Assembly: GCF_001557325.1 (NCBI RefSeq)
Contig: NZ_LSJS01000075.1
Location: 1 to 38,247 of the forward strand
Length of the DNA: 38,247 nt
Source: Erythrobacter donghaensis
GTDB taxonomy: Bacteria; Pseudomonadota; Alphaproteobacteria; Sphingomonadales; Sphingomonadaceae
Reading direction: 5' to 3'
Below, piece after piece: positions 1 through 38,247 of this stretch (its first letter is position 1; each line of letters starts with the position of its first letter). The position numbers were made by a program, and so were the translations under genes. A model generated the notes under the pieces. That model did not search any database. It saw nothing but the letters and a program-made list of their open reading frames with translations, and was not told the DNA's origin.

Positions 1-130
1 GATAGGCCGCCCCGCCGACATCGCCGGTGAACAGCGTCAGGCCCGGCAAGCCCAGCGCCTCGAGCACCGCTACCGCCTCGGCGGTGACTTCAGGGCCGAT
101 CCCGTCGCCGGGCAGGACTGCAATCTTCAT
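1..130 (-). CDS. leuB: 3-isopropylmalate dehydrogenase, N-terminal part (runs off the left edge)
   Basis: Only the first 43 codons are in the window. The reading begins [15 protein letters not shown], the strongly conserved N-terminal signature of the isocitrate/isopropylmalate dehydrogenase family, with the GDGIGPE turn that contacts NAD. LeuB oxidatively decarboxylates 3-isopropylmalate in cytoplasmic leucine synthesis. The TAA stop of the upstream recO gene lies 2 bp before this ATG, so the two are almost certainly co-transcribed. Isocitrate or tartrate dehydrogenase relatives share the signature; the GPEV form and the following GDVGGAAY favour LeuB. Confidence 0.85.
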
Positions 131-132
131 TC

Positions 133-732
133 TTACCCCATTCGCTGGAGCCGCTCGGTCAGCAGCAGCCTCGCGCCCATAACATCGCGCTTCGGGCCTG
201 CAAGCAGGTAGTGCGCGATGCGGCGTTCGAGCAGCGCCAGCTGGGCGAGCTGGGCGGGCAGATCGGGCGCGGCGGGGGGCGCCATGCCGCCATAGCCGAG
301 TTCGGACAGCAGCAGGGTTTCATAGGCGACAAGCCCGCTCACCCAGCCCCGCGCCGAAGGGGCGATGGCGATCGCCTCGAGCAGGGCATCGAGCGCGCCG
401 TGGAGCGCGGGGTAGGGCTGGCGTTCGGGGAGGCTCGCGGCGGTGAGCGCGCAGGCCCACTGCATCGCGGCGGCCGGCAGCGGCTCGGTGATGAGCGCGG
501 CGCGGGAATGTTCGAGCTCGAGCCGCGCGAAGGGCAGCTGGCTGCCGGGCTTGGTGGTGAACTCGGCCGCGACGCGGTTGCCCGGCACCATCACCGCGCG
601 CATCTGCCGCCCCCGCCCGCCCGCGACATAGGCCGCAACGAGGCCGCTCTGCGCCGTGAGCACGCGCACCATCGCCCCGGTCTCGCCCTGTGGCCGGGAC
701 GCGAGGATGATGGCAGGGCTGCGCGAGGTCAT
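133..732 (-). CDS. recO: DNA repair protein RecO
   Basis: The 199-residue protein matches alphaproteobacterial RecO. It has an N-terminal OB-fold segment (about residues 1-75, with the [11 protein letters not shown] stretch and the basic GGRGRQMR loop) followed by a helical domain containing [14 protein letters not shown] and LLSELGYG. RecO loads RecA on SSB-coated DNA together with RecR in the RecFOR gap-repair pathway. The C-terminal zinc-finger cysteines found in many RecO proteins are absent, and the protein is shorter than E. coli RecO (242 residues), as is common in this group. The gene sits 16 bp after ubiK and 2 bp before leuB, so it is the middle gene of a minus-strand operon. Confidence 0.85.
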
Positions 733-748
733 GCCCGCGCGCCCGCGC

Positions 749-997
749 TTACTTGGAGGACTTGGCTTCCAGCGCCGCGAGCCGCGCTTCGAGCGCGTCG
801 GCCTGCTCGCGGGCCTTCTGGGCCATGGCCTTGACGGTCTCGAATTCCTCGCGGCTGACGAAGTCGATCCCGCCGAAGGCTTCGCGCATCCGCTCGCGCG
901 CGCTCTCGCGGGCTTCGCGGGTCATGCCCGCCATGGTCCCCGCCGCGCTGTTGGCAAGCTTGACGAGGTCGGCGATGATCGGGTTCTGGCTTTGCAT
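749..997 (-). CDS. ubiK: UbiK-type ubiquinone biosynthesis accessory factor (BMFP domain, YqiC family)
   Basis: An 82-residue protein of the BMFP/YqiC family. The first 45 residues are amphipathic (NPIIADLVKLANSAAG) and the last 40 form a clear coiled coil (SREEFETVKAMAQKAREQAD, then ALEARLAALEAK), the usual two-part plan. UbiK helps the soluble Ubi complex work in aerobic ubiquinone synthesis; membrane fusogenic activity is also reported for the family. It is the first gene of ubiK-recO-leuB on the minus strand. The family assignment is strong; the role is transferred from enterobacterial work. Confidence 0.8.
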   Translation of the reverse strand: MQSQNPIIADLVKLANSAAGTMAGMTREARESARERMREAFGGIDFVSREEFETVKAMAQKAREQADALEARLAALEAKSSK

Positions 998-1085
998 GTT
1001 TGCTTTTTGGGGGGGCTTGCACTGAAGTGCAAGCCTATCCTCGCTCTCACGCCCTTCGGGCGCGTCGCTGCGGGCGGAGTCTCTG

Positions 1086-1291
1086 TGTTCCGCACGCCAT
1101 CCGGCGTGCGAAATCCTCGCTCACGCGGCCAAGGGCCGCATCGCTGCGGGCGGCCGTTCGGCCTTGCGGACGTGCTACGCCGTGCGTTTTTATGTTCCGC
1201 ACGCCATCCGGCGTGCGAAATCCTCGCTCACGCGGCCTGACGGCCGCATCGCTGCGGGCGGCCGTTCGGCCTTGCGGACGTGCTACGCCGT
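1086..1291. repeat. Tandem pair of ~98-bp G+C-rich intergenic repeats
   Basis: Two copies, 1086-1183 and 1193-1291, are identical apart from a few bases around ggccaaggg/ggcctgacg. Both run from tgttccgcacgccatcc to cgtgctacgccgt and contain short inner inverted repeats (gcacgccatccggcgtgc). A partial, diverged third copy lies at about 1036-1080. The repeats fill the space between ubiK (start 997) and tspO (stop 1330). No coding potential is convincing. They resemble the hairpin-rich intergenic repeats common in sphingomonad genomes. Confidence 0.75.
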
Positions 1292-1329
1292 CCGAGCACC
1301 GCCAAACGATAGCTTGATAGGTCTCTTCC

Positions 1330-1878
1330 TCAGAACTCGACTTTGGTCGCCGCGCCGTCTAGGCCGCGCTGGCCGCCATCGGGGTTCTCGGCGATGAACT
1401 GGTAGTTGAGCACGCCCGCAAAGCACAGCCACGCCAGATAGGGCAGCAGCAGCAGCCCCGCCGCGCGCCGCACGCGCAGCACCAGCGCGAGCGCGATCAG
1501 CAGACTGACGATGCCGAAGCCGATCACCATCAGGGCGATTCCCATCTCCTGCATCCCGAAGAACACCGCGCTCCAGCTTTGCGTCACGAGGAAATGCACC
1601 GCGAATACGATCAGCGCGAGGCCACGCCCCGGCGCGCCCCAGGCGCTCGCGACCAGCGCCAGGGCGAGGCCGATCAGCACGAACAGCACGGTCCACACGA
1701 TCCCGAACACTGCGGGCGGCGGATAGATCGCGGGCTTTGCGAGCCCAGCGAACCACGCCGTGTCGGGCCCGCCGAGTTGCCCTGCGAAAAATCCGACGAG
1801 CAGCACCAGCGGCACCATGAACAGCGTCCAGCGCAGGAAGCTGGCGCGCAGCTGAGCGGGGGAAGCAAGGACGTTCAT
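1330..1878 (-). CDS. tspO: TspO/MBR family membrane protein (tryptophan-rich sensory protein)
   Basis: A 182-residue, five-helix membrane protein. It carries TspO family marks: the PPPAVFGIVWTVLFVLIG segment, LVTQSWSAVFFGM in the third helix and LPYLAWLCFAGVLNY in the fifth. Family members bind porphyrins and cholesterol-like ligands; in Rhodobacter, TspO modulates photosynthesis gene expression. The ATG at 1878 was chosen because it follows an agagacc purine stretch and gives the family length; the frame stays open further upstream without family similarity. The gene is flanked by repeats on both sides and appears monocistronic. Confidence 0.85.
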   Translation of the reverse strand: MNVLASPAQLRASFLRWTLFMVPLVLLVGFFAGQLGGPDTAWFAGLAKPAIYPPPAVFGIVWTVLFVLIGLALALVASAWGAPGRGLALIVFAVHFLVTQSWSAVFFGMQEMGIALMVIGFGIVSLLIALALVLRVRRAAGLLLLPYLAWLCFAGVLNYQFIAENPDGGQRGLDGAATKVEF

Positions 1879-1957
1879 GGTCTCTCCGCGTCTGTTCGGC
1901 CCGCCGGCGGGCGGGGAGCGCGGGCGATACCAGAGCAGCACCGCCACGCCAACATCC

Positions 1958-2009
1958 CGCCTCAAGCAGCGCAGCGATAGGCAAACAAAGCGCCTCAAGC
2001 AGCGCAGCG
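1958..2009. repeat. Pair of 19-bp direct repeats upstream of tspO
   Basis: cgcctcaagcagcgcagcg occurs at 1958-1976 and again at 1991-2009, 33 bp apart start to start. The gap between the tspO start (1878) and the lipoprotein gene (2221) is 342 bp. Apart from these repeats and a possible promoter it holds nothing I recognise. Confidence 0.6.
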
Positions 2010-2089
2010 CGATGCGCCGCGGTGCTCGCGAACGCCGAGGGGACCAGCGAAAAATGTGGTGAAAATTGGGCAGAGACGCACGAAACGCT

Positions 2090-2118
2090 TTGGGGTCTGC
2101 AAAAACCTCTGCTAGATG
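2090..2118 (+). promoter_or_regulatory. Possible sigma-70 promoter of the small lipoprotein gene
   Basis: ttgggg at 2090-2095 and tagatg at 2113-2118 are separated by 17 bp, a canonical spacing, and would give a leader of about 95 nt before the ATG at 2221. The match to TTGACA/TATAAT is only partial, so this is a candidate by spacing and position. Confidence 0.3.
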
Positions 2119-2220
2119 CTGCCACATTCCTGCCGTGATTCGAAGCGCAGTGCGGCGGGATGTGACACAAATGCGCTTTTGCTCATTCCCGGCTTTGCCG
2201 GACCCATAGGGGAAATGACC

Positions 2221-2442
2221 ATGAAGAAGATCGCTCTCGTCGCCGTCGCCGGCCTCGCTCTCGCCACCGCCGCTTGCTCGAAGCCCGCTGAAGAAGCTTC
2301 GACCGAAGCCGACGCCATGGCCGTTGCTGAAGAGCCGATGGCTGCCGAAACCGGTGACGCGATGGCCGCCGAAACCCCGGCTGCCGACGCCATGGCCGCC
2401 GAAGGCGACGCGATGGCTGCCGAAACCCCGGCTGCCCAGTAA
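2221..2442 (+). CDS. Small Ala/Glu-rich lipoprotein
   Basis: A 73-residue protein that starts MKKIALVAVAGLALATAAC, a textbook lipoprotein signal with the lipidated Cys at residue 19. The mature part is acidic and low-complexity, built from near-repeats of AETPAADAMAAEGDAMAAE. The start is fixed by the gggga purine stretch 10 bp upstream. Codons are strongly biased (gcc, gct, gaa), which suggests good expression. A strong terminator follows at 2495-2530, so this is a single-gene transcription unit. No function can be assigned; it may be a periplasmic spacer or envelope-stress lipoprotein. Confidence 0.8.
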   Translation: MKKIALVAVAGLALATAACSKPAEEASTEADAMAVAEEPMAAETGDAMAAETPAADAMAAEGDAMAAETPAAQ

Positions 2443-2494
2443 TCCTTCGGGATTGCCGGGCCTGACCACGCGTCAGGCGCCAGGTTAAGAAAGG

Positions 2495-2530
2495 CCGGTA
2501 GCAACTGCGGTTGCTGCCGGTCTTTTCTTT
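2495..2530 (+). terminator. Rho-independent terminator after the small lipoprotein gene
   Basis: ccggtagcaac (2495-2505) pairs with gttgctgccgg (2510-2520) over 11 bp with one G-T pair and a 4-nt loop, followed by tcttttcttttg. It lies 52 bp after the stop codon. Confidence 0.85.
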
Positions 2531-2538
2531 TGCCTGTG

Positions 2539-3309
<771 letters not shown>

Positions 3310-3338
3310 GACGAGGCCCTAGCGCGCAAAGTGCGGGC

Positions 3339-3896
3339 ATGAAAGCCGGACTTCCCCTCCTCGCCCTGACGCTCGCCCTTGCCGCCTGCGCGCCCGCCGC
3401 CAAGGTGCCGCCGGTCGCGCCGCCGCGCCCGGTAGCATCGCCTGCGCCGCAACCGCTGATGATCGCACCCCAGATGATCGATCAGGCACCGCCCAGCGCC
3501 GACTGGATGGATGCCCCGCTGACACCGGGCGCGTGGCGCTACATCGATTATGGCGAGGGAAGGGGCAAACGCGCGCTGTTTTCTCAGGGGGACGATGATC
3601 TTCTTGATGTGACCTGCGTGTTTGAGCCCCAGGGGCCGCAAATCCTCTTGATCCGCAATGGCCGCCCGCCGTCAGACCCCGTGCAGATGACCATCCGCGC
3701 CGAGACGGAACAGCGCACGCTGACGGCACGGGCAGCAAGTCGGAATGCCATTGCTGCCCTGACGGTATCCGATCCGTTGCTCGATGCGATGGCCCTTTCA
3801 AAGGGCCGCTTTGCTGTCGAGGTGTTCGGGGTTGCACCGCTGATCCTCCCCAGCCATGCCGAGGTCAGCCGTGTGATCGAGGATTGCAGGGGGTAA
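3339..3896 (+). CDS. Hypothetical lipoprotein
   Basis: A 185-residue protein with a lipoprotein signal, MKAGLPLLALTLALAAC, Cys 17, then a Pro/Ala-rich linker to about residue 50 and a compact domain containing WRYIDYGEGRGKRALF. Two further cysteines (in VTCVFEP and near the C-terminus, EDCRG) could form a disulfide. The ATG at 3339 was chosen over the longer open frame because it opens the signal peptide. It appears to be a conserved sphingomonad envelope protein, but I do not recognise a named family or function. Confidence 0.75.
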   Translation: MKAGLPLLALTLALAACAPAAKVPPVAPPRPVASPAPQPLMIAPQMIDQAPPSADWMDAPLTPGAWRYIDYGEGRGKRALFSQGDDDLLDVTCVFEPQGPQILLIRNGRPPSDPVQMTIRAETEQRTLTARAASRNAIAALTVSDPLLDAMALSKGRFAVEVFGVAPLILPSHAEVSRVIEDCRG

Positions 3897-3965
3897 CCCC
3901 TCACCCGATTCCATACATTAATATCCACAGGCTTGCCCCCAGCCTGTCCACAGCCGCGCCGGAAA

Positions 3966-3996
3966 CGAAAAACGCCCGAGGTCTCCCCCGGGCGGC
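3966..3996 (-). terminator. Hairpin with T-run on the minus strand
   Basis: Read on the minus strand, cgcccg (3994-3989) pairs with cgggcg (3978-3973) and is followed directly by ttttt (3972-3968). No minus-strand protein gene ends here, so it either stops leftward transcription from the 4.0-4.3 kb region or is fortuitous. Confidence 0.45.
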
Positions 3997-4154
3997 CAGC
4001 CTGCGTTCTTTGCGCGGCGAGGCGTGATTATGACGCCGGAAAAGATTATTTCAAGTCTTGTGGAAGACCCCGCGATGACTCACATTGCACCCGAGGCCAG
4101 CGGCGAACGCGGCTCTCGGCCCCCGGTGATACGCGGGGTCTGGCTCACAAGCGC

Positions 4155-4227
4155 GAAAGGAGGTGATCCGATGTCTCATGGTTCAGTAGCGAGGTCGGTG
4201 AAGATCCCTACGGAGCATACTCGGTAA
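4155..4227 (+). other. Extended Shine-Dalgarno (15-nt anti-SD complement) with an 18-codon ORF
   Basis: gaaaggaggtgatcc at 4155-4169 is the exact complement of the 3' end of alphaproteobacterial 16S rRNA (ggatcacctcctttc). It lies 1 nt before an ATG at 4171; the ggagg core is 7 nt away, ideal for initiation. The ORF 4171-4227 would encode 18 residues (MSHGSVARSVKIPTEHTR). It may be a leader peptide, a 30S-binding decoy or, on the other strand, a copy of the anti-SD. Coding is doubtful on codon use; the match itself is certain. Confidence 0.45.
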
Positions 4228-4282
4228 TCCTCTGCCAGAGTAAGGCTACGTGAGCGGCACTTCCGGCCGCTGACCATGTCAA

Positions 4283-4317
4283 GGGCGTTTCCTCCGACGG
4301 GCAGGAAACGCCCTTTT
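4283..4317 (+). terminator. Strong rho-independent terminator
   Basis: gggcgtttcct (4283-4293) pairs perfectly with aggaaacgccc (4303-4313), an 11-bp stem with a 9-nt loop, followed by tttt. No annotated protein gene ends nearby, which supports a transcribed RNA upstream. Confidence 0.85.
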
Positions 4318-4327
4318 CATTTGTGTG

Positions 4328-4465
4328 TTGCGGAGGCGCCTCCGCGCCTCCGTCCTCGCTAGACGTCCTCCGCTTCGCTTCGGACCCGCTGCGGCTCGCG
4401 CCGTGCGCTGGCGGGCCTGCGGCCCGGTGTTCTTTTGCGGAGGCGCCTCCGCGCCTCCGTCCTCG
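4328..4465. repeat. Pair of 31-bp G+C-rich intergenic repeats upstream of ilvE
   Basis: The same 31-bp string, beginning ttgcggaggcgcctcc and ending cgtcctcg, occurs at 4328-4358 and 4435-4465. Each copy contains the palindrome ggaggcgcctcc. Similar cgcttcgcttcgga strings follow each copy (around 4371-4384 and 4480-4493). The rest of 4318-4617 holds nothing I can name. Confidence 0.7.
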
Positions 4466-4617
4466 GCGCTGTTTCCTTCGCTTCGCTTCGGAGCGCCTGC
4501 GGCTCGGCCGCGTGGCCTCGCGGTCGCTGCGCGACCGATCCAGTGCTCCCCACTATCGCTGGATGGCAGCCCAACACTGATCTTGCCCTGTGCCTCTCGC
4601 AGGATTAGGCGCATTCC

Positions 4618-5694
4618 ATGCACGTCACCCGCCTGCCCCACCCCGCACCCACACCTGACGCCACCCGCGAGAGCCTGATCGCCGACCCGGGCTTCGGCAC
4701 CGTCTTCACCGATCACATGGTGGTGGTCGACTATGACGAGGCGCTGGGTGGCTGGCAGACCCCGGTGCTGGGCCCGCGCCAGCCGATCCCGCTCGATCCG
4801 GCGGCGAGCGTGCTGCACTACGCGCAGGAGATCTTCGAGGGCCTCAAGGCCTATCGCCACCCCGACGGCGCGCTCGGGCTGTTCCGTCCCGAGGCCAACG
4901 CCGCGCGCTTCAACGCCTCGGCCGAGCGGCTCGCCATGCCCGCGCTGCCTGAGGAGACCTTCATCGGCGCCATCCGCGCGCTGCTGGAAGTCGATGGCAA
5001 CTGGTATCCGGCGGTCGACGGCGGCTCGCTCTACCTGCGGCCCTTCATGATCGCGACCGAGGCCTTCCTCGGCGTGCGCCCGGCCAAGCAGTACAAGTTC
5101 ATCGTCATCGCAAGTCCGGCCGGCAACTACTTCAAATCGGGTGCAAAGGGGGTCAGCATCTGGATCTCCGAATACAGCCGCGCTGCCCCCGGCGGGACGG
5201 GCGCGGCCAAGTGCGGGGGCAATTACGCCGCGAGCCTCGTCCCCACCGGACAGGCCTTCGCGATGGGCCATGACCAGGTGCTGTTCCTCGATGCGACCGA
5301 GCGCAAGTGGGTCGAGGAGCTGGGCGGCATGAACCTGTTCTTCGTCTTCGCCGACGGCACCGTCATCACCCCGCCGCTGACCGGCACGATCCTGCCCGGC
5401 ATCACCCGCAATTCGCTGATCACGCTGCTCGAGGAGCAGGGCCTCACCGTCTCCGAGGCCCCCTATTCGATCGACCAGTGGCGCGATGATGCGGCGAGCG
5501 GCAAGCTGATCGAGGTCATGGCCTGCGGCACGGCGGCGGTCGTCACCGCGGTCGGCAAGGTCACCGGGCCCGAGGGCGCATTCTCCATCGGCGCAGGCGG
5601 CATCGGCCAGACCACCGCGGCCCTGCGCGAGACGCTCGTCGGCATCCAGACCGGCCGGATCGCCGACACCCACGGCTGGGTGATGCGGGTTTGA
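4618..5694 (+). CDS. ilvE: Branched-chain amino acid aminotransferase
   Basis: A 358-residue fold-type IV PLP enzyme of the eukaryote-like (type II) branched-chain aminotransferase group. Family marks are [13 protein letters not shown] near residue 70, the [12 protein letters not shown] segment, and the PLP lysine K198 in [14 protein letters not shown]. The C-terminal [13 protein letters not shown] binds the PLP phosphate side. It performs the final transamination in leucine, isoleucine and valine synthesis and the first step of their breakdown. Length is typical. Its stop codon overlaps the start of trhO, so the two form one operon. Confidence 0.92.
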
Positions 5695-6503
5695 TTGCAG
5701 CGCCGATCCGCGTCGCTGCGCTCTACCAGTTCACGCGGCTCGACGATCCTCACGCCTTGCAGGCCGCGCTGGTCGCGGGGTGCGAGGGCGCAGGCGTGAA
5801 AGGCACCCTGCTGCTCGCGCGCGAGGGGATCAACGGGACGATCGCGGGCGCGCCCGAGAGCCTGAACGCCGTCCTCGCCCACATCCGCGCGCTGCCGGGC
5901 TGCGCGGAGCTCGACGTGAAGTTCTCGAACGCGCCCGTCATGCCCTTCGGCAAGCTGAAGGTGCGGGTAAAGCGCGAGATCGTCACCATGGGGCAGCCCG
6001 ATATCGACCCGACCCTTAGCGTCGGCACCTATGTCGATCCTGCCGACTGGAACGCGCTGATCGCCGATCCCGACACCCTCGTGATCGACACGCGCAACGA
6101 TTACGAGGTCGCGATCGGAAGCTTTGCCGGGGCAGTCGACCCGGCAACACCAAGCTTCCGCGACTTTCCCGCCTGGTTCCGCGCCAACCGCGGGGCGCTG
6201 CTCGAAGGCAAGAAAAAGGTCGCGATGTTCTGCACCGGCGGCATCCGCTGCGAGAAATCGACTTCGTTCCTGCGCGCCGAGGGGATCGACGAGGTCTATC
6301 ATCTGCGCGGAGGCATTCTCAAATATCTCGAGCAAGTGCCCGAAGAACAAAGCCTGTGGCAGGGCGAATGCTTCGTCTTCGACGAGCGCGTGAGCCTCGG
6401 CCACGGCCTTGCGCAGGGCACCCATACCCGCTGCCAGCCCTGCGGGCGGCCCGTGCCGGTGGGGACGAGGTGTTCGATCTGTGATCCCCCGCCCCGGATC
6501 TGA
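5691..6503 (+). CDS. trhO: tRNA uridine(34) hydroxylase, rhodanese family (YceA)
   Basis: A 270-residue protein with an N-terminal acylphosphatase-like domain and a rhodanese domain (about 120-225). The active-site loop is [11 protein letters not shown] with Cys 181 and a second Cys 187. The C-terminal part carries CFVFDERV and four cysteines (248, 251, 261, 264) in CxxC pairs, probably a metal site. TrhO makes 5-hydroxyuridine at the wobble base of some tRNAs in an oxygen-dependent reaction. The start is TTG: ttga at 5691-5694 shares bases with the ilvE stop TGA, a translational-coupling layout. Confidence 0.88.
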
Positions 6504-6563
6504 TCCGGGGTCATGCTGCCTTCCGGGAACAGCATGGTCCCGGGTCAAGCCGGGGACGGGGGA
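6482..6563. repeat. Hairpin-rich intergenic repeat between convergent genes
   Basis: The stretch contains two hairpins. ccccggat (6492-6499) pairs with atccgggg (6503-6510), and catgctg (6512-6518) pairs with cagcatg (6530-6536). It continues into tcccgggtcaagccgggg. This pattern is a common sphingomonad interspersed palindromic element. It lies at the convergent 3' ends of trhO and the LysR gene and overlaps the end of the latter, so it may also stop transcription from both sides. Confidence 0.6.
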
Positions 6564-7462
6564 GATGGGCAAGCGGCGAGCCCTTCCCTGAACGCATCGA
6601 CCAGCCAGCTCGCCGCAGGCCCCAGCCGCGTGTCGCGCCGCCACAATGCGGAGAGGCCATAGCGGTCGCCCGGCTTCTCGGGCAGGTCGAGCTCGACCAG
6701 CGTTCCCGCCGCCAGATCGCCCGCCACCATGCCGCGCGGCATGTTGCCCCAGCCCAGCCCCTCCTTGAGCAGCGAGTGCTTTGCGCCCAGATCCCCCAGC
6801 CGCCAGGTCAGCGGGCTCAGCACCGAGAACTCGCGGCCCTCGGTGAGCGGTGAGCGGTCGGTCAGCACCAGCTGGAGGTGGCGACGGCTTTCCCCCGGCA
6901 GGATCCCGGGTTGCGCCAGCGGGTGCGAGGGCGCGGCAACCGGAATCAGCTCGACCTCCCCCACCGCCTGCCGTTCGAGCGCGGGCTGATCGCCGATCAC
7001 CGGGCCGCCGATGGCGAGATCCGACCCTGCGTTGATCACGCAGGCCGCAACCGCGCCGAGGCCCTCGATCCGCAGGGTGAGAGCGCAGGTCGGGAACATC
7101 CGCCGGAACTCGCCGAGCACATGCGCGGTGACATCGCCCGGCACCATCACGTCGACCACCAGCGTCAGCGACGGCTCCTGCCCGGCATGGAGCGAGCGCG
7201 TCTTCGCCAGCAGCGCATCGACCCCGTCGGCAATGCTGCGCGCCTCGGCCAGCAAGCCCTCGCCCGCCTGCGTGAGCACCGGGCGACGCGAGCCCTCGCG
7301 GTCGAACAGGCTGAGCGCAAGCTGCGCCTCCAGTTGCGCGATGCCGTAGGACACCGCCGAGACCGCACGGCCCGTCGCCTTGGCCGCGCCGCCGAAACTG
7401 CCGTGTTCGGCCACGGCGATGAAGAGCCGCAGTTGGTCGAGAGTGGGTTCGCCGAGCTTCAT
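6545..7462 (-). CDS. LysR family transcriptional regulator
   Basis: A 305-residue LysR regulator. Residues 1-62 are the winged helix-turn-helix (LDQLRLFIAVAEHGSFGGAA, then VSYGIAQLEAQL) and the rest is the two-lobed periplasmic-binding-like effector domain. The ATG at 7462 was preferred over the open frame up to 7498 because it opens the conserved HTH; the longer version would run through the operator palindrome. It is divergent from the pirin gene, and most likely controls the pirin-azoR-doxX set in response to an electrophile or quinone-like signal. That link is inferred from layout. Confidence 0.85.
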   Translation of the reverse strand: MKLGEPTLDQLRLFIAVAEHGSFGGAAKATGRAVSAVSYGIAQLEAQLALSLFDREGSRRPVLTQAGEGLLAEARSIADGVDALLAKTRSLHAGQEPSLTLVVDVMVPGDVTAHVLGEFRRMFPTCALTLRIEGLGAVAACVINAGSDLAIGGPVIGDQPALERQAVGEVELIPVAAPSHPLAQPGILPGESRRHLQLVLTDRSPLTEGREFSVLSPLTWRLGDLGAKHSLLKEGLGWGNMPRGMVAGDLAAGTLVELDLPEKPGDRYGLSALWRRDTRLGPAASWLVDAFREGLAACPSPPSPA

Positions 7463-7471
7463 GGCGCACTT

Positions 7472-7488
7472 GTTCGGATAATCCGAAC
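7472..7488. promoter_or_regulatory. Palindromic LysR-type operator between the regulator and pirin
   Basis: gttcggat (7472-7479), a central a, and atccgaac (7481-7488) form a perfect 8-bp inverted repeat. It contains the T-N11-A pattern of LysR sites and lies 10 bp upstream of the regulator start and about 78 bp upstream of the pirin ATG, so one site could serve autoregulation and activation. Confidence 0.7.
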
Positions 7489-7565
7489 ATTTTGGCAAGT
7501 TTTATCCCACTTATCCGCACGCCGCTGGTCGCCTATCTCCGCCCCATCAAGACAGGAGACACGCC

Positions 7566-8267
7566 ATGATCGAATTGCGTCCCTTCAACACCCTCGGCGC
7601 CGCCAACCACGGCTGGCTCGATGCCCGCCACCACTTCTCCTTTGCGAGCTATCACGATCCGGCCCGCGTCCACTGGGGCGCCCTGCGGGTCTGGAACGAC
7701 GACGCGATCGCTTCGAAGTCGGGCTTCCCGCCGCACCCCCACAGCGACATGGAGATCATCACCTATGTCCGCGCCGGGGCGATCACGCACCGCGACAGCA
7801 TGGGCAACCAGGGCCGCACCGAAGCGGGCGACGTGCAGGTGATGAGTGCCGGCAGCGGCGTCACCCACTCGGAATACAACCTCGAGGACGAGGAAACCCG
7901 GATCTTCCAGATCTGGATCATCCCCGATGCCCGCGGTGGCCAGCCGAGCTGGGGCGCGCGCCAGTTCCCCAAGGACGACCGCGCGGGTGCCTTCGTGCCG
8001 CTCGCGAGCGGCGTGGCGAATGACGATGATGCCCTGCCCATCCGTGCCGATGCCCGGGTGCTGGGCGCCACGATCAAGGCGGGCGAGAGCGTGACCTACA
8101 CGCCGCGCTCGGCCGACCGCCACCTCTACCTCGTGCCTGCCACCGGCAAGGTGCGGATCGAGACGATCGAGGCCAATGCCCGCGACGGCGTGGCGATCAC
8201 CGGGCAGGAATCGGTGACGATCACGGCCGTGGAAGACAGCGAGGTCGTGCTGGTCGACGCGGCGTAA
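7566..8267 (+). CDS. Pirin family protein (bicupin, possible quercetinase)
   Basis: A 233-residue bicupin. Metal ligands of pirins are visible: His 57 and His 59 in GFPPHPHSDME, His 101 and Glu 103 in GVTHSEYN. The C-terminal cupin (after residue 120) is degenerate, as usual. E. coli YhhW and human pirin show quercetin 2,3-dioxygenase activity, but the physiological substrate is generally unknown. A good aggag site precedes the ATG by 9 nt. It heads a plus-strand cluster with azoR and a DoxX gene, opposite a LysR gene, a common arrangement for aromatic/quinone stress genes. Confidence 0.88.
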   Translation: MIELRPFNTLGAANHGWLDARHHFSFASYHDPARVHWGALRVWNDDAIASKSGFPPHPHSDMEIITYVRAGAITHRDSMGNQGRTEAGDVQVMSAGSGVTHSEYNLEDEETRIFQIWIIPDARGGQPSWGARQFPKDDRAGAFVPLASGVANDDDALPIRADARVLGATIKAGESVTYTPRSADRHLYLVPATGKVRIETIEANARDGVAITGQESVTITAVEDSEVVLVDAA

Positions 8268-8280
8268 CCCCAACCCCCTC

Positions 8281-8327
8281 GGAGCCGGCCGGCTCTCTCC
8301 CCTCTCTCCCCCTCGCCGGCCGGCTCC
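8281..8327. repeat. Perfect 13-bp inverted repeat between pirin and azoR genes
   Basis: ggagccggccggc (8281-8293) pairs exactly with gccggccggctcc (8315-8327) around a pyrimidine-rich 21-nt loop. No T-run follows on the plus strand, so it is more likely an mRNA-stabilising or processing hairpin within the operon than a terminator. Confidence 0.65.
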
Positions 8328-8361
8328 ACCCCCTCTCCACCTTCCAAAGGAGCATCCCCCA

Positions 8362-8958
8362 ATGAGCAACATTCTCTTCGTCACCGCCAGCATCCGTTCG
8401 AACGCCGAAAGCGTCTCGCGCCAGCTCGGCCAGAGCATCGTCCAGGGCCTTGCCGCCAAGACCGGCGCGGGGGTCACCACCCGCGATCTGGCCGCGAACG
8501 ACCTGCCCTATGTCAGCGCCGAGCGCTTCGCCGCGAACCTCACCCCGGCGGCCGAGCGTACCCCGGAGCAGGCCGAGCCCGCGGCCATCGCCGATACGCT
8601 GATCGCCGAATTGCAGGCCGCCGACACCATCGTCATCGCCTCGCCCGTCTACAACTTCGGCCCGCCCGCCACGCTCAAGGCCTGGGCCGATCTGGTGGCG
8701 CGTGCCGGCACCACTTTCCAGTACACCGCCAATGGCCCGGAAGGCCTGCTGGGGGGCAAGAAGGCCTACCTCGCGATTGCAAGCGGCGGCACCCCGGTCG
8801 GTGCCGACATCGACTTCATGAGCCGCTGGCTGACCTTCTTCCTCGGCTTCCTCGGGATCACCGATGTCGAAATCGTTGCGGCCGACGGCATCATGGGCGC
8901 GGGTGGCGAGGCGAAGATCGCCGCTGCCAAGGATGCCGCGCTGAAGCTTGCCGCCTGA
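8362..8958 (+). CDS. azoR: FMN-dependent NADH:quinone oxidoreductase / azoreductase
   Basis: A 198-residue flavodoxin-like protein of the AzoR (AcpD) family. It begins NILFVTASIRSNAESVSRQL, the phosphate-binding loop for FMN, and has SPVYNFGPPATLKAWAD, which packs on the isoalloxazine, and ASGGTP further on. AzoR enzymes reduce quinones and azo compounds with NADH and protect against thiol and electrophile stress. Length matches E. coli AzoR (201). A clear aaaggag site precedes the ATG by 8 nt. Middle gene of the pirin-azoR-doxX cluster. Confidence 0.88.
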   Translation: MSNILFVTASIRSNAESVSRQLGQSIVQGLAAKTGAGVTTRDLAANDLPYVSAERFAANLTPAAERTPEQAEPAAIADTLIAELQAADTIVIASPVYNFGPPATLKAWADLVARAGTTFQYTANGPEGLLGGKKAYLAIASGGTPVGADIDFMSRWLTFFLGFLGITDVEIVAADGIMGAGGEAKIAAAKDAALKLAA

Positions 8959-9061
8959 CCGGCGGCCTCATGGACGGGGGGCGGCCGACGAGGGTCGCAC
9001 CGTCCCCCGCCCACCCCTTCCTCCTCCCCTCCTCTCAACCTTCCTCCCCAGGAGAACCATC

Positions 9062-9484
9062 ATGAACGACATCACTGCTACCCTCCCGCAAGCTTCGGCT
9101 GCAACCTCGACGCAGGACGCCGTCGCGCTCGGCGCGCGGCTGCTGCTGGCCGGCCTGTTCCTGATCGCCGGCCTCGGCAAGCTGGCCGCAATCGATGGCA
9201 CAGCGGGCTACATCGCCAGCGTCGGCCTGCCCTTTGCGACCGGCATCACCTACGCCACCGTCGCGCTCGAAGTGGTCGGCGCAGGGCTGCTGATCGCGGG
9301 CTACCGCACCCGTGCGGCGGCGATCGCGCTCGGCGTGTTCAGCATCCTCGCCGCGGCGATCTTCCACGCCGATTTCGCCGACCAGATGCAGTTCACGAGC
9401 TTCCTCAAGAACCTCGCGATCGCTGGCGGCATGTTCCAGCTCGCCGCCTTCGGCCCGGGCCGCCTGTCGCTCGACCGCGGCTGA
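9062..9484 (+). CDS. DoxX family membrane protein
   Basis: A 140-residue protein with four transmembrane helices after a short soluble N-terminus of about 22 residues. The first helix contains GARLLLAGLFLIAGLGKL, the DoxX family signature; the motif AAAIFHADFADQMQF and a final FLKNLAIAGGMFQL helix also fit. DoxX proteins often act beside oxidoreductases in redox or sulfur stress; no reaction is assigned. The start follows caggag by 7 nt. Last gene of the cluster; a strong hairpin terminator follows. Confidence 0.85.
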   Translation: MNDITATLPQASAATSTQDAVALGARLLLAGLFLIAGLGKLAAIDGTAGYIASVGLPFATGITYATVALEVVGAGLLIAGYRTRAAAIALGVFSILAAAIFHADFADQMQFTSFLKNLAIAGGMFQLAAFGPGRLSLDRG

Positions 9485-9503
9485 CCTGCGCCGAACGGCA
9501 GAC

Positions 9504-9540
9504 AGGGCCGGTGCACCCAGGGGTGCGCCGGCCCTTTGCT
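9504..9540 (+). terminator. Rho-independent terminator, probably bidirectional
   Basis: agggccggtgcaccc (9504-9518) pairs with gggtgcgccggccct (9521-9535) over 15 positions with one mismatch, followed by ttgctt. It lies between the convergent DoxX gene (ends 9484) and EamA gene (ends 9543) and could serve both. Confidence 0.75.
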
Positions 9541-9542
9541 TG

Positions 9543-10445
9543 TCAGCTTTCGGGACGCACCAGCCGCGGCTTGAACAGCGTCCGGGTCGGACGGATGACG
9601 ATGATCGCCACCCCGGCCAACGCCATCGTCCCGCCGACGATCAGCGGCCAGCCGATCTCGTCGCCCGTCAGCCAGGTCCCGAAACCGATGGTGAGCAGCG
9701 GGGTGAGCAGCGTCAAAGGCACGATGAGGTTCGCGTCATAGCGCTGGAACAGCATGAAATAGGCCGAATGCCCGCCGACCGAGACGATCACCCCGGCAAA
9801 CAGCACGCAGCCCGCCACCGCGAGCGGCGCGGCCGCGACGGCGGCGATCTGCCCGGTTTCCAAGGTCAGCGTCGCGGGCAGCATGACGAGCAGCGAGGCC
9901 ACCCCCGCCCAGGCCTGCAAGCGCGCCGCGCCGATATCGAGCCGCTTGACGAAGACCGAGGCGAAGGCGCCGACGAACACGCCGGCAAAAGCAAAGCCGA
10001 GGCCCACCGGGTCGCCCGCCTCGGACGGCGCGCCGATCGCCAGGCCCACGCCGCCGAGCGCCAGCGCCATCCCGATCCCGCGCCGCCAGCGCACCTCCTC
10101 GCCCAGGAACAGGATCGCGAACAGCACGGTCAGCGGCGCGCCCGAAAGGTTGACGATCCCCACCGCCGAAGGGCTCGCGGTCTGGAGCCCGATGAATTGC
10201 AGCCCGAAGCTCCCCCCGGTGATCGCAAAGCCGATCAGCAGCACCAGCGGCAGGCGCTCGGGCCGTCCGCGCAGCAGCAGCGGCAGCAGCACCGCCACCA
10301 CCGTGGCCGAGCGCAGCACGGTGTAGAACAGCGGCGGCAGGTCGAGCGTTGCCACGGCGATCTTGCTGACCACGATGTTCATCGCCCAGGCGACATTGCA
10401 GAACAGCATGATCCCGAGCGCGGAGAGGGGGAGGTTGCCGGGCAT
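9543..10445 (-). CDS. EamA family (DMT superfamily) transporter
   Basis: A 300-residue protein with ten predicted membrane helices in two EamA repeats. The first repeat contains CNVAWAMNIVVSKIAV and ends in LTVLFAILFLGEEVRW, the second ends in LLTIGFGTWLTGDEIGWP, the usual GE motif at the end of each half. EamA exporters move small metabolites such as amino acids across the inner membrane; the substrate cannot be told from sequence. The ATG lies 4 bp after the nadE stop, so it is co-transcribed with nadE. Confidence 0.85.
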   Translation of the reverse strand: MPGNLPLSALGIMLFCNVAWAMNIVVSKIAVATLDLPPLFYTVLRSATVVAVLLPLLLRGRPERLPLVLLIGFAITGGSFGLQFIGLQTASPSAVGIVNLSGAPLTVLFAILFLGEEVRWRRGIGMALALGGVGLAIGAPSEAGDPVGLGFAFAGVFVGAFASVFVKRLDIGAARLQAWAGVASLLVMLPATLTLETGQIAAVAAAPLAVAGCVLFAGVIVSVGGHSAYFMLFQRYDANLIVPLTLLTPLLTIGFGTWLTGDEIGWPLIVGGTMALAGVAIIVIRPTRTLFKPRLVRPES

Positions 10446-10449
10446 TACA

Positions 10450-12534
10450 TCAGGGGATTGCCGCCAGAGCCTCGGCTATGTCCGCAGGCAGTCCGGCGCG
10501 CAGCTCCTCGCGCCACACGGTCGCCACTGCATCCGACGGCGCGCGCCAGTCGCCCCGCGGGGAGAGGGCTCCCGCCGAGGACACCTTCGGCCCGTTGGGC
10601 AGCGCCGAGCGCTTGAATTGCGAGAAGCCGAAGAAACGCGCGCAGAACCGGTCGAGCCAGCGGGCGATGGTGGCAAGGTCGTAGGCGTTCCTTGCGCCTG
10701 CCGGGAAGCCCGCCGGCCACATCCCCGCGCCCGCCTCCTTCCACGCATGCCAGGCGAGGAAGGCGACCTTGGAGGGGCGCTGGCCGAAGCGGATGATGTG
10801 GTGGAGGAAGAAGTCGTTCAATTCGTAAGGCCCGATCAGGCTTTCGGTCGACTGCATCTGCCCGTCGGTGCCCGGCGGCACCAGTTCGGGGCTGATCTCG
10901 GTGTCGAGCACGCCGTCCAGCACCGCGGCGCATTCCTCGCAGAACTGGCCCGTGGCGATCACCCAGCGGATGAGATACTGGATCAGCGTCTTGGGCACCC
11001 CCGCATTGACGCCGTAGTGGCTCATGTGATCGCCCACCCCGTAGGTGCACCAGCCGAGCGCCAGCTCGGAAAGGTCTCCGGTGCCGACCACGAAGCCCTT
11101 GTGCTGCCCGGCGAGGCGGAACAGGTAGTCGGTGCGCAGCCCCGCCTGCACGTTCTCGAAGGTCACGTCGTGCACCGGCTCGCCATTGGCGAAGGGATGG
11201 CCGATGTCTTCCAGCATCTTCTGCGCAGCGGGACGGATGTCGATCTCGCCCGCGGTGATCTCGAGCGCCGCCATCAGCCGGTGGGCGTTCGATTTCGTGC
11301 CCTCCGAGGTGCCGAAGCCGGGCATGGTGTAGCCGCGGATGGTGCTGCGCGGCAGGCCGAGCCGGTCGCAGGCCTTGGCGGCGACGATCAGCGCGTGGGT
11401 GCTGTCGAGCCCGCCCGAAATGCCGATCACCAGCGACTTGCTTCCGGTCGACTGCATGCGCCGCATCAGCGCATCGACCTGGATGTTGAACGCCTCGTAG
11501 CAATCCTCGTCGAGCTTTTCGGGCCGGTCGGGCACGAAGGGGAAGCGCGCGACGGGGCGCTGGAGGCCGATATCGCCCGCTGCATAGGCATGCTCGAACT
11601 CGACACGGCGGTAGGCATCCGCAGGGTTCCATGCCCACTCCGCCGCATCGGCGAAGGTCTGGTTGCGCATCCGCTCGGCGGCGAGCTTCTCGGTGTCGAT
11701 ATCGACGATGCAGAGCTCGCCGCTGCGGTCGAAGCGTTCGGACTGGGCGATCAGACTGCCCATCTCGTAGACCATGCCCTGCCCGTCCCACGAAAGGTCG
11801 GTGGTGCTCTCGCCGTGCCCGCTCGCCGAATAGACGTAGGCCGCGATGGCGCGGCTGGCCGACGAGCGCGCGTGCAGGTGCCGGTCGTCGGCGCGCCCGA
11901 TGGTGACGGGCGAGGCCGAGAGGTTGCACAGGATCAGCGCGCCGGCGAGCGCGGCCTGCATGCCCGGCGGGACGGGCGCCCAGAAATCCTCGCAGATCTC
12001 GACCCCGAAGCGGAAGCCGGGGAGATTGGCGGCGGCGAAGACGAGGTCGGTGCCGAAGGGCACCTCCTCGCCCGCAAGCGTGATCCACATGTCGGTGCAC
12101 CCGCGCCCGTGGGCGAAGTGGCGCTTCTCGTAGAACTCGCGGTAGTTGGGGAGGAAGCTTTTGGGCACCACGCCGAGGATCTGCCCCCGCGCAATCACCA
12201 CCGCGCAATTGTAGAGCTTGTCGGCGCGGCGCACCGGCGCGCCGATGACCAGCACCGGGGTGAGGTCGGCCGACCCCGCGACCACTTCTGCCAGCCCCGC
12301 CTCGACCCGCTCGATCAGCGCGTTCTGGAGCAGCAGGTCGTCGATCGCGTAGGAGGACAGCGTCAGCTCGGGGTAGACCACCAGATCGACATGCGCCGCG
12401 TGGGCATTGCGCGCCTCGGCCAGCACGCCCGCGGTGTTGAACGGGACATCGGCGGTGCGGCTGCACGGTGTCGCGGTGGCGACGCGCACGAAGCCGTGTT
12501 CGTGCATGTCGAAGAAGGGGTGGGCCTCGGTCAT
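10450..12534 (-). CDS. nadE: Glutamine-hydrolysing NAD+ synthase
   Basis: A 694-residue two-domain enzyme. The N-terminal nitrilase-type glutaminase has the Glu-Lys-Cys triad: E56 (YPELTLSS), K125 (GVVPKSFLPN) and C181 (GVEICEDFW). The C-terminal synthetase has the ATP-PPi loop SGGLDS at 373-378. It converts deamido-NAD to NAD with glutamine as nitrogen donor, and the length matches the large bacterial form known from Mycobacterium. The ATG at 12534 was chosen because it gives MTEAHPFFDMHEHGFVRVA, the normal family start; the open frame extends to 12645 without similarity. It precedes the EamA gene by 4 bp. Confidence 0.92.
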   Translation of the reverse strand: MTEAHPFFDMHEHGFVRVATATPCSRTADVPFNTAGVLAEARNAHAAHVDLVVYPELTLSSYAIDDLLLQNALIERVEAGLAEVVAGSADLTPVLVIGAPVRRADKLYNCAVVIARGQILGVVPKSFLPNYREFYEKRHFAHGRGCTDMWITLAGEEVPFGTDLVFAAANLPGFRFGVEICEDFWAPVPPGMQAALAGALILCNLSASPVTIGRADDRHLHARSSASRAIAAYVYSASGHGESTTDLSWDGQGMVYEMGSLIAQSERFDRSGELCIVDIDTEKLAAERMRNQTFADAAEWAWNPADAYRRVEFEHAYAAGDIGLQRPVARFPFVPDRPEKLDEDCYEAFNIQVDALMRRMQSTGSKSLVIGISGGLDSTHALIVAAKACDRLGLPRSTIRGYTMPGFGTSEGTKSNAHRLMAALEITAGEIDIRPAAQKMLEDIGHPFANGEPVHDVTFENVQAGLRTDYLFRLAGQHKGFVVGTGDLSELALGWCTYGVGDHMSHYGVNAGVPKTLIQYLIRWVIATGQFCEECAAVLDGVLDTEISPELVPPGTDGQMQSTESLIGPYELNDFFLHHIIRFGQRPSKVAFLAWHAWKEAGAGMWPAGFPAGARNAYDLATIARWLDRFCARFFGFSQFKRSALPNGPKVSSAGALSPRGDWRAPSDAVATVWREELRAGLPADIAEALAAIP

Positions 12535-12586
12535 CGCTGCGGCATCTCCTGCTGGGCGCGGGCATAACGCGCGTGTCCCGCGCTGC

Positions 12587-13606
12587 CTAGCTCTGCACGC
12601 CGCCCAGATAGTCGCCCGCGCTACCGCATTCTTCCAGAAAGGCAATGAGGCCCCGCTCGGCCCGGCTGAGCCAGCGGGTCTGGCGCGGCAGCTTCAGCCC
12701 CCGGCGCCATTCCTCCTGCCCCTCGATCCGCGCGATCAGCGCGGGGTGGATATAGGACTTGCGCGCGATCGCGGGGGTGTTGCCGAGGTGCTCGGCGACG
12801 TGTTCGAGCATCTCGCCCAGCTTCACCCGCCCCTCGCCGGTCGCAAGCCGCTCGAAGGCGAGGCTGCTCGCGTGGAAGGTGCGGAAGTGCTTGGCGGTGA
12901 AATCTTCGCCCATGGTCTCGCGCAGGTAGGCGTTGACGTCCCCGGCAGTGACGGGGCGCACGGTGCCCTCGTCGTCCGCGTAGCGGAACAGGTGATCGCC
13001 CGCTTCCTCCTCCAGCTCCTCCATCCGCCGCACGGCCTCGGCAAGGTCTGCGTCCTCGACCTCAAGATCGTGCTCCTTCCCGCCCTTGCCGACAAAATGC
13101 AGCGCGAGCTTGCGGCGGCCGATCTCGGCATGGTGGCTGAGCAGGGTGGTCGCGCCGTAGCTGTCATTGGTGCGGGCGTAATGCGCATTGCCGATCCGGA
13201 TCGCCGAGAGGTCGAGCAGCCGCACGACCGCCGCCAGCGCCGTCTCGCGCGGCACGCCGCGCCCGGATAGATCTTCCTCCACCCGCTTGCGCACCAGCGG
13301 CAGGCGCCGGCCGAAGGCGGCGCAGGCGTCGTATTTGGCGCTCTCCTGGGCGCTGCGGAAATCGGGGTGATAGCGGTACTGCTTGCGCCCCGCATCATCG
13401 TAGCCGGTGGCGAGGATGTGGCCGTTCTCGGCCGGGCAGAACCACGCGTCGGTATAGGCGGGCGGCAGCGCGATGGCATTGAGCCGCCGCTTCTCGCGCG
13501 GATCGCGGATCAGATTGCCCGAAGGATCGTGATAGGCCCAGCCCTTCCCCGCCCGCCGCCGGGTGATCCCGGGCAGGCTGTCGTCAACATAGACAAGCTT
13601 TTCCAT
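12587..13606 (-). CDS. DNA topoisomerase IB (poxvirus/Deinococcus type)
   Basis: A 339-residue type IB topoisomerase. The nucleophile is Tyr 285 in NTPAIARKSYIHP. Other likely active-site residues are R137 (AIRIGN), a Lys in FVGKGGKEHD, and R242 (KHFRTFH). The position that is His in vaccinia enzyme is Asn 276 here, as in other bacterial members. The N-terminal domain (1-90) has the conserved PPAYTDAWFCP and GRKQYRYHPDF. It relaxes supercoils through a 3'-phosphotyrosine bond. The ATG at 13606 gives the family start MEKLVYVDDSLPG. The gene ends 52 bp before nadE begins and is divergent from the GST gene. Confidence 0.92.
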   Translation of the reverse strand: MEKLVYVDDSLPGITRRRAGKGWAYHDPSGNLIRDPREKRRLNAIALPPAYTDAWFCPAENGHILATGYDDAGRKQYRYHPDFRSAQESAKYDACAAFGRRLPLVRKRVEEDLSGRGVPRETALAAVVRLLDLSAIRIGNAHYARTNDSYGATTLLSHHAEIGRRKLALHFVGKGGKEHDLEVEDADLAEAVRRMEELEEEAGDHLFRYADDEGTVRPVTAGDVNAYLRETMGEDFTAKHFRTFHASSLAFERLATGEGRVKLGEMLEHVAEHLGNTPAIARKSYIHPALIARIEGQEEWRRGLKLPRQTRWLSRAERGLIAFLEECGSAGDYLGGVQS

Positions 13607-13723
13607 GGACAAGCGAAATGCGCGCTGGCGCAGGAATGTTCCATCTTGAACCGCGCCCCTGCGCGCGCCAGCTTGGCTGTCACGACGGCGCGCACCGGTG
13701 CTGCGCCAGAAGGAGAGTTTGCC

Positions 13724-14599
13724 ATGGCAGATGCCACCTATACCCCGCCCGCCGTCTGGAGCGCCGACACCGTCTCGGGCGGCCGCTTCGCCAGCATCAA
13801 CCGCCCGACCGCGGGCGCGCGCGAGGACAAGGCGCTGCCCGAAGGCGACAACCCCTTCCAGCTCTATTCGCTCGCGACGCCCAACGGGGTGAAGGCGACG
13901 ATCATGCTCGAGGAATTGCTCGAAGCCGGGCACACGGGTGCCGAATATGACGCCTGGACGATCAACATCGGCGAAGGCGAGCAGTTCACCAGCGGCTTTG
14001 TCGGCGTGAACCCCAACTCGAAGATCCCCGCCCTGCTCGACAAGAGCGATCCCGCCGCGCCCTTCCGCGTATTCGAAAGCGGCGCGATCCTCGTCCACCT
14101 GGCCGAGAAGTTCGGGATTTTCCTCCCCATCGATCCCGCCAAGCGCGCCGAGGTGCTGAGCTGGGTGTTCTGGCAGGTCGCCAGCGGGCCGTTCATCGGC
14201 GGCGGCTTCGGCCATTTCTACGCCTATGCGCCCGAGAAGTACGAATACCCCATCAACCGCTACGCGATGGAAACCAAGCGGATCTTCGACGTCGCCGACA
14301 AGCGGCTGGCCGAGAGCCGCTTCCTTGCCGGTGACGAATTCACTCTCGCCGACATCGCCAACTTCCCCTGGCTCGCGCCCTTCGTGGCGGGGCAGATCTA
14401 CAACGACGCCAAGACCTTCCTGAGCATCGACGAATACACCAACGTCGCCCGCTGGGTGGCGGAGATCGGCGCGCGGCCCGCAGTCCAGCGCGGGCGGATC
14501 GTCAACAAGGTGTGGGGCGAGGAGGACACCCAGCTGCGCGAGCGCCACTCGGCGGCCGATTTCGCAGGCAAGCGCCTGGTGACCAGTCCTCCCGTCTGA
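13724..14599 (+). CDS. yghU: YghU-type glutathione S-transferase / disulfide-bond oxidoreductase
   Basis: A 291-residue GST of the Nu class. It has the extended N-terminus typical of YghU (FASINRPTAGARED), then a thioredoxin-like domain (about 45-130, QLYSLATPNGVKATIMLEEL, NPNSKIPALLD, FESGAILVHLAEKFG) and an all-helical C-terminal domain (GDEFTLADIANFPWLAP). E. coli YghU binds two glutathiones and reduces disulfides. A clear aaggagag site lies 8 nt before the ATG at 13724; the longer open frame upstream is antisense to topoisomerase. It is the last chromosomal gene before the tRNA used as integration site. Confidence 0.9.
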   Translation: MADATYTPPAVWSADTVSGGRFASINRPTAGAREDKALPEGDNPFQLYSLATPNGVKATIMLEELLEAGHTGAEYDAWTINIGEGEQFTSGFVGVNPNSKIPALLDKSDPAAPFRVFESGAILVHLAEKFGIFLPIDPAKRAEVLSWVFWQVASGPFIGGGFGHFYAYAPEKYEYPINRYAMETKRIFDVADKRLAESRFLAGDEFTLADIANFPWLAPFVAGQIYNDAKTFLSIDEYTNVARWVAEIGARPAVQRGRIVNKVWGEEDTQLRERHSAADFAGKRLVTSPPV

Positions 14600-14607
14600 C
14601 CGGGCCG

Positions 14608-14640
14608 AAGGGGGCGAAGATTACCCGCCATCGCCCCCTT
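14608..14640 (+). terminator. Hairpin after the GST gene
   Basis: aagggggcga (14608-14617) pairs with tcgccccctt (14631-14640) over 10 bp with a 13-nt loop. The T-tail is short (two T), so efficiency is uncertain. Confidence 0.5.
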
Positions 14641-14666
14641 CACATCCTGATTTCAGCCGCTATAGG
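14639..14666 (+). promoter_or_regulatory. Likely promoter of tRNA-Gln
   Basis: ttcaca (14639-14644) and tatagg (14661-14666) are separated by 16 bp, and the tRNA begins 13 bp after the -10 box. Spacing and position fit a sigma-70 tRNA promoter. Confidence 0.45.
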
Positions 14667-14679
14667 ACGCGCCTCTTGC

Positions 14680-14754
14680 TGGGGCGTAGCCAAGCGGTAA
14701 GGCAGCGGTTTTTGGTACCGCCATGCGAAGGTTCGAATCCTTCCGCCCCAGCCA
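14680..14754 (+). tRNA. tRNA-Gln (anticodon TTG)
   Basis: A 75-nt tRNA with acceptor arms tggggcg and cgcccca, discriminator G and an encoded CCA. The anticodon stem gcggt/accgc holds the loop tttttggta-like sequence with TTG, and the T arm reads gaaggttcgaatccttc. The last part (14737-14754) is the left copy of a 19-bp direct repeat whose partner lies 22.7 kb away, so this tRNA served as integration site. Confidence 0.95.
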
Positions 14755-14755
14755 G
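14737..14755 (+). repeat. attL: 19-bp direct repeat at the tRNA-Gln 3' end
   Basis: atccttccgccccagccag, covering the end of the T arm, the acceptor strand, CCA and one base beyond. An identical 19-mer lies at 37460-37478 in the same orientation. Flanking bases differ on both sides (a/t before, a/t after), so 19 bp is the exact length. Confidence 0.85.
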
Positions 14756-15247
14756 AAAATTCTTCAGATTAAAGCACGGGAAATTGATTAGATTTTCCTG
14801 CGAGCCAAAACCCCGTGGCACCATGCTGTGGTGCCATCTCGTGGTCTCAATCTCAGCATCATGATTCTAGCCGATTTCGGGCGCAAGGCGGCCGCTGGAT
14901 GTGGACAGCTTTTCCACTGGCATGTGCACAGCCTTCAAACCATCGGCCCGTGCCATGATTGCGGATCAGCTTGATCTCATCCGCGGGGCGATCCCGCTGA
15001 CCGACAGACCGGCAATCTTGTAGCGGACATTCCGGATCAGCGATGGACAAGCGGCATAGGCACGTTGCCGTTGCGTCGCCTCAGGGATTTCATGATCGGC
15101 CAACCTCGGCACGATCACGGGCTTCAATCAGGCCGACCCATTCACCTCGAGAGCCGGTCTTGGCACCAATCCTAATGCAGGAGAGTGCGGGTCGGGATTG
15201 CCCTTGCAACTCTCGGGAGTGACAGAAGCCGGAGCGGGAGCTGATCA
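14755..15247. other. Gene-free left end of the island
   Basis: About 490 bp without a convincing gene. The first 60 bp are A+T-rich (aaattcttcagattaaagc, ttgattagattttcc), unlike the surroundings. Short frames on both strands show no family similarity I recognise. It may hold the recombinase binding region of the former element. Confidence 0.4.
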
Positions 15248-17737
15248 TTGGCCGACGAGGGACAGGGAGCCAAGCCGCTCGTCCTGATCACCGGAGCGAG
15301 TGGAAATCTCGGTCGGTCACTTGCCGTCGCAATGGCGGATGATTTCAGGGTTGTCGGGCTGGACCAGATGGCGAAGCCGGATGGAGAGCAGGTCGTCGTC
15401 GCAATCGACGTGACCTCCCGGCGATCGATCGAGGAGGCCCTCGACCTGGTCAGGCGCGAGCATGGGCGTGACATCGCCGCCGTCATCCACCTTGTCGCCT
15501 TCTTCGATTTCTCGGGCGAGCCCGATCCGCGTTACGATGCGGTCAATGTCGAAGGTACGCGCAACTTGCTCTCCGCACTGGAGGGCTTTGCGGTCGAACG
15601 CTTCATCTATGCCAGCACCATGCTGGTCCACGCGCCCGCCGAGCCGGGAGAGCGGATCGACGAGGACACGCCCTTCGATCCGCAGTGGGAATATCCCCGT
15701 TCGAAGAAAAAGGTCGAGGATCTGATCCGCAGCGAGGCGCGGATGCCCTTCGCGATCCTGCGCCTTGCCGGGGTCTATGATGAACACAGCGCCGTGCCGA
15801 CCCTCGCGCACCAGATCGCCCGGATCTACGAGCGCGACTTCCAGTCGCATCTCTACGCCGGGCCGCGCGATGTGGGGCAGGCAATGCTGCACCGCGAGGA
15901 CATGATCGACGCCGTGCGCCGCACCGTCGAGCGCCGCGCGAGCCTGCCGCCCGATGCGGAGATCCTGATCGGGGAGCCGGACGCGCCCGGCTATCAGGCC
16001 TTGCAGGACCGGATCGGCGAATTGATCCACGGCGCCGAGGCCTGGGCCACGATCCGCCTGCCCGCTCCGCTCGCCAAGCTGGGCGCCGCCGCACAGGATG
16101 CCGCCGAGCCGCTGATCCCTGATGCCATCGATCAGGGCGAAGCGCCGTTCATCCAGCCCTTCATGATCGGGATGGCGGACGATCACTACGCGCTCGACAT
16201 CTCCCGCGCCCGGCGCTGGCTGGACTGGCAACCGGCACGCCGGATCGAAACCGAACTCGCCGCGATGATCGCCAATCTGAAGCGCGATCCGGCGGCGTGG
16301 TACAAGCGCAACGGGATCACGCCGCCGGTCTGGCTGGACGAGATGACGCAGGCCGGCGCGGCTGACCCCGACGCGCTGCGCCGCGAAGTCGAGGCCGAAC
16401 GGATCAGCCAGCACCGGGCGACGCGCTGGACCCATTTCGTCAATATCGGTCTGGCCTTCTGGCTGATGACACAGCCGCCGCTGATCGGGATCGACAACCG
16501 GCTTTATGCTGCGGGCGAAGTGGTTCTGGGTGCGGCGCTGCTGGTCGCGGCCACGGCGTCGCTCAGCTGGCGGCTGGGCGCGGCGCGCTGGGCGGCGGCG
16601 GGGATCGGGCTGCTGGTGATGGCGCTGCCGGTGCTGTTCGTGACCCCCAACGCCGCCGCCTACCTGTCCGACACGCTGGTCGGCGGCCTCATCTTCGGCA
16701 TGGCGGTGTGCGCGCCGCCGGAGGTGGGGCCGGGGCTGGCGGCGCGGGGCCGCCCTCCCGAAATCCCGCCGGGGTGGAGCTTCAACCCCTCGGCCTGGAC
16801 GCAGCGCCTGCCGGTGATCGCGCTGGCGATCGTCGGACTGTTGTTCTCGCGCTATCTCGCCGCCTACCAGATGGAGCAGATCGACGGGGTGTGGGAGCCG
16901 TTCTTCCCCGGGAGCGCCGCCGATCCGCGCAACGGGACCGAGGAGATCATCACCTCCAGCGTCTCGCAAGCCTGGCCCGTGCCCGATGCGGCCGTGGGTG
17001 CCTTCGTTTACATGATCGAGATCCTGACCGGCATCGTCGGCGGCCGGGCGCGGTGGCGGACGATGCCGTGGCTGGTGCTGGCCTTCGGGTTGCTGATCGT
17101 GCCGCTGGGGATCGTCTCGATCGGCTTCATCATCATCCAGCCGATCGTGATCGGCACCTGGAGCACGCTGGCGCTGATCGGCGCGGCGGCGATGCTGGTG
17201 CAGATTCCCTATTCGATCGACGAACTGGCGGCGAGCATCAGCTTCCTCAGCCGCCGGAAGAAGGCGGGGCGGAGTCTGCTGCGCGTCCTGCTTTTCGGGG
17301 ATGCCGACGCGGACGAGGGCGACAGGCTGACCCCGGTCGAACACGAATTCGAGCGCAGTCCCGGCGCAGTCCTCAAGGACATGTGGACCGGCGGGGTGAA
17401 CCTGCCGTGGAACCTGCTGGTGGCAGGCGTCATCGGCCTGTCCTTCCTGTTCACCCGTCTCACCATCGGGGCGAGCGGCGCGATGGCGGATGCCGATCAC
17501 CTGCTCGGCGCGCTGGTGCTGACCGTGCTGGCGGTGGCTGCGGCGGAAGTCTGCCGCGCGGCCCGCTTCGCGCTGGTGCCGCTCGGGCTGGCGCTGGCCG
17601 CCGCGCCGTTCCTGTTCGATGGCGACGGGCTGCACATCGGGATCAGCATCTTCGCCGGCCTCGCGATCGCGATGCTGGCCATCCCGCGCGGACCGATCAG
17701 GGAAAGATACGGCACGCTCGAACGGATCATCCGGTAG
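15248..17737 (+). CDS. SDR/NAD-dependent epimerase fused to a VKOR-like membrane domain lacking its cysteines
   Basis: An 829-residue fusion. Residues 10-370 form an extended SDR (NAD epimerase) domain with ITGASGNLG (G16, G19, G22) and the catalytic Y149/K153 in YPRSKKK. Residues 400-820 hold about ten membrane helices. The segment GAFVYMIEILTGIVGGRARW through IGTWSTLALIGAA resembles vitamin K epoxide reductase-like domains, but the expected WCTLC is WSTLA at 638-642, so thiol chemistry is lost. The start is TTG at 15248, behind a gcgggag site. Substrate is unknown. It ends 8 bp before the ExoD gene. The fusion type exists in other Proteobacteria; the VKOR link is from motif resemblance. Confidence 0.8.
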   Translation: MADEGQGAKPLVLITGASGNLGRSLAVAMADDFRVVGLDQMAKPDGEQVVVAIDVTSRRSIEEALDLVRREHGRDIAAVIHLVAFFDFSGEPDPRYDAVNVEGTRNLLSALEGFAVERFIYASTMLVHAPAEPGERIDEDTPFDPQWEYPRSKKKVEDLIRSEARMPFAILRLAGVYDEHSAVPTLAHQIARIYERDFQSHLYAGPRDVGQAMLHREDMIDAVRRTVERRASLPPDAEILIGEPDAPGYQALQDRIGELIHGAEAWATIRLPAPLAKLGAAAQDAAEPLIPDAIDQGEAPFIQPFMIGMADDHYALDISRARRWLDWQPARRIETELAAMIANLKRDPAAWYKRNGITPPVWLDEMTQAGAADPDALRREVEAERISQHRATRWTHFVNIGLAFWLMTQPPLIGIDNRLYAAGEVVLGAALLVAATASLSWRLGAARWAAAGIGLLVMALPVLFVTPNAAAYLSDTLVGGLIFGMAVCAPPEVGPGLAARGRPPEIPPGWSFNPSAWTQRLPVIALAIVGLLFSRYLAAYQMEQIDGVWEPFFPGSAADPRNGTEEIITSSVSQAWPVPDAAVGAFVYMIEILTGIVGGRARWRTMPWLVLAFGLLIVPLGIVSIGFIIIQPIVIGTWSTLALIGAAAMLVQIPYSIDELAASISFLSRRKKAGRSLLRVLLFGDADADEGDRLTPVEHEFERSPGAVLKDMWTGGVNLPWNLLVAGVIGLSFLFTRLTIGASGAMADADHLLGALVLTVLAVAAAEVCRAARFALVPLGLALAAAPFLFDGDGLHIGISIFAGLAIAMLAIPRGPIRERYGTLERIIR

Positions 17738-17745
17738 GGGGCGCC

Positions 17746-18357
17746 ATGAACGACACCGCATCCCGACCGGACCGCGAAGCGATCCATTCGGTCTGCGACA
17801 TCCTGAACATGCTGCGCCGCACGGCCGACCGGCACGACAGGGTCACCATCGGCGACGTGCTCGACGCGATCGGAGACCGTTCCTATGGCCCGGCGCTGCT
17901 GATCCCGGCGCTGATCGAGATCACCCCGGTCGGCGGGATTCCCGGCCTGCCGACCTTTCTGGCGGTGATCCTTGCAGTGGTCGCGCTGCAATTGCTGCTC
18001 GACAAGGACCACCTCTGGCTGCCGCAGTTCATCCAGCACCGCGCCGTTTCGGCCGACAAGCTGCACAAGGCCGCGGACAAGCTCAATCCCTTCGCTGCGC
18101 GACTGGACCAGTGGTTCCACGGCCGGTTGACGCGGTTCGTCCGGCAGCCGTGGCCGCGCATCGCAGCGGTGATTGTCATGGCCCTGTGCCTCACCGTGCC
18201 ACCGCTCGAACTCGTGCCCTTCGGCAGCACCGCGCCGATGCTGGCGATCGCGGCCTTCGGATTGGCCTTGCTGGTGCGCGACGGCCTGCTGATGATCGCC
18301 GCCCTCGCCTTCAGTCTTTCCGCGGTGGTTTTCGCAGGCGCATCGCTGCTCGCCTGA
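17746..18357 (+). CDS. ExoD family exopolysaccharide synthesis protein
   Basis: A 203-residue integral membrane protein. It has the ExoD family opening (VTIGDVLDAIGDRSYGPALLIPALIEITPVGGIPGLPT) followed by LQLLLDKDHLWLP and a C-terminal pair of hydrophobic segments (PLELVPFGSTAPM, LLMIAALAFSLSAVVF). ExoD was linked to exopolysaccharide production and alkali tolerance in Sinorhizobium, but its biochemical role is unknown. The ATG at 17746 lies 8 bp after the preceding stop with a ggggg purine stretch, so the two are one operon. Confidence 0.85.
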   Translation: MNDTASRPDREAIHSVCDILNMLRRTADRHDRVTIGDVLDAIGDRSYGPALLIPALIEITPVGGIPGLPTFLAVILAVVALQLLLDKDHLWLPQFIQHRAVSADKLHKAADKLNPFAARLDQWFHGRLTRFVRQPWPRIAAVIVMALCLTVPPLELVPFGSTAPMLAIAAFGLALLVRDGLLMIAALAFSLSAVVFAGASLLA

Positions 18358-18484
18358 CCTGCGGCCGATCGTGGCCATGGAGGGGCAGGCTCCGGAGGCG
18401 GACGGAACCCCGGCCCGGTTCATCGAATAGTGCACGACGGGGCAATCGCGACGGCGCGCTCGGATGCGCCGACAGGAGCTGCAC

Positions 18485-19699
18485 ATGATCGCACGACTTT
18501 CCGGCAGGGCCATCGCTGCCAGCCCGCTTATCCTCGCCAGCCTTGCTTGTTCCGCCCATGCCCAGCCGGCCGATCAGGTGGATTCGGTGGCGACCGAAGA
18601 TGCCGTCGTCTCGGTGCGCAAGGTGGCCGAGGGCCTGAATTCGCCCTGGGCGCTCGCATTCCTGCCCGATGGCCGGATGCTCGTCACCGAAAAGCCGGGC
18701 AATCTGGTGATCGTCGCGGCGGATGGCACCATTTCCGCGCCGCTCGCGGGGACCCCCGAAGTGCTCGCCGAGGATCAGGGCGGGCTGATGGACGTGGCGT
18801 TGCACCCGCAGTTCGCCAGCAACCGGATGATCTACCTCACCTTTGCCGAACCCGGCGAAGGCGGCACCGCCGGCACCGCGCTGGGCCGCGGGCGGTTGAC
18901 CGACGGCGGGATCGAGGGCTTCGAGGTGATCTGGCGGCAGCAGCCCAAGGTCTCGGGCGCAATGCATTTCGGCAACCGCATCGTGTTCGGGCGGGACGGG
19001 ATGCTGTTTCTGGCGCTTGGCGAACGCTTCCAGTTTGCGCCCGCGCAGGATCTCTCGAACACGCTGGGCACGGTGGTGCGGCTGAACGACGACGGTTCGA
19101 TCCCGCAGGACAACCCCTTCGTCGGGCAGGACGGGCGGGATCCGGCGATCTGGTCCTGGGGCCATCGCAATATCGAGGCTGCTGCGGTCGACACTGCAAG
19201 TGGCGCGCTGTGGGTGGCCGAAATGGGGCCGCTGGGCGGTGACGAGCTCAACCGGGTCGAGCGCGGCGGCAACTATGGTTGGCCGGTGGTCAGCAAGGGC
19301 ATCAACTACGACGGCACCGACATCCCCGATCCCGAGCAGTATCCGCAGTTCAAGGGCGCCGAGCATTACTGGAGCCCGGTGCGATCGCCGTCGGGGATGA
19401 TCGTCTACACCGGCGACCTGTTTCCCGATTGGCGCGGCGACATCCTGTTCGGCGCGCTGTCGGCGGGCGGGATCGAGCGCGTGGATCTTGACGGCGGCGA
19501 GGTGGCGGGGGTCGAATTCATCCCGATGAACACCCGTATCCGCGAAATCGAGCAAGGGCCGGACGGGGCCATCTGGGTGCTCACCAACACCAAGGAGCCC
19601 GGCCCCGGCGCATTGTGGCGGCTTGAGCCTCTCGCAGTGAAACCGGACAGCGCCGACGGCGACCGTAGCGGCTCCGGCACGGCTCAGCCCGGACAATAG
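18485..19699 (+). CDS. Periplasmic PQQ-dependent sugar dehydrogenase (aldose dehydrogenase type)
   Basis: A 404-residue protein of the soluble glucose/sorbosone dehydrogenase (YliI/Asd) family. A signal peptide covers residues 1-27 (ending SAHAQ). The six-bladed propeller is recognisable from SPWALAFLPDGRMLVTEKPG, QGGLMDVALHP, WSWGHRNIE, GGNYGWPVVS and SPSGMIVYTGD. Such enzymes oxidise aldoses with PQQ in the periplasm. ATG 18485 is preferred because aggag lies 7 nt upstream and it opens directly on the signal peptide; ATG 18464 adds seven residues. The usual H-x-G active-site region appears slightly changed (GAMHFGN in place of SxHxGG forms), so activity should not be assumed. Confidence 0.82.
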   Translation: MIARLSGRAIAASPLILASLACSAHAQPADQVDSVATEDAVVSVRKVAEGLNSPWALAFLPDGRMLVTEKPGNLVIVAADGTISAPLAGTPEVLAEDQGGLMDVALHPQFASNRMIYLTFAEPGEGGTAGTALGRGRLTDGGIEGFEVIWRQQPKVSGAMHFGNRIVFGRDGMLFLALGERFQFAPAQDLSNTLGTVVRLNDDGSIPQDNPFVGQDGRDPAIWSWGHRNIEAAAVDTASGALWVAEMGPLGGDELNRVERGGNYGWPVVSKGINYDGTDIPDPEQYPQFKGAEHYWSPVRSPSGMIVYTGDLFPDWRGDILFGALSAGGIERVDLDGGEVAGVEFIPMNTRIREIEQGPDGAIWVLTNTKEPGPGALWRLEPLAVKPDSADGDRSGSGTAQPGQ

Positions 19700-19773
19700 C
19701 CCAGTTAAGTCGGCGAAGGCGCGCAATCGGGCACCATCGGCACGATCAACCCTCAACCTGACGGAGCAGCCGA

Positions 19774-20763
19774 ATGAACCTGAAGCCCCTCGACCAGCAG
19801 ACCATCGTCATCACCGGCGGCTCTTCAGGGATTGGCCTTGCAACTGCACGCATGGCGGCGGAGCGCGGTGCGAACGTCGTGATCATCGCCCGGAGCGATG
19901 AGGGCCTCGAGGCTGCCGCCCGGCAGATCCGCAGCGAGGGCGGCAAGTGCGATACGATCAGCGCCGATGTTGGCAACCGTGACGAGGTCAAAGCTGCGGT
20001 GCAGACCGTGATCGAACGCCACGGCGGGTTCGATACCTGGGTCAGCAATGCGGGCGTCGGTGTCTATGCCAAGCTTGAAGAACTTTCGGACGAAGACCAC
20101 CGCCAGCTGTTCGACACCAATTACTGGGGGGTGGTTCACTGTGCGACCGAAGCCCTGCCCCATCTGAAACAGCGCGGCGGGGCGCTGATCACCACCGGTT
20201 CGATCTCCTCGCAGATGCCCGCTCCGGTGCTGTCATCCTACACGGCAAGCAAGTTTGCGGTGAAGGGCTACATCGATTCCCTGCGGCTCGAACTGATCCA
20301 CGAAAAGGCCCCGGTTTCGGTGACGCTGATCCAGCCTTCGGGGATCAACACCCCGTTCGGCGAACACGCGCTGAACCAGATGGACGGCCGCTCCAAGGTT
20401 CCGCCGCCGGTCTATTCCCCGGACATCGTAGCCAAGGCGATCTGCCGCGCGGCCGAACATCCCACCCGCGACATGATCATCGGCGGAGCAGGCCGGGCGA
20501 TGACCCTGTTCGCCACGCTGTTTCCCAACCTGTCCGATCAGGTGTTTGCGGCAGCCTTCTTCAAGACCGCGCTCGACAAGGACCGTCCCAAGCGCCCCGA
20601 GGATGGCGGGTTCGAGACCGGCGGAGGTCGCGGCGAGGTATACGGCGATCAGTCGATGCGACGGACGAGCCTTTATACGGCCGTTCGGAGCAATCCTTTC
20701 ACCGCACTCGCGGGCGTCGCACTGGCGGCCGGCGCGGCCGGGCTGGCGCTCAGGCGGCGCTGA
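19774..20763 (+). CDS. Short-chain dehydrogenase/reductase with C-terminal membrane anchor
   Basis: A 329-residue classical SDR. The cofactor loop is ITGGSSGIG (14-21), the NAG motif is at 92-94, the catalytic serine is in TGSISS (about 143), and Tyr 156/Lys 160 lie in YTASK. The Rossmann Arg 40 after VVIIAR favours NADP. After the catalytic domain comes a disordered Gly-rich stretch (GFETGGGRGE) and a hydrophobic tail (PFTALAGVALAAGAAGLALRRR) that may anchor it to the membrane. Similar SDRs of about 330 residues are common in alphaproteobacteria; substrate unknown. It is followed after 18 bp by ctaG. Confidence 0.83.
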   Translation: MNLKPLDQQTIVITGGSSGIGLATARMAAERGANVVIIARSDEGLEAAARQIRSEGGKCDTISADVGNRDEVKAAVQTVIERHGGFDTWVSNAGVGVYAKLEELSDEDHRQLFDTNYWGVVHCATEALPHLKQRGGALITTGSISSQMPAPVLSSYTASKFAVKGYIDSLRLELIHEKAPVSVTLIQPSGINTPFGEHALNQMDGRSKVPPPVYSPDIVAKAICRAAEHPTRDMIIGGAGRAMTLFATLFPNLSDQVFAAAFFKTALDKDRPKRPEDGGFETGGGRGEVYGDQSMRRTSLYTAVRSNPFTALAGVALAAGAAGLALRRR

Positions 20764-20781
20764 TCGGCGCGGCGCGGGGCA

Positions 20782-21489
20782 ATGACGCCGGCCATTCCCT
20801 ATTGCGGCCCCGCGCCGCAGCCGGAGGCGATCGCGGCTGCCTGGAACCTCGATCCGATGGTGCTGGCGGCGCTGGCCCTGTCCGGCTGGGCGCTGCGGCG
20901 GCAAGGCACGGGCGTGCGGATCGGGCTTGGCCTGCTGGCACTGGCCTATGTCTCGCCCCTGTGCGGCTTGAGCGCGGGACTGTTCTCGGCGCGCACCGTG
21001 CATCATCTGGTGATCGTGTTCGGTGCTGCGCCGCTGCTGGCAGGGGCGTTGAAGATCGAGCGGGTGCCGCTGGTGCCCGCGTTCCTGTGCCATCTCGGCG
21101 CGTTCTGGCTGTGGCACCTGCCCGTCGCCTATGACCTGGCCCTGTCGCACGATGCCGCCTATTGGGCCGGACAGATCGCGCTGCTCGCATCCGCTGTTCT
21201 ATTGTGGCGAGCGCTGGGGCAGGACGATCAAGCGCCGACCACCGTGTTCTTCGTCATCGCCGCGATGGTGATGCAGATGGGGATGCTGGGCGCGGTGCTG
21301 ACTTTCGCGCCGGGCGCGCTCTATGTCCCGCATTACCTGACCACCGCGCGTTACGGGATCGGCGTGCTGGCCGATCAGCAGATGGCCGGTCTGTTGATGT
21401 GGGTCGGCAGCCTGCCTCTGACGGTTGCCGCGGCATGGCCCCCTTTGGCGCGGCTGGCGCAGCAAGCGCGCGGCAGGCTTGCGGGCTAG
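20782..21489 (+). CDS. ctaG: CtaG family cytochrome c oxidase assembly protein (caa3-type)
   Basis: A 235-residue protein with about six membrane helices. It fits the caa3_CtaG family: YVSPLCGLSAGLFSARTVHH, then LVIVFGAAPLLA, FWLWHLPVAYD, and a late YGIGVLADQQMAGLLMW. Bacillus CtaG is needed for caa3 oxidase assembly, probably for copper delivery to CuB. This is not the Cox11-type CtaG. The gene precedes copD by 3 bp and the oxidase structural genes by 1 kb, which supports the role. Confidence 0.85.
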   Translation: MTPAIPYCGPAPQPEAIAAAWNLDPMVLAALALSGWALRRQGTGVRIGLGLLALAYVSPLCGLSAGLFSARTVHHLVIVFGAAPLLAGALKIERVPLVPAFLCHLGAFWLWHLPVAYDLALSHDAAYWAGQIALLASAVLLWRALGQDDQAPTTVFFVIAAMVMQMGMLGAVLTFAPGALYVPHYLTTARYGIGVLADQQMAGLLMWVGSLPLTVAAAWPPLARLAQQARGRLAG

Positions 21490-21492
21490 GCG

Positions 21493-22005
21493 ATGCTGTG
21501 GCTGAAATTCGTCCACATCGCCGGGATCTCCATCTGGATCGCCGGGCTGCTCTATCTCGCCGCGCTGCTGGCCGGGCACGCGGCGGTGCGCGACGCGCAG
21601 GACTTTGCCCGCATCCGCATGGCGAGCCGGTTTGCCTATATGGGCGTGGTCTCGCCTGCCGCCTTTGTCGCCGTCGCAGCGGGGACCGCGCTGTTGTTCG
21701 TCAGCGATGCGCTGCATCCGTGGATGTTCGCCAAGCTGGCTGCGGTGACCGTGCTGGTGATCGTGCACGTCCAATATGCCTATGTCCTCACCCATCTCGC
21801 CGACGAGGGCGCGCAGGCACCGACGCTGCGGATCAGGATGATGGTCGCCGCGATCATCGCTGCGGCGGCGGCGGTGCTTTATCTGGTGCTGGCAAAGCCG
21901 GTGCTGGATGCCGACGCGCTGCCCCTCTGGCTGCGCGAGCCGGGCGTCATGTCACGCGCGGAAGCTCCGGTGGCGGCTCTTCCTTCGATCCGTCATCGAC
22001 AATGA
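21493..22005 (+). CDS. CopD family membrane protein
   Basis: A 170-residue protein with four helices. The opening LKFVHIAGISIWIAGLLYLAALL with its helix-1 histidine and the SRFAYMGVVSPAAFVAVAAG segment resemble the CopD/HemJ-like family. Residues after about 145 are soluble and low-complexity. CopD relatives act in copper handling or heme steps; here the position between ctaG and the oxidase suggests copper supply to the oxidase. Its last 59 bp overlap the end of the convergent DUF2231 gene. Confidence 0.7.
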   Translation: MLWLKFVHIAGISIWIAGLLYLAALLAGHAAVRDAQDFARIRMASRFAYMGVVSPAAFVAVAAGTALLFVSDALHPWMFAKLAAVTVLVIVHVQYAYVLTHLADEGAQAPTLRIRMMVAAIIAAAAAVLYLVLAKPVLDADALPLWLREPGVMSRAEAPVAALPSIRHRQ

Positions 22006-22462
22006 TCCCGATGCCATGTTCGAACACCAGCCGCCCGCCTTGCCAGCCTGCGATCCCGACCAGCACGAGACCGCCTGCCGACAGCAGCAGGCCCCACGGC
22101 AGGATTGCGGCTTCGCCATGAAGCAGTCGCCAGCCCCAGTTCGCGCCGATCACAGCGAGCAGCGACATGGCGGCGACCGCGTGGCTCCAGCTGGCGGGAT
22201 GGCGGCGGATGCCGGGCCCGGCGAGCAGCTCGACCGTGCCCGCCAGCGCCGCCAGCATCCCCATGAAAAAGCCCCAGCCGCTGGTCCACAGGCCCACCCG
22301 CGCAAAGAAGGGATCGGCCAGCAGCAACCAGAAGATGTCCGCGCCCAGCGTGGCGACGATCAGCGCGATGGGAAAGGTCACCAGCATGGCGTGAACCGGG
22401 TGCCCCGCCAGCGCGATGCGCGAGGACACGCCAAGGTTGCTGGCTTCATCGAGACGGGTCAT
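21947..22462 (-). CDS. DUF2231 membrane protein
   Basis: A 171-residue protein with four helices that begins near LAGHPVHAMLVTFPIALI, the conserved DUF2231 opening with its HPxH-like histidines. Other marks are GADIFWLLLADPFFARVGLW and an Asp/Glu-rich soluble tail (DDGSKEEPPPELPR). Family members often lie next to cytochrome oxidase genes and may bind heme or act in electron transfer; this is not proven. It is opposite in strand to copD (3' overlap of 59 bp) and divergent from subunit II, with 57 bp between starts. Confidence 0.75.
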   Translation of the reverse strand: MTRLDEASNLGVSSRIALAGHPVHAMLVTFPIALIVATLGADIFWLLLADPFFARVGLWTSGWGFFMGMLAALAGTVELLAGPGIRRHPASWSHAVAAMSLLAVIGANWGWRLLHGEAAILPWGLLLSAGGLVLVGIAGWQGGRLVFEHGIGIIVDDGSKEEPPPELPRVT

Positions 22463-22519
22463 GCAAGGCTTACCCGGCAAGGATGCACAAGTTGCATCGG
22501 CGCCGCGCGCCCTGCCGCG

Positions 22520-23275
22520 ATGTTCCCCCCGCTTATCGCCCTTGCGGCCTGTTCGGGCGAGCTGTCGGCGCTTGATCCCGCCGGCCCGGCAGCGGCGCGG
22601 GTCGAAACACTGTGGCAGATCATGCTTTGGAGCGCAGCCGTGATCCTCGGCGGCGTGGTCGGAATCGCGATCTACGCCGTCGCCACCAGCGGGCGAGAGC
22701 GCCACTTCTCCACCCGCCGGGTGCTGGTGGGCTGGGGGCTGGTGTTCCCGGGCGTTGTTCTCACCGCGCTGATGGGCTTTGCCTTCCTGCGCGGCGAGCA
22801 ATTGCTGGCGCGGGGCGAGGACGACGAGAGCGCACTCATCCGTGTTCATGCCGAACAATGGCGCTGGCGCTTCGCCTATCCGGGCGGCGCGCAAACCATC
22901 GGCGTGCTGCACGTTCCGGCGGGCCGCGCATTCACCGTCGCGATCACCAGCAGGGACGTGATCCATTCCTTCTGGGTGCCGCGGCTGGGCGGGAAGATGG
23001 ACGCCGTGCCGGGCAAGACCAACCGCCTGCGGCTGCGGGCGGACAGGCCGGGGGTCTATTACGGGCAATGCTCGGAGTATTGCGGGCCCGGCCATGCGCA
23101 CATGCAGTTCCGTGTCCACGCCCATGCGCCCGCCGATTACCCCGCTGCGCTCGCCGCTGCTGCGGGTGATGCTGCCGCCGACCCGCTGCCGGTGCTCGAC
23201 CAGCGCCCCGCCCCGGCGAGCGGGGTGATCGCAGACTGGGCAGACGCCGTGCGCGAAGCGGTGGGCCTCGAATGA
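22520..23275 (+). CDS. coxB: Cytochrome c oxidase subunit II (CuA), lipoprotein
   Basis: A 251-residue subunit II. A lipoprotein signal (MFPPLIALAAC) puts the lipidated Cys at 11. Two helices follow (about 30-55 and 68-90), then a periplasmic cupredoxin domain. The CuA ligands are all present: H149 (VIHSFWVP), C184, E186, C188, H192 and M195 in CSEYCGPGHAHM. The aromatic electron-entry patch is EQWRWRF. There is no fused cytochrome c domain, so an external donor is needed. The ATG at 22520 has a weak ribosome site but gives the signal peptide. Its stop overlaps the next start (ATGA, 23272-23275). Confidence 0.9.
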   Translation: MFPPLIALAACSGELSALDPAGPAAARVETLWQIMLWSAAVILGGVVGIAIYAVATSGRERHFSTRRVLVGWGLVFPGVVLTALMGFAFLRGEQLLARGEDDESALIRVHAEQWRWRFAYPGGAQTIGVLHVPAGRAFTVAITSRDVIHSFWVPRLGGKMDAVPGKTNRLRLRADRPGVYYGQCSEYCGPGHAHMQFRVHAHAPADYPAALAAAAGDAAADPLPVLDQRPAPASGVIADWADAVREAVGLE

Positions 23276-25788
23276 CGGACACGCCGCAGCACAACCGCGC
23301 GCTCGAACTGCATTACGCGCTGCAACCGCTCTATTCCCCGCCGCCGGGTCGGTGGGGCTTTCTGGCGGCGACCAACCACACCGTGGTCGGCACGCGTTTC
23401 ATGCTGACAGCGATAGCGTTCTTCCTGGTGGGCGGCGTGCTCGCCATGCTGATCCGCGCGCAATTGGCGGGGCCGGCGACGCAGTTCCTCGATGCCGAGG
23501 TCTATGCCCAGGTCTTCACCATGCACGGCACGGTGATGATGTTCCTCTTCGCCATTCCCCTGATCGAAGGCTTTGCGCTCTACATGCTGCCCAAGCTGCT
23601 GGGCGCGCGCGACCTTGCATTCCCGCGCCTCAGCGCCTTCGGCTACTGGTGCTATCTGTTCGGCGGGCTGATCCTGCTCGCTGCGCTGCTGGCGGGTGTC
23701 GCGCCCGACAGCGGGTGGTTCATGTACACGCCGCTGTCCTCCAAGCCCTATTCCCCCGGCATCAATGCCGACATCTGGCTGGTGGGGATCACCGTGGTCG
23801 AGGTGTCGGCGGTATGCGCGGCGGTCGAGATCATGGTGACCGTGCTCAAGGTCCGTGCCCCCGGCATGGGGCTGATGCGGATGCCGCTGCTGGCGTGGTA
23901 TCTGTGGGTCACGGCGGCGATGATGCTGGCCGGGTTTCCGCCGCTGATCCTCGGCTCGATCCTGCTGGAGATGGAGCGCGCCTTCGGCCTGCCGTTCTTC
24001 GATCCCACGCGCGGCGGCGACCCCTTGCTGTGGCAGCACCTGTTCTGGCTGTTCGGCCACCCCGAGGTCTACATCATCTTCCTGCCCGCTGCCGGGATCG
24101 TCTCGACCATCCTGCCGGTGTTCTGCGGGCGGCCGATGGCGGGCCACAACTGGATCATCGCCGCTCTGATCGCGCAGGCGCTGCTCAGCTTCGGCCTGTG
24201 GGCGCATCACATGTTCACCACCGGCATCCCGCACCTCAGCCTCGCGGTCTTCTCGGCGGCGAGCCTGCTGGTGGTGATCCCCACCGCGGTGCAGGTCTTC
24301 GCCTGGCTGACGACGCTGCTGAAGGGCCGCCCGGTGATGAGCCTGCCGATGCTGTGGCTGTTCGGGTTCCTGTTCGTGTTCGTCAGCGGCGGGCTGACGG
24401 GGGTGATGGTGGCGGTGGTGCCGTTCGACTGGCAGGTGCACGACACCCATTTCGTGGTCGCGCATCTGCATTACGTGCTGGTCGGCGGCTTCGTGTTTCC
24501 GGTGATCGCGGGGCTGTATTACTGGACGCCGCAATTCACCGGGCGGCGGTCTGACCGGGGGCTCGGCAAGCTCGCGTTCTGGACGGTCTTCGCCGGGTTC
24601 AACCTGACCTTCTTCGTGATGCACTGGACCGGATTGTTCGGGATGCCGCGCCGGGTCTATACCTATGCCGCGGGGCTGGGGTGGGAGGTGCCCAACCTCG
24701 TCTCCTCGATCGGCAGTTTCATTCTGGCGATCGGCTTTGCGCTGATCCTGATCGACATGCTGGTGCAGTGGCGGTTCGCCCCCCATGTGGAGCGCAACCC
24801 CTGGCAGGCCGGAACGCTCGAATGGGCGATGGCGACCCCGGTGACGGCCTACAATTTCGCCAGCCTGCCGCAGGTGACGGCACGCGATCCGCTTGCAGCC
24901 GACCCGGAACTTCCCGCGCATCTCGCCGCCGGGCAGGGCTATCTCGCCGAACCGACAGCGCCGGGGCGGCGCGAGACGCTGGCGGTGACGGCGCTGGAGG
25001 GGGAGCCTGAGCACATCATTATCCTCCCCGCGCCCAGCCTTGTGCCGCTGCTGGCCGCGCTGGCGCTGGTGGGGGCGGCGGTGTGCTTCCTGTTCGGCTT
25101 CTATGCGGGAGCGGTGGCGGGTGCCCTCGCACTGCTTGCCGCCGCCTTGCGGTGGCTGTGGATGACAGGGACGCGCGATGATCCGCGCCCGCTCGACATC
25201 GGCATGGGGCAAAGCCTGCTGCCACACCATGCCGCCGATCAGTCACCGGGCTGGTGGGGCATGGTCTTCACGCTGGTGTTCGACGCGATGCTGCTCGCCT
25301 CGCTGTTGTTCGGCTATGTCTATCTGTTGGCGGTCGCGCCGGTTCGGCCGCCTGTGCTGGTCGATCCTGATCTTGCCGTGGCGGGCCTGATCCTCGCAGG
25401 TCTGGCAGCGCTGGCGGGGGCAGAGGTGGCGGTGCAGGCCAACCGTACGGCGCGCGAGGGGCTGCGCCTCGCGGCCCTGATCGTTGTCGCAATCGGAGGC
25501 GCTGCGGCGGCGAGCGGCTTCGCGCTGATCCCGCTCTGGCTCTCCCCGCCCGCAGGCAGCCATGCCTATGCGGCCTGCGTGTTGGCCCTGTCGCTGTTCG
25601 CCGCGCTCCATGCCGGGCTGGCCGCCGTCGGCGCGATGCTTGTCGCCGCGCAATGCCGGGCGGGCTTTGTCTCGGCGTCCAAAGCCGGCGCGCTGAGAAT
25701 CCTGCGGCTGTGGTGCCGGTTTGTCGGCGCGGCGGGAACGGTTGTCCTTATCGCGACCTACTTGCCGCCCTGGCTGGCACCGGCCTGA
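23272..25788 (+). CDS. ctaD: Cytochrome c oxidase subunit I-III fusion
   Basis: An 838-residue heme-copper oxidase. Residues 20-530 are subunit I: low-spin heme ligands H85 (FTMHGTVMMF) and H400, CuB ligands H263, H312 and H313, the cross-linked Y267 and D-channel E265 in FGHPEVY, and high-spin heme ligand H398 (VVAHLHYVL). These mark an A-type oxidase. Residues 620-835 have subunit III-like helices (WWGMVFTLVFDAMLLASLLFGYVY). The fusion of I and III in one chain is known for some caa3-type oxidases. Start codon overlaps the subunit II stop. The cluster lacks Cox11, SURF1 and heme A synthesis genes, which must be elsewhere. Confidence 0.92.
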   Translation: MTDTPQHNRALELHYALQPLYSPPPGRWGFLAATNHTVVGTRFMLTAIAFFLVGGVLAMLIRAQLAGPATQFLDAEVYAQVFTMHGTVMMFLFAIPLIEGFALYMLPKLLGARDLAFPRLSAFGYWCYLFGGLILLAALLAGVAPDSGWFMYTPLSSKPYSPGINADIWLVGITVVEVSAVCAAVEIMVTVLKVRAPGMGLMRMPLLAWYLWVTAAMMLAGFPPLILGSILLEMERAFGLPFFDPTRGGDPLLWQHLFWLFGHPEVYIIFLPAAGIVSTILPVFCGRPMAGHNWIIAALIAQALLSFGLWAHHMFTTGIPHLSLAVFSAASLLVVIPTAVQVFAWLTTLLKGRPVMSLPMLWLFGFLFVFVSGGLTGVMVAVVPFDWQVHDTHFVVAHLHYVLVGGFVFPVIAGLYYWTPQFTGRRSDRGLGKLAFWTVFAGFNLTFFVMHWTGLFGMPRRVYTYAAGLGWEVPNLVSSIGSFILAIGFALILIDMLVQWRFAPHVERNPWQAGTLEWAMATPVTAYNFASLPQVTARDPLAADPELPAHLAAGQGYLAEPTAPGRRETLAVTALEGEPEHIIILPAPSLVPLLAALALVGAAVCFLFGFYAGAVAGALALLAAALRWLWMTGTRDDPRPLDIGMGQSLLPHHAADQSPGWWGMVFTLVFDAMLLASLLFGYVYLLAVAPVRPPVLVDPDLAVAGLILAGLAALAGAEVAVQANRTAREGLRLAALIVVAIGGAAAASGFALIPLWLSPPAGSHAYAACVLALSLFAALHAGLAAVGAMLVAAQCRAGFVSASKAGALRILRLWCRFVGAAGTVVLIATYLPPWLAPA

Positions 25789-25822
25789 GGCGATGATAGC
25801 AACACCAACCCGGGAGCACCCG

Positions 25823-26461
25823 ATGCCATCCAGTGCCTTGACGATCATGGCGAAAGCCGCCCTGCCGCTCGTCCTGCTGGCAGGCTGCGATGTCGGCACC
25901 AGCCCCTTCGCGACAGCCGATGATGCGCCAGTCGAATACCGCCCGCAAGAGGCAGGAACGGTGGATCACGCGCTGTGCCTGCTCGGTTTTGCGGCTGTGC
26001 CGGTGCGCAATGTCAGGCCGGGGCACCAGCTTGTCGAAGCGACGATCAACGGCGTGACCGGCGACTTCGTGCTCGATACCGGCGCGAATGTCACGGTCGT
26101 GAATGCAGCGCAGGCCGAACGGTTCGGCCTGTCGGCGGAGGGGGGAGGCGTGCTCGGCTCAGGTCCGGCCCTCTTCTCCGGGGCCTCCGGCACCGCGCGC
26201 CAGGCGCGGGTCGACAGCTTCACGCTCGGCCAGTTCGCCATCCGCCAGCGCCGGGTGCTGATAGCCGATCTTGGCCAACTGCTTGGCGTGCTGGGACAGG
26301 CCTCAGGGCGCGAGGTTTCGGGCATAATCGGGCAGGACATCCTGGAAGAACACCGCGCCATCATCGATGTGCCGCGCCCGATGCTCTATCTGATGAAGGA
26401 AGACCGCGATCCTTCGCCTGTGCCCGCGGAACGGTGCGAAGCCGCACCGCAAACCAGGTGA
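25823..26461 (+). CDS. Retropepsin-like aspartyl protease family lipoprotein
   Basis: A 212-residue protein with a lipoprotein-like signal (LPLVLLAGC, Cys 22) and a single-domain pepsin-like fold. The catalytic motif is FVLDTGANVTVVN with Asp 85, and a family Gly-rich motif IIGQDILEEHRAIID follows near residue 180. Such enzymes are expected to act as homodimers. The start at 25823 was chosen by the signal peptide and the cgggag site 9 nt upstream. It lies 34 bp after the oxidase gene, possibly in the same transcript. Substrate unknown. Confidence 0.82.
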   Translation: MPSSALTIMAKAALPLVLLAGCDVGTSPFATADDAPVEYRPQEAGTVDHALCLLGFAAVPVRNVRPGHQLVEATINGVTGDFVLDTGANVTVVNAAQAERFGLSAEGGGVLGSGPALFSGASGTARQARVDSFTLGQFAIRQRRVLIADLGQLLGVLGQASGREVSGIIGQDILEEHRAIIDVPRPMLYLMKEDRDPSPVPAERCEAAPQTR

Positions 26462-26814
26462 AGGCTTTACCCAGAGTCGTTCCCATAGGCCGGAGCAGCG
26501 GCCGGGCGGATCTGTCGGACCGCCGAATATGCCGCGACGCGCTGTTTCTGAGCACTCGGCTCCTCGTCAGCGCCGAGGAGCCGACCTACCAGCGCTGGGA
26601 CGAAGCGGTTGATTGCAAGCGAAATGTTGAATGACTGCTTCTGCCCTGAGCCGACAAGGCGCATTCATTCGCGAGCCTCGGCATAGTCACAGCTAGGGGG
26701 CCTGTTCCTGATCGGCGAGTCTTGGCCAGCGCTTGGATTGCGCCGCAAGCCTGTTCTCCAGGAACATTCCCCAGCGGTGTCCGGATAGGGACGATAGGCC
26801 ACAGGGCTGCTCGA
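26462..26814. other. Intergenic region with no recognised gene
   Basis: About 350 bp between the convergent aspartyl protease and DoxX genes. Short frames on both strands have no family similarity I can name. ggctcctcg...cgaggagcc (26560-26583) can form a 9-bp hairpin with a short loop, a possible bidirectional stop. The rest may be decayed DNA. Confidence 0.4.
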
Positions 26815-27297
26815 CTAGCGGAAAACCAGCTGGTCGAGCGCTACCTTGCCGCCGCCCATCGCGATGAGCGGCAACAGCAAGCCAGCCCACGACAGATGGG
26901 TCGGCCAGGCGTCGGGGTAGACGAAGACCTGGATCACCAGCGTCATCGTCAGCAGGGCAAGGGCCGAGAACCGGGTGAAGAGTCCCAGCACCAGCAGAAC
27001 CGAGAACAGGTGTTCGGCCACAGTCGCGGAAACGGCTGCAAACTCGGGCGGGATCAAGGGCAGGGCGTATTCGAACCGGAACAGTTCGTAGGTGCTTTCC
27101 GGAATGGTGAACCACCCCTCCACCTTGGTGCGGGCCGACTGGTAGAAGATCGCGGCGATCCCCAGCCGCTGAACCAGCAGCAACAAGGAAAGCGGAAGCA
27201 AAGTGCCGAGCGTGGCCTGGAACTTCGCGATCGGATTGTCCGGCATGGCCGGAGTAGCGCCGGAGTTTGGTGCGGCATCGGTCATCGCGGGGTGCAT
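26815..27297 (-). CDS. bufD: DoxX family protein of the bufferin operon (BufD)
   Basis: A 160-residue membrane protein with four helices. [21 protein letters not shown] holds the DoxX motif, [22 protein letters not shown] is the central pair, and [16 protein letters not shown] follows. It is the last gene of a four-gene set DUF2282-DUF692-DUF2063-DoxX. In that set the DoxX gene is called bufD and is probably an accessory in bufferin-mediated copper protection, with no proven reaction. An aagga site fits ATG 27297; GTG 27300 directly before is an alternative. It starts 12 bp after the bufC stop. Confidence 0.85.
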
Positions 27298-27309
27298 CAC
27301 TTCATCCTT

Positions 27310-28035
27310 TCAGTTGGCGAGCGCGGCAAAGGCGCCGCAATTGACAAGTCGGCCGAAACCGGCCCCGATATCGGCATCCGGGTAAAGCGAGGCGGCGGCC
27401 TGCGCGGCCGCCCCCAGCGTTTCTCCCATCCGCATCCCGGCGAGCAGGCGGTGGCTGGGGGAATCGAGTTCAAGGCCGCACACCGCGACGCCCGGACGGG
27501 CAAAGATGGCGCCTCCTGATCGCCACTCCGGGGCAAATTCACCCTCCAGCCCCTGCTGATGGGCCAGCCAGATCGCCATGGCCGGCGTCGTGAACCAGCC
27601 GAAGCGCGTGGCCGGATGGGGCTTCAGCCGCAGCGCCAGCAGCCGTTCGGGCGTCAGCGCAGCGAGCGCATCGCCTTCGAGCACGGGCGCATCCGGGGCG
27701 AACAGCGCTTGGCAGTGCAGTTGCTCGCAGCGAGCGACATCAACAAGATAGGGCAGCTCGCGGCTCGCGCCTTGCTGCGCCAGCCAGTCGGGGAATTCCT
27801 GGCCATAGAGCGCCAGGACCGGCCCCTGAGGCGGATTGGCGCGCGCGAAGGCAAGCGCCAGCGCCTCGAAGCTGCGCGGGCCGACGATTTCGCGGGTTAC
27901 CGGGTAATTCGCCGCCAGCGCATCGAGCGCACCGAGCAACACCGTGTTGACATAGACCTGAACGGGTGAGGCGGCGAGCGTCGGCTGCGCCAACTGGTCA
28001 GCAAATTGCCTCTGGAAGGCGGCAAGCTCAGGCAT
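27310..28035 (-). CDS. bufC: DUF2063 protein, partner of the MNIO enzyme (BufC)
   Basis: A 241-residue protein. Residues 1-95 are the DUF2063 domain: LAAFQRQFADQL, VQVYVNTVLLGALDALAANYP and GPRSFEALALAFARANPP are typical. The C-terminal half is a helical DUF2063-associated domain ending in FGRLVNCGAFAALAN. Such proteins bind the RiPP precursor and partner the MNIO enzyme as a recognition subunit. Its ATG lies inside the last codons of bufB (8-bp overlap), a sign of coupled translation and equal amounts of the two subunits. Confidence 0.87.
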   Translation of the reverse strand: MPELAAFQRQFADQLAQPTLAASPVQVYVNTVLLGALDALAANYPVTREIVGPRSFEALALAFARANPPQGPVLALYGQEFPDWLAQQGASRELPYLVDVARCEQLHCQALFAPDAPVLEGDALAALTPERLLALRLKPHPATRFGWFTTPAMAIWLAHQQGLEGEFAPEWRSGGAIFARPGVAVCGLELDSPSHRLLAGMRMGETLGAAAQAAASLYPDADIGAGFGRLVNCGAFAALAN

Positions 28036-28864
28036 CGTCTCTCTCCTCGATCGTGGCGGCCGCGATGGCTTGAGCGGCTCTGTGTTGTTCGCGCAGCAAC
28101 GCGGCGAATGGGGGCACGTCGCGATCCCGTTCGATCAGCACCGGGCGTGGTCCATGTGCGGCGAAGAAGCCTTCGAGCAGCCCCCAGACCGGTTCGCCGA
28201 CGGGGGCATCATGGCTGTCGATCAGCAGATCCAATGCGGCATCGGGACTGTGCCCGGCGATGTGGATCTCGCCCACCGCGGCGCCCGGGAAGGCGGCGAG
28301 ATAGGCATGGGGATCGAACCCGAGATTGGCTGCGCTGACATGGACGTTGTTGAGATCGAGCAGCAGGCCGCAGCCGGTCCTGCGGGCCAGTTCGACCAGA
28401 AATTCGGTCTCGCTCCACTCGTGACCCTCGAGCGCGAGATAATGCGAGGGGTTCTCGATCAGCAGCTGCCGGCCCAGCAGGGACTGCGCGAAATCGATGT
28501 TGCGGCAGACGGTTTCCAGCGCCTCGCTGGTGCGCGGAAAGGGCAGCAGGTCGGGGTAGCTCCGGCCATCCATCCGCGACCAGGCAAGATGTTCGGAAAT
28601 CAGGAACGGCTCGAATCGCCCGATCAGCGCCTTGAACGCGGCGAGATGCTCGACATCGGGCAATTCATGGCCCGCGAGCGACATGCCGACCCCGTGCAGC
28701 GACAGCGGCCGGGCGGCGCGGGCCTCGTCGAGCATGGAAAGGCGGGGGCCGCCTGCGACCATGTAGTTCTCGGCATGGACCTCGAACCACAATCCCGCCG
28801 CCGGCGAGGCCAGGGCCTCGGCGATATGGCTGGCCTTGAGGCCCACGCCGGCGGTCGGAATCAT
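28028..28864 (-). CDS. bufB: DUF692 multinuclear non-heme iron oxidase (MNIO), bufferin maturase BufB
   Basis: A 278-residue TIM-barrel enzyme of the MNIO (DUF692) family, related to MbnB and TglH. Probable iron ligands are spread as in the family: H57 (SLHGVGMSL), H92 (ISEHLAWS), E137 (IENPSHYL), D170 and H175 (LLDLNNVHVSAANLGFD), H201 and H205 (EIHIAGHS), D217/H218 (DSHDAPV) and E245 (LIERDRD). In characterised bufferin systems the MNIO converts precursor cysteines to thiooxazoles. It begins 31 bp after the DUF2282 gene and overlaps bufC, so precursor, maturase and partner are one operon. Confidence 0.92.
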   Translation of the reverse strand: MIPTAGVGLKASHIAEALASPAAGLWFEVHAENYMVAGGPRLSMLDEARAARPLSLHGVGMSLAGHELPDVEHLAAFKALIGRFEPFLISEHLAWSRMDGRSYPDLLPFPRTSEALETVCRNIDFAQSLLGRQLLIENPSHYLALEGHEWSETEFLVELARRTGCGLLLDLNNVHVSAANLGFDPHAYLAAFPGAAVGEIHIAGHSPDAALDLLIDSHDAPVGEPVWGLLEGFFAAHGPRPVLIERDRDVPPFAALLREQHRAAQAIAAATIEERDDA

Positions 28865-28895
28865 GGCCGGTCAACCTGGCCAGGTGGCCGCAGCC

Positions 28896-29174
28896 TCAGC
28901 GGGCCTTGGGGGTCAGCGACCCCGTCCCGTTGGGCGTGCGAATCTTGGTGCAGGTGCCCTTGTCGACGTACTTCCAGGCATTGCCCTGATAGTCGCGGCG
29001 CGAGGTTCCCGCACAGCTGGTGCCGGGACCGGCGGCGCAGTCGTTCTTGCCGGCCTTGGCGATGCCGTAGCACTTTTCCTTGTTGGGCTGGTGCGGCACG
29101 GGGCCCGCGTGGGCCACGCCGCCCAGCAGCATCGCCGCCAGTGCGGTCGCGGCGAGGGTCGTCTGGTTCTTCAT
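28896..29174 (-). CDS. bufA1: DUF2282 bufferin precursor peptide (BufA1)
   Basis: A 92-residue precursor. Residues 1-25 are a signal peptide ([16 protein letters not shown]), a trait that sets bufferins apart from most RiPPs. The core holds four cysteines: [21 protein letters not shown] and KGTCTKI, the family pattern for copper-binding modified peptides. ATG 29174 was preferred because aagga lies 7 nt upstream; ATG 29180 adds two residues. Its role, from the studied Caulobacter systems, is to export a modified peptide that sequesters copper in the periplasm. Modification and metal binding are inferred here, not seen. Confidence 0.9.
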
Positions 29175-29202
29175 GGTCATTTCCTTTCAATAGGTTGCAA
29201 GA

Positions 29203-29261
29203 CCCCTTTCGGGGCGGCGTCCTGTCCTCCGGGGGGATAGGGGCTTGGGACAGGACGCCGC
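29203..29261. promoter_or_regulatory. Perfect 14-bp inverted repeat and GAAA-loop hairpin in front of bufA1
   Basis: gcggcgtcctgtcc (29214-29227) pairs exactly with ggacaggacgccgc (29248-29261) with a 20-nt loop. Immediately downstream in the bufA1 direction, the minus-strand reading ccccgaaagggg (29214-29203) forms a 4-bp stem with a GNRA tetraloop, about 22 nt before the ribosome site. Either the terminator of the cupin gene, an operator, or a leader structure that raises bufA1 mRNA stability. Confidence 0.6.
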
Positions 29262-29312
29262 GGATGCCGGCGCAAGGGTCAGGGCGCCGGCACCGGTTCC
29301 TGGCCTTGACGA

Positions 29313-29768
29313 TCACATCTGGTGGAAGACGTCCGAGCTGAGCAGCACGGCGGGTTCGGTGCCTTCGTTGATCCACCAGTGCGAGATCCCGTCCGCCTCG
29401 CGCGCGATGTCGCCGGCGCGGTGGACGATCGGCACCGCGCAGCTGCTGCGATGTTCGGTGATCTGGCCGCTGATGGTGATGATCAGCGCCGGACGATCCT
29501 TGTGGCCGTGCATCGGGACGATGCCGCCGGGCTGGACGACGAGGCGGCGGGTCCGCAGCAGGCGGCCCTTGACGCCGATTTCATCGCCCAGGTCGATCGA
29601 GCCGATCACGGTGTCGGTCACGTCCTTGGGCATGGTCGGCGCGCCGCGCAGAGCGGTGGCGGCGGGCACTTCCATGCCCTGCGGGCAATCGGCAGCCTGG
29701 GCCGGAGCGGCAAAGGCGAAGGGTGCAGCAAGCACCAGAGCGGAAACGAGTGTCTTCTTGGACATCAT
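29313..29768 (-). CDS. Secreted cupin-domain protein
   Basis: A 151-residue protein with a signal peptide (MMSKKTLVSALVLAAPFAFAAPAQA) and one cupin barrel. Cupin motif 1 is PGGIVPMHGHKDRPALIITISG with two histidines in HGHKDRP; motif 2 is less clear (AGDIAREADGISHWWINEG). Two cysteines (in AADCPQG and SSCAVP) may form a disulfide in the periplasm. It is on the same strand as bufA1 and 139 bp upstream, so it may be co-regulated; a role in copper or redox handling is only a guess. Confidence 0.8.
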   Translation of the reverse strand: MMSKKTLVSALVLAAPFAFAAPAQAADCPQGMEVPAATALRGAPTMPKDVTDTVIGSIDLGDEIGVKGRLLRTRRLVVQPGGIVPMHGHKDRPALIITISGQITEHRSSCAVPIVHRAGDIAREADGISHWWINEGTEPAVLLSSDVFHQM

Positions 29769-30012
29769 GGCAATCCTTGTTCGAGGCGTCTGGCCTCAGG
29801 GAAAACGGGTGGCGAGAGTTTGCCCCTCGACGCTTCCAGTTTCCCCGCGGGGACCGCTCCTTTCCAATCGGATTGCCGCATCGAAGCCATGCCGACCGCG
29901 CATGGAGAGCCGCGCCATAACGGCGCTGCATCGAAGGGCAAACCAATCGGCATTTCAGCTGGCGAGCGGGATTCCGCAGTTTCTGAGGGCCACTTCAATC
30001 GAGGATCGCCTC

Positions 30013-30834
30013 ATGACTTCCCCCCAGACCGCCTCTCACGTCACCACTCCCCGTCCGCTCAAAGGCCAGCTGGCGCTTGTCACGGGTTCGACCAGCGGCA
30101 TCGGGCTCGGCATCGCCCGGGCTCTCGCCGGCGCCGGTGCGAATGTGATCCTCAACGGTTTCGGATCGCCCGACGATATCGCCGCGACGATCGCCTCGCT
30201 CCAGGAACTGGGTGTCACTGTCGAACATGATGCCTCCGACCTCCTGAGCGCCCAGGGCGCCGCGGCGATGGTCGAGGGTGCGATCCAGCGCCACGGCCGG
30301 ATCGACGTTCTGGTCAACAATGCCGGGATCCAGCACGTCAGCCCGATCGAGACTTTTCCGGTCGATCGCTGGGATGCGATCCAGGCGCTGAACCTTGGCG
30401 CGGCGTTCCACACCATCCGGGCCGCTATGCCCGCGATGAAGGCGGCGCGGTCCGGGCGGATCATCAACGTGGCGTCGGCCCACGGGCTGGTCGCGTCCCC
30501 CTACAAGAGCGCATACGTCGCCGCCAAGCACGGCGTGCTCGGCCTCACGAAGACCGTTGCGCTCGAAGCTGCGCGCGAAGGCATCACCTGCAACGCGATC
30601 TGCCCGGGCTATGTCTGGACCCCGCTGGTCGAGCATCAGGTCGCCGACACGGCGAAGGCACGCGGCCTGACCGAAAAGCAGGTGATCGAGGATGTCCTGC
30701 TCGCCGCACAGCCAAGCAAGCGCTTCGCGACGGTCGAGGAAGTCGGCGCGCTGGCGCTGTTCCTTGCGAGCCCTCTGGCCGCGTCGATCAACGGCGCAGC
30801 CATCCCGATCGACGGCGGATGGACCGCGCAGTAA
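30013..30834 (+). CDS. bdhA: D-3-hydroxybutyrate dehydrogenase
   Basis: A 273-residue classical SDR. The cofactor loop is VTGSTSGIGLGIA, NNAG lies near 102, catalytic S155 is in NVASAHG, and Y168/K172 in YKSAYVAAKHG. The stretch GLVASPYKSAYVAAKHG and the CPGYVWTPLVEHQ segment are hallmark D-3-hydroxybutyrate dehydrogenase sequences. It interconverts 3-hydroxybutyrate and acetoacetate with NAD in PHB breakdown. Length is slightly above the typical 260 because of a 15-residue N-terminal addition. The stop is 1 bp from the ndh ATG (30836), and a patatin gene follows; the three form an operon. Confidence 0.9.
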   Translation: MTSPQTASHVTTPRPLKGQLALVTGSTSGIGLGIARALAGAGANVILNGFGSPDDIAATIASLQELGVTVEHDASDLLSAQGAAAMVEGAIQRHGRIDVLVNNAGIQHVSPIETFPVDRWDAIQALNLGAAFHTIRAAMPAMKAARSGRIINVASAHGLVASPYKSAYVAAKHGVLGLTKTVALEAAREGITCNAICPGYVWTPLVEHQVADTAKARGLTEKQVIEDVLLAAQPSKRFATVEEVGALALFLASPLAASINGAAIPIDGGWTAQ

Positions 30835-30835
30835 G

Positions 30836-32161
30836 ATGGTCAGCACCTCTACGCCGAACGGATCGCGCGTGGTTATCATCGGAGCCGGGTTCGGCGGGCT
30901 TGCTGCGGTTCAGGCGCTCGCCAGTGCTCCGGTTGCGATCACCCTGATCGACCAGCGCAACCACCATCTGTTCCAGCCGCTGCTGTATCAGGTCGCCACC
31001 GCCGCGCTGTCGCCGGCGGACATTGCCGGGCCGATCCGCTCGATCCTGGCCGGTCAGGACAATGTGCGCGTGTTGCTCGACACCGTCGTCGGGATCGATC
31101 GTGACCGGCGCGAGGTGCTGCTGGCGAGCGGCAGGCGCGCGGGATATGACTGGCTGATCATCGCGACCGGCGCGCGCCACAGCTATTTCGGGCGCGATGA
31201 ATGGGCGGCCTATGCGCCCGGCATCAAATCGATCGAGGATGCGACCGCCGTGCGGCGCAAGGTGCTGCTGGCGCTGGAACGCGCCGAAAGCGAAGACGAG
31301 CCTGACCGGCGCAAGGCCTTGCTGACCTTTGTGCTTATCGGCGGCGGCCCGACCGGGGTCGAGATGGCCGGCGCGATCGCCGAACTGGCGCATCGATCGG
31401 TCAGCCGCGATTTCCGATCGATCACGCCGCATTGCTCGAAGGTGATCCTCATCAACCGGGGGCCGCGCCTGCTCGAGACCTTTCCCGAGGAGCTTTCCGC
31501 CGCGGCGCTCGCCGATCTCGAGCGGCTTGGCGTGGACGTGCGCCTGTCGACCGAGGTCGATCACATCGACGCCGAGAAAGTGGTTGCCGGAGGGGAGACC
31601 ATCCGCACCCATACGGCAATCTGGGCCGCCGGGGTCGTCGGCTCTCCTGCCGCGCGCTGGATTGGCGCCGAGGCGGACCATGCGGGCCGAGTCAAGGTCG
31701 ACCACACGCTCCACCCGGCAGGCGAGAGCCGCATCTTGGTGATCGGCGATACTGCCAGCTGCACGGGGGCCGACGGCCGGCCATTGCCCGGGATCGCGCC
31801 GGTTGCAAAGCAGCAGGGGCGGTATGCCGCCCGGACGATCATCGCCGAAATCGCAGGTCGGCCGACGCGCCCGTTCCGTTACCGCCACTACGGCAACCTC
31901 GCGACGATCGGACGCAGCCACGCCGTGGCCGATCTGGGCCGCATGAAGCTTCGCGGCATGTCGGCATGGCTGCTGTGGTCGACCGTGCACGTCTACTTTC
32001 TGGTCGGGTTCCGCAGCCGCTTCGTCGTTGGCCTCAATCTGATCTGGAATTACCTTACCTTCGCCCGCCACGCCCGGCTGATCACGGGTGATCTCGATCA
32101 CACCGGTCCGTCCCCAGCCCCGCGCATCACAGATGGAGAAAGCTATGTTCAAGCTGCATGA
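30836..32161 (+). CDS. ndh: Type II NADH dehydrogenase (NDH-2)
   Basis: A 441-residue flavoprotein. It has two Rossmann motifs: VVIIGAGFGGLAAVQAL (FAD, residues 12-28) and FVLIGGGPTGVEMAGAI (NADH, about 162-178), and a FAD-closing VIGDTASC near 302. HHLFQPLLYQVATAALSP is a family hallmark. The C-terminal helices LRGMSAWLLWSTVHVYFLVGF and the following amphipathic stretch attach it to the membrane. It passes electrons from NADH to quinone without pumping protons. It starts immediately after bdhA, so it may re-oxidise the NADH made by hydroxybutyrate oxidation. Confidence 0.9.
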   Translation: MVSTSTPNGSRVVIIGAGFGGLAAVQALASAPVAITLIDQRNHHLFQPLLYQVATAALSPADIAGPIRSILAGQDNVRVLLDTVVGIDRDRREVLLASGRRAGYDWLIIATGARHSYFGRDEWAAYAPGIKSIEDATAVRRKVLLALERAESEDEPDRRKALLTFVLIGGGPTGVEMAGAIAELAHRSVSRDFRSITPHCSKVILINRGPRLLETFPEELSAAALADLERLGVDVRLSTEVDHIDAEKVVAGGETIRTHTAIWAAGVVGSPAARWIGAEADHAGRVKVDHTLHPAGESRILVIGDTASCTGADGRPLPGIAPVAKQQGRYAARTIIAEIAGRPTRPFRYRHYGNLATIGRSHAVADLGRMKLRGMSAWLLWSTVHVYFLVGFRSRFVVGLNLIWNYLTFARHARLITGDLDHTGPSPAPRITDGESYVQAA

Positions 32162-33284
32162 CGAACTTGCCGAGCGCGGCCAGATTGTCCTGGTGTTCCA
32201 GGGCGGCGGAGCGCTGGGAGCCTATCAGGCCGGTGTCTACCAGGCGTTGCACGAGGCGGGCATCGAACCCGACTGGGTGATCGGCACCTCGATCGGTGCG
32301 GTCAATGCCGCATTGATCGCCGGCGCGCCCAGGAGCGAGCGGGTCGCGCGGCTCGACGAATTCTGGAGCCGGGTCTCGAACGGCAAGTTCATGGGCCTTC
32401 CGGTGCCCGACTGGATCGGGCTGCCGATGCGCAACATGATGACCATCACCAGCGGCCTGTCATCCTTCTTCCGCCCACGGCCTCTGGCCTTCGCCAATCC
32501 CTTCCTTCCGCTCGGCGCCGAATCCTCGGCCTATTACTCGGTCGAACCGCTGCGCGAACTGCTCGGCGAGCTGATCGATTTCGGTCGGATCAATTCGGGA
32601 CCGATGCGGCTTTCGGTCGGCGCAGCCAAGGTCCAGTCCGCAGAGATGGTCTATTTCGACAGCCGGGATGCGGCGATCTGCCTCGAACACGTGCTGGCAT
32701 CGGGCGCGCTGCCCCCTGCCTTTCCGGCGGTCCGGATCGACGGAGAACTCTACTGGGATGGCGGAATTCTGTCCAACACGCCGGTCGAAGCGGTGTTCGA
32801 CGACAATCCGCGCAGGAGCGGGACGGTCTTTGCCGTGCACCTGTGGAACCCGCACGGACCCGAACCCGACTCGATCTGGCAAGTGATGAACCGCCAGAAG
32901 GACCTTCAGTATTCCAGCCGGGCAGCGCAGAACATCAAGCGTCAGCACCAGCTCCACCGCTTGCGCCATGTGGTCACCGAGCTCGCAGCACTCGTGCCCG
33001 ACGGTGCTGCATCGCCCGAACGGCTCGCCGAACTGCGCAGCTATGGTTGCAGCACCCGGATGGATGTGATCCGTCTTCTGGCGCCCTCGCTCGATAACGA
33101 GGATCATTCCAAGGATATCGACTTCAGCCCCGACGGCATCCGTCTGCGTCGCGAGGCCGGGTATCGCCACACGCTCGATGCGCTCGAACAGGCGCCATGG
33201 CGGCGGGGGAGCGGGCCGCTGGACGGGCTGGTCCTGCACGAGATCTGCGGAGGTGAGATGATCCATGGCGATAACGCCAAATAG
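32145..33284 (+). CDS. Patatin-like phospholipase with DUF3734 C-terminal domain
   Basis: A 379-residue protein. The patatin fold shows GGGALGAYQAG (oxyanion hole, residues 20-30), nucleophile S49 in GTSIG, and catalytic D205 in WDGGILSN. The C-terminal third (SRAAQNIKRQHQLHRL, then DFSPDGIRLRREAGY) is the DUF3734 domain. ATG 32145 was chosen because ggagaa lies just upstream; it overlaps ndh by 17 bp. This gene type often accompanies bdhA, and a role in lipid or PHB granule metabolism is inferred, not shown. Confidence 0.88.
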   Translation: MFKLHDELAERGQIVLVFQGGGALGAYQAGVYQALHEAGIEPDWVIGTSIGAVNAALIAGAPRSERVARLDEFWSRVSNGKFMGLPVPDWIGLPMRNMMTITSGLSSFFRPRPLAFANPFLPLGAESSAYYSVEPLRELLGELIDFGRINSGPMRLSVGAAKVQSAEMVYFDSRDAAICLEHVLASGALPPAFPAVRIDGELYWDGGILSNTPVEAVFDDNPRRSGTVFAVHLWNPHGPEPDSIWQVMNRQKDLQYSSRAAQNIKRQHQLHRLRHVVTELAALVPDGAASPERLAELRSYGCSTRMDVIRLLAPSLDNEDHSKDIDFSPDGIRLRREAGYRHTLDALEQAPWRRGSGPLDGLVLHEICGGEMIHGDNAK

Positions 33285-33342
33285 ACCCACCAGTATTCAT
33301 GGCATGGCGATCTGCTAGAAGGCGGGTCTGCAGGAGTCGGAC

Positions 33343-34044
33343 ATGACCCATCCCTTGATTGCAGCGCTCGACGACACGTTCCAGAAAGTCCGGAGCAAGG
33401 ATTGGCCGCTGAGTGACCGCCTTCGTGCAATTGCCGAAGAAGTGCGTCTGCGCAGTCCGGAGTTCGCCGATGCGGTCGACACCTTCGTTGGCCGGCTTGA
33501 AGCCGCGCGCGCGGGGACCGGAGCGCCCCAGGTCGGCGACCTCATGCCGGGTTTCACGATGCCCGATCAGGACGGCACGCTCATCAGCCTTGATGAGATA
33601 TTGGAGCGCGGCCCGGCGGTTCTGGCCTTTCATCGCGGGCACTGGTGCCCCTATTGCCGCCTCAACATGGTCGGGCTCGCCGAGATTCAGGGCCAGTTGG
33701 GCGATGCACGGATTTATGCGATCTCGGCCGAACTTCAGCCCTATACGCGCAAGTTGCGCGCAGAATCCGGTGCCCGCTTTCCGTTCCTGACCGATATTGA
33801 TGGGGGCTATGCGCTGGCGGCAGGACTGGTGATCTGGGTCGACGAGGTGATGTCCGCGATGATCGCCGGGGCCGGATGGGATATCCCTGGCTACCAGGGC
33901 GGTGCAGGCTGGCTGCTGCCGGTGCCCTCGGTCTTCATCCTCGACCGGGACGGGATCGTCCGCACCCGCCATGTCGATCCCGACTACCGTCGGCGGATGG
34001 GGCTGGATTCGATCGTCGCCGGCGTGCGGGCTCTGGCGGATTGA
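33343..34044 (+). CDS. Peroxiredoxin-like AhpC/TSA family protein
   Basis: A 233-residue protein with an N-terminal helical extension (1-60) and a thioredoxin-fold peroxiredoxin domain (65-230). The active site reads FHRGHWCPYCRLN, C102 and C105 as a CxxC, which is unlike the single-cysteine VCP motif of typical AhpC and closer to thioredoxin-like redox chemistry. VPSVFILDRDGIV is the conserved family strand. Likely a peroxide or disulfide reductase. A caggagtc site precedes the ATG by 6 nt. It lies 58 bp after the patatin gene, perhaps in the same operon. Confidence 0.83.
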   Translation: MTHPLIAALDDTFQKVRSKDWPLSDRLRAIAEEVRLRSPEFADAVDTFVGRLEAARAGTGAPQVGDLMPGFTMPDQDGTLISLDEILERGPAVLAFHRGHWCPYCRLNMVGLAEIQGQLGDARIYAISAELQPYTRKLRAESGARFPFLTDIDGGYALAAGLVIWVDEVMSAMIAGAGWDIPGYQGGAGWLLPVPSVFILDRDGIVRTRHVDPDYRRRMGLDSIVAGVRALAD

Positions 34045-34083
34045 AGGTTCGAGCGCCGGCTTGCTTTGCCGGCTGCCCCGCTA

Positions 34084-34980
34084 TCATTTGGCGAGGCGCG
34101 CTTCCCAATCCGCAGCCCGGACCAGCCCCAGCAGCGCGGCCGCCTCGCGCGAGCGGGCACGGCCGGCGATCGAATAGACGGCAACCGTCCGCCGCAGATC
34201 GATCCCCGGGCAAGGCATGTGCCTCAGCCCGCTCGAGCGGAAGCTGCTGCGCGGCAGGATTGCGACACCGAACTTGGCCTCGACAAGGGCTTCAAGATCG
34301 CGGTTGCAGTTGACCTGGTGGGCGTCGTCGAACCGCATCCCCCATGCCTCGAGCGAGGCCGCATTGATCTCGGCACCATCTTCCAGCGCGTGAACCAGCA
34401 GTCGCGAGCGCTGCAACAGTTCGACCTGCAGATCGACGTCGTTAATGGTCGAAAGGGTGTGATCATTGGCGATCACGAGATCGAAGGATTCGCTGAACAT
34501 GGGCCAGGCATTGAGCCGGTCCCAATTGTCGCCGAGCGGTCCGCCGAATGCGATCTCGATGTCGCCGGCCTTCAGCCATTCGGCGATGTCCTTGCCGCCG
34601 CCGCGCCGGATCACGAGCTGGAGCCCGGGAAAGGCGCGCTGCAGCTCGGACAGGGCGAACAGCAGGACTTCGACATCAAGGGTCTGCGACACGCCGATCG
34701 ACAGGCTCGAGATGTCCCCGGCCCTGACCTTGGCGGCGAGCGCCTTGGCGCCCTGCGCGCTTTCATAACATTGGGTCAGCGGCGGCAGCATCCTTGCCCC
34801 AAGATCGGTCAGGTGACTGAGGCGCCCTTCGCGGCGGATCAATTCGCCGCCCAGTTCCTGCTCGAGCTGCTTGATCGCGCGGGTCAGCGCGGGCTGGGTG
34901 ACGTTGCATGCCTCGGCCGCGCGCGTGAAGTTGAGTGTTTTCGCTACTGCCAGAAAATAGCGGACCTGCTGCATTTCCAT
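34084..34980 (-). CDS. LysR family transcriptional regulator
   Basis: A 298-residue LysR regulator. The HTH is at 1-60 ([20 protein letters not shown] and [18 protein letters not shown]); the effector domain follows, with typical [14 protein letters not shown]. It lies on the minus strand 42 bp after the YeeE gene, so it is probably the last gene of DUF302-YeeE-LysR. It converges with the peroxiredoxin gene (39 bp between ends). Its target cannot be told; sulfur or oxidant response is plausible from the neighbours. Confidence 0.87.
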
Positions 34981-35022
34981 AGTGCCGCCTCCCCCGAGCG
35001 GTATCCTTGAACGGAATTCACC

Positions 35023-36003
35023 CTAGCGAGCAATCGACCCTATGAGTCGTCTTTTGCGCAATTCCGCACTCGCGAGCAAGCCTGCTGCAATGGTGAGCGC
35101 CATGGTAGCGATCGCAAGCCAGGCGTGCGGCTGCAGCCAGGGCAAGCCGGCAAGGATCAGGTTGTCGTTGCCGCCGGGGATCAGCGCGCTGCCGAGCCCC
35201 ATCAGCGCCCCGCCTGCAAGGCAGGTGGCTGCGCGCCGCGGCAAGAACTGGAAAGCGGTTGCCGATCGCCAACCTCCCAGAACAGCGCCGCCAAGCAATG
35301 CAAGCAAAAGCAGGACATTGTCGATCCCGGGCAACCCGGTCCCATGGGCCGACCGCGTCAGCGCCTCGGTGTATGTCCAGGGCCCCGCCACCACGACCAG
35401 AGCGACAAAGGCGACGCCGATCGCGATGGTGGCGTGGCGGTGGTTCCACAGCGTGCCGATCGGCAATCGGGAGCGGCGGACCTCGCGGCATTCGCGCAAG
35501 CTGACCAGCAGGCTGCCGGCAAACAGCACCAGCAGCGCGGCGATTGCCGGGCCAGAGACCGGCGCAGGGGAGATGCCCTTGACCACCGGCCCCGCCAGTG
35601 CGGCGTGGAGCAGGCTGCCGAGAAAGAAGCCCGGCGGGGTCAGCAGGAAGTGAAGCTCGCGGTTGCCGATCCGCGCAATCGCGCCGAAGACACAGGCACC
35701 GTTGAGCCATGCCCCGAGCCCGAGCATCGCCCCTCCCAGCATCACCGTTGCGCCCGCCGGGTAGCTCGGACTGGCATTGAAGCCCAGTCCGGCAGCAGTT
35801 GCCGCCAGACCCAGCGCCGCCACCCACAAGCTGCATTCGAGCAGCGCAAGCGCGCGTCCGCCGCGTCCTTCGTCAAGCAACTGGCGGACCGCCGCGACCA
35901 TGCAGGTCCCGCCGCGCTGGATCGAGAAGCCCATCATCGCGGCGCAGCATATCGCGACCGCCAGGATCGCGGGATGGTCCGGGTCGATCACGCCGCCAGC
36001 CAT
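35023..36003 (-). CDS. YeeE/YedE family protein (thiosulfate/sulfur transport-like)
   Basis: A 326-residue integral membrane protein with about nine helices. Family motifs are GFSIQRGGTCMVAAVRQLLDEGR (C34) and GAWLNGACVFGAIARIG (C104), the cysteines that in YeeE line the thiosulfate path. The third YeeE site is replaced by ALIPGGNDNLILAGLP, so one thiol of the usual relay is missing and the substrate may differ. The start at 36003 follows gaggaggg. It ends 42 bp before the LysR start and begins 26 bp after the DUF302 gene. Confidence 0.83.
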   Translation of the reverse strand: MAGGVIDPDHPAILAVAICCAAMMGFSIQRGGTCMVAAVRQLLDEGRGGRALALLECSLWVAALGLAATAAGLGFNASPSYPAGATVMLGGAMLGLGAWLNGACVFGAIARIGNRELHFLLTPPGFFLGSLLHAALAGPVVKGISPAPVSGPAIAALLVLFAGSLLVSLRECREVRRSRLPIGTLWNHRHATIAIGVAFVALVVVAGPWTYTEALTRSAHGTGLPGIDNVLLLLALLGGAVLGGWRSATAFQFLPRRAATCLAGGALMGLGSALIPGGNDNLILAGLPWLQPHAWLAIATMALTIAAGLLASAELRKRRLIGSIAR

Positions 36004-36029
36004 GCCAGCCCCCTCCTCACCCGAGCAGC

Positions 36030-36536
36030 TCAGCGCCCGGTGGCGGCGCTGGCGATGGACAGAGCGACTTCGCTCGCCATCTTGAACTGCGGGCCCTTGT
36101 CGGTGATCGCATAGCGATCGGCGATGTAGGCAAAATCCGTCCACGCCACCCAGACGCTGCCGTCAGCCTCCTCGAGCACCAGCATCCGCACCGGCCAGTC
36201 GAGTCCGGCATAGGGGTTCGATTGCAGGAACTGCACACCGAGCGGCGGGTTGCCGAACAGCACCAGCGTGGAGCGTGCCGTCTTGAGATCGGCCTGCGCG
36301 CCAAGGCCCGACTGGTCGATCGCGTCGAAGAAGCGAATGCCCTTGGCCTGGACATCCGCCTTGAGCCGGACCAGCGTCTCGTCGAAGCTGTTGGCGCTCT
36401 TCAGGCGTACGACGCCGGCCGCCGGGGCCACCATCCGGGTGGCGCCGCCCTCTTGCGTCTGGGCAGCAACGGCCCCCGGGACGGCGACAATCGCGGCAGT
36501 CACGAGCGCAAGAATTGCGCGAAATTTTGGGGGCAT
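36030..36536 (-). CDS. Secreted DUF302 domain protein
   Basis: A 168-residue protein with a cleavable signal (VTAAIVAVPGAVAAQ, to about residue 26) and a DUF302 domain. The domain signature is the SFDETLVRLKADVQAKGIRFF stretch, then LVLFGNPPLGVQFLQSNPYAGLDWPVRMLVLE and WTDFAYIADRY. DUF302 proteins are small alpha-beta folds often found in sulfur and metal operons, with no known reaction. ATG 36536 was chosen over the longer frame because it opens the signal peptide. First gene of the minus-strand set. Confidence 0.85.
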   Translation of the reverse strand: MPPKFRAILALVTAAIVAVPGAVAAQTQEGGATRMVAPAAGVVRLKSANSFDETLVRLKADVQAKGIRFFDAIDQSGLGAQADLKTARSTLVLFGNPPLGVQFLQSNPYAGLDWPVRMLVLEEADGSVWVAWTDFAYIADRYAITDKGPQFKMASEVALSIASAATGR

Positions 36537-36745
36537 ATGGAGTTCCCTTCCGGAATGATTTGATGTCCGGTTTTTGTCATTCTGCCGCGGCTGGCTCAAA
36601 TGCAGTTGGCGAATGGAATCCATGACGGATGCACATCACGGCGCGGCGGCGCCGTTCCGGCTGCATCGATCCGATGCAATCCCGGCATTTTCTATGCGGA
36701 CATCGGAGGGGCAGAGTGAGGGCCTCGAACCGAGAGGAGATTGCC

Positions 36746-36952
36746 ATGACGATGCGAACCGTAATTGCGGCAGGAACGTCCTGCCCAGCCGGACCGGCAA
36801 AGAAGACCGGCCCGCATATCCCGGCCAAAGGCAGCCTGCGCCCCGAACTCGCGGCATATTTTGTGTTGCCGGAGAAGCGCGCGTTCGCCGTGAAGGAAAC
36901 CGCAAGACGGGGTGTCCTTGCCGATTTGTCATTCGATCGGGGATGCGACTGA
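36746..36952 (+). CDS. Small hypothetical protein
   Basis: A 68-residue frame starting MTMRTVIAAGTSCPAG. It is preceded by gagaggag, an excellent ribosome site 6 nt from the ATG, which is the main reason to list it. It is basic (many Lys and Arg), with no signal, membrane segment or family match that I recognise. It lies alone in gene-poor DNA at the right end of the island, and other frames overlap it, so it may not be real. Confidence 0.3.
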   Translation: MTMRTVIAAGTSCPAGPAKKTGPHIPAKGSLRPELAAYFVLPEKRAFAVKETARRGVLADLSFDRGCD

Positions 36953-37237
36953 AGGGTGCAAAGTGGCAAATGACTGATAAAGCAGTCTCGAAGCGCAAGA
37001 TGCCTGCGGAATAGCCTCAAGGGGCGACACCGATGTCCGGGCGGGGCAACTCGTCCGCCCGCGTTGCCCCCTGCCTTCGATCAAGCGCAACCTTTGCAGG
37101 GGCCTCATCCGTTACAAGTAACCAATTCCCTCATCGGATATGCCCTTCGCTCGACAGACAAGCAGGGCCTCACCGCCCGTGCCACGCAATGTTGTGGCAT
37201 TGTGGAGCCGGTTCCCCACTTCGGTCTCATGACCCAG
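36953..37237. other. Gene-poor right end of the island
   Basis: No convincing gene is seen. The stretch is more A+T-rich in places than the rest (acaagtaaccaattccctca, gcaatgttgtggcattg). It may be the remains of the integrase gene and neighbouring DNA after deletion. Confidence 0.4.
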
Positions 37238-37447
37238 TCAGGCGATAGGGCTGCTTATGCGGAACGGGTTGTCGGAACCCAATCGGACCAACCGGCGATA
37301 ATGCCAAGTCCCGTTCCTGCGCGTGATGTTCGGGACGCGTGACAGGGTCAGGGTCTCCCGTCGTGGCTCCCTGACGAGGTACCATTGCGTGATGCCAGAC
37401 CGGGTTCTCCGATCAGAAAACCTTTTTGATTTAGGCGGTTCTTCCAT
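37238..37447 (-). pseudogene. Possible tyrosine-recombinase (integrase) N-terminal remnant next to attR
   Basis: A 69-codon minus-strand frame that starts 13 bp inside the right repeat and reads into the island. Its middle, VPNITRRNGTWHYRRLVRLG, resembles the N-terminal arm of many phage-type integrases, whose pattern is basic residues followed by NGTWHYRRRVP. The frame ends soon after, at TGA 37238, and nothing downstream continues the family, so if real it is truncated. A functional integrase would be about 380-420 residues. The resemblance is from memory of the family, not from a search. Confidence 0.4.
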
Positions 37448-37459
37448 TCCTGGCTAGGT

Positions 37460-37478
37460 ATCCTTCCGCCCCAGCCAG
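37460..37478 (+). repeat. attR: right copy of the 19-bp tRNA-Gln 3' end repeat
   Basis: atccttccgccccagccag, identical in sequence and orientation to 14737-14755. There is no tRNA body upstream of it here (ctggctaggt precedes), as expected for the displaced original tRNA end after insertion. Confidence 0.85.
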
Positions 37479-37628
37479 TTCCCCTGAACCCTTGGTCGAT
37501 CTCGCCCCGGCGGCGGGCGCGTGGCGTTCGGCGGCCCACTTCAAAACCCTTGCGCTTTGTGCTTGAAGCGCATGAGGAAACGCCGGGCGCGTGGCAGGAC
37601 GCCGGCCAACGGGGCTTGAAACGAGGGC

Positions 37629-38247
37629 ATGCTGAAGCGCATTCTCGACTACCATTCGGGCCGAGCCATCGCGCTGTGCAGGCTTGGGCTTGCCCTGGTG
37701 TTCCTGCTTGTCCTCCACGCCGATCCCGATCAGCCGGTGCGCAATCCGGCCGAGGGCCTTGTCGTCCTCTCCGGCTATGCGGCGCTCTCGCTCGCGCTGC
37801 TGGCGGCGGTCTGGAACAGCTGGTGGCTCGACGTCACGCTGCGGCTCCCGGCGCTGGTGCTCGACTGGGCGGTGTTCCTGATCGCGATCTACCTCACCGA
37901 AAGCGGGTCGACCGATTTCACCAGCCCGTTCCTGTCGTCCTTCATCTTCATCATCCTGACCGCCACGGTGCGCTGGGGGTGGTCGGGCATGGCGATCGTC
38001 GCCGCCCTGCTGAGCGTGAGCTATCTCGCTGCCGGGGCATGGCTCGACTGGATCGGCCTCGATGTCGAACTCTACCGCTTCGGCCGGCGCGGCACCTACA
38101 TGATCCTGCTGTCGCTGATCCTGGTGTGGTTCGGCCTCCAGCGCCGGGTGCGCGCGGTCGCCCGCCTCGACCTTGCGAGCGAGACCACCGGCGCGCTGCC
38201 GGTCGGCGAAATCGCCGCCTATGCGATGGCGGAGACCGGCTCGCCCC
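37629..38247 (+). CDS. Sensor histidine kinase, N-terminal membrane part (runs off the right edge)
   Basis: The first 206 codons are visible. They begin MLKRILDYHSGRAIALCRLG and form about six membrane helices (for example LGLALVFLLVLHAD, LVLDWAVFLIAIYLTES, FLSSFIFIILTATVRWGW). After residue 180 comes a basic, helical stretch (RRVRAVARLDLAS) that leads toward a linker or catalytic core beyond the edge. The plan resembles membrane-sensor kinases of sphingomonads, but the kinase core is not in view, so the call rests on style. It begins 151 bp after attR, as the first chromosomal gene beyond the island. Confidence 0.55.
   Translation, partial: MLKRILDYHSGRAIALCRLGLALVFLLVLHADPDQPVRNPAEGLVVLSGYAALSLALLAAVWNSWWLDVTLRLPALVLDWAVFLIAIYLTESGSTDFTSPFLSSFIFIILTATVRWGWSGMAIVAALLSVSYLAAGAWLDWIGLDVELYRFGRRGTYMILLSLILVWFGLQRRVRAVARLDLASETTGALPVGEIAAYAMAETGSP

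Follow-up and report, generated by a model that had tools for sequence, protein, structure and literature searches.

A bufferin operon within a sphingomonad gene cluster that carries a LysR-type regulator and a candidate operator

Bufferins sequester copper by means of thiooxazoles and have been counted in thousands, with a common core of genes for a precursor, an MNIO enzyme, a DUF2063 protein and a DoxX protein (PMC12452194). The closest described system is the Buf1 operon of Caulobacter, CC3254-CC3257 (PMC12452194, PMC3511200). In the literature covered, control of Buf1 operons is ascribed to ECF sigma factors and NrsF, and the sigma-F box of Caulobacter is given as GTAACC-N16-CGAA (PMC3511200). 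The captophorins (oxazolin of the HvfA/B/C/X type, fontiphorin and gonophorin) share the MNIO enzyme, the DUF2063 partner and DoxX, and the thiooxazole chemistry is expected for them too (PMC13097082). Methanobactin is related through MbnB, which belongs to the same enzyme superfamily as BufB. An earlier sequence-only reading of the DNA described here had remarked that few such peptides were studied outside Caulobacter; this is now dated, since peptides of Fontimonas, Haemophilus and Neisseria are covered by PMC13097082 and a Microbulbifer paper has also appeared.

The bufferin operon and its predicted product

The 38,247-nt stretch of Erythrobacter donghaensis DNA analysed (the window) contains bufA, bufB, bufC and bufD in this order on the minus strand between positions 26815 and 29174. 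In a profile search bufA (28896-29174) matched Pfam DUF2282, the bufferin precursor family, with 90.3 bits (cut-off 22.4), bufB (28028-28864), the MNIO (DUF692) maturase gene, matched PF05114 (MbnB_TglH_ChrH) with 310.4 bits (cut-off 25), bufC (27310-28035), encoding the partner protein, matched DUF2063 with 72.4 bits (cut-off 27.2) and bufD (26815-27300, GTG start), encoding a membrane protein, matched DoxX with 62.5 bits (cut-off 23.6). BufB also scored 340.8 bits against the NCBIfam model NF050167, 'MNIO family bufferin maturase' (cut-off 310), and aligned to the solved DUF692 protein 3bww and to MbnB. The HMM check that the sequence-only reading had named was thus carried out with all four families supported, and its claim of a complete bufferin operon was borne out in both gene order and place. 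As judged by the family models, the set is a complete Buf1 bufferin operon, matching that of Caulobacter in the four families, their order, the four cysteines and, as read by eye, a signal peptide. The gene set itself is ordinary because thousands of bufferins with the same core genes have been counted.

The other known types fitted less well. The NCBIfam models HvfB, ApyH, MbnB and ChrH all stayed under their cut-offs on BufB, and the oxazolin type HvfABCX was not supported, HvfB scoring 205 (cut-off 360), HvfC 34.6 (142) and HvfX 43.6 (80). Captophorin precursors have EGKCG repeats, whereas the precursor in the window is a DUF2282 protein and no such repeats were found in its BufA. The MbnB model gave BufB 49.1 bits against a cut-off of 325, and neither MbnC nor a methanobactin precursor was seen.

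The genes are closely packed, with an 8-nt overlap of bufB and bufC and gaps of 9 nt between bufC and bufD and of 31 nt between bufA and bufB. The bufA start was placed at 29174, as in the sequence-only reading, where the spacing from AAGGAA looked better by eye than for the in-frame ATG at 29180. Also by eye, BufA begins with a Sec-type signal peptide ending at AHA/GPVP. Its cysteines are spaced C-x10-C-x7-C-x18-22-C, as are those of every BufA protein above 75 residues in length (77 of 77; of the 79 collected, the shorter ones of loci L042 and L044 were excluded from the count), which upholds the earlier claim of a precursor with four cysteines in a conserved pattern. By analogy with studied relatives, BufB and BufC would convert the central pair of cysteines into thiooxazoles by oxidation, a disulphide would link the outer pair, and after export the peptide would tie up copper. 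The predicted product is therewith a thiooxazole-bearing, copper-binding periplasmic peptide.

The best BufB relatives (best 80 of 234 loci) came from Novosphingobium, Sphingobium and other sphingomonads, with identities from 70 % downwards. Relatives of BufB were found in 352 of 72,556 plasmid records and in none of 50,697 phage records.

Genes conserved around the operon

On the same strand as bufA lies a gene for an exported-looking cupin (29313-29768), recognised by profile search and homologue alignment. The cupin likely binds metal, since its HxH motif and a later histidine are kept in 23 of 23 homologues and the protein looks exported. The plus strand beyond it carries genes for a 3-hydroxybutyrate dehydrogenase (SDR2, 30013-30834; TIGR01963 355.9, cut-off 307.05), an NDH-2-type NADH dehydrogenase (30836-32161, start chosen by eye; Pyr_redox_2 164.3, NDH2_C 34.5 with cut-off 27.7), a patatin-like protein with DUF3734 (32088-33284, ORF limits, found by profile search) and an AhpC/TSA-family redoxin (33343-34044; 66.4, cut-off 26). 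On the minus strand follow a LysR-type regulator (34084-34980), a YeeE/YedE-type sulphur transport protein (35023-36144, ORF limits; 62.9, cut-off 27) and a DUF302 protein (36030-36623; 47.6, cut-off 23).

This cluster of cupin, 3-hydroxybutyrate dehydrogenase, NDH-2, patatin, DUF302, YeeE and LysR-type genes was found whole or in part at 15 of the 80 best of 234 BufB loci, the class being defined by the cupin, or by patatin with NDH-2, or by the LysR-type regulator, with L003, L005 and L069 as partial members. Five loci were left out of the class: L028, L065, L067 and L079, with NDH-2 alone or with weak SDR matches, and L057, with a LysR-like protein at 37 % and a redoxin at 32 %. The cupin itself was near the buf genes in 12 of the same 80 loci. 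The arrangement of L001 is that of the window (DUF302, YeeE, LysR, redoxin, patatin, NDH-2, SDR, cupin, bufABCD). At other loci the buf genes lie behind patatin (L003, L007, L008, L010 and L042) or beside the regulator (L006, L011 and L013).

A survey of 396 genomes of the order found the cupin in 13. Nine of these were new to the survey, and in seven of them (L199-L201 and L203-L206) the cupin, SDR, patatin and regulator occurred together; L202 had the cupin and patatin, and L207 a distant cupin only. Three of the nine (L199, L200 and L203) had the full bufABCD within 10 kb. L204 and L206 had bufA with bufC and no BufB match; at L205 bufA-bufC came first and then another bufA, accompanied by bufB and bufD.

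The candidate operator, the LysR-type regulator and sigma-F

Comparison of upstream DNA revealed a near-palindrome, GCAT[CTG]GA-N4-ATGC, repeated at promoters of the cluster. A first, stricter palindrome, GCATSGANTCSATGC, was matched in just two of five genomes and was hence loosened. Two copies were found in the window, both written here on the plus strand: GCATCGAAGCCATGC at 29878-29892, between the cupin and SDR2 genes, and GCATCGATCCGATGC at 36663-36677, 39 bp before the DUF302 gene. In the 300 nt upstream of bufA in the window no candidate site was present, and the nearest is the one before the cupin. An alignment of 29 sites, picked by eye and so biased, displayed a symmetric T (24/29) and A (26/29) 17 bp either side of the centre. 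Neither the LysR-type regulator nor this candidate operator had been mentioned in the sequence-only reading.

The site marks this cluster. At the discovery loci it occurred at 12 of 13 cupin promoters, 10 of 17 bufA promoters and 5 of 11 DUF302 promoters, counts that are partly circular; the window is among the loci counted for both the cupin and bufA, and having the site was the reason for including L003 and L023. Ten further loci were selected through homology of the cupin or the regulator, and here the frequencies, free of that circularity, were 5/10 for the cupin, 5/7 for bufA and 0/8 for DUF302. The loci being related, none of these counts are independent. Shuffled upstream regions contained the site in 7 of 3300 cases. 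In loci with another arrangement, in which bufB is divergent, the site was absent at bufA (0/29). The exact site was found at none of the three L002 promoters and was absent also in L202, L207 and L208. Across 14 genomes the pattern occurred 64 times forward and 50 times in reverse (114 in total, palindromic places being counted on both strands) and the reversed control 9 times. The search for a genome-wide regulon by this pattern was dropped, as the occurrences lay mostly inside ORFs (35 of the 43 viewed, according to a crude caller, which labels the window site at 29878 as coding because it reads the SDR ORF too long).

The likely owner of the candidate operator is the LysR-type protein encoded at 34084-34980, in which the profile search recognised HTH_1 and substrate-binding domains; none of the NCBIfam LysR models reached its cut-off, the best among the matches listed scoring 25 (cut-off 52). 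BenM and OxyR are LysR-type regulators with 4-7-4 palindromic sites. The window protein resembles regulators of this type in its HTH_1 and substrate domains and in the 4-7-4 dyad GCAT-N7-ATGC, and differs from them in its target genes. Relatives of the same subtype, A, with 53-75 % identity, were found at L001, L002, L005, L016 and L208, and this subtype was present in 2 of 99 genomes. The remaining cluster loci with a regulator match carry a second subtype, B. The two subtypes are identical at 45 of the first 62 residues (73 %) and at 63 of the remaining 231 (27 %), whereas another LysR protein encoded in the window, unrelated to these, reached 25 of 62 (40 %) over the reading-head part. The recognition helix is almost unchanged between the two subtypes, which lie beside the same site, and at L006 and L011 the site separates bufA from a divergently oriented regulator gene. 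The site was assigned to the regulator mainly because differing sensor domains share one reading head beside one site.

The sigma-F box was distributed differently. On the bufA strand, within 300 nt upstream, the exact box was present at 1 of 15 loci of the cluster class and at 32 of 60 others, and with one mismatch allowed at 3 of 15 and 42 of 60; these 75 loci exclude L020 and L079, which yielded no BufA start, and five loci with too little upstream DNA. The Fisher value of 0.001 makes this contrast look stronger than it is, as the loci are related. L004, L015 and L199 have the regulator together with SigF-NrsF. Where Caulobacter Buf1 has sigF-nrsF and the GTAACC-N16-CGAA box, the window has instead the cluster with its LysR-type regulator. 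Sigma-F control of the window operon was rejected, since there was neither a SigF/NrsF match in the window nor a sigma-F box before bufA.

We infer from these comparisons that a LysR-type switch would act on the bufferin genes and their neighbours, either in addition to sigma-F/NrsF or in its stead. In the reading we prefer, and rate at about 70 %, the operon is of the bufferin families and would yield a thiooxazole copper-binding periplasmic peptide, and the sphingomonad cluster is likely switched by the LysR-type protein through GCAT-N7-ATGC. The cupin and bufABCD would then be read leftward on one strand from the candidate site at 29878, and the same regulator would direct rightward reading of the genes for 3-hydroxybutyrate dehydrogenase, NDH-2 and patatin. 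The second candidate site, at 36663, lies before DUF302-YeeE-LysR, which suggests autoregulation; from there the regulator would read its own operon.

Several other explanations have to be weighed. The site could be real and belong to another regulator encoded elsewhere, with the local LysR-type protein merely travelling with the cluster. This would suit L003, L010 and L023, where the site lies before bufA and no LysR match was found in the stretch covered, and L005 and L208, which carry subtype A without the exact site. The contigs of L010 and L003 are, however, short or cut, and against such a regulator stand the shared recognition helix of the two subtypes and the position of the site at L006 and L011, so that we hold it unlikely. 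The bufferin operon could also merely share the neighbourhood and be expressed from a separate promoter within the 132 nt that part it from the cupin, either responding to copper through a known sensor or being of the sigma-70 type. Neither a LysR site nor a sigma-F box, even with one mismatch allowed, lies upstream of the window bufA, and the gap contains two strong, GC-rich hairpins on the minus strand: one at 29263-29294 and one with 14-bp perfect arms at 29214-29261 (region z = -4.39). As bufA in the window lacks a site of its own, expression of buf from the cupin site needs readthrough across both. Hairpins part bufA from the cupin in all four loci of this order (the window, L001, L002 and L016), in the same place and with differing sequences in the last three (region z -2.3 to -4.8 over loci of this order), and the hairpins may determine how much bufferin is made relative to cupin. 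No sigma-70-like promoter was found between 26400 and 30100 by a crude scan, of a kind that often misses promoters of these bacteria, and bufA genes that do not follow the cupin often have their own candidate site (9 of 15 in the class). A separate promoter thus appears rather unlikely.

It is less plausible still that the genes of the cluster have no function in common and stay together through descent or the mobile element. The rarity of the cupin and the greater rarity of the subtype A regulator fit a travelling cassette, but at least three gene orders keep the buf genes linked and supplied with a GCAT-N7-ATGC site. An equally improbable alternative concerns the product, which might be made and serve a metal or stress other than copper, or remain unmodified. 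The sigma-F genes of Caulobacter respond to chromium and cadmium (PMC3511200), and in H. influenzae an operon that includes DoxX and DUF2063 genes responds to hypochlorite via RpoE2 (PMC7907618); on the other side stand the sequestration of copper with thiooxazoles reported for bufferins (PMC12452194) and the four-cysteine spacing kept in every one of the 77 BufA proteins viewed.

To return to the LysR-type switch, a fuller version of it is evenly balanced between right and wrong: the regulator reading GCAT-N7-ATGC would take the place of sigma-F and run bufferin within an envelope redox-stress programme, comprising the exported three-histidine cupin, NDH-2, 3-hydroxybutyrate dehydrogenase, the redoxin, DUF302 and YeeE, and two regulator lineages would have swapped the sensor domain and kept the head and the site. 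The signal may be envelope redox damage, possibly by copper or reactive chlorine, as the best fit to the neighbours, because a redoxin and NDH-2 beside buf suit such a reading. NDH-2 is able to reduce copper, which is a lead only. The neighbours point to envelope redox damage over copper load alone. If the switch exists as proposed, a second wiring with a named regulator and site would tell which stress the peptide serves, and removal of one regulator or of one 15-bp site should shift buf and its neighbours together.

The operon is of a known kind, and its setting is unreported as far as the literature was searched. No report of LysR control of bufferins was found in the open-licence literature searched, which is weak evidence of absence. 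The words 'LysR' and 'regulator' do not occur in the main text of PMC12452194, and transcriptional regulators near such clusters are already mentioned in PMC13097082, with no detail apparent in the part of that source covered.

The adjoining oxidase genes and the tRNA-Gln repeat

The sequence-only reading had placed the operon in a tRNA-site island beside a copper-containing oxidase. Genes for CtaG, UPF0093, COX2 and a protein of COX1-COX3 length, found by profile search, do adjoin the operon on the plus strand (20782-25788), as neighbours outside the conserved unit. This cytochrome c oxidase set is incidental and the neighbour carries no weight, since COX1/3, COX2, CtaG, UPF0093 and an aspartyl protease occurred at none of 80 BufB loci (best 80 of 234, stretches of 3.5-20.8 kb). 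The CtaG gene was found in 18 of 296 genomes and in none of the 13 cupin genomes, the two samples overlapping partly. With neither shared loci nor overlap between CtaG and cupin genomes, a link between oxidase and bufferin was rejected.

The island is partly supported. A tRNA-Gln (TTG) gene lies at 14680-14754 on the plus strand, 12 kb from bufD, and 18-19 nt of its 3' end (14737-14755) are repeated exactly, on the same strand, at 37460-37478, 22.7 kb away and beyond the operon. The att-like copies thus bound a segment, 14755-37478 (22.7 kb), that encloses the operon; a simple calculation puts the expected number of occurrences of any given 18-mer in DNA as long as the window at about one in a million. 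Among the ORFs scanned by profile search there was no integrase, short ORFs at 14755-15247 being merely listed, and the homologues of the kinase-like gene at the right flank were 38-43 % identical and non-syntenic, so that they did not reveal an empty site in relatives. Judged from the repeat, the segment is a likely though unproven tRNA-site island.

Arm-like repeats near both segment ends were weak. The DNA at the left end (14756-15247) had no plasmid match and was matched in 2 of 199 genomes. In one of these two, G103, similar DNA (77 %) extends for about 96 nt downstream of the tRNA-Gln gene, and next come genes that, by eye, resemble metal-efflux genes.

Arrangements of the Buf1 genes in other genomes

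A second arrangement of the genes of Buf1, the DUF2282-type bufferin operon, is represented by many of the sphingomonad-type loci L155-L183, in which the precursor gene bufA and the DoxX-family gene bufD are grouped with a divergent and distant maturase gene bufB. The bufB of this arrangement matched that of the window at approximately 42-49 %. In L204, L205 and L206 bufA immediately adjoins bufC, which encodes the DUF2063 partner, and no BufB match was found between the two; in these cases the maturase may come from elsewhere. Three BufB-like genes, spread over several partial buf sets, were present inside 20 kb in L062 and L063. In L042 (approximately 9712-9985) the reading frame of bufA appears to be interrupted by a stop codon that lies in frame past the second cysteine, although the alignment continues beyond it.

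Hairpins between the cupin gene and bufA

The gap between the cupin gene and bufA contains a pair of strong, GC-rich hairpins (window 29214-29294). Hairpins were found at the equivalent position in L001, L002 and L016, with a sequence different from that in the window.

Other genes and the tRNA-Gln flank

A single ORF of 829 residues (15248-17737) fuses an epimerase-like part, an SPW repeat, whose match was under the cut-off, and a VKOR domain. Outside the segment bounded by the two copies of the tRNA-Gln 3' end, a second DoxX-family gene (8948-9484) adjoins a flavodoxin-fold gene. A tRNA-Gln of another genome (L240-L241) is followed by a run of genes judged by eye to be metal-efflux-like and an insertion sequence.
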